A stretch of 64,000 nt of DNA from Dasania sp. GY-MA-18 (lineage in GTDB: Bacteria > Pseudomonadota > Gammaproteobacteria > Pseudomonadales > Dasaniaceae), in the NCBI RefSeq assembly GCF_024734385.1, contig NZ_JANHAP010000009.1:1-64000 (forward strand). Direction: 5' to 3'. Below are positions 1-64,000 of this stretch, in pieces. The notes under the pieces were generated by a model, which was not told where the DNA came from, did no database searches, and saw nothing but the letters and a program-made list of their open reading frames with translations. The number at the start of each line of letters is the position of its first letter. Within the stretch, counting starts at the first letter, position 1. The position numbers and the translations under genes are program-made.

Positions 1-2
1 GG

Positions 3-503
3 GATTTTGCCCAAGGTAGTAAGGCATGGTCCGAAAACTGTGCGCGTTGCCACAACATGCGTAGTCCCTCTGACCTTCGCGATGATCAGTGGGTTACAAC
101 TGTGTTCCATATGAGAGTGAGAGCAGGACTTACTGGGCAGGAGACACGCGATATTCTGACTTTTTTACAAGGCTCAAATGCCAGAGTGGAAAATATCGAT
201 CTGGGTAAAGTTGAGTCCACGACAGCTGATTCTGCCAGCATCTCAGGAAAGCAGATTTATGAAAGCAATTGCCTTGCCTGCCACGGCGCGAACGGCAAAG
301 GCAACATACCAGGGGTACCTGACTTTAACGCAAAAAATGGCCGACTATCGAAAAGTGATAGTGAGCTACTCAGCAATATCATCACTGGCATTCAAAGTCC
401 GGGTAGCTCAATGCCAATGCCGCCGAGAGGTGGAAATAATCAGCTCTCGGATGCTGACCTGAATGCAGCATTGAAATATATCAAAGCAGCATTTTCTGAA
501 TAG
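3..503 (+). CDS. Diheme cytochrome c, 5'-truncated by window edge
   Basis: This is a periplasmic-type c cytochrome with two heme-binding motifs. The frame is open to the first base of the window. The first motif (C-A-R-C-H, bases 39-53) lies before the first in-frame ATG at 57, so the true start is outside the window. The second motif (C-L-A-C-H-G) is near base 271 and is followed by a Gly-rich cytochrome c fold and a Met-Pro-Met-Pro stretch near 411-422 that can supply the axial Met. The pattern fits two fused class I cytochrome c domains that carry electrons. It ends 55 bases before a small lipoprotein gene and the metal-efflux operon. The specific partner cannot be told from the sequence. 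The family call is solid; the role is inferred. Confidence 0.8.
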   Translation, partial: DFAQGSKAWSENCARCHNMRSPSDLRDDQWVTTVFHMRVRAGLTGQETRDILTFLQGSNARVENIDLGKVESTTADSASISGKQIYESNCLACHGANGKGNIPGVPDFNAKNGRLSKSDSELLSNIITGIQSPGSSMPMPPRGGNNQLSDADLNAALKYIKAAFSE

Positions 504-558
504 CATTGAGCGCGACTAGGTACGTGCTTAATCAATTTTTATTAAAGGAGTACTTAAA

Positions 559-909
559 ATGTTAAACAGAATTATGAAGGTAACTTTTCTGGTGGTTTTT
601 GTAGGGCTTTTAGTCGCCTGTTCTGGCAGTCAGTTTTATCACGAAAACATTATGAGGGGTAAGGTGGTCGGCATCGATAATGACGAAGTCGTTGTCTGCA
701 TAGGCAGTGAGGATGGCGCTGAAACGGGGCAAGAACTCCAGGTATACCGTTATGTTTGGGAAGGTGCTGAAGAGGAAGGTGATGATGACTATCGAGTTGA
801 TTATGTTGGCACCTTACAGATCAAGTCCGTAGTTAATGGCCATTTTGCACGGGCGATAAGCATGAAGGGCAATGTTAAGAAGCACGACATTGTAGAACTA
901 AAAAAATGA
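559..909 (+). CDS. Small lipoprotein of unknown function
   Basis: The 116-residue product starts with a basic n-region, a hydrophobic stretch and a lipobox (L-V-A-C-S, Cys about residue 21), so it should be a lipid-anchored periplasmic protein. The start is supported by an AAAGGAG-type ribosome binding site at about 544-550. The mature part is acidic, with a Glu/Asp run around residue 75, and looks beta-rich (alternating Val/Ile with G-x-V-x-x-I), perhaps a small barrel. I do not recognise the family. It sits between a cytochrome c gene and the CusCBA-type operon, so a link to metal handling or envelope stress is possible but only by position. Confidence 0.6.
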   Translation: MLNRIMKVTFLVVFVGLLVACSGSQFYHENIMRGKVVGIDNDEVVVCIGSEDGAETGQELQVYRYVWEGAEEEGDDDYRVDYVGTLQIKSVVNGHFARAISMKGNVKKHDIVELKK

Positions 910-953
910 TGAAAAAGAAGCGAGACCACAGAGGCATGTTTTCATTCTCTACT

Positions 954-978
954 CCCAAGCAGTTTGTATCGGCTTGGG
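954..978 (+). other. Short inverted repeat before the efflux operon
   Basis: CCCAAGC (954-960) and GCTTGGG (972-978) form a perfect 7-bp stem with an 11-base loop, 25 bases before the start of the TolC-family gene. There is no U-tract, so it is not a standard terminator. It may be an operator or a leader hairpin. This is the only dyad I see in the gap between the lipoprotein and the efflux genes. Confidence 0.25.
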
Positions 979-1003
979 GGCTCGCACTGGAGGATGAATC
1001 ACA

Positions 1004-2371
1004 ATGAAACGACATATTAGTTTCTATTCGAGGGCAGCGATCTGCCTGTTGAAGCAATTTGCGCGAGTAACAATCCATCGGCGTTGGCTGCTCTTAAGTG
1101 CAATCGCTTTAGGTGCCGCGAATAGCACTGTATACGCCAACGAATATGGCAGCGCTCCGGTATTGTCCGCGGGTTCTGCGGTTGAAGCCGCAATCCGGGA
1201 CAACCCCAACCTTGCCGAGATGCAAACACGCTATGAAGCGTTGGCGGAAATCCCCTCACAGGTGGGCACGTTGCCGGACCCGATGGTTAGTGTCAATGCG
1301 ATGAACTTCCCCACCGACACCTACGAACGGGATCAGGAAGCGATGACACAGTTCCAAGTAGGGTTCAGTCAGGTCTTTCCTTTTCCAGGAAAGTTGAGTT
1401 TAAAGGAAGAGGCCGCCGAGTACGATGCGCGGGCGGCGGGGCATTCTGTCGATGAGTCGCGTTTGCAGCTTATAAAGAATGTGAAGAGCAAATGGTGGCA
1501 GCTCTACTATATGGATCGTGCCCTAGAGACAGTGGACAGTAATCAAGCTTTGTTGCGTCAGTTTATTACCGTCGCTAAAACCAAATACGAAACCGGTAAG
1601 GGCTTACAACAGGATGTTTTGCTTTCACAGCTGGAACTCTCCCGATTAATGGATCAGGAAATTCAGCTAGAAGCCATACGGCGCAACCAGGCCATACAGC
1701 TCAATATCTTGATGGATAGACCTGCTAACGATCCTATAACGCTACCGGATAAGGTATCTAAAATGATGCCAAATCTTGTTGATGAGAGTGAGCTTTACCA
1801 GAAAGCGGCGTCCGTGCGACCGCGCTTGAAACAAATGGAAACGCAGATTGATGCTGCGAAATCCCGTCTCGATCTGGCCAAGCGCGATTATTATCCTGAT
1901 TTTAAACTGGGTGTGACCTACGGTGATCGAACCGGGGACAATCCATTACCCCGAGGTAGAGCACGTTCAGATTTTGTTTCTGTCATGGTGGGAGTAAAAA
2001 TCCCGCTCTACGCTGGCCGGAAACAATCCAAGGCAGTTTCTCAGAAAAGTTTAGAACTACAGAAAAACCGCTACGCACTGCTTGATGAAAAAGGCCTGGT
2101 GACGGCGGCAATTTCATCCGCCGTTACAGATTATCACCGGGCAAAGAAACAATATTCGCTCTTTGGTAGCGGTATTGTTCCGCAAGCTCAACAAACGGTT
2201 CAATCAATGTTGGCCGGTTACCAGGTCAGTGAAGTGGACTTCCTGAACTTGGTGCGAAGCCAAATGACCCTTTTTAATTACGAACTGCAATACTGGAAGG
2301 CGTTAAGCGATGCCAAGCAAGCATTAGCCCGCCTTGAGGCCGCCGTTGGCGAGGAAACTGTTTATGAGTAA
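1004..2371 (+). CDS. cusC: Heavy-metal efflux outer membrane protein, CusC/CzcC-like (TolC family)
   Basis: The 455-residue protein is the outer-membrane channel of a tripartite RND exporter. It has a long basic N-terminus followed by a hydrophobic segment and an A-N-A-like cleavage region near residues 35-46, then the two repeated helical/beta units of the outer membrane efflux family. Visible features include an early P-D-P-M-V-S strand and a late Y-x-V-S-E-V-D-F-L-N-L segment, both typical of CzcC/CusC. A GGAGG ribosome binding site lies near 990. The stop overlaps the adaptor gene by 8 bases, so the three efflux genes form one translationally coupled operon. Copper/silver specificity is suggested by the adaptor; zinc/cobalt/cadmium cannot be excluded. 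Confidence 0.88.
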   Translation: MKRHISFYSRAAICLLKQFARVTIHRRWLLLSAIALGAANSTVYANEYGSAPVLSAGSAVEAAIRDNPNLAEMQTRYEALAEIPSQVGTLPDPMVSVNAMNFPTDTYERDQEAMTQFQVGFSQVFPFPGKLSLKEEAAEYDARAAGHSVDESRLQLIKNVKSKWWQLYYMDRALETVDSNQALLRQFITVAKTKYETGKGLQQDVLLSQLELSRLMDQEIQLEAIRRNQAIQLNILMDRPANDPITLPDKVSKMMPNLVDESELYQKAASVRPRLKQMETQIDAAKSRLDLAKRDYYPDFKLGVTYGDRTGDNPLPRGRARSDFVSVMVGVKIPLYAGRKQSKAVSQKSLELQKNRYALLDEKGLVTAAISSAVTDYHRAKKQYSLFGSGIVPQAQQTVQSMLAGYQVSEVDFLNLVRSQMTLFNYELQYWKALSDAKQALARLEAAVGEETVYE

Positions 2372-3908
2372 ATCTACCCTTTTAATCGCCATACTAATGC
2401 TAGGCATTGGGCTTGGTACTGGCTACTGGTTGTCCGGTAATAGCAGCTCGACAGTGGCAGTAACAGAGCAGGATAAAAAGCCTTTGTTTTACCGCGACCC
2501 GATGAACCCGAGCATTACATCGCCGGTACCAGCAAAAGACTCCATGGGTATGGATTACATACCTGTCTATGCGGATGAAGATAAACCATCGTCCGAACGG
2601 AAAATCCTTTTCTATCGGAACCCAATGAATCCATCAGTGACTTCGCCTGTACCGGCTAAGGATTCGATGGGAATGGATTATGTGCCGGTTTACGCCGACA
2701 ACGAAGCCAGTGAAGTTGCAGGTACAGTGAAGATCGATCCGGTAGTGGTTCAGAATATTGGTGTTCGTACCGCCATAGCCAAGCAGGAGCCAATCAGCCG
2801 AACCATTCGTGCTGTTGGTCGAGTGGATTTTGATGAGGAGAGTATGGCGCGCTTCCATCCCAAAGTTGAAGGATGGATTGAAGAAATCCGTGTTGATAAG
2901 ACGGGGCAGAATGTGGCTAAGGACGATATTCTGCTTAGTATTTACTCGCCTAAGTTGGTTTCGACTCAGCAGGAATATTTATTGGCACTCAATAACCTGT
3001 CTGCTTTGAGTAAAAGCCAATTTGAAGAAATCAGGCAAGGTGCAGAGGATCTGGTAAAGAGTTCTCGCGAACGTTTGGAATTACTGGACGTGCCTGAGCA
3101 TCAGATTCAAGAGCTAGAACAAACCCGAAAAATTAAGAAAAGTTTGCATATACATTCACCGGTAGCCGGTACGGTTATTCGTATTGGCTCCCGCCAAGGG
3201 CAATATGTTACGCCAAAAACCGAGTTGTACATGATGGTTGACCTTAGCCAGGTATGGGTTTACGCCGATGTCTACGAATACGAACTACCCTGGGTCAAGC
3301 TTGGCGATGAAATTGAGATGACCTTGGCATCCGTACCCGGTAAAACCTTTAAAGGCTCTCTGGCCTATATCTACCCCTATGCGGAATCGAAAACACGGAC
3401 CACGAAAGTACGTTTGGTGTTTGATAATCGTGAACTGTTACTGCGCCCGGATATGTTTGCGGAGGTCAGCATACAATCCGATACGCTGGATAACGCCGTC
3501 GTTGTACCCGCTGAATCGGTTATCCGCTCCGGTGGCAGGACGCAAGTTTTTGTTGTGAGAGGCCCCGGTAAATTCGAACCGAGAACCGTTAAGTTGGGTA
3601 TTGAGTCCAGTGGCCAAGTGGCTGTACTGGAAGGTGTTGCGGCGGGCGAGGAGGTCGTGACCTCCGCCCAGTTCTTGGTAGATTCCGAATCCAAGTTGCG
3701 GGAAGCGACGGCCAAAATGATGGACGCGCTAAACAACTCTGAAGGTACTTCAGAAGATGATTCGAGGAGCGTGGAAAGCCACAAGGGGATGGTTCACGGC
3801 AGTGAGGAGATGACTGATCACTCCCAGATGCAGATGGAAAGTCACGCTGATATGGAAATGGATGAGCAGATAGATGGCTCAGGGCATGGAGTGCATGACC
3901 ATGATTAA
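2364..3908 (+). CDS. cusB: RND efflux periplasmic adaptor, CusB/CzcB-like, with duplicated metal-binding module
   Basis: This is the membrane-fusion protein of the exporter (514 residues from ATG 2364, which has GAGG 10 bases upstream). After an N-terminal membrane anchor there are two near-identical heavy-metal-binding modules at about residues 41-69 and 81-110, each with F-Y-R-x-P-M-N-P and the P-A-K-D-S-M-G-M-D-Y signature. Barrel-sandwich, hairpin and beta-barrel domains of the HlyD/CusB type follow. The C-terminal tail (about residues 470-514) is rich in His and Met (ends H-G-V-H-D-H-D), which suggests soft-metal capture. Most relatives have one such module, so the duplication is notable. 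The family call is firm; Cu/Ag preference is inferred from the Met/His content. Confidence 0.9.
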   Translation: MSKSTLLIAILMLGIGLGTGYWLSGNSSSTVAVTEQDKKPLFYRDPMNPSITSPVPAKDSMGMDYIPVYADEDKPSSERKILFYRNPMNPSVTSPVPAKDSMGMDYVPVYADNEASEVAGTVKIDPVVVQNIGVRTAIAKQEPISRTIRAVGRVDFDEESMARFHPKVEGWIEEIRVDKTGQNVAKDDILLSIYSPKLVSTQQEYLLALNNLSALSKSQFEEIRQGAEDLVKSSRERLELLDVPEHQIQELEQTRKIKKSLHIHSPVAGTVIRIGSRQGQYVTPKTELYMMVDLSQVWVYADVYEYELPWVKLGDEIEMTLASVPGKTFKGSLAYIYPYAESKTRTTKVRLVFDNRELLLRPDMFAEVSIQSDTLDNAVVVPAESVIRSGGRTQVFVVRGPGKFEPRTVKLGIESSGQVAVLEGVAAGEEVVTSAQFLVDSESKLREATAKMMDALNNSEGTSEDDSRSVESHKGMVHGSEEMTDHSQMQMESHADMEMDEQIDGSGHGVHDHD

Positions 3909-6900
3909 TGCCATTATCAATGCCTCCTTGCGCGATCGTTTTATGGTGCTGATCGCGACTGTCATTATTGCGCTAGTCGGCTTGTTTGCTTATAAAAACG
4001 CCCCGCTGGACGCAATACCGGATTTATCGGATGTACAGGTCATCATCTTTACCGAATATCCCGGTCAGTCGCCACAAGTAGTAGAGGACCAGGTTACCTA
4101 CCCGCTAACTACGTCGATGTTGGCGGTACCTCGTACCAAAGTGGTTAGGGGATACTCGTTCTTTGGTCTTTCCTTCGTGTACATCATTTTTGAAGATGGC
4201 ACCGATATGTACTGGGCACGTTCTCGGGTGCTGGAATCTATTAACTATGTCAGTGGCCGATTACCGCAAGGCATTACACCGACGTTAGGGCCAGATGCAA
4301 CAGGTGTTGGTTGGGTCTACGAATATGCACTGGTGGATAAAACGGGTAAACATGACTTAGCCCAACTCCGCTCTTTGCAGGATTGGTATTTACGTTACCC
4401 GTTGCAGACCGTTGAGGGTGTTTCAGAAGTCGCCTCAGTGGGAGGCTACGTTAAACAATATCAGGTAGAAGTCGATCCCAATGCCTTGTTGCGTTACAAT
4501 ATCCCGCTGAACAAAATTAAGATGGCCATCAAAATGTCCAACAAGGATGTGGGTGGGCGTCTGGTTGAGATGGCGGAAACCGAATATATGGTTCGGGGCC
4601 TGGGTTACATACAGTCGATTGATGATCTCAACAGTATTCCAGTAGCTGTTGATGCGAACGGTACGCCCATACGCCTACAGGATGTGGCGCATGTTCAAAT
4701 TGGCCCTGAGCTGCGTCGAGGTCTCGTAGATTTGAATGGCGAGGGCGAGGTTGCCGGTGGTGTGGTGATTATGCGCTTCGGCGAAAATGCTCTGGCTACT
4801 ATCCAAGCGGTGCGAGCTAAGTTAGAGGAATTGAAAGCCGGTTTACCAGACGGTGTAGAGATTGTCCCAGTCTATGATCGTGGTGACTTGATCGAGCGTG
4901 CAGTAAAAAGCCTGAACACCTCACTGATGCAGGAACTGATAATCGTCAGTTTAGTGGTTATCCTGTTTCTGCTACATGCACGCTCGGCTTTCGTGGCGAT
5001 CATTACGCTGCCATTGGGTATTTTGATGGCTTTTATCGTCATGCGCCTCCAGGGGCTCAACGCCAATATTATGTCCTTGGGTGGTATTGCTATTACCATC
5101 GGCACCATGGTCGATGGGGCTATTGTGATGGTTGAGAATGCGCATAGTCGGTTAGCCGAAGCCAGTGAAAAAAAGGCAAGTGAAGGAAAAGGCAGTGAGC
5201 TGACACTGGATGAGCGCTGGAAGACGATTGGCGCGTCCTGTCATGAAGTCGGCCCGGCCCTGTTTTTCTCTCTGTTGGTCATTACAGTATCGTTTTTACC
5301 GATCTTTACTATGCAGGCCCAGGAAGGTCGGCTATTCAGCCCGCTGGCCTTTACCGCTACTTATGCTATGGCCGCTTCGGCAATTTTGGCTATTACCTTA
5401 GTACCAGTGATGATGGGCTATCTCCTACGAGGGAAAATCATTGCTGAACACAAGAATCCGATTAATCGGGCACTACATGCGTTGCATAAACCTGCGTTGA
5501 CGCTGGCGATGCGGTGGAGAAGCATTACTTTAATTGTGGCTGTAGGCTTGTTGGCAGTGACCTACTATCCCTATTCCAAGCTGGGTAGCGAGTTTATGCC
5601 ACCGTTGGATGAAGGCGATATTTTGTATATGCCGACTACCTTCCCTGGCATCTCCATTACCAAAGCCAAGGAGTTGTTGCAGCAAACCGACAAAATATTA
5701 TCGACATTTCCTGAAGTGCATCATGTGTTCGGCAAAGTAGGGCGCGCGGAATCTGCAACAGACTCGGCACCTTTGGCCATGATAGAAACCACGGTTCGAT
5801 TAAAACCGAAAGAGGAATGGCCAGACCCCAAAAAATCAACCAAAGACTTGATGAATGAAATGGATAAGGCGATTCAATTCCCTGGATTGGCTAACGCCTG
5901 GACAATGCCGATCAAAACCCGAATCGATATGTTATCGACGGGTATTAAAACGCCTATTGGTATCAAAGTCTCTGGCCCCGATCTGAATGTCTTACAACAG
6001 GTGTCTCAGGATATTGAGCAAGCCATGAAAACATTACCGGAGACTACTTCGGCCTTTGGTGACAGGGCAGTTGGAGGCTATTACCTGGACTTTAACATTA
6101 ATCGGGAAAGCGCGGCGCGCTACGGGCTAACGGTTGGAGCGGTTCAGGATATTATTCAAAGCGCGATTGGCGGTATGAATATCACCGAAACTGTCGAGGG
6201 GCTTGAGCGGTATCCGGTCAATTTACGCTACCCGCGTGAGTTGCGCGATGACCTGGAAACCCTCAAGCGTGTATTAATACCCACGCCTACGGGCACTCAA
6301 ATTCCCCTGGCGATGGTGGCGGATATTGACTATCAACGGGGTCCTCCGGTCATTAAAAGCGAAGATGCGCGGCCTAACGCCTGGATTTATGTTGATATTT
6401 CCACTTCGGATATCGGTGGTTATGTTGCCAGGGCAAAACGTGTTTTGGAAGAGCAGGTCACAGTGCCCTCTGGGTATACCATTACCTGGTCAGGGCAATT
6501 TGAGTACATGGAACGTGCTGCTGAGCGCCTGAGCATTGTGGCACCAGCAACGCTGCTTATTATTTTCCTACTCCTGTACTTCAATTTCCGAAACATCACC
6601 GAGCCATTAGTTGTGATGATGTCGATTCCGTTTGGTCTCGTAGGCGGAATCTGGCTTATCTATATCAATGATTACAATATGTCGGTGGCTGTTGCTGTGG
6701 GCTTTATTGCGTTGGCAGGGATGGCGGCAGAAATTGGTGTTCTGGTCTTAAGCTTTATTGATGTCGAGATCGCCAAACGACGCGCCGAGTCGAGGCAGTT
6801 GCTATCGCTAGAGGAAATAAAGGATGCGGTACTGTCAGCAACGTCAAAGCGGGTACGACCTGTGGCGATGACGGCCATATCCACGATGGCTGGACTGATT

Positions 6901-7107
6901 CCTATCATGCTAAGTAGCGGCACTGGCTCCGATGTTACGCACCGTATTGCCGCGCCGATGTTAGGCGGGATGTTGACGGTCATGATACTGAATCTTTTGG
7001 TACTGCCTGTGATTTATAGCCTTATTCTACAGCACCAAGAGAAACGCCGAGAGCTACCTACGAATACCGATTATCAAGCGTTAACTAAAGAAGGAGATAC
7101 TGCGTGA
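3901..7107 (+). CDS. cusA: Heavy-metal efflux RND permease, CusA/CzcA-like
   Basis: This 1068-residue inner-membrane proton/metal antiporter is close in length to CusA. The start at 3901 (M-I-N-A-I-I) matches the usual N-terminus and has GGAG at 3888-3891; ATG 3895 and 3874 are in frame but worse spaced. It overlaps the adaptor stop by 8 bases. Typical elements are the first transmembrane helix, P-L-D-A-I-P-D-L-S-D-V-Q after it, two large periplasmic loops, and the helix-4 segment G-T-M-V-D-G-A-I-V-M-V-E-N with the charged Asp/Glu of the proton relay. The second half repeats the first, as in all RND pumps. With the two genes upstream it makes a complete tripartite exporter. Confidence 0.93.
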   Translation: MINAIINASLRDRFMVLIATVIIALVGLFAYKNAPLDAIPDLSDVQVIIFTEYPGQSPQVVEDQVTYPLTTSMLAVPRTKVVRGYSFFGLSFVYIIFEDGTDMYWARSRVLESINYVSGRLPQGITPTLGPDATGVGWVYEYALVDKTGKHDLAQLRSLQDWYLRYPLQTVEGVSEVASVGGYVKQYQVEVDPNALLRYNIPLNKIKMAIKMSNKDVGGRLVEMAETEYMVRGLGYIQSIDDLNSIPVAVDANGTPIRLQDVAHVQIGPELRRGLVDLNGEGEVAGGVVIMRFGENALATIQAVRAKLEELKAGLPDGVEIVPVYDRGDLIERAVKSLNTSLMQELIIVSLVVILFLLHARSAFVAIITLPLGILMAFIVMRLQGLNANIMSLGGIAITIGTMVDGAIVMVENAHSRLAEASEKKASEGKGSELTLDERWKTIGASCHEVGPALFFSLLVITVSFLPIFTMQAQEGRLFSPLAFTATYAMAASAILAITLVPVMMGYLLRGKIIAEHKNPINRALHALHKPALTLAMRWRSITLIVAVGLLAVTYYPYSKLGSEFMPPLDEGDILYMPTTFPGISITKAKELLQQTDKILSTFPEVHHVFGKVGRAESATDSAPLAMIETTVRLKPKEEWPDPKKSTKDLMNEMDKAIQFPGLANAWTMPIKTRIDMLSTGIKTPIGIKVSGPDLNVLQQVSQDIEQAMKTLPETTSAFGDRAVGGYYLDFNINRESAARYGLTVGAVQDIIQSAIGGMNITETVEGLERYPVNLRYPRELRDDLETLKRVLIPTPTGTQIPLAMVADIDYQRGPPVIKSEDARPNAWIYVDISTSDIGGYVARAKRVLEEQVTVPSGYTITWSGQFEYMERAAERLSIVAPATLLIIFLLLYFNFRNITEPLVVMMSIPFGLVGGIWLIYINDYNMSVAVAVGFIALAGMAAEIGVLVLSFIDVEIAKRRAESRQLLSLEEIKDAVLSATSKRVRPVAMTAISTMAGLIPIMLSSGTGSDVTHRIAAPMLGGMLTVMILNLLVLPVIYSLILQHQEKRRELPTNTDYQALTKEGDTA

Positions 7108-7276
7108 TCATAGCGATTGCTGTGTAACGCCTACCGACCAGAAATGAGATAGAACGAATTTGATGGCGCTAGCCTATACGGCCAATGTCATTGAAGTAAC
7201 TGCGCTTAATACAAACGCTTCGCCAAATATAGCGATTCTGTTATGTAAGGCGCACATTGACATATTAAAGGAGAAC

Positions 7277-7697
7277 ATGATGAAACTGTTAAAAAATGCA
7301 CTGTTAATCACGGCACTGGCTGTTGCACGCACTTAGCGTCGTTAATGCCCAGCATATGGGTATGTCTGAGAAACAGATGAGTAGTATGCAGACGCATATG
7401 AAAGAAATGAATACGTTACTGCAAAATATTAAGCAGGAATCCGACCCGGGTAAACGAGAAGTCTTACTTGAATCGCATGCGAAAAGTATGGAAAATATAA
7501 TGGCTATGATGAAGGACAAACCCCATGCAATGGGACACGGTAAAAAACAAGGCCGGATGATGAAAAAAGGGTGTGCGGACGAGGGCGCTCGTTTCGACAT
7601 GATGGAAAAACGTATGGAAACGATGGAACAAATGATGGAACAAATGATGGGCCATACAGTGGAAAAATCAAAGTCCAAACATAAACACAAAAAATAG
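7277..7697 (+). pseudogene. Met/His-rich small periplasmic protein, frameshifted in its signal peptide
   Basis: A good start (ATG 7277 with AAAGGAGA just upstream) opens a signal peptide that stops after 19 codons at TAG. The tetranucleotide GCAC is present twice in tandem (7325-7328 and 7329-7332). Removing one copy joins the first frame to the downstream frame and gives a textbook signal peptide ending V-V-N-A before Q-H-M-G. The rest (about 120 residues to the stop at 7697) is rich in Met, Lys, His and Glu, with M-E-Q-M-M-E-Q-M-M near the end and a K-H-K-H-K-K tail. It looks like a small metal-binding or chaperone-like periplasmic protein beside the exporter. It is either a recent frameshift or an assembly error. 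The intended function is unknown. Confidence 0.75.
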
Positions 7698-7762
7698 ATA
7701 ATTGTACAAAGCAACCTTTTTGTTCGCTGAGCTTGCTTTGTAGGCATTTGATAAAAGGCCAT

Positions 7763-7815
7763 CCGTCCTGGAGTAGGAGCATCCAGGTAGTACGGTTGAA
7801 CGGGAAGGTATTCCC
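7763..7815 (+). other. Possible structured leader in the 7698-7929 gap
   Basis: Two stems are visible: CCTGGA (7767-7772) with TCCAGG (7782-7787), extended by an outer CCGT/ACGG pair (7763-7766 with 7792-7795), and GGGAA (7802-7806) with TTCCC (7811-7815). They precede the Met-rich lipoprotein gene by about 115 bases. No known riboswitch motif was recognised and there is no U-tract. It could be a leader structure or an operator. Confidence 0.25.
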
Positions 7816-7929
7816 TGAGTGCCTTCTTCTTATATGCCGACAACATTGGTGTCAAAGCGTTTCTGTCATATTAAGATGTGGAGTCGCTTTGGCATTGTAA
7901 AAAACCGCAAACAAGAAAGGAGTGTGTTG

Positions 7930-8790
7930 ATGCACTACCCCATAAAAGTACCCAAGCAATTGCTCGCGCATAGCCTGTGTTTGGTGATTACGATGATCAG
8001 CATGACAGCCTGCGCGGCTAGCCCAGATGAAAAAATAACACCGTCACAGTCGCCGCCGTCTGACCCTAACTCAGCACCCGATGGACCCTCAGCAGCAGTA
8101 CAGTTTGACAAGATCCAGCAAACCCTCGGGCAGATGAATAACACGTTGAATAAAGCGCGCTCGGATGCACCCAGCGCCAAGGTGCCAGTGGCGAATGCGC
8201 CAGCACCCAAGGTAGCGAACAATGCCATGGAAATGACAAGCGATACACCTCAATCCCCATCCTCTATGTCCAAGGGTAAAATGATGAAATCGATGCCTTC
8301 CAATAAAACACCTGCCAAGAGGGGGATGGGTATGTGCAAAGGGATGATGTGCAAAAAGATGATGATGGGCATGTCGATGATGGGAGAGCCGCCTGCTCCT
8401 AAAGCGACTTCACTGCAAGCCCGCGATCCGTTGCCGGGTTATCCGAATGCGCCTCACCTCTATCATTTGGGGGAAGCGGATTTTTTTCTTGATCACGCGC
8501 AACACCTTGCTTTATCCCCTCAGCAGAGCGCGTCGTTGTCGGCGATCAAAAACCGTTGGACGGCGCAAGAAAAGGATATCGATGCACAGATTTCACAACA
8601 GGAACAGGCGCTTTGGCAAGCCACCGCAACAGGGCAACCTGACATTGTAGGTATTCGTAATAAAGTGACTGATATCGAAGCATTAAACAGTCAGTTCAGG
8701 TTGGCGTTTATTACCAGCGTAGGGAAGGCCGTGGCCGTTCTAACACCTGAACAAGTGGCGCTACTGATGCAAGCAGAGCAGTCCCAATGA
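7930..8790 (+). CDS. Met-rich lipoprotein with Spy/CpxP-like C-terminal helical region
   Basis: The 286-residue protein begins at ATG 7930, which has AAAGGAG just upstream and opens a signal peptide with lipobox M-T-A-C (Cys about residue 33). The earlier in-frame start at 7819 has no such support. After a Pro/Ser/Ala-rich linker there is a Met/Lys/Cys block (about residues 118-158, with runs such as M-C-K-G-M-M-C-K-K-M-M-M-G-M). A helical domain with L-S-P-Q-Q and a Q-E-Q-A-L-W repeat follows, like Spy/CpxP or metal-resistance sensors of the CnrX/CzcX kind. It is inferred to bind copper or another soft metal at the outer membrane. Its stop overlaps the next gene by 4 bases. Confidence 0.6.
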   Translation: MHYPIKVPKQLLAHSLCLVITMISMTACAASPDEKITPSQSPPSDPNSAPDGPSAAVQFDKIQQTLGQMNNTLNKARSDAPSAKVPVANAPAPKVANNAMEMTSDTPQSPSSMSKGKMMKSMPSNKTPAKRGMGMCKGMMCKKMMMGMSMMGEPPAPKATSLQARDPLPGYPNAPHLYHLGEADFFLDHAQHLALSPQQSASLSAIKNRWTAQEKDIDAQISQQEQALWQATATGQPDIVGIRNKVTDIEALNSQFRLAFITSVGKAVAVLTPEQVALLMQAEQSQ

Positions 8791-10748
8791 GCGTGACGAT
8801 GACAATACACCAGCGGCCGATGTTATTAGTAAAACATCTGTATACAGACCTGTGGGCACTCATACCGGTGTGCCTGGTCGGGGTTTTTTTAAGCTTGCCG
8901 GTGCACGCTCAGTTGTCGGACGAGGAACATCAAAGCCACCATCCGGACTTTTACGGCGAAAAGCAGCCCCAGGCCAACCAAGCCCAACAGACTAACAGCG
9001 CTGCACCTAATGCACCACAGTCAGCAGGCATGGGGAGCGGCATGGGCAAAGGCATGGGCAAAGGCATGGGAAAAATGATGGATACCATGATGGAAAAAAT
9101 GGGGGCACCAAAACCCAAGGATCTGTATCCCTCGTTGATGCGCCTACCGGATATGCCCGCCGAGCAGCGCGATAAAGTCGAAGGCGATGCACAGCGGCGC
9201 ATGGTAGAGGGGACCGTGATCATGCAGCAAGGGTTCGGTGCGCTGAGTCAGGCGAATGCGCGGCAAGATTTTGCGCTAATGCAGTTAGCGGTGAGCGATA
9301 TTGAACAAGGGCTGGCGCAATACGACAGTGGGTTGGCGGCCAAACGGGCGTTGGCAGAGGGGCAAGCGCCTAGAAATATCGCCCTGCAATGGTTCAAACG
9401 CGAAATGAATTTGTTGCCAACCCTTTCCAATGATGAGCCGTATTTTTTTATGGGGATGTCACCACTACACACAAGCGTTATGATGATTTTGTTGTTGTTT
9501 GCTGCACTGATGATATGGATGTATCTGTTTAAAATGCGACGGGCAGCAGCATTGTTAGATGAATTACGTCACCGGCCAGTGGTTCCCGCTGCTGTGCCTG
9601 AACAACGTGATTCAATACCGTCCATTAACACGTCTAACGATGAAGAGTCGATCAGTGATTTGACGACGACACCTTTGGTGGAACCCACCAAAGGCAATCG
9701 ATATACGGGTCGATTAAAGGTCGTCGGTATTTTTTCCGAAACACATGACGTGAAAACATTCAGGTTAGCGATGCCCACTGGGGAGCCGTTGCCGTTTACC
9801 TACGAACCGGGCCAGTTTCTGACGTTTACCTTGACGATCCCGGAGCAGGGTAAGCCGGTTAAGCGCTCCTACACCATTGCTTCCTCACCCACACAGCGTG
9901 ATCACATCGAATTGACCATCAAACGGGAAGATCAGGGTCTAGTGTCGCGGTATATGCACGATACGGTGGTGTTGAGTGACCTATTGGATGTGAAAGTACC
10001 GAGCGGCCGATTTTATTTCAATGGCAGCGATACCGATAATGTTGTTTTGATCTCAGGTGGTGTGGGAATTACGCCAATGATGAGTGCAGTACGTTACTTG
10101 ACGGATCAGTGTTGGCCCGGCGCGATTTACTTTCTGTTTTGTGCTCGTACCAATAATGATTTTATTTTCCAGCAAGAGCTAACGTATTTGCAAGCACGAC
10201 ACAAAAACTTGCACGTCCTTGTGAGCATGACACGAGCGGAGGGTACCAGTTGGATGGGGCCGCAGGGCCGCTTTACACCGCAACTCATTAATGATTTTGT
10301 GCCGGATATTGTGTCAAAGGAAATTCATATTTGCGGTCCTCAACCGATGATGGATGGTGTGACGTCGATGCTGAAGGAATTAGGCGTTCCCGAAATGCTC
10401 ATCAAAACCGAAGCATTCGGTGCTGCCCCGGTCGCGAAAAAATCATCGCCCTCTGCGTCGACAGCCACTGCACCGTCGTCTGATACGGCAATCACAGCGC
10501 ATTTTTTGACTTCACAAAAAACCGCCACAATGACGGCCGATGAAACGGTGCTGGAAGCAGCCGAGGCGGTGGACGTTGAGATTGAGAACTCATGCCGCGC
10601 TGGCAGTTGTGGAAGCTGCATGGTCAAGCTGGTGTCGGGCAGCGTGGTGATGGACGTTGATGACGGATTAGAGGAAGAAGACAAGGTTCAGGGGTATATT
10701 TTGGCCTGTCAAGCCATCCCTTCCACTGATATTGAGGTGGAGGCGTAA
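8787..10748 (+). CDS. Membrane-anchored FAD/NAD(P) oxidoreductase with C-terminal 2Fe-2S domain and Met-rich periplasmic part
   Basis: The 653-residue fusion starts with a signal-like hydrophobic segment (about 14-41). A Met/Gly/Lys-rich stretch follows (about 81-106) and then a helical region of unknown family (110-220). One membrane helix lies at about 228-249. The cytoplasmic half is a ferredoxin-reductase module: FAD motif R-S-Y-T (360-363), nucleotide site G-G-V-G-I-T-P and C-G-P-Q-P-M-M. The last 90 residues are a plant-type 2Fe-2S ferredoxin with C-x4-C-x2-C and a later Cys. It resembles Hcr-type reductases at the C-terminus, but the N-terminal half is unusual. It overlaps the lipoprotein and leads into membrane and heme proteins of the hydrogenase locus, so electron exchange between NAD(P)H and the periplasm is the inferred role. 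Confidence 0.8.
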   Translation: MSVTMTIHQRPMLLVKHLYTDLWALIPVCLVGVFLSLPVHAQLSDEEHQSHHPDFYGEKQPQANQAQQTNSAAPNAPQSAGMGSGMGKGMGKGMGKMMDTMMEKMGAPKPKDLYPSLMRLPDMPAEQRDKVEGDAQRRMVEGTVIMQQGFGALSQANARQDFALMQLAVSDIEQGLAQYDSGLAAKRALAEGQAPRNIALQWFKREMNLLPTLSNDEPYFFMGMSPLHTSVMMILLLFAALMIWMYLFKMRRAAALLDELRHRPVVPAAVPEQRDSIPSINTSNDEESISDLTTTPLVEPTKGNRYTGRLKVVGIFSETHDVKTFRLAMPTGEPLPFTYEPGQFLTFTLTIPEQGKPVKRSYTIASSPTQRDHIELTIKREDQGLVSRYMHDTVVLSDLLDVKVPSGRFYFNGSDTDNVVLISGGVGITPMMSAVRYLTDQCWPGAIYFLFCARTNNDFIFQQELTYLQARHKNLHVLVSMTRAEGTSWMGPQGRFTPQLINDFVPDIVSKEIHICGPQPMMDGVTSMLKELGVPEMLIKTEAFGAAPVAKKSSPSASTATAPSSDTAITAHFLTSQKTATMTADETVLEAAEAVDVEIENSCRAGSCGSCMVKLVSGSVVMDVDDGLEEEDKVQGYILACQAIPSTDIEVEA

Positions 10749-10752
10749 CGGT

Positions 10753-11508
10753 ATGAATACGCAAGAACGTCACCTCGTCACCGGCTTATTGGTGTTAATG
10801 CTACTACTCTGGGCGGGGTTTGTTTGGCACCGTGATCCGGCGTTTCCAGGCAGTTTTACCGGCGGCATGCTTGGTATTGCCGCTGCGGCGTTTATGTTTG
10901 TGCCCTTTGTGTATCTGGTGATCAAACGCATCAAACCGCTAAAAAAATGGGTTACCCGCCGCGTGTCGATGCCCAAACTTTTGTTGTGGCATATCTATGC
11001 CGGGATCATTGGTCCGATCCTGGGACTACTGCACAGTGCGCATCGCTTTGACAGCACTGTGGGTATCGCGTTGATCTTACTGATGTTCATTGTGGTGATC
11101 AGCGGGTTTGTCGGGCGCTATTTGCTAGGCCACATCTCGTCGGGTATTCGCGCAAAAACAGTGTTAAGGAATGATTTGTACCAGGAATTTCAGCAGGCTT
11201 CTTCAACGCTGTGTGATCAAGATCAGTGCGATCACGCTACGCGCCTGACCAACACACACCCGTCGTTATTGCCGGCGATGAGCCTGGCGGGATGGCATGA
11301 GCGGTCAATAGGGGATAGCCCTGCCGAAAAAATACCCCGTTTAGTGGATGCGCTTTCTGATATTGATTACAGCATCGCGATGCACGATATCATCAAGCGA
11401 TGGTTTAAACGCTGGCTGAAATTTCATATCGTTATCTCCTGCACGCTGTATGCGCTGTTGATTTTTCATATTGCGGCTGAAATCTATTTTGGATTGAGGT
11501 GGCTATGA
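10753..11508 (+). CDS. Membrane protein resembling a di-heme cytochrome b
   Basis: The start is ATG 10753, four bases after the reductase stop. The 251-residue product has about five membrane helices. Histidines sit in or near helices (H-I-Y-A-G, L-H-S-A-H-R-F, L-G-H-I-S, K-F-H-I-V-I-S, F-H-I-A-A-E), the pattern expected of a b-type cytochrome or ferric-reductase-like transmembrane domain. A soluble stretch with C-D-Q-D-Q-C-D-H lies near residues 153-160. It lies between a flavin/2Fe-2S reductase and a heptaheme cytochrome c, so it likely passes electrons across the inner membrane. It is not a clear HupC/HyaC homologue. The heme assignment is inferred from His placement only. Confidence 0.6.
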   Translation: MNTQERHLVTGLLVLMLLLWAGFVWHRDPAFPGSFTGGMLGIAAAAFMFVPFVYLVIKRIKPLKKWVTRRVSMPKLLLWHIYAGIIGPILGLLHSAHRFDSTVGIALILLMFIVVISGFVGRYLLGHISSGIRAKTVLRNDLYQEFQQASSTLCDQDQCDHATRLTNTHPSLLPAMSLAGWHERSIGDSPAEKIPRLVDALSDIDYSIAMHDIIKRWFKRWLKFHIVISCTLYALLIFHIAAEIYFGLRWL

Positions 11509-12299
11509 AGACAACACTATTGCTCGTGGTCGGTATTGGCGTGGTTGTTGCGCTGTTGAGTCACTATCTCCATTCACCGGAAGTAATGGCGGACATTGGC
11601 TGGGAACAAACCGTAGTACCTGGCAAGCTCAGTACTGCTCATGCGTTTTTAGACGACAACTGCGAAGCCTGCCACACACCGGTTCAGGGCATCGTGCGTG
11701 ACAATTGTGTGGTGTGTCACGCCGATGATACCCACATTTTGCAGCGTCAACCCACCGCTTTTCATGCGGACATTAATGAGTGTGCAGTTTGTCATACAGA
11801 GCACCAGGGCCGCGAGTCCAAGATTTCAACGATGGATCATTCTGCACTGGCCACCATAGGACTGGATACGTTGGGGCAGTTCAAAGACCCCAATCATGAA
11901 GGCGTTATTGCAAAAGCGTTTCTTGAAGATTTGCTGGACTCGGGCAGAAGGCCAGGCCCATTGTTCGTACACCCTGATGTGTTGGCGCAAGAAGCCCTGT
12001 TGAATTGCAGTACCTGTCACGCCAATGATGATCGGCACTTGACCCTGTTTGGTCAGGACTGCGTGCAATGCCATCGTACCGATCAGTGGTCATTGCCGGA
12101 GTTTTTGCATCCCTCTAACCAGTCCCGTGATTGTAATCAGTGTCACGAAGCGCCGCCCAGCCATTATATGCAGCATTTTAAGATGATTTCAGCCAAGGTG
12201 GCCGGCGAACCCCACGCGCCCGTTGAACAGTGTTTTGCCTGCCATCAAAGCACGTCCTGGAACGATATCAAACGCGCTGGCTGGTACAAGCACCACTAA
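11505..12299 (+). CDS. Heptaheme periplasmic cytochrome c
   Basis: The 264-residue protein has an N-terminal uncleaved-looking membrane segment (about residues 4-22) and seven C-x-x-C-H motifs: C-E-A-C-H, C-V-V-C-H, C-A-V-C-H, C-S-T-C-H, C-V-Q-C-H, C-N-Q-C-H and C-F-A-C-H. It is related to class III/NapC-NrfB-like multiheme carriers. ATG 11505 is preferred, with GAGG at 11496-11499. It overlaps the preceding membrane protein by 4 bases, so the two are coupled. It should be anchored facing the periplasm, where it can take electrons from the hydrogenase small subunit or give them to it. Partners are inferred from operon order. Confidence 0.85.
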   Translation: MKTTLLLVVGIGVVVALLSHYLHSPEVMADIGWEQTVVPGKLSTAHAFLDDNCEACHTPVQGIVRDNCVVCHADDTHILQRQPTAFHADINECAVCHTEHQGRESKISTMDHSALATIGLDTLGQFKDPNHEGVIAKAFLEDLLDSGRRPGPLFVHPDVLAQEALLNCSTCHANDDRHLTLFGQDCVQCHRTDQWSLPEFLHPSNQSRDCNQCHEAPPSHYMQHFKMISAKVAGEPHAPVEQCFACHQSTSWNDIKRAGWYKHH

Positions 12300-12314
12300 C
12301 ACAAGGAACGATGT

Positions 12315-13538
12315 ATGGCTCTTAACAGTATTGCCCTCGGTGTGACCTTTTTGATTGGGGTAATGTTATTTCACCGGCGGATGATTGGGTCATCACAATG
12401 GCGTGCCACCGTCACGCCGCTGGCGTCGATTATTGGCAGCGGCTTTTTGATTATCGCACCGTTGTTGCATTCTGTGATGGGAAAATGGGCGTTACTGGGT
12501 ATCGCGGGGCTATCCATTTTTGCCTATGGGCTGGGGTGGATTATTCGCTATAACATTGTCAATGCCGAACCGGCCCTGCAACGTGAAAAACAGGGCGTCA
12601 TCGCGTGTCTGGAGCAGGCCGCCCAATGGAGTTTAGGGGTCGCGTTTGCGATCTCCGTGGCGTTCTACCTCAGCTTATTCATTGCTTTTATGTTTGATCG
12701 GATCGGCATCGTTGATGTTACTGCCTCAAAGTGGGCAACCACCGGGTTGTTGATGAGTATTATGGGCATTGCCTGGTGGCGCGGTGCACGCGGACTCGAA
12801 TCGATAGAGCTGTTCGCGGTCTCGATCAAACTGGCCATCATCCTGGGGGTACTGGCCGCCTTGCTGGCCTATGATGTGCAATCCGGCACCACCTGGTTTG
12901 CCCACGACCCGATCGCTGACTTTACTACCGCACAGACGCTGGCGATGTTGGCCGGGATGTTAATGGTCACCCAAGGGTTTGAAACGGCCCGTTTTATGGG
13001 GGGGCAATATTCTGTAAGGCAGCGTGTAAACGCAGTCAAGTACTCCCAATGGATAGCGATTGCCTTGTACGTCACGTTTATCGGGCTTACCTGTCCTATC
13101 TTTTTGACCTATCCCATTGTTGAACTCAATGAAACAACCATCAGCGAGACGCTGGGCCAGGTGGTGTGGGTATTGCCCCTGTTACTGTTAGTCGCCGCCA
13201 CGGCGAGTCAACTCAGCGCTGCCCTGGCGGATACGATTGGTGGCGGCGGCCTGTTGAAGGAACTGGTCAAGCTCCGCTTATCGACCAACGTGTATTACAT
13301 GCTGATCATTGTGTTGGCGTTGATTCTGGTCTGGGTCGCCAATGTCTTTGAAATCATCAACTTCGCCTCCAAAGGCTTTGCCCTGTATTACCTGATCCAG
13401 GTGTTGATTGCATTGATACTGATGATCAGACAACCCCAGCACAGCGCCTGGAAAGGCTTGATGTTACTGGTGGGTGGTGTGATGGCCGGGCTGTTGGTCT
13501 TTGTTATCGGCTGGTCGATACCGGCCCCTCACAGTTGA
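12315..13538 (+). CDS. APC-like multi-pass membrane permease
   Basis: The 407-residue protein has about eleven hydrophobic segments. An S-I-I-G-S-G-F-L-I-I-A-P segment near residues 37-48 resembles the first-helix motif of amino acid/polyamine/organocation (APC) transporters. It starts 15 bases after the heptaheme cytochrome gene with an AAGGA site and lies 15 bases before the hydrogenase maturation protease, so it is inside the hydrogenase operon. No substrate can be assigned. A role in supplying a metal-related or small organic compound, or a non-transport membrane role, would be speculation. Permeases are not standard parts of hydrogenase loci. Confidence 0.55.
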   Translation: MALNSIALGVTFLIGVMLFHRRMIGSSQWRATVTPLASIIGSGFLIIAPLLHSVMGKWALLGIAGLSIFAYGLGWIIRYNIVNAEPALQREKQGVIACLEQAAQWSLGVAFAISVAFYLSLFIAFMFDRIGIVDVTASKWATTGLLMSIMGIAWWRGARGLESIELFAVSIKLAIILGVLAALLAYDVQSGTTWFAHDPIADFTTAQTLAMLAGMLMVTQGFETARFMGGQYSVRQRVNAVKYSQWIAIALYVTFIGLTCPIFLTYPIVELNETTISETLGQVVWVLPLLLLVAATASQLSAALADTIGGGGLLKELVKLRLSTNVYYMLIIVLALILVWVANVFEIINFASKGFALYYLIQVLIALILMIRQPQHSAWKGLMLLVGGVMAGLLVFVIGWSIPAPHS

Positions 13539-13553
13539 GCGTAGGAGCCCTGA

Positions 13554-14153
13554 ATGGAGATGACAGCTAACGAAAAACCGACTGGTCAAACCCAGAAAAA
13601 GGAGAGCGGTTCGCAAGAAGCAATGCAGTATAACGGCATAATCACCATCATTGGTGTGGGTAATCTGTTGCTCAGTGACGAAGGGGTGGGCGTGCATGTG
13701 GTGCGAAGTTTGACCGAGCAACTGGAGCACGACCAGCGGATCACGTGTATTGATGCGGGCACGCTGAGTTATGAATTACTGGAGTGGGTAGCGACGGCAG
13801 ACGCCGTGTTATTAATCGACGCGGCTCAACTGGATGCACCCGCTGGCACAGTCGCGCAGTTTACCGATCACCAGGTGGAAGCGCATTTTGCGTTGGCGTC
13901 CTCCCAAACCGTCCATCAAATCAGCGTGCGTGATGTGCTGAATACGGCGCGCATTTTGTATCAGCGTCCCCGGCACTGGACCCTGATCGGGATTCAGCCG
14001 AGCATCATGACCTGGGGGGACACGCTGAGTGAACCGGTCACGCAAAACCTGCCTACGGTTTTTGCCGCTATCGCAGATACCTTACGGCATTGGGGTGTTG
14101 AAGTAGAAGATACTCTACATCCATCTTGCCACTTTTCAGGAGTAGAACAGTGA
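13554..14153 (+). CDS. hupD: [NiFe]-hydrogenase large-subunit maturation protease (HyaD/HupD family)
   Basis: This endopeptidase removes the C-terminal tail of the hydrogenase large subunit once nickel is inserted. The 199-residue protein has the family start I-I-G-V-G-N-x-L-L-S-D-E-G-V-G-V-H (about residues 33-48), in which the Glu is a metal ligand, then I-D-A-G-T-L-S-Y and L-L-I-D-A-A. An N-terminal extension of about 27 polar residues precedes the conserved core, so a later start (for example ATG 13623, M-Q-Y-N) is possible. It directly precedes hupH and overlaps it by 4 bases. Its substrate site survives in the broken large-subunit gene (D-P-C-L-A-C-A-V-H). Confidence 0.88.
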   Translation: MEMTANEKPTGQTQKKESGSQEAMQYNGIITIIGVGNLLLSDEGVGVHVVRSLTEQLEHDQRITCIDAGTLSYELLEWVATADAVLLIDAAQLDAPAGTVAQFTDHQVEAHFALASSQTVHQISVRDVLNTARILYQRPRHWTLIGIQPSIMTWGDTLSEPVTQNLPTVFAAIADTLRHWGVEVEDTLHPSCHFSGVEQ

Positions 14154-14605
14154 CTCTGGATACAGACATTATTTTCACTACAGAACAACAGAAAACCACA
14201 GGTAATGTGTTGCCCCTACTGCACGAAATTCGCCACGCACTTGATACGTTAGTCGATGAAAAAAAACCTACAATCATCGACCTGCGGCGCATTCCCCTTA
14301 GTGCAGACGACGAAGAAAAGCTTGAGACCTTTTTAGGGACAGGCGAGGTAAGAGCAGAAATAAGTGCATTGGGGCCAACCGTCTTGCAAGAAACACTGTA
14401 TTCAGGTGTGTGGATTGAGACTCACTACAACGAGCATGACGAGGTGATGGGAAAATTTATCACCATCGCCACGGCGCCACACATACTGCTGGCGCAAGAC
14501 AGTGATATGGAAGCCGGGTTGACGCGCTTGACTCATGACCTGGACACACCTTTACCCTCAACAGGAGGATCATCACCTGATGATCCTCCTGTTGAACAAC
14601 GTTAG
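14150..14605 (+). CDS. hupH: Hydrogenase expression/assembly protein HupH/HyaF-like
   Basis: The 151-residue protein starts at GTG 14150 with AGGAG at 14138-14142, overlapping the protease stop (GTGA). The C-terminal half carries the HupH/HyaF signature: L-E-T-F-L-G-T-G-E-V-R-A-E-I, then L-Q-E-T-L-Y-S-G-V-W-I-E-T-H-Y-N. These proteins assist maturation of the Fe-S small subunit, probably as chaperones. It is about half the length of HyaF (about 285 residues), as is common for short HupH forms. The last codons hold a perfect 17-bp inverted repeat. It directly precedes the broken small-subunit gene. Confidence 0.8.
   Translation: MTLDTDIIFTTEQQKTTGNVLPLLHEIRHALDTLVDEKKPTIIDLRRIPLSADDEEKLETFLGTGEVRAEISALGPTVLQETLYSGVWIETHYNEHDEVMGKFITIATAPHILLAQDSDMEAGLTRLTHDLDTPLPSTGGSSPDDPPVEQR
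14559..14594 (+). repeat. Perfect 17-bp inverted repeat at the 3' end of hupH
   Basis: Arm one (14559-14575, CAACAGGAGGATCATCA) is the exact reverse complement of arm two (14578-14594), with only CC between. It lies inside the last codons of hupH, 20 bases before the small-subunit start. There is no U-tract after it, so it is not a classical terminator. The transcript would form a very stable hairpin that buries an AGGAGG sequence. Possible roles are an RNA-stabilising or processing hairpin that sets the ratio of structural to assembly proteins, or a weak terminator. Confidence 0.8.
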
Positions 14606-14614
14606 GAGTTCTGC

Positions 14615-15607
14615 ATGTCTTCTTCAATCTCGCTGGGCGAACGTTTATCGCAACAAGGGGTTAGCCGCCGAACCTTTGTTAAATTTTGTGCGACGACGGC
14701 TTCGTTACTCGCGCTGCCACAAACGGCGGTGCCGCAAATGGTAGCAGCACTCAGTGCCGCCAGACGTCCATCGGTGATCTGGTTGCCGTTTCAGGAATGC
14801 ACCGGGTGTACAGAGGCGATATTACGCTCCCACGCACCCACCCTGGAAAGCCTGATTTTTGACAGTATCTAGCTGGATTATCAGCACACCATTATGGCGG
14901 CGGCGGGCGATCAAGCCGAACGCTCACGCCATGATGCCATGCGTGACAACAAAGGGCAGTACCTGCTATTAGTTGATGGATCAGTGCCGCTTGGGAATAA
15001 AGGGTATTCCACCATTAGTGGGCAAAGCAATGTTGACATGTTAGTGGAAAGCGCCAAAGATGCTGCTGCTATTGTTGCCATTGGTACCTGTGCCTCGTTT
15101 GGCGGCATTCCCAAAGCGAACCCTAATCCAACCGGCGCGGTCTCGGTCAGCAATATCATCACTGATAAGCCGATCATCAATGTCTCGGGTTGCCCCCCCT
15201 TGCCAATTGCCATCACGGCTGTGTTGGCCCACTACCTGACCTTTAATACGCTACCAGCGTTGGATTCTCTTAACCGACCGCTGGCTTTTTTTGGGGATAC
15301 TATCCACGACCGGTGTTACCGACGCCCTTTCTTTGAACAGCGAAAATTTGCCAAATCCTTTGATGACGAAGGCGCTAAAAATGGTTGGTGTTTGTTTGAG
15401 CTTGGCTGTAAAGGCCCGGAAACTTATAACGCCTGTGCCACGGTGAAATGGAACCAGGGCACCAGTTTCCCCATAGAATCCGGTCATCCTTGCCTGGGCT
15501 GTTCAGAACCGGATTTTTGGGATCACGGCAGTTTTTATCAATCACTCTTTCCGTGGGAGCGTTATAAAGCCAAACCGGGGGCAGGCAAAGGTGGGCCCAA
15601 TCATTGA
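14615..15607 (+). pseudogene. hupS: [NiFe]-hydrogenase small subunit, interrupted by an in-frame amber codon
   Basis: This is the Fe-S electron-transfer subunit of a group 1 hydrogenase, 330 codons plus stop. A Tat signal (S-R-R-T-F-V-K-F) is followed by E-C-T-G-C-T-E, the proximal-cluster Cys pair. TAG at 14870-14872 interrupts the motif S-I-x-L-D-Y-Q-H-T-I-M-A-A-A-G, where homologues have Ser; one base change (TCG to TAG) explains it. The same frame runs on to 15607 with G-T-C, S-G-C-P-P, C-Y-R-R-P, L-G-C-K-G-P-E-T-Y-N-A-C and H-P-C-L-G-C, which complete the cluster ligands. Re-initiation at 14894 would lose the proximal cluster. The extra cysteines of O2-tolerant enzymes are absent and no C-terminal membrane anchor is present. 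Probably inactive unless the amber codon is suppressed. Confidence 0.88.
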
Positions 15608-16967
15608 ATATTGACATTAACTGGCAGGAACATGAGCGATGAGTGAACAAAAAAGTACTGATCGACTGGTGGTTGATCCCATCACGCGGATTGAGGGACA
15701 TTTGCGCATAGAGGCGGAAATGGACGGCAATACGATTAAACAGGCGTATTCATCAGGTACCTCGGTGCGAGGTATTGAACGGATTTTACAAGGTCGTGAC
15801 CCGCGCGATGTATGGGCCTTTGCGCAGCGCATTTGTGGTGTGTGTACCCTGGTTCACGGTATGGCCTCCATTCGCGGTGTTGAGCATGCGATACGGTCGG
15901 CCTGGCAATCTAACGCGCCGTTAGGGGTTGCGACCGGCAAGCATGGTCCACCAGGCCTGTCACCTATGGCCGCATCCGGTCCTGACGGAATGTCTATGCC
16001 GCACCCGGCAATGGGACGAGGGCCGAACAAAAGTGGGATGAAACACGGCCCACCCAAAGGGCGTGGCCATGCGATGGCCTCAAGCGCGGCGCCTGCGGAC
16101 ATGGCCATACCGCCCAACGCGCAGTTGATCCGCAATCTGATGATCGGCACGCAATTTGTGCATGATCATGTGATGCATTTTTATCACCTGCATGCACTGG
16201 ATTGGGTGGATGTATTGTCGGCACTCAAAGCCGACCCCACAAAAACCGCCGCGTTAGCGGGCTCACTCAGTCGTTATCCGCGTTCATCGCCTGGCTATTT
16301 TCGCGACATGCAAACCAAACTCAAGGTGTTTGCTGAGTCTGGCCAACTGGGAATTTTTGGTAATGCCTATTGGGGGCATCCAGGTTACAAGCTACCCCCG
16401 GAGGTCAACTTGATGGCGCTGGCGCACTATCTCGATGCGCTGTCATGGCAGCGGGACGTGGTCAAAGTACACACCATATTTGGCGGAAAAAACCCCCATC
16501 CCAACTTTGTGGTCGGAGGCGTGCCATGCCCCATCAATCTGGATGCCGATACGGGGATCAATACGCGTCGACTGGCACAATTGCAAGAAGCAATCACATC
16601 GATGCGTACCTTTGTCGATCAGGTATATCTGCCCGATATACTGGCGATTGCAGGCTATTACAAAGAGTGGGGTAGCCGGGGAGAGGGGTTAGGGAATTTT
16701 CTTACCGTAGGGGATTTACCGTCGAACGGTATGGACGACCCGTCATCGTTTTTGTTTCCCCGAGGGGTGATTTTAAACCGCGATTTAAGCCGCGTGTATG
16801 ACGTCGATCTAACTGATCCAGCCGAGATACAAGAGTTTGTCTCTCACTCCTGGTATGACTACCGCGGTGGCAAACAGCAGGGCTTGCACCCATGGTCAGG
16901 CGAAACAGACCTCAATTATTCGGGCCCTGCGCCGCCGTACAAACACCTGGATGTGAATAACAGTTAT

Positions 16968-18276
16968 CTATGGACTCTCCTCGGTTTGCAAGTAAAAAAG
17001 ACAAAAAACTTAAGTCGACTGCATATATCTATTCGGCCCTGTGGATACCCACTGACCCAGATGACATTTGCGCGTAAACACCTCATTATTCAGGCGGTCT
17101 CAAACAACCAAAACTGTTATCAGGTCTTATCTACGCACGGTCGATGCCGTTTTCATCTAACTTACTCTGCAATCAAGGATTGCCTCTTAATTTCAACAAC
17201 AGCAAATGTTTTCTTTTTTAGCCATAATAGCCCAAAGCATTCTTGCTTGCTTTGCCGCGTAAGCCACTGCTACAACGTTGTCAGGTTTGTTTTTTCTGAG
17301 TTTCTCTATCCATTCGGTGTGAGCCCCCCTTCCTTTGGTAGACATTAACATTACCGTTCTTGCGCCATGCACCAATAATGTCCGAAGATATATATCACCT
17401 TTCTTCGTGATTCGGCCTAACTTTGATTTTCCACCAGATGAGTATTGCCTTGGCACCAAACCCAGCCATGCTGAAAATTGCCTACCATTCTTAAACGTTC
17501 TTGTATCTCCAGTTGTAGCCACCACTGCCGAAGCTGTTAGTGCGCCAATGCCATCCATTTTCAGTAACTCTTTAGAAACAGGATTAGAACGCGCCCATCG
17601 CTCGATTATTTTGTCAAATTGTGCAATTCGATCTTCTTCTCTCAATACCGCTGCATAGAGGTCATGTATGATCTCTGCTAGTAGAGGGGAAAGACGTCCT
17701 TCTCCTAATACCACAGACAGTTCTTTTTTACATTTCGCTCGTCCCTGGCTGAATACATAACCAAATTCTGCTAAGTGCCCTCTGATTTGATTCATTAACG
17801 CTGTTCTCGTAGAGATGCTTTTTGAGCGCACTCTATGCACTACGAGTATTTCTTGTTGGGCCTCTGTTTTAATGGCAACAAACCTAGCATTAGGCCTGCC
17901 TATAGCTTCACAAATTGCGGCAGCATCGTTTAAATCATTCTTCTCCTTAATCAGGTAAGGTTTAACGTATTTTGGGGCTATTAGATGTACATTATGCCCT
18001 AGTTTGCTTAATTCTCTTCCCCAATAATTACTGCTACCACATGACTCAATACCGATTGTTGCAGGAGGTAACTGTGCAAAAAATCTGAGCATGCTCTGGC
18101 GCTTTAACTTTTTCTTTAAGGAGTTATTACCATACTGGTCGACGCCGTAAGCGACAAAAATGTTTTTAGCAATATCTAACCCTATACGAACTGTTGCGTT
18201 TTTCATGATTCCTTCTCCTTTCAGAGTGACACTCAAAGGGTAGACGCTGAAGGTAGAGGAGAGTCCATGTCATTAT
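16968..18276 (+). mobile_element. IS110-family (IS1111-like) insertion sequence in hupL
   Basis: The element spans about 1.31 kb between the two hupL pieces. Sub-terminal perfect 13-bp inverted repeats are present: ATGGACTCTCCTC at 16970-16982 and its reverse complement at 18256-18268. Sub-terminal repeats plus a DEDD transposase on the opposite strand fit the IS1111 subgroup. The trinucleotide TAT occurs at both junctions (16965-16967 and 18274-18276), so the exact ends are uncertain by 3 bases. Host sequence rejoins in frame. Confidence 0.88.
17193..18206 (-). CDS. IS110-family transposase (DEDD, Tnp_IS1111-like)
   Basis: The 337-residue product starts at ATG 18206 (M-K-N-A-T-V-R-I-G-L-D-I-A-K), with GGAG a few bases upstream; the in-frame start at 18236 has less support. 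The N-terminal RuvC-like DEDD domain shows G-L-D-I-A-K, I-G-I-E-S-C-G-S-S and K-N-D-L-N-D-A. The C-terminal transposase_20 domain has M-D-G-I-G-A-L-T-A and F-S-A-W-L-G-L-V-P-R-Q-Y-S-S-G-G-K, with the catalytic Ser region. It is full length with no visible lesion, so the element may still be mobile. Confidence 0.92.
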   Translation of the reverse strand: MKNATVRIGLDIAKNIFVAYGVDQYGNNSLKKKLKRQSMLRFFAQLPPATIGIESCGSSNYWGRELSKLGHNVHLIAPKYVKPYLIKEKNDLNDAAAICEAIGRPNARFVAIKTEAQQEILVVHRVRSKSISTRTALMNQIRGHLAEFGYVFSQGRAKCKKELSVVLGEGRLSPLLAEIIHDLYAAVLREEDRIAQFDKIIERWARSNPVSKELLKMDGIGALTASAVVATTGDTRTFKNGRQFSAWLGLVPRQYSSGGKSKLGRITKKGDIYLRTLLVHGARTVMLMSTKGRGAHTEWIEKLRKNKPDNVVAVAYAAKQARMLWAIMAKKENICCC

Positions 18277-18925
18277 TCGTGGCTAAAGAGTCCCCGTTGG
18301 CGGGGCAAGCCGATGGAGGTGGGTCCCTTGGCTCGGGTACTGATGATGTATGCCACCGGCGATGCGCAGGCCAGAGAATTGGTTGACAGCTCGTTAAGCC
18401 TGCTGAAGCTGGATCAGCGCGCGCTGTTTTCAACTTTGGGCCGCACATTGGCGCGCGCGTTAGAAACGAAAATCCTGTGTGACAATCTGCAGAGCTGGTA
18501 TGACCGTTTGGTCGCCAACATTAAACAGGGTGACACCCGAACCTTCAATGAGCGGTATTTTGATCCTGCTTATTGGCCTAAGGAAGGCAAAGGTATTGGC
18601 ATCATGGAAGCCCCACGGGGGGCACTCGGTCATTGGATCGTGATGAAAGACGGCCTGATCGATAACTACCAATGTGTGGTGCCAACCACATGGAATGCGG
18701 GTCCGCGTGACCCCAATGGGCAGACGGGAGCCTATGAGGCTGCGTTGCAAGATAACCATACCTTGGTCGATCAAGCACAGCCGCTCGAAATTTTACGTAC
18801 CTTGCACAGTTTTGATCCGTGTTTAGCGTGTGCGGTTCACCTGATGGACGCACACGGCAATGAGCAACTAAAAGTCAAAATCCGATGAATTTGGCTGTCC
18901 CACAAACAACACTTTGGAGAATGAA

Positions 18926-19150
18926 ATGGACAATATAACGACCCGTCGACAGGCACAAAAAAGCCTTGGTCGTCTCTATCTATTACTAGGTATCAGTGGT
19001 CTGTTGCCGGCTGTGTTTGCGCATGTTGGCCCTGTCGGCGAACACATTCATTATGCCGGGGCGGCGCTTCACACTTTAGTGCTGATAGCGCTCGCTGTGG
19101 CAACACTTGTGTCGACGGGTCTGTACTTAACCCGTAAAAGAACACCGTAG
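18926..19150 (+). CDS. Small two-helix membrane protein in the hydrogenase operon
   Basis: The 74-residue product starts at ATG 18926 with GGAGA at 18916-18920. It has a short polar N-terminus, two hydrophobic helices (about residues 17-34 and 45-66) and a basic C-terminus (T-R-K-R-T-P). His residues occur between the helices (G-E-H-I-H-Y-A-G-A-A-L-H). I do not recognise the family. Its place between the large subunit and hypC, where membrane components sometimes occur, suggests a small anchor or accessory subunit, but the evidence is position only. Confidence 0.6.
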   Translation: MDNITTRRQAQKSLGRLYLLLGISGLLPAVFAHVGPVGEHIHYAGAALHTLVLIALAVATLVSTGLYLTRKRTP

Positions 19151-19159
19151 GGGAATGCG

Positions 19160-19387
19160 ATGTGCTTGTCCATACCCATGCAAATCGTCGACATTGACGG
19201 GTTAACCGCGCAGTGTACTGCCAAAGGTGTCAATCGTTCAGTCAGCCTGTTTTTGCTGCAAGATACGCCGTTGGTAGAAGGCGACTATGTCATGGTGCAT
19301 GTGGGGTATGCGCTTGAACGTATTTCCCTGGAAGACGCCCAAGTCACCTGGGCGTTACTGGATGATATGGTTTCAGCAGATGCATGA
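19160..19387 (+). CDS. hypC: Hydrogenase maturation factor HypC
   Basis: The 75-residue protein begins M-C-L-S-I-P, the defining HypC/HupF N-terminus whose Cys2 carries the Fe(CN)2CO unit together with HypD. The body shows the small OB-fold pattern (V-x-x-G-D-Y-V-M-V-H-V-G-Y-A-L) and ends acidic. It starts the maturation set hypC-A-B-D-F-E and overlaps hypA by 8 bases. It is intact, although both structural genes upstream are broken. Confidence 0.93.
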   Translation: MCLSIPMQIVDIDGLTAQCTAKGVNRSVSLFLLQDTPLVEGDYVMVHVGYALERISLEDAQVTWALLDDMVSADA

Positions 19388-19769
19388 GTTCAGTATTTGC
19401 CAGAGTGTGCTTGAGCAAGTTGAACAGATAACCCGGCGTCATCATGCCCGGCGCGTAACGCGTATCGTACTCAGCGTGGGCCCGCTGTCCGGGGTGGTTG
19501 ACGTACTGCTACAACGAGCCTTTGACGCATTGCGCCTTGGCAGTGTGGCTGAAACGGCTGTTCTGGATATTCACACACCAGCAGTCATTGTGGCGTGCCC
19601 GTCGTGTAAAAAAGAGTCCCGCGTACCGACTAACCGATTACTCTGCCCACACTGCCAACAATGGCAGACAACGTTGGTCAGCGGAGATGAGCTGGTGTTA
19701 TTGCGCATTGAATTTGCCCCTAACACCTTGTCTGACAATGGTCATTCTGTGGAGAACGAACATGTGTAA
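19380..19769 (+). CDS. hypA: Hydrogenase nickel incorporation protein HypA
   Basis: The 129-residue protein starts M-H-E-F-S-I, where His2 is the nickel ligand. A zinc site is present as C-P-S-C-K and C-P-H-C-Q around residues 74-94. The start ATG 19380 overlaps the end of hypC, and the earlier in-frame start at 19287 would remove the conserved N-terminus, so it is rejected. The last 20 residues are a polar extension. HypA delivers nickel with HypB. The stop overlaps hypB by 8 bases. Confidence 0.92.
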   Translation: MHEFSICQSVLEQVEQITRRHHARRVTRIVLSVGPLSGVVDVLLQRAFDALRLGSVAETAVLDIHTPAVIVACPSCKKESRVPTNRLLCPHCQQWQTTLVSGDELVLLRIEFAPNTLSDNGHSVENEHV

Positions 19770-20544
19770 CACCTGTGGTTGTGATGCCAACGATCATCAA
19801 CACAAACATCATGCGCCTTCAGCATCGGTTCCGGAGAGTTCGGAGTTGTATACCGCTATTCTGCAACCTGACGAGATCGTAGCAGCCAGGAATCGGCAGC
19901 AGTTCGAGCATCACCGAGTGCTGGTAGTGAATCTGATGTCGTCGCCGGGCAGCGGCAAAACCCAGCTGATCGAACAGACTATCCAGACACTGAACGATGA
20001 AATTACAATCGCCGTTATTGAAGGGGACCTGGACACCGAAAACGATGCCCTGCGCATTCGTCGCCATGGCGTTCAAGCCGAGCAAATCACCACTGGCACA
20101 GCCTGCCACCTGGATGCGGCGATGATTGAAACCGTATTGCCGAAGTTCTCACTCGATACCATTGATATTCTCTTTATTGAAAATGTCGGTAATTTGATTT
20201 GCCCGGCCTGTTTTGATCTGGGCCAGGATGCCAACGTGGTGTTGTTATCGGTACCCGAAGGGGATGATAAGCCGGAAAAATACCCGGTCATGTTTCGCGC
20301 CGCTGATCTGATGCTGATCACCAAAACGGACTACCTGCCCGTCGCGACGGCATTTTCAATCCACCGGGCGACGCAGTCATTTCGAAACGTAGGTGGTCGA
20401 GCCCCTGTGCAGGAACTGGCGGCGCCGTTGGATAGAGGGGTGTCAGCATGGATTGACTGGCTGTTGAGCGCCTATGCACAGAAATTCACTGCACTATCCA
20501 CCCCATCACCCTCGGAGACCGCTGATGCGCCGCCAAAGTGTTGA
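19762..20544 (+). CDS. hypB: Hydrogenase nickel incorporation GTPase HypB
   Basis: The 260-residue protein starts M-C-N-T-C-G-C-D, the high-affinity N-terminal nickel motif, then a short His cluster (H-Q-H-K-H-H). The GTPase core has the P-loop S-S-P-G-S-G-K-T, E-G-D-L-D-T-E-N-D and the family C-P-A-C-F-D-L-G segment with the metal Cys, then T-K-T-D-Y-L. It is a standard SIMIBI GTPase of nickel insertion. The start ATG 19762 overlaps hypA and the end overlaps hypD by 20 bases. Confidence 0.93.
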   Translation: MCNTCGCDANDHQHKHHAPSASVPESSELYTAILQPDEIVAARNRQQFEHHRVLVVNLMSSPGSGKTQLIEQTIQTLNDEITIAVIEGDLDTENDALRIRRHGVQAEQITTGTACHLDAAMIETVLPKFSLDTIDILFIENVGNLICPACFDLGQDANVVLLSVPEGDDKPEKYPVMFRAADLMLITKTDYLPVATAFSIHRATQSFRNVGGRAPVQELAAPLDRGVSAWIDWLLSAYAQKFTALSTPSPSETADAPPKC

Positions 20545-21649
20545 AACATTAATAGCAGGGCTTGATGCGATGCATCCCGAGCGCCCCTTTCGGGTAATGA
20601 ATGTCTGTGGTGGGCATGAACGGAGCATCACCCAGGCAGGGCTGCGTAGTCTGTTGGATAAGCATATCGAACTGATTCCCGGACCAGGATGCCCGGTATG
20701 CATTTGTCCTGAAGAGGACATTGCGCAAGCAATCCACCTGGCGTTAAACGAACAGGTTATCCTGCTGAGTTTTGGCGATATGTTGCGGGTACCCGTTTTT
20801 TCACACACCGAAGGGCCACGGTCATTGTTAGCAGCAAGAAGCCAAGGGGCGGATGTCCGACCGGTGGCAAGCCCGCTGGATGCGGTGGCCATCGCACGTG
20901 CGAACGTCACACAACAGGTCGTGTTTTTTGCCGCAGGGTTTGAAACGACCATGGCACCGGTGGCGGCGATGGTGGCCGAAGGTGTGCCGGATAACTTAAC
21001 CGTGTTGCTGTCGGGTCGATTAACCTGGCCTGCGGTCGCCATGCTGTTGAGCAATGACGAACAGGCCTTCGACGCACTGATTGCGCCGGGGCACGTTGCC
21101 ACGATCATGGGCTCGGACGAATGGGCTTTTGTAGCCGAACAGCATGGGCTGCCCACAGCCATTGCCGGCTTTCATGGTGAAAGTGTGCTTGCGGCACTGC
21201 AATGTCTCTTGCAACAACGCTCTGACAATCGCGCACAGCTAGTGAATTGTTACCCCGAAGTGGTAAAACCGCAGGGCAATACCCAAGCGCAGCAATTACT
21301 GCGTGAAGTGATGGTGGTATCAGCGGCGAACTGGCGGGGGATTGGTGTCGTGGAGGACTCTGGATTTACCCTGCGCCCTGAATTCGCCACTGTTAATGCC
21401 CGTGTGCGGTTTTCCGAACTCACTGACCAAAGCAGTTTTACCCCGTTAGCTCCTCCGGCAGGGGCGCGCTGCGCTGATGTGGTACTGGGACGGTTATACC
21501 CGGATCAATGCCCGCTATTTGGCAACGAGTGTACGCCCAGGCACCCGATTGGCCCTTGTATGGTCTCGGATGAGGGAGCTTGCCGGATATGGATGAGTAG
21601 TGGCATGCGCAGTGTTGATGAGTCCAAGCCAACACCGGAAGGGGTTTAA
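20525..21649 (+). CDS. hypD: Hydrogenase Fe-CN/CO ligand assembly protein HypD
   Basis: The 374-residue protein starts at ATG 20525 inside the end of hypB. It shows the family motifs N-V-C-G-G-H-E (redox/iron Cys), P-G-P-G-C-P-V-C and, near the C-terminus, the Cys residues of the [4Fe-4S] cluster (C-P-L-F-G-N-E-C and later G-P-C-M-V-S-D-E-G-A-C). With HypC it builds the Fe(CN)2CO cofactor from carbamoyl phosphate-derived cyanide delivered by HypF/HypE. The length is normal and no lesion is visible. Confidence 0.93.
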   Translation: MRRQSVETLIAGLDAMHPERPFRVMNVCGGHERSITQAGLRSLLDKHIELIPGPGCPVCICPEEDIAQAIHLALNEQVILLSFGDMLRVPVFSHTEGPRSLLAARSQGADVRPVASPLDAVAIARANVTQQVVFFAAGFETTMAPVAAMVAEGVPDNLTVLLSGRLTWPAVAMLLSNDEQAFDALIAPGHVATIMGSDEWAFVAEQHGLPTAIAGFHGESVLAALQCLLQQRSDNRAQLVNCYPEVVKPQGNTQAQQLLREVMVVSAANWRGIGVVEDSGFTLRPEFATVNARVRFSELTDQSSFTPLAPPAGARCADVVLGRLYPDQCPLFGNECTPRHPIGPCMVSDEGACRIWMSSGMRSVDESKPTPEGV

Positions 21650-21650
21650 C

Positions 21651-23993
21651 GTGACGTTGCAAACCATCGTGTCACCGCTGATCCCTCAGCCTGCTGATAG
21701 TGCGGCTCAATTGGCATGTTTTATGGGTATCGTACAGGGGGTAGGGTTTCGGCCGTTTGTGTATCGTCTGGCCATTGGCTACGGGTTGACCGGGTGGGTG
21801 CAAAATCGGGTGGGCGCTGTCTATGTCCATGTCGAGGGTGATCGTGCTTGTCTGAACACGTTTTTTCAAGAAATTGTCGTTAACGCGCCAGGTCATGCGT
21901 CACCCTTGCTGCACACGCTTCAGGACGTACCCGTTCGTCATTATGACAACTTTGCGGTGTTGAGAAGCGCGAGTGAATCCCATGGCCCCATTACTGTGCC
22001 TCAGGATACCTACCTGTGCACCGCTTGTATTAGCGAGTTCAACACGCCTGAAAATCCGCGTTATCAGTATCCTTTTATTAACTGTAGTCATTGTGGTCCG
22101 CGTTATTCCATTATTACCGGGATGCCTTATGACCGATCCAATACGTCAATGACCGCTTTTTCCCTGTGTACACGTTGTGAGGCAGAATACAGTGACCCGA
22201 CTAATCGCCGTTTTCATGCTGAACCCATTGCCTGTCCGACCTGTGGTCCGAAGCTAACGGTCAAGGATCATACTGGCCATGATCTTGGTGTGGAAAGCAC
22301 ATCGGTGGTGTCTTTTATCGCTGAACAACTCACCGCTGGTGCCATTGTCGCGATGAAAAGTGTTGGTGGCTACCATTTATTGTGTGATGCCACCAATGAC
22401 ACGGTCGTGAGGCAATTGCGTTTGAAAAAAAACAGATTGCATAAGCCGTTTGCTGTGATGTATCCCGAGCCACAGGGCAACGCTGTCTCTACGATGTTGG
22501 CATCCGATGTCTCGTTTACTGACGACGAGTGGCGCACACTTTGCAGCGATAGCCGTCCCGTCGTCCTGTTGCCTAAACGGGCATCATCACTACTTGCTGA
22601 CGATGTAGCGCCAGCGCTTGCCTGCCACGGCGTTATGCTGCCTTGCAGTGCACTGCACCGATCGGTGTTGGATATGGTTAACCGTCCCCTTATCGCGACC
22701 TCTGCCAATCTTAGCGGTGAGCCAGTCGTTATCAATGAGCAAGCGGCGCACAAAAAGCTGCGTGGCATTGCCGATTATTATGTGCATCACGATCGCCCGA
22801 TAGTGCGGCCTCTTGATGACAGCGTAATAAAAACGTCAGCCGGTGCATTGCGCCCAATACGGATTGGGCGGGGAATCGCTCCTCTGGAATTGACCTTGCC
22901 GGTGGCCATTGACCGGCCAACCCTCGCCGTCGGTGCACACCAGAAAAATACGGTATCGCTCGCCTGGAATGACCGCTTGGTGGTATCACCACACATAGGT
23001 GATTTGACGTCAGTGGCCAGTCAACAGCTGTTTGATGAAACCATTACCGATCTGCAGCGATTGTATGGAGTCTGTGCTGAAGTGGTGGTTTGCGATAAGC
23101 ATTCCGGCTATGCCTCCACTCGATGGGCGGAATGCTCTGGCCTGGACGTAATGCGTGTCCAGCATCATGAGGCTCATGCATCGGCCTGGGCATTTGAATA
23201 CGGCGTGACCGAGGCCAGTGTTGTATTTGTTTGGGATGGTGTTGGGCTGGGTAACGACGGTCATTTGTGGGGAGGCGAAGTGTTTTATGGTACCCCCGGG
23301 CACTGGCGCAGAATGGTCTCCTTCAAACCCTTTACACTTCAAGGCGCTGAGCAAGCAGGACGAGCGCCATGGCGAAGTGCAGCGGCGTTATGCTGGCAGG
23401 AAGGTGTGTTGTGGCCGGGGTTGGAACACTGCGATCCTGATGGATGGGTGCACCATGCCTGGCAACAGTCTATTAACTGTCATTCGTCGTCGTCCGCCGG
23501 CCGCTTGTTTGATGCCGCTGCAGCCTTCGGTTTGGCGGTGTACACGACCACGTATGAAGCGCAGGGACCGATGATGTTCGAGTCATTGGTTACAGACAAA
23601 CCTGCAACGATCTCACTACCGATAGTACCTGTCAACGATAGCTTTTGGCAGATTGATTGGGCCCCTTTATTGCCCCTGTTACTGGATACTCAGTGTTCCG
23701 CCAAGCACAAGGCAGAGATTTTTCATGCTTCGATGGCAGGTGTAGTCAGTGAGGTTATTGGGCTGTTGGGTCCCCATTTTCCCTTTGAGTGCGTGGGGCT
23801 TACTGGCGGAGTCTTTCAAAACCAGACGTTAGTGTCCTGGATACAGGACACCACGGAAGACCAGGTGTTCAAAATCACGCTACCCCAAGAATTACCCGTT
23901 AACGACGGGGCCATTAGCATTGGACAAATCGTTGAGCACATTGCCACATCCACATGTATGTGCAATGCCTTAACGACGGAGATGACAGAATGA
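21651..23993 (+). CDS. hypF: Carbamoyltransferase HypF
   Basis: The 780-residue protein starts most likely at GTG 21651 (AAGGGG just upstream), one base after the hypD stop. Domains in order are an acylphosphatase-like domain with G-I-V-Q-G-V-G-F-R-P-F-V, paired zinc-finger motifs (C-T-A-C, C-S-H-C, C-T-R-C, C-P-T-C, about residues 123-200), a YrdC-like domain, and a Kae1-like C-terminal domain with V-Q-H-H-E-A-H-A-S-A. HypF makes carbamoyl adenylate and passes the carbamoyl group to the HypE C-terminal Cys. The length matches the family (about 750-780). Confidence 0.93.
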   Translation: MTLQTIVSPLIPQPADSAAQLACFMGIVQGVGFRPFVYRLAIGYGLTGWVQNRVGAVYVHVEGDRACLNTFFQEIVVNAPGHASPLLHTLQDVPVRHYDNFAVLRSASESHGPITVPQDTYLCTACISEFNTPENPRYQYPFINCSHCGPRYSIITGMPYDRSNTSMTAFSLCTRCEAEYSDPTNRRFHAEPIACPTCGPKLTVKDHTGHDLGVESTSVVSFIAEQLTAGAIVAMKSVGGYHLLCDATNDTVVRQLRLKKNRLHKPFAVMYPEPQGNAVSTMLASDVSFTDDEWRTLCSDSRPVVLLPKRASSLLADDVAPALACHGVMLPCSALHRSVLDMVNRPLIATSANLSGEPVVINEQAAHKKLRGIADYYVHHDRPIVRPLDDSVIKTSAGALRPIRIGRGIAPLELTLPVAIDRPTLAVGAHQKNTVSLAWNDRLVVSPHIGDLTSVASQQLFDETITDLQRLYGVCAEVVVCDKHSGYASTRWAECSGLDVMRVQHHEAHASAWAFEYGVTEASVVFVWDGVGLGNDGHLWGGEVFYGTPGHWRRMVSFKPFTLQGAEQAGRAPWRSAAALCWQEGVLWPGLEHCDPDGWVHHAWQQSINCHSSSSAGRLFDAAAAFGLAVYTTTYEAQGPMMFESLVTDKPATISLPIVPVNDSFWQIDWAPLLPLLLDTQCSAKHKAEIFHASMAGVVSEVIGLLGPHFPFECVGLTGGVFQNQTLVSWIQDTTEDQVFKITLPQELPVNDGAISIGQIVEHIATSTCMCNALTTEMTE

Positions 23994-25006
23994 CAGAAGA
24001 ATACATTTCATTGGCACACGGCAACGGTGGTCGTCTGACGCGTGAATTGATAGACAAGGTATTTGTCCAATATGGCCAACACCCTTTGCTCGATACCGTA
24101 AACGATGCGGCCACGATGTCTCTGCCTAACCAGACGATTTGCATGACCACTGACAGCTTTACCGTACAACCGCTGGAATTCCCTGGGGGTAATGTAGGGT
24201 CTTTGGCTGTTCATGGTACCGTAAATGACCTATCGGTCAGCGGGGCAACTCCTTTGTATCTAAGCACCAGTTTTATTATTGAGGAAGGTGTCTCGATGGC
24301 GTGTCTGATTCGGGTGGTAAAGGCGATGGCAGAGGCTGCCCACAAAGCCAATGTCAGTATTGTGACCGGGGATACCAAAGTGGTGCCTAAGGGACAGGGT
24401 GGTGGTATTTATATCAACACTGCAGGGATTGGCCTAAAAAGGACTCATACCCAATTTGACATCAAGCGCCTATCTGCAGGCGATCATATTGTGGTCAGCG
24501 GACCGATTGGTGATCACGGCGTTGCTGTGCTACTGGCAAGAGACGAGTTTGGTTTGGACAGTCAGCTCATCTCTGACTGCGCATCTGTCTATCCATTCGT
24601 TGAAGCTATCGATACCATCGACGGCGTAAAATTCCTGCGTGACCCCACTCGTGGCGGAATTGCCATGGCTATGCACGAAATGGCACAAGCGACCAATTTA
24701 TCCATCCGATTAAATGAAGCAGCTATACCTTTGAGTGGGCAGGTTGAATCAGTTTGCAACATGCTTGGTTTCGATCCCTATTACCTGGCCTGTGAAGGGC
24801 GCGTTGTCGCCGTGGTAGCCCCGGAAGTGAGTGAAGAAGTAGTCAGGCGTTGGCAGGTCTGCGAACACGGGCAAAATGCAGCGACCATCGGTGAAGTGTT
24901 ACCCCGCCAAGAACAATATCACTGCCCTGTTAGTTTAGTCACCCACATCGGAGGCGAGCGGCTGTTGGATGAATTGGAGGATGATCCTCTGCCCCGTATC
25001 TGTTAG
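23990..25006 (+). CDS. hypE: Hydrogenase maturation dehydratase HypE
   Basis: The 338-residue AIR-synthase-like protein starts at ATG 23990, overlapping hypF (ATGA). It has L-A-H-G-N-G-G near the start, the family segments D-S-F-T-V-Q-P-L-E-F-P-G-G and T-G-D-T-K-V-V, and ends in P-R-I-C, whose Cys receives the carbamoyl group to become a thiocyanate. It is intact and the last gene of the hyp operon. Confidence 0.94.
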   Translation: MTEEYISLAHGNGGRLTRELIDKVFVQYGQHPLLDTVNDAATMSLPNQTICMTTDSFTVQPLEFPGGNVGSLAVHGTVNDLSVSGATPLYLSTSFIIEEGVSMACLIRVVKAMAEAAHKANVSIVTGDTKVVPKGQGGGIYINTAGIGLKRTHTQFDIKRLSAGDHIVVSGPIGDHGVAVLLARDEFGLDSQLISDCASVYPFVEAIDTIDGVKFLRDPTRGGIAMAMHEMAQATNLSIRLNEAAIPLSGQVESVCNMLGFDPYYLACEGRVVAVVAPEVSEEVVRRWQVCEHGQNAATIGEVLPRQEQYHCPVSLVTHIGGERLLDELEDDPLPRIC

Positions 25007-25127
25007 CGAATCGATGATAAAAACGACAACCGTTTATTTCACGGATACCTTTATGTCTTAAATAGAGTACTTGTACACAGTAAATTCTATGAAATAGCAC
25101 TAATTCAGAGTTCTAAAAGAGTTGATT

Positions 25128-26492
25128 ATGAATAATTTAATAGCGCACGCGAACGAAAAAATTGAGATGTTTAACCAAGGTATTGTAGAAAGAAACCCCG
25201 CTGAATATGAATTTCATCAGGCTGTTAGAGAGTTTACTGAATCAGTGATTCCCTTTTTGATGAATCATGAAAAATACTCTGACGGTCATATATTGGAGCG
25301 TATGACTGAGCCTGACAGGATTGTGATTTTCAGGGTGTGCTGGGAAAACGATGAAGGCCATATCTGTTGCAACCGAGCGTGGCGTGTACAGTTTAATAAC
25401 TCAATTGGTCCCTATAAAGGCGGGTTGCGCTTTCACCCCAATGTATCCCAAGGTGTATTGAAGTTTTTGGGTTTTGAACAGGTCTACAAAAATGCGTTAA
25501 CAGGCTTGCCTATGGGCGGTGCGAAGGGCGGAAGTAACTTCGATCCAAAAGGAAAAAGTGATCGGGAAGTGATGCGTTTTTGTCAATCACTTATGACTGA
25601 GCTGTCTCGCCATATCGGTGAAGATACTGATATACCCGCTGGGGATATTGGTGTGGGGGCACGAGAAATAAGTTATTTATTTGGCCAATACAAGCGACTA
25701 AACAACCGATTTGTGGGTACATTGACGGGAAAGGGGCTTTCCTTTGGCGGCAGTTTAATCAGAGCCGAAGCGACAGGCTACGGCGTCGTCTATTTCACGC
25801 AACATGTTTTGCATCAACATGGTCAATCTTTTTCAGACAAGACTGCTGTCATTTCGGGTTCAGGTAATGTCGCCTTATTTTGTGCGGAAAAATTGATTCA
25901 TCTGGGGGTAAAGGTTGTCACACTGTCAGATTCCAGTGGTTTTATTCACGACCCTGATGGTATTGATCTTGAAAAACTACATTGGTTGAGAGAGTTAAAG
26001 TTCAACAAAAGGGGACGTATCAGTGAATATGCGCAGCAGTTCAGTACAGCCAAGTATTATCCGGACCAACGTCCCTGGGTCATTCCGGGGGATATGGCAT
26101 TTCCCTGTGCCACCCAAAATGAGCTGGACTTGAACGATGCAAAAGCACTGGTAAGCAACCATATTCTGGTCGTTGCTGAAGGGGCAAACATGCCCTGTAC
26201 ATTGGAAGCAGTGAGGTTTTTCGAAGAAAAAGAGGTGCTATTTGCACCTGCTAAAGCGGCTAACGCGGGCGGTGTTGCTGTTTCCGGGCTGGAGCAAAGT
26301 CAAAATTCACAACGGTTTGCGTGGTCTAGAGAAGAAGTTGATGAACGATTGCAGCAGATCATGGCACACATTCATAAACAATGTGTTGAATACGGTAAGG
26401 GAGAAGGCGATACCATTAACTACGTTAATGGTGCCAATATTGGGGGGTTTGTAAAAGTGGCTGAGGCAATGCTTGCGTATGGGATCGCATAA
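25128..26492 (+). CDS. gdhA: NADP-specific glutamate dehydrogenase
   Basis: The 454-residue protein is a hexameric class I glutamate dehydrogenase that makes glutamate from 2-oxoglutarate and ammonia. Motifs include P-Y-K-G-G-L-R-F-H, L-P-M-G-G-A-K-G-G (catalytic Lys region), D-I-P-A-G-D-I-G-V-G-A-R-E-I and a Rossmann G-S-G-N-V-A. ATG 25128 matches the family start; its ribosome binding site is weak. It follows hypE by about 120 bases but its function is unrelated to hydrogenase. Whether it belongs to the same transferred block is unclear. Confidence 0.94.
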   Translation: MNNLIAHANEKIEMFNQGIVERNPAEYEFHQAVREFTESVIPFLMNHEKYSDGHILERMTEPDRIVIFRVCWENDEGHICCNRAWRVQFNNSIGPYKGGLRFHPNVSQGVLKFLGFEQVYKNALTGLPMGGAKGGSNFDPKGKSDREVMRFCQSLMTELSRHIGEDTDIPAGDIGVGAREISYLFGQYKRLNNRFVGTLTGKGLSFGGSLIRAEATGYGVVYFTQHVLHQHGQSFSDKTAVISGSGNVALFCAEKLIHLGVKVVTLSDSSGFIHDPDGIDLEKLHWLRELKFNKRGRISEYAQQFSTAKYYPDQRPWVIPGDMAFPCATQNELDLNDAKALVSNHILVVAEGANMPCTLEAVRFFEEKEVLFAPAKAANAGGVAVSGLEQSQNSQRFAWSREEVDERLQQIMAHIHKQCVEYGKGEGDTINYVNGANIGGFVKVAEAMLAYGIA

Positions 26493-26607
26493 TATTTTGT
26501 TAATCATTCTGTTGTTGATGTCCCAAAGGGCGAACCGTTTGGCGAGCATTTAATTATCAATAATCAAGATAGTTAGTAGTAAAAAATACAACAATGAGGG
26601 AAGCGTT

Positions 26608-26862
26608 ATGAATATTCAAGCGATGAAATTTGGTGTTGCATGTGCGCTAAGTGCGTCGATACTTTGGATAGTATGTAGTGTTCTAGTTATGGTTTTTCCG
26701 TCGATGATGCTTTCGATGTCGGGTGACATGCTACATATGGACTTGATGGATACGAAATGGCATTTAACACTGTGGGGTTTTGTTCAAGGACTGTTGGGCT
26801 GGTTTATTGCAGCGGGCGTAGGTGGTTGGCTTATCGCAGCAATGTACAATCGTTTCATTTGA
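26608..26862 (+). CDS. Small two-helix membrane protein (DUF5676-like)
   Basis: The 84-residue protein has two long hydrophobic helices (about 10-35 and 51-80) joined by a Met-rich loop (M-L-S-M-S-G-D-M-L-H-M-D-L-M). It has a GAGGGAAG-type ribosome binding site. The layout and the W-G-F-V-Q-G-L-L-G-W segment recall the DUF5676 membrane proteins, which often lie in metal-resistance regions, but I cannot confirm this by search. The Met/His loop makes a metal link plausible. Confidence 0.55.
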   Translation: MNIQAMKFGVACALSASILWIVCSVLVMVFPSMMLSMSGDMLHMDLMDTKWHLTLWGFVQGLLGWFIAAGVGGWLIAAMYNRFI

Positions 26863-27121
26863 TTGATGGCCGTTATACAGCCCCAGTGATCTCTACAAAC
26901 TATTGAGCGAATATAGTAATACAATGATGTGGTTTCGGTTTTTCTATTTCTGATGTTGCCTTCTGTTCAGTATTTACCTCGTGTTGCTCATGTGCATGGA
27001 ATGCCGATAGAAATAATGGAAGAAGCACAATGTAAGGGACTCTTTGTATTCGTTGTGTTGTCTTATTAGAAAATACTAGGTAACGGTATTCCAGTGGCTA
27101 TCTATTTGGAGGTCAATTAAG
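26863..27121 (-). other. Intergenic stretch with a possible short secreted His-rich peptide
   Basis: On the minus strand a frame ending at TAG 26900-26902 reads I-V-L-L-P-L-F-L-S-A-F-H-A-H-E-Q-H-E and ends K-P-H-H-C-I-T-I-F-A-Q. It looks like a signal peptide plus a short His-rich tail. No ATG or well-placed start with a ribosome binding site was found before the upstream stop at about 27104, so it may be a remnant. The plus strand carries the TTG start context of the methyltransferase gene (GGAGG near 27109). Confidence 0.25.
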
Positions 27122-27787
27122 TTGAAGAATAATGAGTTACCAGATAATTACGTTACAGCATTGAGAATTCCTTGGCTTACATCGATCTATGATCCAATCG
27201 TTAGATGGACAACCAGAGAATCACGAGTTAAAGGCGAGTTGATTGATAAGGCTAAGCTAGGAGCTGATATGACAGTGCTCGATCTAGCATCGGGTACTGG
27301 TACTCTGGCCATAATCATCAAGCGAAAGTTTCCAGATGTTGATGTGGTGGGTGTGGATGGTGACCCAAGAATACTTCAAATTGCCAAAGCCAAGTCAGAA
27401 AGTGCTAACGTTAAAATAGAGTTTGATCAAGGATTGGCAACTCAGCTGCCTTATGCTGATTCAAGCTATGATCGAGTATTTTCCACGCTGTTTTTTCATC
27501 ATTTAGGTCATAGCGACAAAGCCCGTGCATTCGCTGAAATTTTCCGAGTACTCAAGCCTGGTGGACAATTGCATGTAGCGGACTGGGGGAAGCCGACTAA
27601 TTTCCTTATGCGGCTACTGTTTTACCCTATTCAATGGCTGGATGGATTTGCCAACACGAAGGACAATGTAGAAGGCCAATTGCCGAACATAATTCAACAC
27701 TCTGGCTTTAATGATGTTCAAATCGATAAGCAATTTAGTACAGTATTTGGCACGTTAACACTTTACCGAGCTTTAAAAGATGAGTGA
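27122..27787 (+). CDS. Class I SAM-dependent methyltransferase
   Basis: The 221-residue protein starts at TTG 27122 with GGAGG eight bases upstream. It has the SAM-binding motif V-L-D-L-A-S-G-T-G-T, the acidic end of strand 2 (V-V-G-V-D-G-D-P), and F-S-T-L-F-F-H-H-L plus F-R-V-L-K-P-G-G-Q-L, typical of the UbiE/type 11 methyltransferases. The substrate is unknown. It is convergent with the mer cassette to its right, and relatives are found in metal-resistance regions, but that is context only. Confidence 0.8.
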   Translation: MKNNELPDNYVTALRIPWLTSIYDPIVRWTTRESRVKGELIDKAKLGADMTVLDLASGTGTLAIIIKRKFPDVDVVGVDGDPRILQIAKAKSESANVKIEFDQGLATQLPYADSSYDRVFSTLFFHHLGHSDKARAFAEIFRVLKPGGQLHVADWGKPTNFLMRLLFYPIQWLDGFANTKDNVEGQLPNIIQHSGFNDVQIDKQFSTVFGTLTLYRALKDE

Positions 27788-27960
27788 TTTTAATTGATTG
27801 AAATTAAGGCTATCTGTCAGTCATGATGAAGCTTGGTAAAAGGAATTAGCAATTCTTGTTCGCATCGTGCGAAGGGCACTGATGGACTTCAGAGGAGGTA
27901 TTTACCCTTGTTGCAGTCGCCTTTGCATTTCATTAGCGGGTACTAAGATATAAATTTTTG

Positions 27961-28176
27961 TTATGAGCAGCATGACCTATTTTCTTGAATAGGCGGGCAA
28001 GGTACCGTTCCGTAAGAGCAGTAGACACAACAATCTCCCTGTTTGGGTTTTAGTACTGCATGGCACTCGCTGCATTCATAAAACCATTGGCAAGCATCGG
28101 TGGGCATGGTTTCCAGCTTTTTATGACTGCAGTGAGGGCAAGTGATTTCTGAGTCTAACTGAATATCTTTACTCAT
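27961..28176 (-). CDS. GDCCVxC-domain small protein of the mer cassette
   Basis: The 71-residue Cys-rich protein has C-P-H-C, C-S-E-C and the signature G-D-C-C-V-Y-C-S-Y-G-T-V-P-C-P-P. It matches the small proteins named for the GDCCVxC motif, which occur at the end of mercury-resistance operons; some relatives are selenoproteins, but here the motif is all Cys. Its ATG overlaps the merP stop by 4 bases (28173-28176). It probably binds Hg(II) or another thiophilic metal; the exact role is unknown. Confidence 0.8.
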   Translation of the reverse strand: MSKDIQLDSEITCPHCSHKKLETMPTDACQWFYECSECHAVLKPKQGDCCVYCSYGTVPCPPIQENRSCCS

Positions 28177-28457
28177 GACTCGTCAGTCTGCTTAATGGTG
28201 GATGGGTAACCGGCATTGGTCGTGGCGTTGATCAGCGCATCTGGACTAGTCAGTTCATCATCAAAGTTGACAACGGCTTGCTTGCCTTCATAGCTTACAT
28301 CTGCATCAGTGACACCTTTGACGTTTTTCAGTGCTTTCTTGACAGTAATAGGACACATAGCGCAATTCATTGTAGGTAAATTGAGAATGACGGTCTTGGA
28401 TTCTGCCCAGGTACTGAGACTTAAAGCCATCAATACAACTAACACGATCTTGTTCAT
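28173..28457 (-). CDS. merP: Periplasmic mercuric ion-binding protein MerP
   Basis: The 94-residue protein has a signal peptide (cleavage near A-E-S, residue about 18-20) and a heavy-metal-associated domain with N-C-A-M-C-P-I-T-V-K-K-A-L (Cys 32 and 35) that binds Hg(II) and hands it to MerT. The Pro-Ile-Thr-Val after the second Cys and the ending N-A-G-Y-P-S are typical of MerP rather than CopZ-type carriers. It is 12 bases after merT, in the same operon. Confidence 0.9.
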   Translation of the reverse strand: MNKIVLVVLMALSLSTWAESKTVILNLPTMNCAMCPITVKKALKNVKGVTDADVSYEGKQAVVNFDDELTSPDALINATTNAGYPSTIKQTDES

Positions 28458-28469
28458 AAAGTAGATTTC

Positions 28470-28820
28470 CTATTCCGCGATTAGCGGTATCCAGTAAGGG
28501 CTGACGACGAAAAGGGTGGCCAGCAGCATGGCAGTCCAAAAGATGATCTGGCGTCTTCTTCGAGTCTGGGGGATTGCGCAGGCCGAACCGGGCTCGCACT
28601 GCTCGATAGGGCGATGCACTTGCCAACCCGCCCACCCAAATAATATCAATACCGCCACAATGAATAGGGGCCGATAGGGCTCAAACTGGGTTAGATTACT
28701 GATCCACGCGCCACTGATACCCAGTGAGATCAGCAAAAAAGGTCCGACACAGCAAAGTCCGGCACCAAGGGCTGCTGCAATACCGCCGATTACCGGCCAG
28801 TTGGAATTCTGATTGGGCAT
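28470..28820 (-). CDS. merT: Mercuric ion transporter MerT
   Basis: The 116-residue membrane protein has three hydrophobic helices. The first contains the vicinal Cys pair G-L-C-C-V-G-P (Cys 23 and 24) and the loop after helix two has a second pair of Cys (Q-C-E-P-G-S-A-C). It starts at ATG 28820 with GGAG five bases upstream. It imports Hg(II) to the cytosol, where a MerA reductase would normally act; no merA is present here. Confidence 0.9.
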   Translation of the reverse strand: MPNQNSNWPVIGGIAAALGAGLCCVGPFLLISLGISGAWISNLTQFEPYRPLFIVAVLILFGWAGWQVHRPIEQCEPGSACAIPQTRRRRQIIFWTAMLLATLFVVSPYWIPLIAE

Positions 28821-28849
28821 TTCCGCTCCATACAACAGTATACAGAGCC

Positions 28850-28881
28850 ATTATAAACCCCGTACTAAGGTACGGGGTCAA
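28850..28881 (-). promoter_or_regulatory. MerR-type promoter/operator of merTP, overlapping the end of merR
   Basis: Read on the minus strand: TTGACC (28881-28876) as -35, the dyad CCCCGTAC-CTTA-GTACGGGG (28877-28858), and TATAAT (28855-28850) as -10. The -35/-10 spacing is about 19-20 bases, the overlong spacing that MerR untwists. The dyad matches the Tn501 mer operator (CCGTAC-N4-GTACGG). It overlaps the last codons and the TAG stop of merR (28865-28867), so the control region is embedded in the regulator gene. Confidence 0.85.
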
Positions 28882-29302
28882 GTGGTGTTCTGGAAGGGAG
28901 CAGGGATTCGATTATAGGGCAATGGGATTCATCCGGGTTGTTCTGGCATTGGATGACTAAATTGTTCAAAACGGCTTGAAGGCTCTGTAGATCCTCGATT
29001 TTTGCCTGCACGGTATCCAGTTTTTGCTCCGCCAGGTCTTTTACTTCATGGCAGGACGTTTCGCTCAACGTTAGTAGCGTAGTGATTTCATCTAGTGTAA
29101 ACCCCAACTCTTGTGCGCGCTTGATAAAGAGTATGCGCTCCAATGTCGCCTGAGGGTATTTCCGGTACCCGTGCTCTGGCTTAGTCGGCTGCTCAATCAG
29201 GTTTCTCCGTTCGTAGTAACGCACGGTTTCTATATTGATACCTGCGGCCTCCGCCAGTTTCCCAATGGTAAGAGCTGAGGGGTTAGATACAGTTGTACTC
29301 AT
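28865..29302 (-). CDS. merR: Mercury-responsive regulator MerR
   Basis: The 145-residue protein has the N-terminal winged-helix HTH (T-I-G-K-L-A-E-A-A-G-I-N-I-E-T-V-R-Y-Y-E-R) and the three Hg(II) ligands Cys 84, 119 and 128, spaced 35 and 9 residues apart as in Tn501 MerR (82, 117, 126). It lies upstream of merT on the same strand rather than divergent as in Tn21/Tn501. Its 3' end contains the merT promoter, so its expression and the operator are physically linked. Start ATG 29302 is accepted. Confidence 0.92.
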   Translation of the reverse strand: MSTTVSNPSALTIGKLAEAAGINIETVRYYERRNLIEQPTKPEHGYRKYPQATLERILFIKRAQELGFTLDEITTLLTLSETSCHEVKDLAEQKLDTVQAKIEDLQSLQAVLNNLVIQCQNNPDESHCPIIESLLPSRTPLDPVP

Positions 29303-29917
29303 TGCTATCCTAATTAAGGTCTATTGATACCGGTTGGACAATAGTGAGCTTTCAGGTTCACTCCGATATGTTAGAGCAATAGCTTCAAGCAAGGAAATGT
29401 TAGCCTGGAACTGTAGAGGTGTTTGGAGCTAAGCAGGTTGTCAGAATGTGGGGTAGGAAATGAGCCATTGCGTTTATGTGAGAGGGGGGATGGTGTCAGA
29501 GGCCGGGCTGGAACCGGCACGTCCGCGAAGGCAATGAATTTTGAAAACAGGGCAAGTGTGTAGGTGTATGTTAGTTGCTTTTGTAATCTAGTGAATTTTC
29601 AGGAAATACTCTGCCTTTGCAGAAAAAAGTGTAACAAGAAGTGTGATAATTCTTAGCTTTATTGTATAACTAATTGATTTTATAGGGTTTTATACCTTTG
29701 CATCATGGGGGTGTGCTGGGCAGTGGCGGTAGGTGCAGTCATTTAAGGCTTCGTCATTATTTGAGGTGAAAGATGGAATAGGGGGCAGATATTACGATAA
29801 ATGGGAGTGGATTTGTATGGGGTGGAGTCAATTGCCTAGCTGCTGGTAAAGAGTTTAAGTGCTCAGGGATTAAATAGTGGGATTATAAATTAGAGGCTCT
29901 AGCGCTTAGCTGTCGCT
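29303..29917. other. Gene-free stretch of about 600 bases with a tRNA-Leu fragment
   Basis: Between merR and the higBA promoter I see no gene. The only recognised item is the tRNA-Leu 3' fragment at 29491-29546. The rest is AT-rich at 29560-29700 and has no clear ORF, terminator or repeat. It probably marks a junction between differently derived segments. Confidence 0.6.
29491..29546 (-). pseudogene. 3' fragment of a tRNA-Leu(CAA) gene
   Basis: The minus-strand sequence from the anticodon loop (T-T-T-C-A-A-A-A) through the Leu-type long variable arm (GCCTTCGCGGACGTG) and the T-stem (GCCGG/CCGGC) to a terminal CCA (29493-29491) matches the 3' half of bacterial tRNA-Leu. The 5' half is absent: the bases before the loop do not pair with the 3' anticodon stem. 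The T-loop reads TTCCAGC, which breaks the TTC-R-A-N-T rule, so it is degenerate and non-functional. Such 3' pieces are typical attachment-site remnants of integrative elements. No integrase lies in the window. Confidence 0.65.
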
Positions 29918-29939
29918 TTGTATGGTTTGCTTATGCTGT

Positions 29940-29968
29940 TTGACAAGTGTAACGTTACGGGTTACATT
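29940..29968 (+). promoter_or_regulatory. higBA promoter with overlapping operator dyads
   Basis: TTGACA (29940-29945), a 17-base spacer and TACATT (29963-29968) make a sigma-70-type promoter just 6 bases before the HigB start. The spacer holds the perfect palindrome GTAACGTTAC (29949-29958), and TGTAAC (29948-29953) with GTTACA (29961-29966) form a second dyad reaching the -10. These are good candidates for HigA autorepressor binding. Confidence 0.65.
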
Positions 29969-29974
29969 TTGCCC

Positions 29975-30253
29975 ATGATCCTATCATTTAAGCATAAAGG
30001 CTTAGAGAGATTATTTAAAACTGGCCGAACATCAGGTGTTCAGGTAAAGCATGCCAAGCGGTTGCAGCTGATATTAGGTCGGCTTAATGCTTCGGCGTCG
30101 CCAAATGATATGAATTTACCAGGCTTATACCTGCACTCGTTATCTGGCAATAAGGCTGATATTTGGTCGGTAAGAGTGAGCGGTAATTGGCGGGTGACTT
30201 TCCGTTTTAATGGCGAGCATGCCGAAATCGTTAACTACGAAGATTATCATTGA
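29975..30253 (+). CDS. higB: HigB-type toxin (RelE superfamily mRNA interferase)
   Basis: From ATG 29975 the protein is 92 residues, the usual HigB length. It reads S-F-K-H-K-G-L-E-R-L-F, then M-N-L-P-G-L-Y-L-H-S-L, and W-S-V-R-V-S-G-N-W-R-V-T-F-R-F near the C-terminus, ending N-Y-E-D-Y-H. It is a ribosome-dependent endoribonuclease by family. In-frame starts further upstream would overlap the promoter and are rejected. higA follows 9 bases later. Confidence 0.92.
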   Translation: MILSFKHKGLERLFKTGRTSGVQVKHAKRLQLILGRLNASASPNDMNLPGLYLHSLSGNKADIWSVRVSGNWRVTFRFNGEHAEIVNYEDYH

Positions 30254-30262
30254 GGTGAAATA

Positions 30263-30550
30263 ATGTTAATGCACAACCCCCCGCATCCTGGCGTAATTAT
30301 TAAAGAGTTATGTTTGGAGCCACTAGGCTTAACCATAACTGATGCGGCTGAGGCTTTGGGTGTCAGCCGCAAAACTTTATCGAGCATCATTAATGGTAAG
30401 GCTGGTATCAGTCCGGAGATGGCCGTTCGCTTATCTATTGCGTTTAATACTTCATCTGAGAGCTGGCTAAATCAGCAAACACAATATGATTTGTGGTTGG
30501 CTGAACTTAGCCGTAAAGATTTAAATGTTACGCCTTTGAATGCGGCGTAA
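30263..30550 (+). CDS. higA: HigA-type antitoxin (XRE family)
   Basis: The 95-residue protein has H-P-G-V-I-I-K-E-L near the start and an XRE helix-turn-helix ([21 protein letters not shown]), then M-A-V-R-L-S-I-A-F, as in HigA/VapI antitoxins. It neutralises HigB and represses the operon, probably at the dyads before higB. The GAGGTG site at the higB stop drives it. Confidence 0.92.
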
Positions 30551-30694
30551 TAATAAGGGTGCTAACAAATCCCCCCTCTTTTGAACAAAAAGTGAATGTT
30601 ACCCGGCACCCCTTGCAGTAGCAGGTAGCTATAGCTTTATTTGATGCGCAAGTTAAACTTTAATGGTTTGCTTATTTAAGCTTATGGGGGTTCA

Positions 30695-31354
30695 GTGCGT
30701 AAATTAACCTTACATATACGGCTATCGCTAGGTTTGCAATTTATTTTGTTGGTGGAGGCGGTAGTCGCTTTTTGGCATCAGCAGTGGCCTACGGGTTTAA
30801 TTACAGCCGCTATTTTATTGGTAACTTTAACGCCAATTTTTATCAGGCGTTTTTTTAAAATTTTTATCCCTCCTGAGTTTGTACTGTTCGTTATTATCTT
30901 TGTATTCGCATCGTTATTTTTAGGCGAGATCCGTGATTACTATACGCGCTATTGGTGGTGGGACATTGCCTTACATTCTAGTTCTGGCATCTTACTCGGA
31001 ATTGTGGGCTTTTTATTGGTGCATGTGTTGAATGAAACAGAAGATGTGGGGCTTTATATGAAGCCTGGCTTTGTTGCCTTTTTCTCGTTTTTATTTGCGG
31101 TAGGGATGGGGGCGATTTGGGAAATATTTGAGTTTTCTATGGATGGTTTATTTGGCATGAATATGCAAAAGCCTATGCTTGATGACCCTTCAGGCTTGAC
31201 TGACACAATGTGGGATTTGATTGTAGACACTATAGGCGCGCTGATTATTTCGGTGCTGGGTTACAGCTATCTTAAAACGGCCAAAAATCAATCTTTTCTT
31301 GAACGTTGGATTAATGCGTTTATCAAAAATAACCCGCAATTGTTTAAGCGTTAA
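30695..31354 (+). CDS. Multi-pass membrane protein of unknown function
   Basis: The 219-residue protein starts at GTG 30695 after a GGGGG stretch. It has about six hydrophobic helices. Conserved-looking pieces are Y-W-W-W-D-I-A-L-H-S-S-S-G and G-A-I-W-E-I-F-E-F-S-M-D, an arrangement seen in DUF2238/YjdF-like membrane proteins. No enzyme motif is certain. It stands alone between higA and the PEP-CTERM gene. Confidence 0.6.
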   Translation: MRKLTLHIRLSLGLQFILLVEAVVAFWHQQWPTGLITAAILLVTLTPIFIRRFFKIFIPPEFVLFVIIFVFASLFLGEIRDYYTRYWWWDIALHSSSGILLGIVGFLLVHVLNETEDVGLYMKPGFVAFFSFLFAVGMGAIWEIFEFSMDGLFGMNMQKPMLDDPSGLTDTMWDLIVDTIGALIISVLGYSYLKTAKNQSFLERWINAFIKNNPQLFKR

Positions 31355-31640
31355 GTTTAGCACTGGCTATCAATTAGGCTTTGCCGATAGGGGCTGCATA
31401 GGGTTAAAGGCCAATGTTAGAGCTGTTTGGTGCATGCGGTTACTGGGTGTGGCAAAGGGTATTATACGGTTTCTAAATTATCGTTCTTGGGGATAAAAGG
31501 CTGGGATGTGTCAGCAAAATTTACAGTTTGGGTGCGAGCTTAGAATAAGTTCTTTAAAATCAACTGGTTAAAATTTGGCCTCTGTTTTGCTTGTTTATTA
31601 TGCTTATTAGATTTAACCAATTCACTGCAAGGACAAAACA

Positions 31641-32192
31641 ATGATTACAATGCAAAAACTTAAGTCAATCTGCATTATCTGGATGTTTGCCGGTGCTGCT
31701 AATGCGGGCCTATTGGGTGATACCATTGACTGGCAATACTACTCATACGGCGGTGCTTATAATGGACTAGGTAGCCCTGGCTCTTTTGTTGCTGGCAGTT
31801 CTACCAGCGCATTTAGTGGCTATTTCACCTTGAGTGCCACCGACACACAAATCATCTTTGATTACGATGGCTCTGGAACGTGGAGTAGTTCTTCTCAGTC
31901 ATATTCGTCCGGTGGTTTGACGATTGACAATGGTATTTTACTTTACAATATAGACTCTCTGCTTACCGGCGTGACTATCAACGGTAGCACTAATATGGCA
32001 GGTTTTTCAGCTTCCAATATTACCTTCAACAACAATGCTATTGCGATTGACTGGGAAAACCTATCATTCAACGCTAATACTTCGGTGGTGTTGGACATCA
32101 ACAGCACAAATGTCCCCGAACCAGGTTCACTGGCTTTGCTGGGTTTAGGTTTGGCTGGGCTGGGTTTTTCTAGAAGGAAAAAAGCCTGTTAA
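31641..32192 (+). CDS. PEP-CTERM sorting-domain secreted protein
   Basis: The 183-residue protein has an N-terminal signal peptide (ends A-N-A near residue 22), a Gly/Ser/Asn/Thr-rich beta-type body and the C-terminal sorting signal V-P-E-P-G-S-L-A-L-L-G-L-G, a hydrophobic helix and R-R-K-K. It should be processed by an exosortase (not in this window) and exported, perhaps into extracellular polysaccharide. AAGGA precedes ATG 31641. A strong terminator follows. Confidence 0.9.
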   Translation: MITMQKLKSICIIWMFAGAANAGLLGDTIDWQYYSYGGAYNGLGSPGSFVAGSSTSAFSGYFTLSATDTQIIFDYDGSGTWSSSSQSYSSGGLTIDNGILLYNIDSLLTGVTINGSTNMAGFSASNITFNNNAIAIDWENLSFNANTSVVLDINSTNVPEPGSLALLGLGLAGLGFSRRKKAC

Positions 32193-32213
32193 GCGTAAGC
32201 TGCAGAGTTCGAT

Positions 32214-32245
32214 AAAGGGGCCTTGTTTGGCCCCTTTTATTTTTG
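32214..32245 (+). terminator. Intrinsic terminator after the PEP-CTERM gene
   Basis: A 9-bp stem AAAGGGGCC/GGCCCCTTT (32214-32222, 32229-32237) with a 6-base loop is followed by a T-rich run to 32245. The upstream A-run may let it also work for the convergent decarboxylase gene on the minus strand. Confidence 0.9.
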
Positions 32246-32266
32246 AGATCGATTAATTTTTTAATA

Positions 32267-34150
32267 TTACTTGCGCACCAAACGCAACATAGCTTCTTCA
32301 TCCATATAAACTAAACCGTGCACTTCGGTTACGTGTTTGCCTTTAATCAGCTGTAATAAGTAATCGGCTATGCCTTGGCTAATGACTTGGCCGGGTACTA
32401 ACAAGGGTATGCCCGGTGGGTAGGGTACTAGCTCATCGGCGCTAATGCGGCCTATTAGGCTGGGGTTTACTTGCTGGCTTTCAGCCAATAAAGGCAGGTC
32501 TTCGGTGGCGCCAAAGTAGGCGTCTTTAGGTAAGCATTTGAGTTCACTCATGGCGGGCAAGGGGATGACCTTGGTGTTGTTACTGGGCGCTTTGGCGTTG
32601 CTGGCCATTTGTTGCAGGGCGTGTATGAGGCGTAGCACTTTGCTGTCGGTAGAGCCTAAGGTGACTAATACCGAAACTGTATTGTGAGTGGTTTTTTCTA
32701 CCTGTATACCGTATTGCTCAAATAATAATTGTTGCAACTGTTTACCACTATAGCCCGAGGCACTGGTGTTTATGGTGACCTTGGTGGGGTCTAGGCGAAT
32801 ATTATCGGCCCGCACTTCGGGGGCAAGTAAGTCCTCTAATTCCAAAACTCTAAACACTTGGGTTTGATTGATCTCTGTGCGCAGCCGTTTAGCCATGGCT
32901 AGGCAGCGGCTGAGTTGTTGATAGCCTTCCATGCTCATTTGTTTGCGGGCCACATCCAAGCTGGCAATCATTGAATATTGCGGGCTGGTGGAGGTGTGCA
33001 TATTGATATTTTCTTGAAAGCGGTGCTCATCAAAGTCAGGGTCGGCCACGTGTACCATGCTGGCTTGCGAAAAAGCCGACAACATTTTATGGGTGCTTTG
33101 GGTGACGTAGTCGGCACCGCAGTCTAAGGCATTGGGCCTGAGGGCAGGGTGAAAGCGCCCGTGGGCATACCAGGCTTCGTCTATCAGCACTTTAATATGC
33201 TGGGCGTGAGCCGCCTCAATAATCGGAGCTAAATCGTAATACAGACCGTCGTAAGTGCAGGAGGTGAGCACTAACAGTTTGGCGTCGGGGTGAGCGTTTA
33301 TGGCAGCTAAAATATCGTCGCGGCATACCGGCCCATAAACGCCGTACTCCGGTTGCAGGCTGGGGTTGAGGTAGATGGGTTCTATGCCAAACATAATCAC
33401 CGCGTGGTGCATGGATTTGTGGCTGCCCCGGTCTAATAAGATTTTGCCGCCACCGCCCAGCAGTTGTTGCACCACCACCTTGTTAGCGGTAGAGGTACCG
33501 TTGGTAACAAAAAACGTGTGTTTAGCGCCAAAGGTTTTTGCTGCCAGCTTTTGCGCCTCTTGCATAACGGATTGCGGATCCATTAATGAATCCAGCGATT
33601 GTACCGAGCAGGACAGGTCGGCATTAAATACATGCTCGCCCATGAGCGCATAAAAGTCCGATACCCAGGGGCTGCTACGCAAGCTATCACCACCGGCGTG
33701 TCCGGGTGTGTGCCAGGAGTCTTTGGCGCTGTAGATGTATTCGCGCAGGGCATCGGCAAAAGGCGTGCTGGCGCGTTTTTGCAGGGCGGCTTGTACTAGC
33801 CGATATACATTATTGAAATTGTGTTCGTCGCGGGCAAAAAGCTCATCAAAGCTATCGTCTATAGGGCCAGCATCAACTACCGTTAAAAATTGCGACAGTT
33901 CAACGCGCAGTTTCTTTAGCTTTAGCGCTAGTTGTTGGGCCTGCTCTATAGCGGCAGCATCGATGATTACCGCTTGCAGCAAACCATCATCGCTAGCCAA
34001 GCTGACAGACTGATCATAGCTGCTGGCTATAAAGCTGATATTAAGGTCATTTTTTTGGTTGAGCGCGCAGCTATTAAGTTGTGCACACCAGTGCTCACGA
34101 AAGTCTTTGTCATTACTAATAATGGCGACATGGCAGGCAATAGCAGTCAT
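32267..34150 (-). CDS. Orn/Lys/Arg decarboxylase (PLP fold type I)
   Basis: The 627-residue protein is a class of pyridoxal-phosphate basic amino acid decarboxylase. An N-terminal receiver-like wing domain (about 1-130) is followed by the PLP core: F-F-V-T-N-G-T-S-T-A-N-K near residue 215, L-I-D-E-A-W and the Schiff-base Lys in Q-S-T-H-K-M-L-S-A-F-S-Q-A. The C-terminal domain ends near P-G-I-P-L-L-V-P-G. It is shorter than inducible AdiA/CadA (about 715-755). The exact substrate (Arg, Lys or Orn) cannot be read. The start is ATG 34150. It lies before a second decarboxylase on the same strand and would yield polyamine precursors. Confidence 0.88.
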   Translation of the reverse strand: MTAIACHVAIISNDKDFREHWCAQLNSCALNQKNDLNISFIASSYDQSVSLASDDGLLQAVIIDAAAIEQAQQLALKLKKLRVELSQFLTVVDAGPIDDSFDELFARDEHNFNNVYRLVQAALQKRASTPFADALREYIYSAKDSWHTPGHAGGDSLRSSPWVSDFYALMGEHVFNADLSCSVQSLDSLMDPQSVMQEAQKLAAKTFGAKHTFFVTNGTSTANKVVVQQLLGGGGKILLDRGSHKSMHHAVIMFGIEPIYLNPSLQPEYGVYGPVCRDDILAAINAHPDAKLLVLTSCTYDGLYYDLAPIIEAAHAQHIKVLIDEAWYAHGRFHPALRPNALDCGADYVTQSTHKMLSAFSQASMVHVADPDFDEHRFQENINMHTSTSPQYSMIASLDVARKQMSMEGYQQLSRCLAMAKRLRTEINQTQVFRVLELEDLLAPEVRADNIRLDPTKVTINTSASGYSGKQLQQLLFEQYGIQVEKTTHNTVSVLVTLGSTDSKVLRLIHALQQMASNAKAPSNNTKVIPLPAMSELKCLPKDAYFGATEDLPLLAESQQVNPSLIGRISADELVPYPPGIPLLVPGQVISQGIADYLLQLIKGKHVTEVHGLVYMDEEAMLRLVRK

Positions 34151-34304
34151 AGGCAAACTCTCATTGCGAAAATTACAGAGTGGTATTTAAGATTAGCACT
34201 GCTGGCTGATTATGCTATTGCATGCGCGCAGTAGGGAGAGTGAAGCCAATCGCCAGCGCTGGGCTAGCGATTAGCTCTATGGGCTAGTATCTGTAGACTA
34301 GAGG

Positions 34305-35762
34305 CTAGGATTCATACACCTCAAAGCGCAATAAATCCTCGGGCTCAGAGCGTCTGCGTATCAATTTGCTGCCTTGTTGCATATCGGTCATCACCGCAGC
34401 AGCAGAGGCGCGGCCGCAGTATTCGTTCATCATTTCCAGTGCATAAGCGCCGGTATCTAACAGGGCGATGATGTCGCCGTTTTGGGTGTTGGCGGGTAGC
34501 TCGCGCAAGTTGGGTTGATGTACTAATACCTGCTCCAAAGTGGCATGGTGAGCGCTAAGCGCAGGCTCGGCAGCGAGTAGGGATTTAACCCGGCCTTCGC
34601 CTTCTACATCGTAATAGGTGTCGGTACTATCACAGAGCGGCCCAGCCATGCGGCAGAGCTTGGTGTCTTTATCGTCGGCGCGGCTGGCGTTAAGCATGTG
34701 AAAATACCAGCCTGAATAAATATCAAACAGGATGTTATAACCGGCATCTAAATAATAAACGGGGTGGTCGCTGCGTTGTTTTTCACATTCTATACGGCTA
34801 AGCAAAATGGCGGTGTCGCTCATCATGCTGCGGCCAGGCTCAACAATAAGTTCTATATCAGTACCCAATGCATCGGTCATAGGTTGGATTAAAACTTTCG
34901 CTATGGTTTCAAAATCTACATCGGTGCGATAGTTTTCCTGGTAGTGCTGGGCTACGCTATGCCAGTTTTCCTCTGAACTACTGTAGTTTTTAGGGTAGCC
35001 GCCACCCAGATTAATATGTTGTAAAGGGTAGGGCATTAAGGCGCTAACTTCTTTGGCGTAAGCGATTAGAAACTCCGCTTCTTTTTGATAGGCGTTAAGG
35101 TCGGTGACCTGTGTACCTATATGGGCGTGTATGCCAGTCATGGTTAAAAAATCGGGGTTGGCATTGATTAGCGCAATGGCAATGCGCTGCTCTTCGCGGG
35201 TCATACCAAATTTGGAACTGGAGGTGCCGGTTTCCCAGCCTGCGGCAGCGCCACCTTTTATTTCGGGCACTATGCGCAGAGTAACATTGGCTTTTTTGTT
35301 TAGCGCTTGCGCTACCGATAGGATGCGCTCTAGTTCGGCAATAGAATCGACGTTGATGGCTTTAATGTCTTCGGCGATGACTTGTTCTAACTCTGGGCGT
35401 AATTTGGCCACGCCATTAAACACCATCTCTTTAGCACTGTAGCCAGCAGTTTTGGCCTTAAAAAATTCACCTCCCGAATTAATTTCTATGCTTAAGCCTG
35501 CGTCTTTAAAAACTTGTAACACAGCAATATTGGCATTGGCCTTACTGGCAAAACAAACCGTGGTGTTGGCGTGTACGCGGCGAAAGTTGCTTAAAATATC
35601 ATTGGCATTTTGGCGTAGCTTAGGTTCTGAATACACATATAAGGGCGAGCCATATTCTGCTATCAGCTCAACGGTGTTTACCCCGTCTATATACAGTTGG
35701 TTGTTTTGGCTGGTTAAATGGCCGGGGCGGCCCCAGGGGTGTAAAGCAACAGCTTGTCTCAT
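34305..35762 (-). CDS. LysA-like PLP-dependent decarboxylase (fold type III)
   Basis: The 485-residue protein has the alanine-racemase-like barrel of diaminopimelate/ornithine decarboxylases: PLP-Lys region C-F-A-S-K-A-N-A-N (about residue 74), H-I-G-T-Q, G-G-G-Y-P and P-L-C-D-S-T-D near the active site. It is longer than LysA (about 420), so D-amino acid or other basic amino acid decarboxylation is an alternative. It precedes the type I decarboxylase by about 155 bases on the same strand, so the two may form one polyamine or acid-response unit. Confidence 0.8.
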   Translation of the reverse strand: MRQAVALHPWGRPGHLTSQNNQLYIDGVNTVELIAEYGSPLYVYSEPKLRQNANDILSNFRRVHANTTVCFASKANANIAVLQVFKDAGLSIEINSGGEFFKAKTAGYSAKEMVFNGVAKLRPELEQVIAEDIKAINVDSIAELERILSVAQALNKKANVTLRIVPEIKGGAAAGWETGTSSSKFGMTREEQRIAIALINANPDFLTMTGIHAHIGTQVTDLNAYQKEAEFLIAYAKEVSALMPYPLQHINLGGGYPKNYSSSEENWHSVAQHYQENYRTDVDFETIAKVLIQPMTDALGTDIELIVEPGRSMMSDTAILLSRIECEKQRSDHPVYYLDAGYNILFDIYSGWYFHMLNASRADDKDTKLCRMAGPLCDSTDTYYDVEGEGRVKSLLAAEPALSAHHATLEQVLVHQPNLRELPANTQNGDIIALLDTGAYALEMMNEYCGRASAAAVMTDMQQGSKLIRRRSEPEDLLRFEVYES

Positions 35763-35937
35763 TTGTCATACTCAGTTGCAGTGTTTGGCAAACACTATAA
35801 ATTAATAAAATGTGAAACTGAGCCTACTGTCGACTTTTTTTAAAATAGCCACAAGAGACATTTTTTAAGGTGGCTTGTGATTTATATTCACAAGTCTGTT
35901 ACATCTGCTTAAAAAATAATCTTTTGTGGCTGTGGAC

Positions 35938-36834
35938 TTAGGTGGGGATAGTCATATTGGCTTCGCTCAGTAACCAATCTATAAAAACTTTGCAGCGCTC
36001 GGATAAGCTTTCTTGTTGGCTGGTAATTAAATGGTAAGAAGAAGGGTCGTGAATTTTACTGGCAAAGGGCTGTACTAATACTCCAGAGCGTAAGTCGTCG
36101 GCACAGGTTAGGTTATCGCCCATGGCTACGCCTAGGCCGTGCCTGGCGGCAATCATTTGATGTATGGTACTGGGTATAATCATGCTGTCATTCGCTTCTA
36201 TGCCGGTGACGCCCTCTGCTGCTAGCCAAGTGGCCCACAGGCCGTCATTGCCTTCACTAATTAGGGTGTGCTGTTTTAAATCTACGGGCTTAAGTAGTTT
36301 GGGCTCTTGCTCTAAAAGTTTAGGGCTGCATACGGGAAAGCTTAAGGTTTCCACTAATAATATTACATCGCGGTACTGCCACTGGTCGGCGTTCCCCCAG
36401 CATATGCATACGTCTAAATCGGGGTTGTAGGCGGCTTCCATATCATCAGAAGTTAACAGGTTGATGCGCAGCTTGGGGTATAGGGCTTTAAATTTATGTA
36501 GCCTGGGCATTAACCAATAGGCGGCAAAGGCGGGCGGAGTGGAGATGGCTAACTCGCCACTGTAATCATCTTGTTTTAAATCTTTTACCGAGCGGGTGAT
36601 TAGCTCCAGTGCTGAACTGACCGCGGGTAACAGCGCTTTGCCCTCGGCGGTTAAATCTACTTGCGTGGTCGATCTATCAAAAAGTTTTACCTCTAAATTG
36701 TCCTCTAACAGTTTGATTTGTTTACTCACTGCGCTGTGGGTAACGCAAAGCTCGTCGGCGGCGCGCACAAAGGATAAGTGTTTGGCGACAGCAGAAAATA
36801 CCCGCAGGGCATTAAGGGGAGGCAGTTTGGTCAT
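35938..36834 (-). CDS. LysR-family transcriptional regulator, GcvA-like
   Basis: The 298-residue protein has an N-terminal winged HTH (F-S-A-V-A-K-H-L-S-F-V-R-A-A-D-E-L-C-V-T-H-S-A-V-S-K-Q-I) typical of the GcvA subgroup and a periplasmic-binding-like effector domain. It is transcribed away from the TonB-dependent receptor gene, so it may regulate that gene, or the decarboxylases on its own strand. The effector is unknown. Confidence 0.9.
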   Translation of the reverse strand: MTKLPPLNALRVFSAVAKHLSFVRAADELCVTHSAVSKQIKLLEDNLEVKLFDRSTTQVDLTAEGKALLPAVSSALELITRSVKDLKQDDYSGELAISTPPAFAAYWLMPRLHKFKALYPKLRINLLTSDDMEAAYNPDLDVCICWGNADQWQYRDVILLVETLSFPVCSPKLLEQEPKLLKPVDLKQHTLISEGNDGLWATWLAAEGVTGIEANDSMIIPSTIHQMIAARHGLGVAMGDNLTCADDLRSGVLVQPFASKIHDPSSYHLITSQQESLSERCKVFIDWLLSEANMTIPT

Positions 36835-37148
36835 AGGGCGTCAGTTACCAATGTTTGTTAAGGCTTATATTAAAGCGTTGCTTGCGCTAATGGCCCGCCA
36901 GTTAGGGCTAGGTCATAAAACCAGTGTATGAACTTCATTATTTTTAAACAAGGCTAAAGCCCCAATATAGCCGCTAAGGCAGGGGCTTACTAGCTAGTGC
37001 CTTTTAGTCACATCTGCGGTGTTTTCTTTTCACTATTCAGCAGCGTCTAGCCCTGATTACTATAGTGGCCGTTATATCAATTAGCTTAGTGCGGCTTATG
37101 GCGGCTAAGTGTTGACCTTAAGCCCAAAACAATAACAAGGGATAAGCA
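36835..37148. other. Divergent regulatory gap between the LysR gene and the TonB receptor
   Basis: About 310 bases with no gene. It must hold the promoters of both divergent genes, but I could not identify a convincing -35/-10 pair or a LysR box. The receptor start has an AAGGGA site at about 37137-37142. Confidence 0.5.
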
Positions 37149-39554
37149 ATGTTTAATAAAAAACTTTTAACCCAAGCCATTATCGTAGCCTCCGCCAGTA
37201 GTATGAGTGTTGCTGTGCAGGCGCAAAGCGCACTGGAGGAAGTGGTAGTAACCGCTACCAAGCGTGCAAAAAGCCTGCAGGATGTTGCCATAGCGGTAAC
37301 CGCCATGGGTGAAAACGAGTTGGACGAATTTAATATCGCCAACTTTGATGACTATGTGCGCTACTTACCGGGTGTTAACTCCGCAGGCCGTGGCCCTGGC
37401 CAGTCCTCGGTGTTTATACGCGGTATGGCTACCGACTCTTCCGATCAAACCTCTGTTGAATTTGGTGCCCCCATCCCCAACGTGGCCTTGTATTTGGATG
37501 AACAGCCAGCCAGCTCTACCGGCCGCAACTTAGATGTGTACGCGGCTGACTTGGAGCGAGTAGAGGTACTGCCTGGCCCGCAAGGTACTTTGTTTGGCGC
37601 TAGCTCGCAGGCCGGTACCATACGCCTAATTACCAACAAGCCTAATTTGCAAGAAACCCAGGTGAGTGTGGATGTGAGTGTGTCCGACACCCACAAGGGT
37701 GAGTCCAGCCACAGTGAAGAGCTGGTGCTTAACTTCCCATTAATTGAGGGCAAGTTAGCGGTGCGGGGTGTGTTTTATAACGCAGTAGACGGCGGTTATA
37801 TAGACAACGTCTATGGCGAAACCTCCTTTGGTCCCGGCGATGTGGGTTTTCCAACGGGAGCCACCACCACCGTTGCTAACAACGCTGATTTTGTAGAAGA
37901 CGACTTTAACGATACTCAATACACCGGCTATCGTTTTGGCGCAAAATACAATATTAATGACGACTGGAGTATTTTGGGCCAGTTTATGCACCAAGAGCTA
38001 GAGGCCGACGGTGTTTTTGACCACGCCCCCAGCAAAATTGATGATTTACAAACTCCCGGCGAGGCACCTACCGGTGTAGGCATAGGCGATTTAGAAGTTA
38101 CCCGCTACTTCCCCGATAAGTTAGATGATCAGTTCGAGCAAATTGGCGTTACCGTTGAAGGACGCATAGGCCAGTTAGATGTGGTTTACGCGGGTTCTTA
38201 TTTGGATAGGGAAGTGGTTAACAGCTTTGACTACACTGGCTATACCCACGTGGGTACCTTCTCTTACTACTACTTATGTCAGCCCAGCTACACCCATTGT
38301 GGCAGCCCCATACAGGGTATGCCCGATAGCCAAGTGAACAACACCCGGCAAACCAACGAGCTGCGCATAAGCTCAGACTTTGATGGCGGAGTTAATTTTA
38401 TTGCCGGCCTGTACCACGACGATGCTAAAACCGAAGTCGATAGCAACTTCTATGTGCAAGCGGTATACGATAGTGAAGCTTTCCATATTAACCGTCCTTT
38501 ACCGGGTTCAACCACGGTAAACCCCGACTACCGGCCACGGGGTATTACTTACACCAACGATATTACTCGCCGCGAAGACCAGCGCGCCATTTTTGGTGAG
38601 GTGAATTTTGATATCACCGAGCAAGTATCGGCCACCTTGGGGGCTAGATATTATGAAATCGATATCTCCATGTTGGGTTCTACCAGCTTTGCCAGTGCTA
38701 AGCAGTGGAATGCCGTAGACGAAGATGATAACGGCCGAAACTACGATGAAATTTTTGCCGATCACCTACCCTATGAGCAAGATGACACCATCTTTAAGGC
38801 CTCCTTGGAATACACCCCAAATGATGATCAGTTGTATTACGTTACCTACTCTGAAGGCTTTAGACCCGGTGGTTTAAACCGTCCCCCGGAAAGCGCTTTT
38901 GTATCGCAAACCTACGATAGCGATGAAGTTACCAACTATGAGTTTGGCTGGAAAACCACTTGGCTAGATGGCCGGGTACGTTTTAACGGTGCGCTGTACT
39001 TTATTGATTGGCAAGGCATGCAAGTGGGCATTACCGATTTTGAAAACGTCGGCGTGGTGACCTTTGTTAGCAATGTATCTGACTCTGAAATTTACGGTTT
39101 AGAAGGTGATATAACTTTTGCGGCCACCGATAACTTAATGCTATTTGCCTCGTTCTCATTGTTAGATACCGAGATGACTAAAGTCTCAGAGGGCGGTAGC
39201 CAAATTGCCAAAGAGGGCAGCGAAATAGCCTTAGCGCCACCGGTGCAACTTAACTTACGCGCGCGCTATGAGTGGACTATAGCGGATATGGAATCGCATG
39301 CGCAGCTGGTTTACTCCTACACCGACGAGCAATACAGCTCGGTGATAGAGGCAAACCGTTACTTACAAGACTCTTACCAAACCGTAGACGCATCCTTTGG
39401 CATGGCCATAGATGAGCACTGGGGCGCAGAGTTATTTGTAGAGAACTTAACCGACGAGCGTGCTGAGTTGTTTATTAACTCCTTAGATACCAGCTTGCGG
39501 ATTACTACTAATCGGCCGCGCACGGTAGGTTTACGTGTGTCTTACGATTACTAA
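37149..39554 (+). CDS. TonB-dependent outer membrane receptor
   Basis: The 801-residue protein has a signal peptide ending V-Q-A-Q (about residue 26), then a TonB-box-like E-E-V-V-V-T-A-T-K-R, the plug domain and a 22-strand beta-barrel region, ending in aromatic V-S-Y-D-Y. It resembles the proteobacterial group used for iron-siderophore, vitamin or sugar uptake; the substrate cannot be read. A strong terminator follows the gene. It may be linked to the GcvA-like regulator upstream and the antiporter downstream. Confidence 0.92.
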   Translation: MFNKKLLTQAIIVASASSMSVAVQAQSALEEVVVTATKRAKSLQDVAIAVTAMGENELDEFNIANFDDYVRYLPGVNSAGRGPGQSSVFIRGMATDSSDQTSVEFGAPIPNVALYLDEQPASSTGRNLDVYAADLERVEVLPGPQGTLFGASSQAGTIRLITNKPNLQETQVSVDVSVSDTHKGESSHSEELVLNFPLIEGKLAVRGVFYNAVDGGYIDNVYGETSFGPGDVGFPTGATTTVANNADFVEDDFNDTQYTGYRFGAKYNINDDWSILGQFMHQELEADGVFDHAPSKIDDLQTPGEAPTGVGIGDLEVTRYFPDKLDDQFEQIGVTVEGRIGQLDVVYAGSYLDREVVNSFDYTGYTHVGTFSYYYLCQPSYTHCGSPIQGMPDSQVNNTRQTNELRISSDFDGGVNFIAGLYHDDAKTEVDSNFYVQAVYDSEAFHINRPLPGSTTVNPDYRPRGITYTNDITRREDQRAIFGEVNFDITEQVSATLGARYYEIDISMLGSTSFASAKQWNAVDEDDNGRNYDEIFADHLPYEQDDTIFKASLEYTPNDDQLYYVTYSEGFRPGGLNRPPESAFVSQTYDSDEVTNYEFGWKTTWLDGRVRFNGALYFIDWQGMQVGITDFENVGVVTFVSNVSDSEIYGLEGDITFAATDNLMLFASFSLLDTEMTKVSEGGSQIAKEGSEIALAPPVQLNLRARYEWTIADMESHAQLVYSYTDEQYSSVIEANRYLQDSYQTVDASFGMAIDEHWGAELFVENLTDERAELFINSLDTSLRITTNRPRTVGLRVSYDY

Positions 39555-39593
39555 AACCTAGTTTCATAGTGCTCTCATGAGTATGTCCCTGTT

Positions 39594-39630
39594 GACCATA
39601 GCTTAGCCCGCTAAGCTATGGTCTTTTTTT
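39594..39630 (+). terminator. Intrinsic terminator after the TonB receptor
   Basis: A perfect 13-bp stem GACCATAGCTTAG/CTAAGCTATGGTC (39594-39606, 39611-39623) with loop CCCG is followed by seven T residues. Confidence 0.95.
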
Positions 39631-39778
39631 AGATTTTTATTTTTGCCATGTAGGTTGGCGCGCCTATGCGCTGTGGCTCAGTTACTACATATAACAGTAA
39701 TAATAATTTTTTGTGTCAATCCCAGAGGTACCCCCATGCTTAACGTTTATCTAATAATTACTAGCGAGGGCGTTTAAT

Positions 39779-41287
39779 ATGTCTAGTATTAAAGCGCCTA
39801 CTCGTTGGGATATTGCGATTACTTTAGTTTTGTTGGTGAGCTTATTATCGCTATCCGTTTATTTTTTTGGTGAGGATTCCTCCCTAGGCCCCAACCAAAT
39901 TGTATTGACCTTGGTAGCAGCGGTGGTGGCCTTAATCGGCGTTAAAAACGGCTTGTGTTGGGAAGATATAGAACAGACCATTATCAGCTCAGTATCGGCC
40001 GCCTTAATGGCTGCGCTAATACTGTTATCGGTAGGCGGCTTAATTGGCAGTTGGATATTATCGGGCACGGTGCCCAGTATGATTTATTACGGCGGTCTGT
40101 TGCTAAGCCCTGAATATTTTTATGTGGCAGGCTGCTTGTTATGCGCGTTGGTGTCTTTTTGTGTGGGCAGCTCCTGGACTACCGTAGGCACCATAGGGGT
40201 AGGGGTAATGGGCACGGCGGTAAGCCTGGATATGCCGGTAGAAATTACCGCCGGTGCGATTATTTCGGGCTCGTATTTTGGCGATAAAATGTCGCCCATG
40301 TCTGATACCACTAACCTGGCCCCAGCGGTAACCGGCACCGACTTGTTTACTCATATACGCAGCATGATGTGGACAACCTTCCCCAGTATATTGATCACCT
40401 TGGTGATATTTACCGTGCTGGGTTTAAATCATGAGCCCGATGTTGTTGATGGGGTTATAGATAGCTCACTGTTTTCTGCCGGTTTAACAGATACCTTTAC
40501 CATTAATCTATTTATGCTATTACCAGTGGCCTTTGTGGTGTTTATGGCCATGAAAAAAGTGCCAGCCTTAGCGACAGTGTTAGCGGGTACCATGGTGGGC
40601 TGTGTGTTTGCCGTGCTGTTTCAAGGGCCGGTGATTACCCAGTTTGTAAATGACGCCAGCCTCAATACTTTTGAGGCCATGGTAAAAGGCACCTGGACGG
40701 TGTTGTTTGATGGCTATGTGTCCAATACTGGCGACAGCAAAATCGACAGCCTGCTATCGCGCGGTGGTATGTTCTCTATGTTGCACACCTTATGGCTAAT
40801 TATTGCAGCCATGAGCTTTGGCGGTATGATGGAAAAAACCGGCATGTTACAAAAAATGGTGCGCGGCTTATTGGCCCTGTCGGTATCCAGTGCCGCGCTG
40901 GTAGCCAAAACCATAGTCAGTTGCATAGGGGTGAATGCCATAGCTTCCGATCAGTATATTTCTATCGTTATGCCTGGCCGTATGTATAGCGATGAGTATA
41001 AAAAACGCGGCATAAAACCCGAAGTGTTATCACGGGTGCTGGAAGATGGCGGCACCATCACCTCACCTTTAATACCCTGGAATACCTGCGGTGCGTTTTT
41101 AATGGGCACCTTGGGGGTAGCAACCATAGCCTATGTACCTTATTGCTTTTTTAATTTAATTAATCCACTGATGTCTATAGTGCTGGCGTATTTGGGTATA
41201 GGAATGGGCAATGATGAGCCAGTGGCTAGCGGCGCGGTAGCTAACAGCCAAGAGAATAACAGTGTACTTGAGGGCGTTAGCCGTTAA
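39779..41287 (+). CDS. nhaC: NhaC-family Na+/H+ antiporter
   Basis: The 502-residue protein has about twelve membrane helices and the NhaC signatures S-F-C-V-G-S-S-W-T-T-V-G-T-I-G, I-S-G-S-Y-F-G-D-K-M-S-P-M-S-D-T-T-N-L-A-P and late P-L-I-P-W-N-T-C-G. Some members exchange other substrates (malate-lactate, amino acids), so an exchange role connected to the nearby decarboxylases is possible. It is alone in its transcription unit after the terminator at 39594. Confidence 0.9.
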   Translation: MSSIKAPTRWDIAITLVLLVSLLSLSVYFFGEDSSLGPNQIVLTLVAAVVALIGVKNGLCWEDIEQTIISSVSAALMAALILLSVGGLIGSWILSGTVPSMIYYGGLLLSPEYFYVAGCLLCALVSFCVGSSWTTVGTIGVGVMGTAVSLDMPVEITAGAIISGSYFGDKMSPMSDTTNLAPAVTGTDLFTHIRSMMWTTFPSILITLVIFTVLGLNHEPDVVDGVIDSSLFSAGLTDTFTINLFMLLPVAFVVFMAMKKVPALATVLAGTMVGCVFAVLFQGPVITQFVNDASLNTFEAMVKGTWTVLFDGYVSNTGDSKIDSLLSRGGMFSMLHTLWLIIAAMSFGGMMEKTGMLQKMVRGLLALSVSSAALVAKTIVSCIGVNAIASDQYISIVMPGRMYSDEYKKRGIKPEVLSRVLEDGGTITSPLIPWNTCGAFLMGTLGVATIAYVPYCFFNLINPLMSIVLAYLGIGMGNDEPVASGAVANSQENNSVLEGVSR

Positions 41288-41461
41288 CTCAAAAGCTAAT
41301 CACAGCCTGAGTTGGGCGGCTTTCATGGCGGCCTAGCCCTCGACAATAGCCGCCTAAGCCTATATAGTGCGCGGCCCTTTTTTAGCTATTGTGGCTTAGC
41401 TGCTTGCTGCCATGCATACCGTTTAGGCTATGCCTCTAGCCTTTATATTCTGGATTTCCGC

Positions 41462-43066
41462 TTGATTACCACTGCAAACATCACCATGCAATTTGGCGCT
41501 GAGCCTTTGTTTGAAAATATCTCTGCCAAATTTGATAGCGGCAACCGCTATGGCTTAATTGGTGCCAATGGCTGCGGCAAATCCACCTTTATGAAGATAC
41601 TCAGCGGCGCGCTGGCCCCTACGGCGGGTAATGTGTCTATTAACCCCGGCGCTAAAATGGGTGTGCTCAGCCAGGATCAATTCGCCTTTGAGGCCTATAG
41701 TGTGGTGGATGCGGTAATTATGGGCGACACCGCCCTGTGGCCTATTAAGCAAGAGCGCGACCGCCTCTACAGCCTGCCAGAAATGACCGAAGAAGAGGGC
41801 ATGAAGGTGGCCGAGCTAGAGGTAGAATTTGCCGAAATGGATGGTTACAGCGCCGAAAGCCGCGCTGGCGATATTTTGCTAGAGGCAGGCATAGCCGAGG
41901 AGTTTCACTTTGGCTCTATGACGCAAGTGGCCCCCGGCTATAAAGTACGCGTGTTATTAGCGCAAGCCTTATTTGCCAACCCCGATATTTTATTGCTGGA
42001 CGAACCCACCAATAACTTGGATATACACACCATTAACTGGTTGGCTGGCGTGCTTAACGAGCGCAAGTGCACCATGATTATCATCTCGCACGATAGGCAT
42101 TTTTTAAACTCGGTATGCACGCATATGGCCGATATAGATTACGGCGAGTTGCGTATTTACCCCGGTAACTATGAATACTTTCTAGAGGCTTCATCTTTAA
42201 TACGCGAGCAGCTATTAACTGAAAACGCCAAAAAAAGCGCCGAGATGGATGACCTGCAAGCCTTTGTTAATCGCTTTTCGGCTAATGCCTCTAAGGCCAA
42301 ACAGGCCAGCTCGCGGGCCAAGAAGTTAGAAAAAATCACTTTAGATGAAGTAAAAACTTCCAGCCGCCAAACCCCTTCGCTGCGTTTTAAGCAAAGTAAA
42401 AAGCTACACAGGCAAGCGCTGGTGTTAGAGGACTTAGGCCACGGCTACGATGGCGAAACGCTATTTAGCAACGGTAATATTATTTTAGAAGCCGGTGCCA
42501 GGCTGGCGGTTATAGGCGAAAACGGCGCGGGTAAAACCACGTTTTTACGCTGCCTAATGAACGAGCTGCAAGCCAATAGCGGTGTGATTAAATGGTCAGA
42601 AAACGCCACTATAGGTTACTGCCCACAAGACAGCAGTGCTGATTTTGACTCCGACTTAAATCTATTTGATTGGATGTCGCAATGGCGCACCCCTAAGCAC
42701 GACGACTTAATGGTACGCGCCATGTTGGGCCGCCTATTATTTACCGCCGACGATGCTAATAAGCAAGCCAGAGTTTGCTCTGGTGGTGAAAAGAACCGCC
42801 TATTGTTTGGCAAGTTAATGATGATGGACACCAACGTGTTAATCATGGACGAACCCACCAACCACTTAGATATAGAGGCCATAGAGGCTCTAAATATCGC
42901 CCTTAAAAATTACGATGGCACATTAATTTTTGTTAGCCACGACAGGGAGTTTGTTTCATCCCTAGCGACACGTGTTATAGAAATTAAAGATCAAAGCGTC
43001 ATCGATTACCAAGGCACTTACGACGAGTACTTGGCCAGCCAAAACAAGAGTCAAAAAGTCGCTTAG
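41462..43066 (+). CDS. ybiT: ABC-F family ATPase, YbiT-like
   Basis: The 534-residue protein starts best at TTG 41462, which gives the family N-terminus [11 protein letters not shown]; the 50 residues before it in the same frame are not conserved. Two ABC domains are present with Walker [10 protein letters not shown] and G-E-N-G-A-G-K-T-T, and Walker [12 protein letters not shown] and [11 protein letters not shown]. The linker is charged (about 240-310). ABC-F proteins act on the ribosome. The length matches YbiT (530). Confidence 0.9.
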
Positions 43067-43497
43067 TGTTTGTGGCTTTCGCTGTCATACCGGCTTGCAA
43101 GCCGGTATCCAGCTATACCATCCTCATCTAGTTGTACTGCACTCGATTCAGTACCCCGTACCCGTCATACCGGCCACCGAGCCGGTATCCAGTTCTAGCA
43201 GCAAGCCAGTTGCCCGCAAGACACGCCGTGAATACATCCGTGTACCCAAAACACTCGTGTTACTCGTGGGGCAGGCTCTAGGCTAGGCGCTGGCATCCAT
43301 GCCAGCGACTGTCTTGCAAACAACTGCCTTGCTGCCTGCAATATCGCGGCTTGAAAGGATGGGGGCTTCAGTCAGTTGAATTATTTATGTGCATATTCAC
43401 ACTTTTGGCTGTAGATGTAGACTTAAAAACCTAAATGTAGCCATAATGGTTATATCTGGAAATTATATAAATATATTATTAAGCGAAAGGGATATCG
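43067..43497. repeat. Intergenic region with two REP-like palindromes
   Basis: ATACCGGCTTGCAAGCCGGTAT (43087-43108) is a perfect palindrome, and ATACCGGC/GCCGGTAT (43167-43188) repeats it with a 6-base loop. Both sit in the context GTCATACCGG...CCGGTATCCAG. The same core (GTCATxCCGG...CCGGxATCC) recurs at about 55331, 55378, 55425 and 61147. These are dispersed palindromic repeats of the REP type. The rest of the 430 bases shows no gene. Confidence 0.85.
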
Positions 43498-44055
43498 ATG
43501 AGGTCGGGTTTACTAATCAATGATGAACCGCTAATAAAGTTAGGGCATCGGTTGCTATGCATGTTCTTTGCAGCTTATGACTTTGAAGTATTCTACCGCG
43601 AATCCGATCCTGTTTTAAGAGACTCTGATCCTTTAGATGATTTTCGTCAATTCGAAGAAACCGAAATATCTGAAAATCTTCTTACTCTTGCTGCCTTGGC
43701 TAGAGCGTGTGATGACGAGTACGGCCTTCTCGGCATAGCTGAGAGTGCGTTTCCACAAGGTGTAGGTACATTGACTACCGATAAAGGAGTTGGGCTGTTA
43801 ACACTAAGAGAAGCGTGCAACAAAATAGTCCACGCTCAATCCCTGACTTATGATTTAGCCAAAGGTACAGAAAATCCTATTTGGGGAAAATGGCACCAAG
43901 ATCAAGGACATACGGTAACAGACAGTTTCAAGGCTCCAGCAATAATAATTAAAGGAATGCTCCAAAATGGGAACGCATGCGAAACACGTATTGAATTGGT
44001 TCCTTTTATCTATGGCGTATCAATAGGGAATATAAGTCAGTGGAAAATCGCTTAA
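43498..44055 (+). CDS. Uncharacterised protein with HEPN-like motif
   Basis: The 185-residue protein starts at ATG 43498 with an AAAGGG site. It is acidic and mostly helical. Residues near 118-127 read L-R-E-A-C-N-K-I-V-H-A, which resembles the helix of HEPN-type proteins bearing the N-K-I-x-H core; no other domain is clear. It lies before a second protein with a HEPN-like R-N-N-L-V-H motif and after a repeat region. A defence or RNA-cleavage role is possible but not shown. Confidence in the gene is moderate and in the function low. Confidence 0.5.
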   Translation: MRSGLLINDEPLIKLGHRLLCMFFAAYDFEVFYRESDPVLRDSDPLDDFRQFEETEISENLLTLAALARACDDEYGLLGIAESAFPQGVGTLTTDKGVGLLTLREACNKIVHAQSLTYDLAKGTENPIWGKWHQDQGHTVTDSFKAPAIIIKGMLQNGNACETRIELVPFIYGVSIGNISQWKIA

Positions 44056-44129
44056 CAAACCAAGGTGTTTTCTTTTAGGGGGCGAACGCTCTGTCGCAGC
44101 GTCGCTGTTTGAAGTATTAGGGATTCTAT

Positions 44130-44753
44130 ATGGTTACGATTTTTGAAGGTAGCGTTAATAATAACTGTGTTCGTTATGAGCATCATTCTTTAGTTATGTT
44201 CTATTTAGATCAGGCTCAGAGTTATGCTGATGTTGCTTTGAAAGCTCACTCTGATGGTACGCTTCAGTCGGATTCAATTGTAGCGATTATTTTTTCGGCG
44301 ATGTGTGTTGAGGCTTTCGTCAACGAGACAGCAGAAGGTCTTTTTAGAAAAGAAGATCTCGATGATTTTTCATTTCTGAGGGGCCAATTTAAGAAAAGAG
44401 GAAAGTCGTCATCTCTGGTTAAGAAATTAGCCCTCATTTTTTGGCAGGCTTTCCAGATTGATGCGCCTCGCTCACTGCTAGATTCAGTAGAGGAATTAGT
44501 CAAACTCAGAAATAATCTAGTGCATTACAAACTGACGGATACCGCTACTAAATTCGTCTATCCGCCGTTAGTTCAGAGAGAGAGTTCGGGCGGAGAAATG
44601 ATGACCGTTGTTGAATTTGTTCAGGAGCCTAAGGCAGTTATCGCGCCATTTGTACAAGCCGTCACTGGGAGTGCGGCTAAAAGAAGTCTTGATGCTGCAA
44701 TTTCAGTCTTAGACTTTTGGAATGAAAACATCAATGATAGAGAAGAGGGTTAG
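44130..44753 (+). CDS. Uncharacterised protein with HEPN-like R-x4-H motif
   Basis: The 207-residue protein is largely helical and includes S-V-E-E-L-V-K-L-R-N-N-L-V-H-Y-K near residue 125-140, the R-x(4-6)-H signature of HEPN RNases. The start is ATG 44130, but the only candidate ribosome binding site upstream (TTAGGG) is weak. It follows the first HEPN-like gene by about 75 bases on the same strand, so the pair may be a small RNA-targeting or immunity unit. Confidence 0.55.
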   Translation: MVTIFEGSVNNNCVRYEHHSLVMFYLDQAQSYADVALKAHSDGTLQSDSIVAIIFSAMCVEAFVNETAEGLFRKEDLDDFSFLRGQFKKRGKSSSLVKKLALIFWQAFQIDAPRSLLDSVEELVKLRNNLVHYKLTDTATKFVYPPLVQRESSGGEMMTVVEFVQEPKAVIAPFVQAVTGSAAKRSLDAAISVLDFWNENINDREEG

Positions 44754-44980
44754 TAAGGCCATAGCTCTTAAAAAAACAACCATGAACAATCAGCAGCTAT
44801 CGAGCTCTGATAATTGTATCCTAAATCACATCCGCTACCCCCCCCAACATCCCAAAAAGCTTTATTCCCAATATAGGTCTATAGTTAAGCCACTATAATC
44901 ACCCCATTAACCAGCAGTAATAAGGGTTTAAACCGAGCCACTAGCGCCACAGGCCATGCTCATCACCAAAGGTTCGTTTG

Positions 44981-47900
44981 ATGTCTATCACCGTTGCCTT
45001 AAACCACAAAACCCACTACAAGTACGACCGCAAGGTGGCGCTGTCGCCCCATGTGTTTCGTTTGCGGCCAGCGGCGCATAGCCGTACTCAGATACAGGCC
45101 TATACCCTAAACATTATCCCCAAAAACCATTTTATTAGCTGGCAGCAAGACCCTTTTGGTAACTATTTAGCGCGGGTGGTTTTTCCAGAAAAAACCGATG
45201 AGTTTTCCTTTGAGGTGGATGTAATCGCCCAGCTGTTGGCGATTAACCCCTTTGACTTTTTTGTGGAGGAATATGCCGAGGAATATCCCTTTGCCTATGA
45301 GCCGCAACTTAAAAAAGAACTAACCCCTTATTTTGAATGTGAAGACAATAGCCCAGAGCTATTAGCTTGGCTTAAGCCCTTTAGGGAGCATAAGGGCAAT
45401 ACCGTCTCGTTTTTAGTGAGCCTTAATTCGGCCTTACAAAAACACATAGCCTATACCATACGGCTGGAAGCAGGGGTGCAAAGCTGCGCCGAAACCCTCA
45501 CTAAAAAAACCGGCTCTTGTCGTGACTCCGCTTGGGTATTAGTGCAGGCCTTGCGCCATTTAGGTTTGGCGGCGCGTTTTGTTTCCGGTTACTTGGTGCA
45601 GTTAGCTTCAGATGTGGCATCGCTGGATGGCCCCAGTGGCCCAGCCGAAGACTTTACCGATTTGCATGCCTGGGTAGAGGCCTATGTGCCCGGCGCAGGT
45701 TGGATAGGGCTGGACCCCACCTCGGGCATTTTTGCGGGTGAAGGCCATATACCGCTGGCCTGCACCGCCCATTATAAAAGTGCGGCACCGGTTACTGGCG
45801 GCACCGATGAGTGCGAGGTGGAATTCAGTTTTAGTAATAGCGTCACCCGCATACATGAAGACCCACGGGTAACCAAACCCTATAGCGAACAGCAGTGGCA
45901 GGCCATAGATCAGCTGGGTGACTATGTGGATGGCCTGCTGCAAAAATACGATACCCGCTTGACCATGGGCGGTGAACCTACTTTTGTTTCTATAGACGAT
46001 ATGGAGGCCGATGAGTGGAACACCACCGCCGATGGCCCTCACAAGCGTAAGCTTGCGGAAGATTTACTACTGCGCCTGCAAACACAATTTGCTCCCGGTG
46101 GCTTTCGCCATTATGGCCAGGGCAAGTGGTATCCGGGCGAACCTTTGCCGCGTTGGCAGCGGGCCTGTTACTGGCGGCGTGATCAACAGCCCATTTGGCA
46201 GGATGCTGCGTTGCAGGCCAGCTTAGAAAAAGACTATGGCGCCAAGCTAGAGCATGCTACTGCCTTTATTAATGCTTTAAGCAGTATCTTGGGATTGGAT
46301 GCCAGTTATATTAAACCCGCCTATGAAGATGGCCTGTATTTTTTATGGCTGGAGGGCAATCAACCCGCCAGCCTAGACCCGACTAAAGCCCATTTAAAAG
46401 ATTCGCGCGAGCGGCAAAAACTCGCGCAAGTGCTCAATGCTGATTTAGGCAAGGCGGTGGGCTATGTGTTGCCCCTGGCTTGGGATTTAAGCCTACAAGG
46501 CTGGCGCAGCAGCCGCTGGCAGTTGCGGCGTGAACATTTGTTTTTAATACCGGGTGATTCCGCCATGGGCCTGCGGCTACCTTTAGAGCGTGTTTATGGC
46601 CAAGCGCCCAAACCTGAGGAGGCGCTACAGCCGCGGGATTTATTTGAAACCGTAGTGCCTTTGCCTAGCAGCTTTAGCCAGCCAGCCTCGTTAAGTGCTA
46701 ACACTAAAGAGCTTAAAGAGCCCATTAAAAAACCAACCGCTAAGGCTGGGCCTGAAAAAAAATCTAACACTAGTGAGAATGTATTAACCGCGCTGGCGGT
46801 AGAGCCACGGGATGGAAAATTATTTATTTTTATGCCGCCGCTGGCTTACCTAGAGCATTACTTAAGTTTACTCGCCGCCATAGAGCAATGCGCCAAAGCT
46901 ATTAATATGCCAGTGCTTATCGAAGGCTATGGGCCGCCCGCTGATAATAGGCTGAGTAAATTTGCCGTCACCCCAGACCCGGGAGTAATAGAAGTTAACA
47001 TACACCCCGCAGCCGATTGGCAGGGCTTAAAAGATATTACCCACACGCTATACGCCGAGGCCAGGCTGGCGCGGCTAGGCACCGAAAAATTTATGCTAGA
47101 TGGCCGCCACTCCGGCACGGGCGGCGGCAACCACGTTACCCTAGGTGGCGCTACCCCAGCCGATAGCCCCATGTTGCGCAGGCCCGATGTGCTGCGCAGT
47201 TTAATTACTTATTGGCAGCATCACCCCGGTTTATCCTATTTGTTTTCGGGTTTGTTTATAGGCCCTACCAGCCAGGCACCGCGGGTGGACGAGGGGCGCC
47301 ATGAGTATTTATATGAGTTAGAAACTGCCTTTAGCCAAATCCCCAAGGGTGAAGTACCACAGCCTTGGCTAGTGGATAGATTGCTGCGCCATTTGTTGGT
47401 AGATATTACCGGCAACACTCACCGCTCCGAGTTTTGTATAGATAAACTTTACTCCCCCGACAGCGCCACCGGGCGCATGGGCTTGGTGGAGTTTCGCGCC
47501 TTTGAAATGCCACCGCACCCGCGTATGAGCTTGGTGCAAATGTTATTGCTGCGTACCTTGGTGGCTCGTTTTTGGCAGCAGCCTTACCATCATCCCTTGG
47601 TGCGCTGGGGCACTGAACTGCACGATAGGTTTTTACTGCCCCATTATGTGTGGGCCGATATACAGGATATTACCGAGGATTTAAAACAGGCGGGTTTTGA
47701 TTTTAAAGCCGAGTGGCTGTTCCCCTTTTTAGAGTTTCGTTTTCCTGTGTATGGCCGCCGCCAAATTAAAGACATAAGCATAGAGTTGCGCACCGCCATA
47801 GAGCCTTGGCATGTATTAGGGGAGGAGGTGAGCAGCAGTGGCACTTCGCGCTTTGTAGACTCATCCATAGAGCGCCTGCAAGTTAAAGTCAGTGGCCTAA

Positions 47901-48355
47901 CCGATAGCCGCTATATCCTGTCGTGTAACGGTTACCGACTGCCGTTAATGAATACCGGAGTGCAGGGTGAGTATGTGGCTGGGGTGCGGTTTCGGGCCTG
48001 GCAGCCGCCTTCGGCTTTGCACCCTATGATACCCGTGCACTCACCGCTGGTTATAGACTTAATTGATACCTGGTCGGGCAGGGCGGTAGGCGGTTGCACT
48101 TATCATGTTAGCCACCCCGGTGGTCGTCATTTTGAAACCTTCCCGGTCAATAGTTTAGAGGCCGAAGGCCGCCGCTTGGCGCGCTTTTGGGATATAGGCT
48201 ACACCCCCGGCAACTTGGCAGCCCAGTTCTCAGGCCTAAGCAGTGCGGGCTATTTTACAGCCCAAGGCTCAACGCCGGGGCCTATAGCGCCGCCCGAAGA
48301 TATTATTGAGCCCGAGTACCCGCACACACTGGATTTGCGGCGGGTAAATATATAA
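44981..48355 (+). CDS. Transglutaminase-like protein fused to DUF2126
   Basis: The 1124-residue protein opens the ligase cluster. Residues 1-95 are the bacterial transglutaminase N-terminal domain. The papain-like core follows with catalytic Cys180 (T-G-S-C-R-D-S), His229 (L-H-A-W-V) and Asp245 (L-D-P-T-S). The rest, about 300-1120, is the DUF2126 region, with R-H-S-G-T-G-G-G-N-H and E-F-R-A-F-E-M-P-P-H. The DUF2126 part resembles carboxylate-amine ligase folds in published comparative work. ATG 44981 is preferred. The gene precedes ATP-grasp and alpha-E genes, so a joint role in making and cutting amide bonds is inferred. Confidence 0.88.
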   Translation: MSITVALNHKTHYKYDRKVALSPHVFRLRPAAHSRTQIQAYTLNIIPKNHFISWQQDPFGNYLARVVFPEKTDEFSFEVDVIAQLLAINPFDFFVEEYAEEYPFAYEPQLKKELTPYFECEDNSPELLAWLKPFREHKGNTVSFLVSLNSALQKHIAYTIRLEAGVQSCAETLTKKTGSCRDSAWVLVQALRHLGLAARFVSGYLVQLASDVASLDGPSGPAEDFTDLHAWVEAYVPGAGWIGLDPTSGIFAGEGHIPLACTAHYKSAAPVTGGTDECEVEFSFSNSVTRIHEDPRVTKPYSEQQWQAIDQLGDYVDGLLQKYDTRLTMGGEPTFVSIDDMEADEWNTTADGPHKRKLAEDLLLRLQTQFAPGGFRHYGQGKWYPGEPLPRWQRACYWRRDQQPIWQDAALQASLEKDYGAKLEHATAFINALSSILGLDASYIKPAYEDGLYFLWLEGNQPASLDPTKAHLKDSRERQKLAQVLNADLGKAVGYVLPLAWDLSLQGWRSSRWQLRREHLFLIPGDSAMGLRLPLERVYGQAPKPEEALQPRDLFETVVPLPSSFSQPASLSANTKELKEPIKKPTAKAGPEKKSNTSENVLTALAVEPRDGKLFIFMPPLAYLEHYLSLLAAIEQCAKAINMPVLIEGYGPPADNRLSKFAVTPDPGVIEVNIHPAADWQGLKDITHTLYAEARLARLGTEKFMLDGRHSGTGGGNHVTLGGATPADSPMLRRPDVLRSLITYWQHHPGLSYLFSGLFIGPTSQAPRVDEGRHEYLYELETAFSQIPKGEVPQPWLVDRLLRHLLVDITGNTHRSEFCIDKLYSPDSATGRMGLVEFRAFEMPPHPRMSLVQMLLLRTLVARFWQQPYHHPLVRWGTELHDRFLLPHYVWADIQDITEDLKQAGFDFKAEWLFPFLEFRFPVYGRRQIKDISIELRTAIEPWHVLGEEVSSSGTSRFVDSSIERLQVKVSGLTDSRYILSCNGYRLPLMNTGVQGEYVAGVRFRAWQPPSALHPMIPVHSPLVIDLIDTWSGRAVGGCTYHVSHPGGRHFETFPVNSLEAEGRRLARFWDIGYTPGNLAAQFSGLSSAGYFTAQGSTPGPIAPPEDIIEPEYPHTLDLRRVNI

Positions 48356-48527
48356 GTGGCCGTTTAAACCGGCCTGTGGGTTTGCTGGCTTAAACACTGC
48401 CAACTAGACTTTACTGCGGGTATAGAACTACAGCTAAAAAAACAAGAAAACACTATTAGCCATAAAGCGTTTAAATTGATTCAAGTAGTAGCAGTTGTAA
48501 CGATAATCACCACAGAAGGATTAACGA

Positions 48528-51092
48528 TTGACTGATGAAGCCGAGGTAGCAACTCTAGGTTCGCAATTAAGCAGTGGCTATGGTGCATTGCAGGGCGCGG
48601 CCTATGATGAAATGTGGTCTAAGGAGGCAGGCCAAACCCTAGAGCATTGGCGGCCATTAATTCGCTCTTTAGAAGCCGTAGGCGATAAGGAATTGCAGCG
48701 CAGGCATATGGAGGCGCAGCGGTTGTTACGTGAAAATGGCGTTAACTACAATGTTTACCACGATGCCGATGAGTTTTCGCAAACTTGGCAGTTAGATACC
48801 GTACCTTTATTAGTGCCGCAAAAAGATTGGGATCAGCGCGAGCAGGCACTGGCGCAAAGGGCGACATTATTTAATCTTATTTTGCAGGACCTCTACGGCG
48901 AACGCCGCCTGGTTAAAGAGGGCTTAATCCCCGCCAAGTTACTGTATAGCAATAAACATTTTTTACGCCCCTGTTATAACCTGCCTCAAGAGGCCAGCGC
49001 GCTGACCTTTTATTCTTGCGACTTGTCGCGCGGCCCTAATGGCCAGATGTGGGTGCTGTCCGATCGTACGCAAACACCTTCAGGTGCGGGCTACGCGCTA
49101 GAAAACCGTATAGTGATGACGCGTTTATTTCCCGATACCTTTAGGGAAATTCAAGTGCATAGGCTGTCGTTATTTTTTCGCACGGTGCGGGAAAGCCTTA
49201 GCAAGTTAACCCCTAACCGCGAAGACCCACGCATAGTCGTACTTACCCCCGGCCCCGATAGCGAAACCTATTTTGAACACGCCTACCTAGCCTCTTACCT
49301 GGGCTACCATTTAGTGCAAGGCAACGACTTGGCGGTTAAGGATGGCAAGGTCTGGCTTAAATCCTTAGAGGGCTTAAAGCAGGTTGATATAATTTTTCGG
49401 CGTTTAGACGATAGTGACTGCGACCCCTTGGAGCTGAGTGAAAGCTCCAAACTAGGCATACCCGGTTTATTACAAGCCGTGCGTGAAAAACAAGTGGTGA
49501 TTGCCAATCCCTTGGGTTCAGGCGTATTAGAAAGCCCAGGTTTATTACCTTTTTTACCCGCTATCGCCAAAAGCTTATTAGGGGAAGAGTTAAAAATCCC
49601 CTCTGTGGCAACCTGGTGGTGCGGGCAGGAGAAAGAGTTGCAATATGTGTTGGATAATTTACCTAAGCTGGTGATTAAATCCATTAGCGAAAGGCACTCG
49701 GGAGTTTTTTGCCAAGCATTAGATAAAGCACAGTTAGATGAGCTGCGCTCACGCATAAAACGCAATCCCCATTTATATGTGGGGCAAGAGCATTTACATT
49801 TTTCTACGGCGCCCACCCTCATTGATAATGTGCTTAAGCCTAGGCTGAGTGTTATGCGCAGTTTTTTGGTGGCAACCGAAACTGGCTATGCCGCTATGCC
49901 GGGCGGCTTAACCCGGGTAGCACGTAAAGCCGATAGTTTTTTAGTGTCTGATGCGCAGGGCGGCATTAGCAAAGATACTTGGATACTCAATGATGCCCCC
50001 GATAAGCAATTAAGAGTATGGCCACAAATTGTTCATACGGGTCAATTTGATAATGAAGAGGAAGAAGTGTTACCCAGCCGCGCCGCCGAAAACTTATATT
50101 GGGTGGGGCGTTATATAGAACGTAGCGAAAGTACTGCAAGGTTACTGCGTACCGTTATTGCCAACCTTAATGATACTGATGACTATGGCGACGACAGCGA
50201 CAAAGCCTGCCTGCACATACTACTGCAAGCCCTAACCACTATGACAGGTACGGTACCGGGCTTTCTTGGTGATAAAAGTACATTGTTAAATCAACCCTTT
50301 GATGAGCTTAAATCCCTGATCTTGGATAGCAAACGCATGGGCGGTTTGGCTCAGGTATTAAACAGTTTTGTGCGTTCGGCCTTTAGCGTACGTGATTTAT
50401 GGTCTAATGATACTTGGCGCACCATAGATGATATAGACGAAGAGTTTAATCAATCACAAGCAGAACCCATTAATTTATATTCCTTACACAGTCGTTTAGA
50501 TGAAGCCGTGTCTTATATTATGGCCTTTATAGGTTTGGCCGGTGAGAGCATGTCGCATGATAATAGCTGGCATTTACTGGATATAGGCAGGCGCATAGAA
50601 CGGGTATTAATGCAGCTTAAACTACTGCGCTTTTGTTTAACTGAAACTCAAGACAAAGTGGTAGAGCATTTGCTGTTGGAGTCCTTGCTAAATACGCAGG
50701 AAAGTTTAATTACCCATAGGCGGCGTTATAGAAAATCGCAAAGTATAGAAACAGCCTTGGAGTTATTGTTATTGGATCCAACAAACCCACGCTCCTTAGC
50801 TTTTCAAGTTTTTCGTATAGAGCAATTTGTTAATGGTTTACCACGCAGCAATAAAAAACAGCATTTAGATGAAGAGCAGCGGCTATGTTTGCTGGCCACT
50901 ACCCGTGTCAGGGTTGCTAGGGCCAGTGATTTAATCGCAGTCAATGGCAGTGAGCGTACCGAGCTAAAACTATTTCTTGATGAGATAGAACAAACCATTA
51001 CAGCGCTGGCAAAATCTTTACACCATACCTACTTTAGTCATACCCAAAGTGCGCAGCAGCTAACCACTATACGCCTGGAGATAGCGCCATGA
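48528..51092 (+). CDS. Circularly permuted ATP-grasp protein fused to alpha-E domain
   Basis: The 854-residue fusion starts at TTG 48528 with an AAGGA site. Residues of about 1-490 are the circularly permuted type 2 ATP-grasp (COG2308), which shows L-Y-G-E-R-R-L, V-V-L-T-P-G-P and G-G-L-T-R-V-A. Residues of about 520-850 are the alpha-E domain (COG2307), with Y-W-V-G-R-Y-I-E-R near its start and a helix-rich tail. The same two parts occur as separate genes at 51990 and 53445. It is proposed by family to be an amide-bond-forming ligase with an unknown substrate. It overlaps the next gene by 4 bases. Confidence 0.88.
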   Translation: MTDEAEVATLGSQLSSGYGALQGAAYDEMWSKEAGQTLEHWRPLIRSLEAVGDKELQRRHMEAQRLLRENGVNYNVYHDADEFSQTWQLDTVPLLVPQKDWDQREQALAQRATLFNLILQDLYGERRLVKEGLIPAKLLYSNKHFLRPCYNLPQEASALTFYSCDLSRGPNGQMWVLSDRTQTPSGAGYALENRIVMTRLFPDTFREIQVHRLSLFFRTVRESLSKLTPNREDPRIVVLTPGPDSETYFEHAYLASYLGYHLVQGNDLAVKDGKVWLKSLEGLKQVDIIFRRLDDSDCDPLELSESSKLGIPGLLQAVREKQVVIANPLGSGVLESPGLLPFLPAIAKSLLGEELKIPSVATWWCGQEKELQYVLDNLPKLVIKSISERHSGVFCQALDKAQLDELRSRIKRNPHLYVGQEHLHFSTAPTLIDNVLKPRLSVMRSFLVATETGYAAMPGGLTRVARKADSFLVSDAQGGISKDTWILNDAPDKQLRVWPQIVHTGQFDNEEEEVLPSRAAENLYWVGRYIERSESTARLLRTVIANLNDTDDYGDDSDKACLHILLQALTTMTGTVPGFLGDKSTLLNQPFDELKSLILDSKRMGGLAQVLNSFVRSAFSVRDLWSNDTWRTIDDIDEEFNQSQAEPINLYSLHSRLDEAVSYIMAFIGLAGESMSHDNSWHLLDIGRRIERVLMQLKLLRFCLTETQDKVVEHLLLESLLNTQESLITHRRRYRKSQSIETALELLLLDPTNPRSLAFQVFRIEQFVNGLPRSNKKQHLDEEQRLCLLATTRVRVARASDLIAVNGSERTELKLFLDEIEQTITALAKSLHHTYFSHTQSAQQLTTIRLEIAP

Positions 51093-51988
51093 AGTATCGT
51101 GTTAGTCACACCAGTAAATATATTTATAGTGAGTCAGTCAGCCGCTGCCATAATGAGGTGCGCATGACGCCGCTAAATAATCGTAACCAAAGTGTAGAAA
51201 AAACCAAAACTAAAATATTCCCTATGCCACAAAAAACCTTTGAGCGCATAGATTATTTTGGTAACAAGGTTATTGGTTTTGATATACACAGGGAGCATAA
51301 AAAACTCACCGTTACTGTCATCAGCGAGGTGCAAACCCTGCCACCAGCTAAGCCCAGTGCCGAGTTTGAGAAAATGCCCTGGAATCAAGTGCGCGACATG
51401 ATGCACAGCTCCAGCAATAGCCTGGACATACTGGCTAAAGAGTATTTATTGGCTTCGCCGCTAGTGCCCTTGGAAGATGAGATACAGACCTATGCGGCAC
51501 TCTCTTTCCCCGAGGGCAGGCCTATTTTTGAGGCCTTACAAGATTTAACCAAACGCATTTATAAAGATTTTAAATACGAGCCAGGTTTTACCACCATTAG
51601 CACACCGCTGGCCGAGCTTATGCAGCATAGAAAGGGCGTGTGTCAGGACTTTGCCCATTTAGAGATAGCCTGTGTACGCAGCATGAATTTACCCGCTGCT
51701 TATGTCAGTGGTTATCTGGAAACCGACCCGCCTCCCGGCAAAGTTAAGCTAGTAGGCTCGGATGCCTCCCATGCTTGGTTGACTGTTTATATCCCCGGTT
51801 TTGGTTGGCAGGACTTAGACCCTACTAACAACCAACAACCCAATGAGCGTTACGTGACCGTTGCGGTGGGGCGTGATTATGCCGATGTCACTCCTTTAAA
51901 AGGCGTTATTTATGGCGGTGGTGCGCATAAGCTAGAAGTAAAAGTAGATGTGGCGCCTATGGCTATGGCCCATCAGGAGGGGGCATGA
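51089..51988 (+). CDS. Transglutaminase-like cysteine protein
   Basis: The 299-residue protein has the transglutaminase N-terminal domain (1-85) and a core with Cys185 (R-K-G-V-C-Q-D-F-A-H), His228 (A-S-H-A-W-L) and Asp244 (D-L-D-P-T-N). It is standard for the COG1305 group that accompanies ATP-grasp/alpha-E pairs. It should cut or transfer a peptide amide. It overlaps both neighbours or nearly so (ATGA with the gene upstream, one base gap downstream), so it is one operon. Confidence 0.9.
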   Translation: MKYRVSHTSKYIYSESVSRCHNEVRMTPLNNRNQSVEKTKTKIFPMPQKTFERIDYFGNKVIGFDIHREHKKLTVTVISEVQTLPPAKPSAEFEKMPWNQVRDMMHSSSNSLDILAKEYLLASPLVPLEDEIQTYAALSFPEGRPIFEALQDLTKRIYKDFKYEPGFTTISTPLAELMQHRKGVCQDFAHLEIACVRSMNLPAAYVSGYLETDPPPGKVKLVGSDASHAWLTVYIPGFGWQDLDPTNNQQPNERYVTVAVGRDYADVTPLKGVIYGGGAHKLEVKVDVAPMAMAHQEGA

Positions 51989-51989
51989 A

Positions 51990-53441
51990 ATGACCATAGA
52001 ATGGAAAAATTATCAGGCTGAAAAGTTTTATGATGAACTGATGATAGCCAGCAATAAAGCCCGCCCCTGTGGTAAAAAGCTGGCAAAGTATTTGGCCTCT
52101 TTATCTAATAGCGATTTGGAAACGTATCGCATCGCCACCGAGCTTTCTATTAAAGAAATAGGGGTTAGCTTTACCGTTTATAATCAAGAGGAGGGCTCTA
52201 TAGATAGAAGCTGGCCCCTGGATATATTTCCGCGCATTATGACTAAAACAGAATGGCAGAAAATAGAGGCAGGATTAAAACAGCGGGTACAAGCACTCAA
52301 TTTATTTATTGCTGACTTATACGGTGAACAGCGCATTTTAAAAGATGGCATAGTCCCCAAAGAAGTATTTAAAAATTCCAAAAACTTTCGCGAGCAGTGC
52401 ATAGGGGTTAAACCGCCCTTAGGTATTTGGGCGCATATATGCGGCAGTGATTTGGTGCGTGATAAAGATGGGGTGATGTATGTGTTAGAGGATAATCTTA
52501 GGGTACCCTCTGGTGTTTCATATATGTTAGAGAACCGCTTAGTGATGAAACGCGTATTTCCTGAGCTGTTTGAGGATTACAGTATCTTACCTGTAGATGA
52601 CTACCCCTCTAAGCTATTTGATATGCTAGCCTCTATTTCACCGCGCCCAGCTGATTACCCCGAGGTGGTGGTGTTAACGCCCGGCATTTATAACTCGGCC
52701 TATTTTGAGCATGCCTATTTAGCCCAGCAAATGGGCTGCGAGTTGGTTGAGGGCAGGGACCTGGTGGTACACGACGATGACTGCGTGTATATGCGTACCA
52801 TGCGCGGCCTTAAACGGGTAGATGTGATTTACCGCCGCATAGATGATTTATTTTTAGACCCAGAGGTATTTAATAAAGAGTCTACCTTAGGGGTGCCTGG
52901 GCTAATGCGCGCCTGGCGTAAAAACAATGTCGCTTTGGCCAACGCCCCCGGTGCAGGGGTGGCAGATGATAAGGTGGTGTATGCCTTTGTACCAAAAATT
53001 ATTCAATACTATTTAGGTGAGGAAATAAGCCTGCCTAATGTAAAAACCTATATCTGCATGTATGAGGAAGATAGAAAGTATGTGCTGGCAAACTTAGACA
53101 AGTTGGTGGTAAAACCAGCCAATGAATCCGGTGGCTACGGTATGTTGGTGGGGCCTTCCTCTACCAAAAAACAGCAAAAACAATTTGCGGAACTGATTAA
53201 GTCCAACCCCGGAAATTATATAGCCCAGCCTACCTTGAGCCTGTCTACCGTGCCTACCTTGGTTAAAAACAAAGTGGAGCCTCGTCATGTGGATATGCGC
53301 CCCTTTATTTTAAGCAGTGATAGGGTAGAGGTGACCACCGGCGGCCTTACTCGCGTGGCCTTGGTGAAAAACTCCTTGGTTGTTAACTCCTCCCAAGGTG
53401 GCGGCAGTAAGGATACTTGGATAGTGGATGAGGAGGCCTAG
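51990..53441 (+). CDS. Stand-alone circularly permuted ATP-grasp protein
   Basis: The 483-residue protein starts at ATG 51990 with AGGAGGGGG upstream; the earlier in-frame start at 51948 would overlap the transglutaminase gene. It shows L-Y-G-E-Q-R-I-L, P-S-G-V-S-Y-M-L-E-N-R, V-V-L-T-P-G-I-Y, K-P-A-N-E-S-G-G-Y-G-M-L-V-G (nucleotide-binding region) and G-G-L-T-R-V-A-L. It matches COG2308 and is a paralogue of the N-terminal half of the fused protein upstream. The downstream gene encodes the matching alpha-E part. Confidence 0.9.
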   Translation: MTIEWKNYQAEKFYDELMIASNKARPCGKKLAKYLASLSNSDLETYRIATELSIKEIGVSFTVYNQEEGSIDRSWPLDIFPRIMTKTEWQKIEAGLKQRVQALNLFIADLYGEQRILKDGIVPKEVFKNSKNFREQCIGVKPPLGIWAHICGSDLVRDKDGVMYVLEDNLRVPSGVSYMLENRLVMKRVFPELFEDYSILPVDDYPSKLFDMLASISPRPADYPEVVVLTPGIYNSAYFEHAYLAQQMGCELVEGRDLVVHDDDCVYMRTMRGLKRVDVIYRRIDDLFLDPEVFNKESTLGVPGLMRAWRKNNVALANAPGAGVADDKVVYAFVPKIIQYYLGEEISLPNVKTYICMYEEDRKYVLANLDKLVVKPANESGGYGMLVGPSSTKKQQKQFAELIKSNPGNYIAQPTLSLSTVPTLVKNKVEPRHVDMRPFILSSDRVEVTTGGLTRVALVKNSLVVNSSQGGGSKDTWIVDEEA

Positions 53442-53444
53442 TCT

Positions 53445-54404
53445 ATGCTCTCTCGCGTGGTTGAAATGATTTATTGGACGGCTAGATATTTAGAGCGCAC
53501 TGAAAATTTGGCCAGGCTGATTAACGTTAACTCCAATTTATTACTGGATTTACCCAAAAGCATTGCCCCAGGCTGGGAGCCTTTAATTAATATTACCGGC
53601 ACCAGAGAAAGCTATTTAGAACAGCACGATGATTTTAATGAGCGCACGGTGTTGGCTTATTTGGTTAACCAAAATAATAGCCCTTCGTCTTTGGCCAAAG
53701 CCTTATCAGGTGCCAGAGAGAGTGCCAGAACCATACGCGATGTGATTCCGCGAGAAAGCTGGGAGCAAATCAACGCCCTGTATCTCTATGCCAAAGACAA
53801 TAGTAATAAGGTTTTTGTTAAATCACAGCGCTTTGAGTACTTAAATAATATTATTTTACGCTGTCAAACTCTTAATGGCCTATTCGCCGGCACCATGAAC
53901 CAAGATGAGGGTTATTCATTTTTATTAATAGGCCGCAATTTGGAGCGCGCCGATATGACTACGCGTATTATTGATGTGCGCTCTGCTGATTTATTAGCGG
54001 ATGAAAATCAAAGCCTGCAGCCCTTTGATCTTATTCAATGGATGAGCGTTTTAAAATCTTTGTCGGCTTATCAAATGTATAGGCGTAGTATGCAGGTTAA
54101 AATTAATCGTTCGGCGGTATTAAAGTTTTTATTTCAATCAGAGGTATTCCCGCGTGCGCCTTATCACTGTATCGCCAAAGTAGAGTTTAGCACTATGGAT
54201 CTGCCTAATAATGAAGCCCCTCTGCGGCTTATAGGCAGAGTAAAGCGCGATTTAATTGATACAGATGTAGGTAACTTAGAGCAAGAAGCGTTGCATGAAT
54301 ATATAGACCAACTGCAACTCAGTTTTATTAATATAGGCGATGCTTTTAGCGAGCAATATTTTTTATCAGGCAATATGCAGCATCAGCAGCAGGCTGATTC
54401 ATGA
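53445..54404 (+). CDS. Alpha-E domain protein
   Basis: The 319-residue, nearly all-helical protein begins [20 protein letters not shown], the alpha-E (COG2307) signature, and has [10 protein letters not shown] mid-way. It follows the ATP-grasp gene by 3 bases and is paralogous to the C-terminal half of the fused protein. Its molecular role is unknown; it nearly always accompanies the permuted ATP-grasp. Confidence 0.9.
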
Positions 54405-54465
54405 ACTTGGTTTCTACGATAAGTTTTTAGCCAGTTATTCAAAAACGAATAAGGATGCATCAGCG

Positions 54466-55263
54466 ATGTGGTTACGTACCAGCTGCGAATTAAATTTTGT
54501 TATTCAACAACCCACCCCTTTTGTGTTTATGTTAAGGCCGCGCAGCGGTGCCCAACAATGGGTGGCGCGAGAGGAATATGCCATAACACCGCATTTTCAG
54601 GCTGAGGAGTACACCGATATATACGGCAATCTGTGCCAGCGCTTGATTGCCGAGCCCGGCAATTTAACCGTGCGCACCAGCGCCGATATTATGACCAGCG
54701 CCAAATTGGATGAAAGCCCAGGAGCGCCGTTTACCTTAATACAGCATCTGCCTGAACAAGTATTAATGTATTTATTGCCCAGCCGTTACTGTGAGTCCGA
54801 TAGGTTTCATGAAATGACTATGCCTGCGGTAGAAGGGCAATTGGCGGGTTATGACCAAGTAGCGGCTATTGTTAATTGGGTGAGAAATAATATTAGTTAC
54901 AGCCCCAGCCAGGAGAATTGGCCCATCAGTGCCACCGAGGTTAATCAAAACGGCCAAGGGGTGTGCCGCGATTTAGCGCATGTGGCAATAGCCATGTGCA
55001 GAAGTATTAGCATACCCGCACGCTTGGTGGTGGGTTACTTGCATCAACTGCAGCCCATGGATTTGCACGCTTGGTTTGAAGCCTATGTGGGTGGCCGCTG
55101 GTACAGTTTTGACCCCACTCAAGCACAGCTAAAAGGCGGCTATGTAGCGGTGGGCTTTGGCCGCGATGCCGCCGATGTAGCTATTTATAATCAGTTTGGG
55201 CCGGAAACTTTTGCCCATAGCCAAAAAATCACCGTTAAATTGTTGAACAACAATGATCACTAA
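54466..55263 (+). CDS. Transglutaminase-like cysteine protein, third in the cluster
   Basis: The 265-residue protein starts at ATG 54466 with AAGGA about nine bases upstream; the in-frame start at 54340 would overlap the alpha-E gene. It has a short N-terminal domain and a core with Cys167 (G-V-C-R-D-L-A-H), His201 (L-H-A-W-F) and Asp216 (F-D-P-T-Q). It ends the operon, before a repeat-rich gap. With it the cluster has three transglutaminase folds, two ATP-grasps and two alpha-E domains. Confidence 0.9.
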
Positions 55264-55330
55264 TTTAATAGGTTTTTTGGTTTATTTTACAGCGCAGGAC
55301 TAAGGCGCATATCAATATGCTAACCTACCC

Positions 55331-55444
55331 GGTCATGCCGGACTTGATCCGGTGCTAGGCTACACCGTTCTTACCTTGGTCATACCGGACTTGATCCGGT
55401 GCTAGGCTACGCCGTTCTTACCTTGGTCATACCGGACTTGATCC
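55331..55444 (+). repeat. 47-bp tandem repeat of REP-like units
   Basis: Three units starting at 55331, 55378 and 55425 repeat GGTCATxCCGGACTTGATCC followed by GGTGCTAGGCTAC and a GTTCTTACCTT tail, with an exact period of 47. The third unit is cut by a MITE at 55445 and its end resumes at 55736. The palindromic core is related to the repeats near 43.1 kb. Confidence 0.9.
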
Positions 55445-55735
55445 CACTAGTGTCCGGATAAAGTACCATTCCGGTCATGCTGGGCTCCGACCCAGCATCC
55501 ACGAAAACTGAAATACCCGAGCAATCCTCAGCGTATGATTAAAATGTGCTGTCAAAATAGTCATTTTTTAAAAAACCTGTGTCAAATACATACTACGAAC
55601 TTCGTAAGCCTATGGGTACCGGCTCAAGGCCGGCACGACAGCCTGAAAGTGAGTCATAAATCTAAGCGGCGTGCATTCTACTCTCTATTTGTAGTGTCAA
55701 ATACATGCCAATACGATTTTAACCGGACACTAGTG
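55445..55735. mobile_element. MITE, copy 1 (about 290 bp)
   Basis: Terminal inverted repeats CACTAGTGTCCGG-x-TAAA occur at both ends (55445-55462 and the reverse complement at 55718-55735), with one mismatch. GGACTTGATCC stands on both sides (55434-55444 and 55736-55746), a likely target-site duplication, and removing the element plus one copy restores an intact repeat unit. A second copy lies at 61303-61627. No transposase is encoded. The short frames inside are not genes. Confidence 0.85.
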
Positions 55736-55862
55736 GGACTTGATCCGGTATCCACCTAATCTTGCCTTTCGGACTAATAGGATCCGAGTCATTAAAAGCT
55801 AAGCCCATGTGTATGGGTAGTTATTGAGCCCAATTAATTTTACCCCTAAGCTGTTTCTTATT

Positions 55863-56735
55863 TTACTTATTGCTAACTGCAGCGGTCGACTTGAGCTTGC
55901 CCAAACTCTGCAAAACGATAGGCAATACAATAAGTGCGATTCCCAATAACGAAAGCCCATCCAAATATTCCTCAAAAAACAACATGCCCAGCAGGCTAAC
56001 AAAGATCAAACCCGAATATTCAATAATGCCTAAGTAAGAGGAGGGCGCGCGCTGATAGGAAAACACCGCACTGCCGTGATAAGCCAAAGTAAATATCGCG
56101 CTTACGGCAATTAAACCCAGTTCTATGGCTGACACAGGTTGCCAAAATAACAGCGCCAATAGCCCTGCTAGGGGTAGTGATAAGAGATTGGTCCAAAATA
56201 GGGTAATAGTTACGGGTTGATCCACCGGTAATTTTTTAACCAGTATATTAAACAGCCCCCAAGTACAGGCGGTGCCCAAGGCAAACAAAGCGGCCCAGTG
56301 AAATTGTGAGGGCCGCAACACTATGAGTACGCCTATAAAACCTATAACCGTGGCGATGGCGTGGGCGGGCTGTACTTTTTCTTTGAGTAGCCAAATAGAC
56401 AGCGGCAACATAATTAAAGGCGCGGCATAAAACACTGCATTGGCCGTGGCCAAGGGCAGGTGGGTGAGGGCTACCATTAGGCAGCCGCTACCTATTAATA
56501 CTAAGTGTGCTCTAAGCAGGGTGATGGCAGGATGCTGTAGTTGGCGCTGGTTGCTGTTATAGCGTAAGTAAAAAGGCAGTAATAAAAGCAGGCAGCACAG
56601 TTGCCGTATCACTATGTATTGAAAGGCTGACACGCCACCGGCTAATAATTTTACCGCAACATCGGATAACGAGGCGGCAAAATTTCCCGCCACTAATACC
56701 ACAATGGCTAGGGCGGTTACGCTAAGGCGGTTCAC
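55863..56735 (-). CDS. EamA/DMT-family transporter
   Basis: The 290-residue protein has ten hydrophobic helices in two repeated EamA halves, with G-F-I-G-V-L-I-V-L-R-P in the first half and S-L-L-G-I-A-L-I-V-L-P-I-V in the last helix. Such proteins export metabolites or amino acids. Its start overlaps the acetyltransferase gene by 4 bases. The substrate is unknown. Confidence 0.88.
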   Translation of the reverse strand: MNRLSVTALAIVVLVAGNFAASLSDVAVKLLAGGVSAFQYIVIRQLCCLLLLLPFYLRYNSNQRQLQHPAITLLRAHLVLIGSGCLMVALTHLPLATANAVFYAAPLIMLPLSIWLLKEKVQPAHAIATVIGFIGVLIVLRPSQFHWAALFALGTACTWGLFNILVKKLPVDQPVTITLFWTNLLSLPLAGLLALLFWQPVSAIELGLIAVSAIFTLAYHGSAVFSYQRAPSSYLGIIEYSGLIFVSLLGMLFFEEYLDGLSLLGIALIVLPIVLQSLGKLKSTAAVSNK

Positions 56736-57187
56736 GGCTGAGGGCTGCGGCGCATGTCTATATGCGGTATACCATCTTCCAAATAGCTGTCGGAAAAAGC
56801 CTTAAAGCCAAAGCGGCCATAAAACTCACTCAGGTGTAGCTGCGCGCCTATATCTATAGTGCAAGCGGGCCACAATTGTTGGCATTGTTCTATGGCTTGC
56901 TCAATAAGCTGTTGGCCCAAGCCACCGCCACGGTGATCGGGGTGGGTGACTACACGGCCTATGCTGACGTGATCAAAAGAGATGCCGGGGGCCAGCAGTC
57001 GGCTGTAGGCGGCGAGCTGTCCGTCTTTGTAGCCTAATAAATGATAGCAGCCGGGGTGCCTGTCTTTATTATCCAGCTCGTTATAGGGGCAGTCTTGCTC
57101 GACGATAAATACATCCACCCTAAGCTTAATTAGCTCATAGAGTTGCTCGGTATTGAGTTGCTTAAAGGGTAGGCATATCCAGTTCAT
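56732..57187 (-). CDS. GNAT acetyltransferase, ElaA-like
   Basis: The 151-residue protein from ATG 57187 has the ElaA pattern: L-Y-E-L-I-K-L-R-V-D-V-F-I-V-E-Q-D-C-P-Y-N-E-L-D, then the acetyl-CoA loop R-V-V-T-H-P-D-H-R-G-G-G-L-G. The frame continues upstream to 57223 but lacks conservation there. It is co-transcribed with the EamA transporter downstream. The substrate is unknown. Confidence 0.85.
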   Translation of the reverse strand: MNWICLPFKQLNTEQLYELIKLRVDVFIVEQDCPYNELDNKDRHPGCYHLLGYKDGQLAAYSRLLAPGISFDHVSIGRVVTHPDHRGGGLGQQLIEQAIEQCQQLWPACTIDIGAQLHLSEFYGRFGFKAFSDSYLEDGIPHIDMRRSPQP

Positions 57188-57259
57188 AAGACGCTCGTTA
57201 ACAGTGGTTTTTCTGTGGCGCACTTTAGCGTTTAAACGCAGTATAGACCTTAACCTTTG

Positions 57260-57823
57260 TTAAGATCTTAGTCTTTTTTTTATGCGGCTTAAGCTGATGG
57301 GGGTAATGCCTATATAAGAGGCGACTTGGTAATCTGTGAGTTGCTGCTCTAGCTCGGGGTAGTTTTCGCTAAACAGCTTGTAGCGTTGTTCGGGGCTGTG
57401 CAGCAGCATGTAGCGCTCTTTACCTTCTTTGTATAACAGTTGGTTTTCTATTAGCTTTTGATAAAAGGGGTGCGCTTGTTCACGCCATTGTTGCACCTGT
57501 TTTATCGGTACGCGCAACAGTTGACAGTGTGTAAGGGTGGCGACCATATAAGGTGATGGTTGCTGGGTGAGTAAGCTTTCAAAACCTACAATAAAATCCC
57601 CTTGCCAATAAAACTCCTTGCTAAAGGTTTTGCCTTCATCGGTAAGATAATAAGCTTGGCATAGGCCGCTGACTATATAGTAGGCGTACTCTATGGCTTG
57701 TTGCTGTTTGCACAGCAGGGTTTTGGGTGCTAGCGCTATTGCTTCGGCGTACTGGCCGTAAAGCTGTGCTTGTTGGTCGTTAAAGCCTTGCTGTTGTAGC
57801 AGCGCGATATAATCCTTATTCAT
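57260..57823 (-). CDS. Crp/Fnr-type cyclic-nucleotide-binding regulator
   Basis: The 187-residue protein has a cyclic-nucleotide-binding beta roll (I-V-S-G-L-C-Q-A-Y-Y and F-Y-W-Q-G-D-F-I-V-G-F) and a C-terminal HTH (Y-Q-V-A-S-Y-I-G-I-T-P-I-S-L-S-R-I-K-K-R). No Fnr-type Cys set is seen. It starts 4 bases after the norR stop, so it is co-transcribed with norR and may respond to the same NO signal indirectly. Confidence 0.85.
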   Translation of the reverse strand: MNKDYIALLQQQGFNDQQAQLYGQYAEAIALAPKTLLCKQQQAIEYAYYIVSGLCQAYYLTDEGKTFSKEFYWQGDFIVGFESLLTQQPSPYMVATLTHCQLLRVPIKQVQQWREQAHPFYQKLIENQLLYKEGKERYMLLHSPEQRYKLFSENYPELEQQLTDYQVASYIGITPISLSRIKKRLRS

Positions 57824-57827
57824 GCGG

Positions 57828-59402
57828 CTATAGCTCTAGGCGTTTTTTTAAACGATAAAAATTACTGCGGTCCATACCTAAGGCTTGTGCAACCTGTGCC
57901 TGATTACTTTGGTATTGCTTTAATAGTTTTGTTATAAGTTTTCGCTGAAAATCATCAGTGGCTAGTTTGATATTTATAGGCTGAGTTGTGGTGTTAGTGC
58001 TAGCTATGTTTTCTGCGCTACTGTAGCTGATGTGCGTTGCTGCGGCAGTACTTTGTTGATCGCTGTGTTGCTCTATACCTAAATCATCGGCGGTAATTTG
58101 TAACAAAGATGCGGTGGCTAAGGCATTATTTTTCGCTTTTAAAATGGCGCGGCTAATGCTGTGCTCTAACTCGCGTATATTGCCAGGCCAGTGGTAGTGC
58201 AGTAGTTGTGTTTGGCTGTGTGGGTCTAGGCGCACCGCTGGCAAGCCCAAGCGTCGGCGCTGCTGCTCTATAAAAAAACCTGCCAGTAATAATACATCGC
58301 GCTTACGTTCACGCAGGGGGGGTACATGTATGGGGTAAACGCTTAGGCGGTGGTAGAGGTCAGCACGAAAGCGCCCGGCTGACACTTCCTGTGGTAGTTG
58401 CCGGTTGGTGGCGGCAATAATGCGTACATCAACCGATAGTGCTTGGTCGTTGCCTATGCGCTGTATCTCTCCGCTTTGCAGAGCGCGTAATAATTTTGCT
58501 TGTGCGGCTATGGGGATTTCACCTACTTCATCAAGAAACAGGGTGCCGCCGTTAGCTAGTTCAAATTTGCCCGCCCGCGATTGCGTAGCGCCAGAAAACG
58601 CGCCTTTCTCATGGCCGAATAATTCACTTTCAATCAGGTTTTCGGGCAGCGCTGCACAGTTTACATACACCAAGGCGGCATTGGCTCTAGAGGAGTGCTG
58701 GTGAATTTGCTGCGCGACCAGCTCCTTACCCACGCCGGTTTCGCCGCAAATTAATACAGATAGATCTGATTCGCCTACGGTAGTTATTTCACGGCGTAGC
58801 GAAGCCATGGCGGGGCTTTTGCCTATCATCGGTTGGGCACTGCGGTCGGCTAATACCGATTGCACGACTTGGTGTTCGTGTTGAAGTTGCGCCTCTAGGC
58901 TGTGTATTAAATCGGCCGTTTTCACAGTGGCTTCTGCTAAGCGTATAAAAGCCTCTAGTTCTTGGGTGTTGATATGGTCAAAGGTACCCACCTTGAGGGC
59001 ATCCAAGGTTAACACCCCCCAAGGCTTGCCGTGTACATGTAGTGATACCCCCATGCAGTCATGTACATGTAGGGCAGTGTCTTCGCTGGCAATTAAACCA
59101 TCGTAGGGGTCGGGCAGCGGCGAGTCGGCATCAAATCGCAAGGGCGCACGGCTAAGCAGTATATGGGCTAGGCGGGGGTGTTGGTCTAGATCAAATTGTC
59201 GGCCTAGGGTGTCTTCGCTGAGTCCATCAACGGCTAATGGGATTAGGGTTTGCCCCTGTAGCCTAAGCAGGGCGCTGGCATCACAGGGGAAGACTTGTTT
59301 AAAGGCGCGCAGTAGCCTTTGCAGGCGTTCCTCTTCGGGTAAGGCTAGTGATAGGTCGGTGACGATGGCGAGTAGCGACTGGGTAAACTGGCTTGTTGTC
59401 AT
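57828..59402 (-). CDS. norR: NO-responsive sigma-54 activator NorR
   Basis: The 524-residue protein starts at ATG 59402. The N-terminal GAF domain binds NO at a mononuclear iron; the segment H-V-H-D-C-M-G holds His and Cys candidates for the iron site. The AAA+ domain has Walker A G-E-T-G-V-G-K-E and the sigma-54 contact loop as G-A-F-S-G-A rather than G-A-F-T-G-A. The C-terminal Fis-type HTH reads N-Q-A-Q-V-A-Q-A-L-G-M-D-R-S-N-F-Y. It is divergent from hmp, with candidate sites between them. Confidence 0.92.
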   Translation of the reverse strand: MTTSQFTQSLLAIVTDLSLALPEEERLQRLLRAFKQVFPCDASALLRLQGQTLIPLAVDGLSEDTLGRQFDLDQHPRLAHILLSRAPLRFDADSPLPDPYDGLIASEDTALHVHDCMGVSLHVHGKPWGVLTLDALKVGTFDHINTQELEAFIRLAEATVKTADLIHSLEAQLQHEHQVVQSVLADRSAQPMIGKSPAMASLRREITTVGESDLSVLICGETGVGKELVAQQIHQHSSRANAALVYVNCAALPENLIESELFGHEKGAFSGATQSRAGKFELANGGTLFLDEVGEIPIAAQAKLLRALQSGEIQRIGNDQALSVDVRIIAATNRQLPQEVSAGRFRADLYHRLSVYPIHVPPLRERKRDVLLLAGFFIEQQRRRLGLPAVRLDPHSQTQLLHYHWPGNIRELEHSISRAILKAKNNALATASLLQITADDLGIEQHSDQQSTAAATHISYSSAENIASTNTTTQPINIKLATDDFQRKLITKLLKQYQSNQAQVAQALGMDRSNFYRLKKRLEL

Positions 59403-59440
59403 TTTGATCTCTTTGTTGTGTGAGTGACCGGATTTTGTTT

Positions 59441-59455
59441 TTGTCAAAATGACAA
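59441..59455. promoter_or_regulatory. Candidate NorR enhancer site
   Basis: TTGTCAAAATGACAA is a 15-base palindrome containing GTCA-N3-TGAC, the GT-N7-AC core used by NorR. A second GT-N7-AC lies at 59418-59428. Both are in the norR-hmp gap, upstream of a sigma-54-like promoter. Confidence 0.7.
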
Positions 59456-59495
59456 CGTTAGTTTATTTTTCTAATTAAATCAACGGATTATATGT

Positions 59496-59511
59496 TGGTA
59501 TGGTTCTTGAT
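59496..59511 (+). promoter_or_regulatory. Candidate sigma-54 promoter of hmp
   Basis: TGGTATGGTTCTTGAT fits the TGGCAC-N5-TTGC -24/-12 pattern except for three bases (GC at -12 is GA). It is 80 bases before the hmp start and about 40 bases downstream of the NorR palindrome, a workable layout for a NorR-driven promoter. Confidence 0.55.
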
Positions 59512-59575
59512 ATAGGTCTTGCTAGTGGCGTTTTAATTAAGGTCGCCCTTGTATTTATACCCTTAGGAGAGTGCA

Positions 59576-60760
59576 ATGTTGTCGCAGCAAAGTAAAGATT
59601 TGGTTAATGCCTCACTACCGGCCGTAGGCCCTAAAGTAGACGAGATTACAGCGGTGTTTTACCCGATAATGTTTAGCCGTTACCCCCAGGTAAAAGCCTA
59701 TTTTAATCAGGCCCACCAGGCCGAAGGTAGCCAGCCTAGGGCTTTGGCTAATGCGGTAGTGGCCTATGCCACTAATCTGGATCGCTTAGAGCTGCTGGGT
59801 GATGCTGTTGCATTAATTGTGCAAAAGCATGTATCGCTTAATATTTTGCCTGAGCATTACCCAATTGTAGGCGAGTGTTTGTTGGCGGCCATAAAAGAGG
59901 TGTTAGGGGATGTAGCCAGCGATGAAATACTGGCCGCTTGGGGCGAGGCCTATCAGCAGTTGGCCGATTTATTAATAGCAGCCGAAGAGCAGGCCTACCA
60001 ACAAAACGAACAGCAGCAAGGAGGCTGGCGCGGTGAGCGCGAGTTTATCCTGCGCCGTAAAGAGCAAGAGAGTGAAGTGATCAGCTCTTTTTATTTTGAA
60101 CCAGCCGATGGTAAGGCTATAGCCAAACATTTAGCCGGTCAGTACACAACGATAGTATTTAGCGTGAACGGCGAAACCCTGCGCAGAAATTATTCATTAT
60201 CTAACCAGCCCGGCACCGACTATTACCGTATTAGTGTAAAGCGCGAGCCCGGCGGTGTGGCCTCAAATTATTTGCACGATCACCTTAGTGTGGGTGACAG
60301 AGTGGCTTTAACACCGCCCGCAGGCAACTTTACTCTCAATCAAGAAAACCGTCCGGTGGTATTGCTTACCGGTGGCGTGGGTATTACTCCCGCGATGAGT
60401 ATGCTTAACCCGGCATTGGCCAGCGGCCGCGAGGTACACTTTGTGCATGCCGCGATTAATGGTCGCCACCATGCGTTTAAAGAGCATGTTGACCAGTTGG
60501 CGGTGCAGCACAGTAATTTAAAAATTAATTATTGCTATGAAAAACCCAGCGCTGAAGATAAACCCCATGCCCAAGGTTATTTAAACCGCGAGCTGCTAGC
60601 AGATATGCTACCCAGCGATAAAAATATAGACGTGTACATGTTAGGCCCTAAGCCTTTTATGCGAGCCAGTTATAGCGCGCTAAAAGCTTTAGGTGTGCCG
60701 GTAGAAAATATTCAATATGAATTTTTCGGCCCGCTAGAAAGCTTAGAGCCCGCGGCCTAA
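59576..60760 (+). CDS. hmp: Flavohemoprotein nitric oxide dioxygenase
   Basis: The 394-residue protein turns NO and O2 into nitrate using NAD(P)H. The globin domain has Tyr29, Gln53 and proximal His85 (K-H-V-S-L) at the family positions. The FAD/NAD domain shows R-N-Y-S-L-S, G-G-V-G-I-T-P and L-G-P-K-P-F-M. The TTAGGAGAG site is just upstream. It is divergent from norR and followed by a YeaR-like gene. Confidence 0.96.
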   Translation: MLSQQSKDLVNASLPAVGPKVDEITAVFYPIMFSRYPQVKAYFNQAHQAEGSQPRALANAVVAYATNLDRLELLGDAVALIVQKHVSLNILPEHYPIVGECLLAAIKEVLGDVASDEILAAWGEAYQQLADLLIAAEEQAYQQNEQQQGGWRGEREFILRRKEQESEVISSFYFEPADGKAIAKHLAGQYTTIVFSVNGETLRRNYSLSNQPGTDYYRISVKREPGGVASNYLHDHLSVGDRVALTPPAGNFTLNQENRPVVLLTGGVGITPAMSMLNPALASGREVHFVHAAINGRHHAFKEHVDQLAVQHSNLKINYCYEKPSAEDKPHAQGYLNRELLADMLPSDKNIDVYMLGPKPFMRASYSALKALGVPVENIQYEFFGPLESLEPAA

Positions 60761-60772
60761 GTGTTTGTTAAT

Positions 60773-60805
60773 GCTAGCTGCAGTGCATAATGCTCTGCGG
60801 CTAGC
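60773..60805 (+). other. Hairpin between hmp and the YeaR-like gene
   Basis: GCTAGCTGCAG (60773-60783) pairs with CTGCGGCTAGC (60795-60805) with one G-U pair. No U-tract follows, so it may weaken rather than stop transcription from hmp. Confidence 0.4.
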
Positions 60806-60841
60806 TAATAATATGACTAAAGAAAAACAGCGGAGAATACG

Positions 60842-61123
60842 ATGAAAGATTTACCCACTGATGTAGTCGCCTACAAGAAAACTCCAGAGTTTGATGAGAA
60901 TACGGTGCCCAAAGGCCTATTAAAAGCCCACCAAACCAAAGAGGGGGTGTGGGGTAAAATCATCATACTGGCGGGTCAACTAGAGTACCGCATACTAGCG
61001 CCGCAAAATGAAACCCTGGTGTTAAGCCCAGCGCAGCACGGCGTAGTAGAGCCCACGATGCTGCACCAAGTAAAACCCCTAGGTCCAGTAAAATTCTACG
61101 TGGAATTTTACCAACGCCCTTAA
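60842..61123 (+). CDS. yeaR: YeaR-like DUF1971 protein
   Basis: The 93-residue small beta-barrel protein has the DUF1971/TehB-like pattern: V-P-K-G-L-L-K-A-H-Q-T-K, G-V-W-G-K-I, and H-Q-V-K-P-L-G-P-V-K-F-Y-V-E-F. In E. coli, yeaR responds to nitrate/NO. Its position 81 bases after hmp supports a role in the same NO response. Confidence 0.85.
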   Translation: MKDLPTDVVAYKKTPEFDENTVPKGLLKAHQTKEGVWGKIIILAGQLEYRILAPQNETLVLSPAQHGVVEPTMLHQVKPLGPVKFYVEFYQRP

Positions 61124-61797
61124 GCCTAAACATTAAGTGGATGCTCCACTCGTCGTACCGGCCTTGAGCCGGTAGCCAAGAGCACCAAGGCGAAATTACC
61201 ATCGAAAATAATGGCTAATAAAACACTATTTCTAGTATTTATTAGAGCGAAATAGTCGAATTAAATAGAAACTCAGTTTATCTGGATGCCGGGTCGCGGC
61301 TCCATTAGTGTCCGGTTAAATTACTATTTCGGTCATGCCGGGCTTCGACCCGGCATCCACGGAAACGGAAATATCCTAGCAGTCTTCAGCGTGTGATTAG
61401 AATGCGCTATCAAAATAGTCATTTTTTAAAATCTGTATTAAATACATGCCACGAACTTTGTAAGTCTATGGGTACCGGCTCAAGGCCGGCAGAGCCTACC
61501 CCGCGAGCATCGCGAGTGCTTTGGGTACGACAGCCTGAAAGTGAGTCATCAATCTAATCGACGTGCATTCTATTCCCTATTTATAGGGTCAAATACATAC
61601 GATTACGATTTTAACCGGACACTAGTGGGGTCGTAGCCCGGCATGACCGAGGCTGTATTCCTATTGGGACGTCGTCAAAGTCATGGGCGCCGTCTGAGTA
61701 ATAAATTTTTAATATATTACAACTGTAAATCATTAGTTGAGACTTTTTATCAAGAGACTCTTTATCTAGTGACTTGCAACTAGGAACTAGTGACTCC
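61124..61797. other. Gene-free gap with REP-like palindrome and MITE copy 2
   Basis: A palindromic unit with core TACCGGCCTTGAGCCGGTA lies near 61147-61165. The MITE at 61303-61627 sits in a split palindrome of the same class (GGATGCCGGG left, CCCGGCATGACC right). The remaining 170 bases before the ATPase gene are AT-rich with no gene seen. Confidence 0.7.
61303..61627. mobile_element. MITE, copy 2 (about 325 bp)
   Basis: Ends CATTAGTGTCCGGTTAAA (61303-61320) and the reverse complement of CACTAGTGTCCGGTTAAA (to 61627) match copy 1. The interior is collinear with copy 1 (for example CAAAATAGTCATTTTTTAAA and GCCTGAAAGTGAGTCAT) but has an extra segment of about 34 bases near 61490-61524. No transposase is present. 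Confidence 0.85.
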
Positions 61798-64000
61798 TTA
61801 ACCAGCCACTGTTATCTCTTCCATAAAATCCAACATACCCTGTTGCCTAATCGTTTTTCTATGATTGGCCCATAGCGTTGCGATTTTCTCTTGGTTACAG
61901 GTTTTTCTGTCTACCAGTACCCGGGTATTTAATTCGCCAATTTTTTCGGTGGTGGGGCATTTGCTAAACACCACTTGGTTGCTGATTAAATCCATAAACG
62001 GCCCCGACTTGCTGGTGGGCATAATAAAAATTAGCTGTAGGCCCAAGGCCTGTGTTAAATAGTTGATCACCTCGCGGGAGCGGGTTTCATCCATTTTTGA
62101 GAAGGCTTCATCCACTAACACCATGCGGCAGTGGCTATTGCCCTCGTTAAATTTAAAGGCCGAGGTGACTGCCGCGGCGCGTATAATATAGGCTGGGGTT
62201 TCTAACTGGCCACCCGAACCGGTGCCGTATTTGCTTAGTGCTATGGGCTCTTTGCCTTTGGGGGTTTTGTAAATCTCGTAGCGGCGGTAGTGGCGGTAGT
62301 CGCTAATACGCTGCAACTCTTGCAGGGCAAATTGGCTGTCTTTATCTAATAACATGCTTAGCAGTTTGTCGCGCACCAGGCAGGACTTATCGCTTAGCGC
62401 CGCGTCAAATAAGGTGCTGCCATCACCCAGGTTAGGCATGTCTATGACTTCTTTAAAAAATCGCCAGTACTCTTGGTATTCGGGCACCCAGTCGTAGCCA
62501 AAGCTAAACTGCTCTTGGTCGGAGCCAAACACATGGTGTTCTAGCTCTTGGTTTAGGTCATCCAATATGCGCTTGCCATCGTTTATGGATTGGTAAATAG
62601 AGTGGCACAGATTGGTTACAAAAGCGGTGTTAAAGCTTTCTTTTAGGCTGGCAATTTTTTCGTGTTTTTCTACTAGCACATTATTTTTTAGAGCGTTATA
62701 TACCCCGGCAATTTGTTCTAGCAGGGCGGCCATGTTTTTAAAGTGCTCGGCATTATGGGCTTCGCCGCCGTGGTTGAAATAGACAATATTGTTGTAAGCG
62801 TTGCTGTGTTGGTTGTGCTGAGTAATGGTTTCGTAGAGCTGGCGGTCGGTTTTATCCAGGCGAGCTAAGCAGTCGTGGTTATCGGCCACAAAGGAGTATT
62901 CGTCCATGGCGGCTTTAGCGCGCTGCTCGGCTTGCTCTAGCAGGGTTTCGGCATTAAAACGTGGGTATATATCGCTGGCTTTTATTACTTGGGCTTCTTT
63001 GGCCTCTTGCTGCTCTTGTAATTGCTCACGCTCGTTTTCAAATTTTTCTAGGTTGTATTCAAACAGGCGTATTTTGTCTTTATAGGCGCCGCATTGCTCG
63101 CTGAGCTGTTGCAGGCTTTGTTCTATGCTTTGGTACTCGGCTTGTTTGCTGTGTAGTTGTGCTTCCAACTCTTCAAAATCGCTTAGGTCTAGGTTGGCCA
63201 ATTGGTTTTCGGCCATGTCCAATTGCCTATAGTAGGTGAGCATATTGCTGATGATGTCGCTGCACTGCACCGCTTGTATGTGGTTGACCAATTCGTGTAC
63301 ACGGGCGATATCTTGGTAGGCCTCTTCTAGTTGGTGGCTGTGCTGTTCTAAGTTTGTTAGCTCGTTTTGTTTGGCGGCTAGGGCGCGTTCGCGGGCACCT
63401 TGGCCAAACACTAATTGGCTGTCGCTAACATCGCAGCGGAACATGCTATAGCTACCCGAACCCAAACCATCGGCGGTTAAGCCGCGGGCGGTTTGTTTTA
63501 AGGCCTCTTCATCCTCTACACGTATTACCGCACCATAGGAGGCTTTAATAAAATACTCGGCCACTTTGTGCTCAAAGGCCATGACTTCAACAATAGAGTC
63601 TTTAGACAGGCTGAGCTTGCTGGCATCGCGCTGGGCTTTAGCGCCCTGAATAATTTTAGCGCTGTTACGCTTGCCCTTAATAGAGCGCACTATACGTATG
63701 GCCTGGGCTTCGTATTCGGGTTCCACAATAATGGAAAAACGGGCACCACCTATATAGCCCTCTATGGCCATTTGCCACTGCGGGTCTAACACCTCTACAT
63801 AGTCGCATAGCACGCAGGGTTTAGCTTGGGGGCATTGCTGCTCTATGGCGGCAATGGCTGCCTCCACATGGGGTGGGTAGCTCACTCTGTGGTTGGCCAG
63901 GTGTTTTACTTCGCTGTGTTTACTGTTGAGTTGGGTTTTAAGTTTTAACAGCTGGTCTTTTTTGCTTTGCTGTAAGGATAGCAATTGGTCGCGTATGCTA
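61798..64000 (-). CDS. SMC/JetC-like coiled-coil ATPase, 5' end beyond the window
   Basis: The frame is open to the last base, so only the C-terminal 733 residues or so are seen. Features are a hinge-like region with C-D-Y-V-E-V-L-D-P-Q-W-Q and G-G-A-R-F-S-I-I-V, long coiled coils rich in Glu/Gln/Leu, an ABC signature-like G-T-G-S-G-G-Q-L-E-T-P-A-Y and Walker B M-V-L-V-D-E-A-F-S-K-M-D. This is the pattern of COG4913 ATPases, which include JetC of the Wadjet anti-plasmid system and MukB/MksB-like proteins. No jetD-like gene follows it on the minus strand. The defence role is only a possibility. Confidence 0.75.
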   Translation of the reverse strand, partial: SIRDQLLSLQQSKKDQLLKLKTQLNSKHSEVKHLANHRVSYPPHVEAAIAAIEQQCPQAKPCVLCDYVEVLDPQWQMAIEGYIGGARFSIIVEPEYEAQAIRIVRSIKGKRNSAKIIQGAKAQRDASKLSLSKDSIVEVMAFEHKVAEYFIKASYGAVIRVEDEEALKQTARGLTADGLGSGSYSMFRCDVSDSQLVFGQGARERALAAKQNELTNLEQHSHQLEEAYQDIARVHELVNHIQAVQCSDIISNMLTYYRQLDMAENQLANLDLSDFEELEAQLHSKQAEYQSIEQSLQQLSEQCGAYKDKIRLFEYNLEKFENEREQLQEQQEAKEAQVIKASDIYPRFNAETLLEQAEQRAKAAMDEYSFVADNHDCLARLDKTDRQLYETITQHNQHSNAYNNIVYFNHGGEAHNAEHFKNMAALLEQIAGVYNALKNNVLVEKHEKIASLKESFNTAFVTNLCHSIYQSINDGKRILDDLNQELEHHVFGSDQEQFSFGYDWVPEYQEYWRFFKEVIDMPNLGDGSTLFDAALSDKSCLVRDKLLSMLLDKDSQFALQELQRISDYRHYRRYEIYKTPKGKEPIALSKYGTGSGGQLETPAYIIRAAAVTSAFKFNEGNSHCRMVLVDEAFSKMDETRSREVINYLTQALGLQLIFIMPTSKSGPFMDLISNQVVFSKCPTTEKIGELNTRVLVDRKTCNQEKIATLWANHRKTIRQQGMLDFMEEITVAG

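Follow-up and report, generated by a model that had tools for sequence, protein, structure and literature searches.

A probably recently inactivated AltDE-type [NiFe] hydrogenase beside a putative NAD(P)H-to-periplasm conduit on a metal-resistance island of Dasania sp. GY-MA-18

Genes of the locus

The window (the whole 64,000-nucleotide stretch of Dasania sp. GY-MA-18 that was analysed) carries a heavy-metal efflux system, three redox genes (hereafter the trio), a permease gene and a set of [NiFe] hydrogenase and hyp genes (Table 1). The genes listed in an earlier, sequence-only reading, running from the FAD/[2Fe-2S] protein through the b-like protein, the heptaheme cytochrome and the APC-like permease to hupD, hupH, hupS and hupL, were all borne out. 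The RND pump of the efflux system scored above the cut-off for NCBIfam TIGR00914 (CusA/CzcA). The Met-rich protein encoded just before the trio matched Pfam PF13801 with an E value of 3.3e-5 (24.5 bits, under the gathering score of 29.2); the same place is occupied in loci L045 and L049 by a hypothetical or "periplasmic heavy metal sensor" gene. The hyp genes are all open frames, hypC having been identified by eye in translation. A small ORF between hupL and hypC is also found in L044, L045 and L053, and is annotated in the first two. Searches of the window revealed neither a tRNA nor an Rfam family reaching its gathering score.

Table 1. Features of the metal-resistance and hydrogenase region, in window coordinates.
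Feature	Position	Strand	Basis
CusCBA/CzcCBA-like heavy-metal efflux system	1004..7107	+	Pfam OEP, HlyD_D23, ACR_tran
Efflux: outer membrane part	1004..2371	+	
Efflux: adaptor	2334..3908	+	
Efflux: RND pump	3874..7107	+	
Met-rich protein, heavy-metal sensor type	7930..8790	+	Weak Metal_resist match
Met-rich membrane-anchored FAD/NAD(P)H/[2Fe-2S] reductase	8787..10748	+	Pfam FAD_binding_6, NAD_binding_1, Fer2
Cytochrome b-like membrane protein, ferric-reductase/NOX-like	10753..11508	+	Invariant His; model; weak fold matches
Membrane-anchored heptaheme cytochrome c	11499..12299	+	Seven CXXCH; MtrC-like and c7/c3 Pfam matches
APC-superfamily permease	12315..13538	+	AlphaFold model, Foldseek
hupD/hynD maturation protease	13554..14153	+	Pfam HycI
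hupH	14126..14605	+	Pfam HupH_C
hupS/hynS small subunit	14615..15607	+	Tat-like signal by eye; in-frame TAG at 14870-14872
hupL/hynL N-terminal 443 codons, with RICGVC	15639..16967	+	Pfam PF00374; alignment to intact L053 copy
IS110-family insertion in hupL	16968..18272	.	Pfam PF02371, PF01548; ends set by L053 alignment
hupL/hynL C-terminal part, with DPCLAC	18273..18888	+	PF00374 positions 319-508; L053 alignment
Small protein, one C-terminal span, HxGxxGxH motif	18926..19150	+	Translations
hypC (19160), hypA (19380), hypB (about 19762), hypD (20474), hypF (21600), hypE (23954)	19160..25006	+	Pfam

Identity of the trio proteins to their L044 and L045 counterparts is 52-66%, and that of the reductase to eight plasmid relatives is 38-54%. 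In the cytochrome b-like protein, His 26, 80, 94, 97, 211, 225 and 239 are invariant among 55 sequences. His 80/94 and 225/239 form two pairs, each with a spacing of 14 residues, which the model places on helices 73-95 and 190-250. This arrangement predicts two bis-His sites on two membrane helices; the protein thus probably carries two hemes. SpNOX and cytochrome b561 head the list of structural matches to the model, all of them weak: the best, to SpNOX, spans 120 residues with a Z score of 9.6 and an rmsd of 3.2, and unrelated helical bundles score nearly as high. The match to Pfam Ferric_reduct (E 0.02) is under the cut-off, and Foldseek gave no match to the model with E below 0.001. All seven CXXCH motifs of the heptaheme cytochrome are invariant in a nine-sequence alignment that includes the window, and this protein is expected to lie in the periplasm. 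With NADPH oxidases and ferric reductases the trio shares an NAD(P)H-FAD domain and a membrane protein in which two helices bear paired His; it differs from them in that these are spread over two genes, a [2Fe-2S] domain and a Met-rich segment are present in addition, and a heptaheme cytochrome c is expected outside. No Pfam family was found for the permease. Its AlphaFold model, of middling confidence (pTM 0.76, mean pLDDT 69.5), was matched by Foldseek to APC amino acid transporters (best E 6.3e-7) and also to Nramp.

Lesions in hupS and hupL

The sequence-only reading took the locus for a hydrogenase operon. The genes are indeed there, but two lesions that it overlooked leave no hydrogenase possible. 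The TAG in hupS replaces a codon that is Ser in 10/10 relatives, and hupL is split after codon 443 by a 1,305-bp IS110-family element; the C-terminal part of the gene lies outside the segment (8787-15607) which that reading covered. The transposase of the element (17193-18236) lies on the minus strand. The element is present in one copy, which rules out a multicopy repeat in this genome. Since hupS has the stop codon and hupL the insertion, the operon as it stands cannot make a hydrogenase; translatable hynS and hynL, proper to an AltDE-type operon (see below), are both wanting, and no PF00374 large subunit besides the broken hupL was matched in the genome.

We consider it highly improbable that the lesions stem from faulty assembly or sequencing, or that the TAG is read through, leaving a hydrogenase that works. 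Such an explanation could appeal to the fact that only these two lesions were seen in the window operon, the remaining hydrogenase and hyp frames being open. However, the insertion looks complete: besides the transposase gene, a 13-bp inverted repeat is present close to each of its ends, and the alignment to L053 shows a 4-bp overlap. Moreover, readthrough would be of no help to hupL, because the net insertion of 1309 bp puts its two parts out of frame with each other. L053, a Cellvibrionaceae MAG, is the closest relative found, and both hupS and hupL are intact there. Compared with it, dN/dS is 0.042 for hupS and 0.045 and 0.048 for the two parts of hupL; values of 0.04-0.05 point to constraint until recently, and hence to a recent inactivation. 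The nonsense codon and the IS110-family insertion would thus have put the hydrogenase out of action not long ago, with the frames of the trio staying open.

Relation to described hydrogenases

The sequence-only reading knew of no described hydrogenase with this combination of genes. The combination is, however, already in print and not new. As described in PMC3102683 and PMC4781885, the Alteromonas deep-ecotype (AltDE) HynSL operon has the order orf1/cyt/orf2/hynD/hupH/hynS/hynL/hypCABDFE, lies on metal-resistance islands and is also devoid of HupC. The order in the window is cytb-cytc-APC-hynD-hupH-hynS-hynL-small ORF-hypCABDFE, so that, by position, the cytochrome b is Orf1, the heptaheme cytochrome Cyt and the permease Orf2. 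The two operons are alike in the order of their genes from cytochrome b through hypE, in their setting on a metal-resistance island, in lacking HupC, in having an anchorless HynS and in the Met/His-rich loop of HynL. They differ in that the window has the TAG in hupS and the insertion in hupL, CusCBA directly upstream, and a glutamate dehydrogenase gene rather than merR-copA after hypE.

Two further observations of the sequence-only reading, the missing HupC and the small subunit without C-terminal anchor, were confirmed. E. coli HyaC found no tblastn match (E 1e-5) in 80 loci with the trio. A HupC gene elsewhere in the genome was ruled out, the best match to TIGR02125 (25.6 bits, contig C2) being far from the cut-off of 121.5. 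Among 13 genomes searched, four (G424, G433, G434 and G435) have a HupC-type gene above this cut-off; it always adjoins a second large subunit that is just 53% identical, and never the AltDE-type one. Within the C-terminal 70 residues of the small subunit, the best 19-residue hydropathy is -0.18 in the window and -0.17 to -0.18 in ten relatives, against 2.03 for the positive control, E. coli HyaA; a C-terminal membrane anchor is thus absent from the window protein and from 10/10 relatives. The TIGR00391 match of the L053 small subunit ends at residue 310 of 365.

With the HupC/HyaC-linked hydrogenases of group 1d the locus shares hupD, hupH, the hyp genes and a Tat-type S/L core, and differs from them in the want of HupC and of the small-subunit anchor. 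A further difference is the ECTGC motif of the window-type hydrogenase, where 1d enzymes have extra Cys. In the large-subunit tree that had been suggested for assigning the group, the window-type subunit falls outside the clade of E. coli HyaB. Six of its 12 rows (the N-terminal part from the window, L053 and four Alteromonadaceae rows) form an AltDE clade with support 99/98; branches are long elsewhere and the tree was used for this inner clade only. The nearest solved large subunit to that of L053 is 3myr_B (924 bits; the next row, 4c3o, has 707), which we take to be the A. vinosum enzyme, filed as group 1e. A high identity of HynSL to the Thiocapsa enzyme is reported in PMC3701524. In contrast to the group 1e operons of Allochromatium and Thiocapsa, in which HynSL comes with Isp1/Isp2, the window has nothing between hupS and hupL, which are 31 bp apart; no gene of Isp1/Isp2 type was seen in its operon, where Pfam scans of ORFs turned up nothing HdrD-like. 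A related plasmid locus, L134, has an extra gene between S and L.

The redox trio with and without hydrogenase genes

One scan detected cytochrome b relatives in 266 stretches; the 80 GTDB loci that scored best were retained, so that close relatives are over-represented among them. In 80/80 of these loci, which by record title include Pseudomonadota, Planctomycetota, Nitrospirales and Bacteroidota, the trio is complete, on one strand and in one order. As some loci end at contig edges (L060, L068, L069 and others), hupS/hupL were counted only where enough downstream sequence was available: they occur at just 8/62 trio loci that have 5 kb or more downstream. Moreover, hypF from residue 683 onward directly follows the permease gene in L062, L063, L065, L121 and L186, and a second junction, joining hynD 1-44 to hypE 295-350, is seen in L131. 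Judged by these junctions, at least two different deletions took out the hydrogenase and kept the trio. On the count and the deletion scars we rejected the idea of a module dedicated to replacing HupC, and the phrase "in place of HupC" of the sequence-only reading is unsupported in that sense; on the genomic evidence the trio is an independent cassette, not tied to hydrogenase.

The converse relation is tighter. In a sample of 295 genomes of the Alteromonas family, 4 encode a large subunit of 93% identity or more and 9 encode the cytochrome b, the 4 being within the 9. Wherever this hydrogenase subtype was sampled independently of the trio, the trio was there, tightly packed with it (4/4 genomes, and 8/8 plasmids having a large subunit at least 90% identical); constant co-occurrence and tight packing are the pattern that a functional link would give, and run against the reading preferred below. 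Of 21 genomes chosen through the trio, 9 have a close large subunit (in G429 on another, edge-cut contig), a figure uninformative on hydrogenases without the trio. Where both units are intact, the hydrogenase might dock on the heptaheme cytochrome, with electrons passing via the b hemes to the flavoprotein or in reverse, and the trio acting as a stand-in for HupC. In addition to the co-occurrence and gene order, such docking would suit the anchorless HynS, the absence of an adjoining HupC and, unlike in L134, of an extra gene between S and L, which leave no other dedicated partner in sight for the hydrogenase. We nevertheless hold it to be rather unlikely. The trio usually stands alone and outlasts deletion of the hydrogenase, and the window genome cannot make the enzyme at all. 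Furthermore, according to PMC3102683, Orf1 and Cyt are dispensable for maximal HynSL activity in E. coli, albeit in an in vitro assay blind to any need for the natural partner.

Copper-gene queries matched in 45/56 long trio loci and in 0/20 control stretches of 20 kb; most of the queries had been taken from genes next to the trio on plasmids, and the controls are not phylum-matched. Fourteen copper-related queries were used and ten counted; the sensor-kinase query, one of the four uncounted, matched in 3/20 controls. The other 11/56 long loci had no match to any counted query. An earlier control set of 37 loci, with no copper match, was dropped because those loci are just 3-4 kb long.

We regard as quite probable that the window holds a recently inactivated AltDE-type hydrogenase beside an NAD(P)H-to-periplasm conduit serving, most likely, metal stress. 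The metal-resistance island would then hold two neighbouring units: the conduit, and the HynSL-type [NiFe] hydrogenase accompanied by its protease, HupH and the Hyp proteins. On the cytoplasmic side, NAD(P)H would reduce the FAD/[2Fe-2S] protein; electrons would cross the membrane via the two-heme cytochrome b and be handed on by the heptaheme cytochrome c to an acceptor in the periplasm, most likely in response to copper, with no need for the hydrogenase. Since this type of operon has been described, the hydrogenase genes here are broken and the redox genes are independent of them, the locus drops out as a candidate for a new hydrogenase type. What stays of interest is the cassette itself, constant in gene content among the best 80 of 266 stretches and mostly near copper genes; no description of it was found in the literature searched, judged by title or start of abstract. 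The conduit reading would also explain, in a way open to testing, the location of Alteromonas hydrogenases on metal islands and the loss of hydrogenase from loci that retain the cassette. Bolder, and in our estimate unlikely, is the idea that the trio is an undescribed, widely exchanged split NOX-like reductase of copper/heavy-metal islands, reducing periplasmic Cu(II) or a related metal, into which a few lineages plugged a hydrogenase with a Met/His-rich large-subunit loop, H2 feeding or draining the same cytochrome.

The permease calls for separate mention. If it is Orf2, it might be a maturation helper of the hydrogenase, for instance an importer of a metal or metabolite, and the only one of the four genes functionally belonging to that enzyme. 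PMC3102683 and PMC3701524 count Orf2 among the genes that gave optimal HynSL activity in E. coli, and the modelled APC/Nramp-like fold would suit an importer. This role appears doubtful, however, as the identity with Orf2 rests on gene order and the permease gene occurs without hupS/hupL in 9/17 loci having at least 5 kb downstream. Taken with the trio count, this largely bears out the possibility, raised in advance as damaging to the sequence-only reading, that the four genes occur mostly away from hydrogenase genes. The permease gene is also kept in all six deletion-scar loci read.

Disruption of the hydrogenase and its island type

The window belongs to a 3.8-Mb genome, of which it forms contig C21. 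The gene calls of the sequence-only reading were correct, and the hydrogenase of this genome is broken. The hupS gene reads ...SLIFDSI-TAG-LDYQHTIMAAAG..., with an in-frame stop where 10 of 10 relatives have a serine codon (TCG or TCA; TCG in the nearest, the Cellvibrionaceae locus L053). The piece 5' of the TAG contains the ECTGC motif and the Tat-like signal, both absent from the piece 3' of it. The hupL frame is open for 443 codons and then runs into an IS110-family element that encodes its transposase on the opposite strand; in L053, hupL is a single 646-aa frame. Alignment to the latter set the limits of the insertion, with a 4-bp overlap; the net gain is 1309 bp, which in addition puts the second part of hupL out of frame. 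The element, present in one copy in the genome, has a 13-bp inverted repeat near both ends. No PF00374 match indicative of a second large subunit was found in the genome beyond the broken hupL.

Features of the window and of comparison loci
Locus	Feature	Position
Window	CusCBA-type efflux system	1004-7107
Window	Met-rich protein with weak Metal_resist match, between efflux system and FAD/NAD/[2Fe-2S] gene	
Window	FAD/NAD/[2Fe-2S] protein	8787-10748
Window	Membrane protein (cytochrome b)	10753-11508
Window	Heptaheme cytochrome	11499-12299
Window	Permease	12315-13538
Window	hupD, hupH, hupS, hupL, small membrane ORF, hypCABDFE, in this order after permease	up to 25006
Window	Met/His/Gly/Pro-rich loop of hupL (by eye)	about 15900-16090
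Window	IS110-family insertion in hupL	16968-18272
Window	71-78-aa protein	18926-19150
Window	HigB-like toxin and downstream HTH antitoxin, near MerR regulator, downstream of hydrogenase genes	29918-30550
Window	Short protein with PEP-CTERM sorting motif	31641-32192
L053	Large subunit with loop	8756-10696
L053	71-78-aa protein	10722-10958
L045	Large subunit with loop	19804-21681
L045	71-78-aa protein	21700-21915
L044	71-78-aa protein	21711-21926
L044	Second FAD or 2Fe-2S oxidoreductase	119-1951
L186	Second FAD or 2Fe-2S oxidoreductase	340-2172

Pairwise comparison with L053 gave dN/dS values of 0.042 for hupS, 0.045 and 0.048 for the parts of hupL and 0.050 for the permease, against 0.12-0.20 for the trio (FAD protein, cytochrome b and heptaheme cytochrome c) and 0.45 for the Met-rich protein. 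The low hupS and hupL values thus indicate that the hydrogenase was normally constrained until recently. Synonymous divergence from L053 is patchy along the operon (7902-22827), ranging from 0.33-0.42 in the cytochrome b, permease and hupS genes to 0.07-0.10 in heptaheme c, hupD, hupH, hypA and hypD, a pattern that suggests recombination among island variants.

An identical gene order, with unbroken hynSL (the hupSL counterparts), occurs on Alteromonas macleodii and Glaciecola plasmids. Excerpts of PMC3102683 describe the Alteromonas deep ecotype operon as orf1/cyt/orf2/hynD/hupH/hynS/hynL/hypCABDFE and report its activity in vitro upon expression in Synechococcus; maximal activity in E. coli required Orf2 but neither Orf1 nor Cyt, and PMC3701524 agrees on orf2. 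Gene order would equate Orf1 with the cytochrome b, Cyt with the heptaheme protein and Orf2 with the permease. According to PMC4781885 and PMC8478169, a transferable island of metal resistance carries hydrogenase genes. Hence the combination, new to the sequence-only reading, is an island of a kind already described, its hydrogenase freshly broken.

HupC, membrane anchor and large-subunit class

The claim that HupC, the usual cytochrome b partner, is missing held up: HyaC was matched in 0 of 80 trio loci (the best 80 of 266), and no TIGR02125 match exceeded the cut-off in the window genome. TIGR02125 did so in 4 of 13 genomes searched, always beside a second large subunit, 53% identical. The small subunit likewise lacks the C-terminal anchor, as had been proposed: no hydrophobic segment was detected there in the window or ten relatives by a test that found one in E. 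coli HyaA. The best solved-structure match of the L053 large subunit was 3myr_B (924 bits; next, 707). A 12-row tree united the N-terminal part of the window's large subunit, L053 and the Alteromonas-type subunits in one clade (99/98), with E. coli HyaB outside it. No gene separates hupS from hupL, whereas the related plasmid locus L134 has one there.

In all 5 island-type relatives measured, the large subunit has a Met/His/Gly/Pro-rich loop, 52-73 residues long, that separates the RICGVC region from NAQLIRN; the loop is also visible in the window's hupL. By comparison, L134, L135 (Bradyrhizobium) and E. coli HyaB have only 5-9 residues at this position. The loop is possibly a metal-binding insertion of hydrogenases on copper islands. 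Between hupL and hypC, all 4 copies read encode a protein of 71-78 aa with a signal-like N-terminus, HxGxxGxH and one C-terminal span, which could be the missing anchor.

The trio apart from the hydrogenase

Plasmid relatives of the cytochrome b amounted to 52 records (including Sphingobium, Spirosoma, Variovorax and Methylophaga), and a scan of GTDB genomes yielded 266; the analysis retained the 80 best. In all 80, the three trio genes lie on one strand in the same order. Of the 62 among them with at least 5 kb beyond the heptaheme gene, 8 carry hupS/hupL and 17 the permease, 9 of these 17 without hupS/hupL. Of the 21 genomes from which 22 of the closest trio loci came, 9 encode a large subunit with at least 76% identity to the Alteromonas one, 2 encode only one of 53% and 10 have none. 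In one sample of 295 Alteromonas-family genomes, 4 have this large subunit at 93% identity or above (a fifth has one of 54%) and 9 have the cytochrome b, including all 4. On plasmids, all 8 records whose large subunit reaches at least 90% identity also carry the cytochrome b. It follows from these counts that the hydrogenase goes with the trio and that the trio does not depend on the hydrogenase; this widespread conduit merits study in its own right.

Deletion scars were found as well. In five loci (L062, L063, L065, L121 and L186, the last from Salinimonas iocasae) what comes after the permease gene is the part of hypF that starts at residue 683; behind it stand hypE, complete or as a remnant, and then merR and copA. 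L131 instead joins a hynD remnant (1-44) to hypE (295-350). These are two different junctions. Since carriers of the hypF junction are intermixed with hydrogenase-bearing loci in the trio tree, its five occurrences may reflect one event spread by plasmids. Every scar locus, of either type, retains the trio and permease.

Seven trio loci were opened outside Alteromonadaceae. Those of Methylophaga, Spirosoma, Variovorax and Sphingomonas contain copper/heavy-metal ATPases, multicopper oxidases, CopB or DUF411 genes, and in Bradyrhizobium a multicopper oxidase and CopB adjoin the second trio copy; Pontibacter has an RND efflux system in place of copper genes, and Methylocystis little of the metal-resistance kind. 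By tblastn (E 1e-10), 45 of 56 module loci of at least 15 kb (42 of the 50 that lack the hydrogenase) gave a hit to one or more of the ten copper-gene queries counted, as against none of the 20 control stretches, each 20 kb long. The size of this effect is approximate, because the queries were drawn mostly from plasmid neighbours of the trio and the controls from Alteromonas-family genomes and from the order and class of the window. A sensor-kinase query, uncounted, matched in 3 of the 20 controls.

Plasmid pBBta01 of Bradyrhizobium BTAi1 (L050/L135) bears two trio copies, one with a shortened FAD gene adjoining an IS3 transposase; the other lies ~10 kb from a 57%-identical hydrogenase, and copper genes occupy the interval. 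In L044 and L186, a second FAD or 2Fe-2S oxidoreductase has copC/copD and a membrane gene (PepSY-type or "peptidase") as neighbours, which again hints at metal reductases in these islands.

Predicted structure of the conduit and permease

Seven histidines of the cytochrome b are invariant among 55 sequences. In the model (mean pLDDT 79), two helices bear His 80/94 and 225/239, each pair 14 residues apart, as would be expected for two b hemes across a membrane. SpNOX (Z 9.6, 120 residues, rmsd 3.2) and cytochrome b561 top the structural list, with STEAP and NOX5 lower and unrelated helical bundles scoring close; Foldseek alone gave no significant match with this model, and Pfam only a sub-threshold Ferric_reduct match. 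From the order of domains, electrons would flow from NAD(P)H through the conduit to the periplasm. The permease has an APC fold, with amino acid transporters nearest and Nramp also matched.
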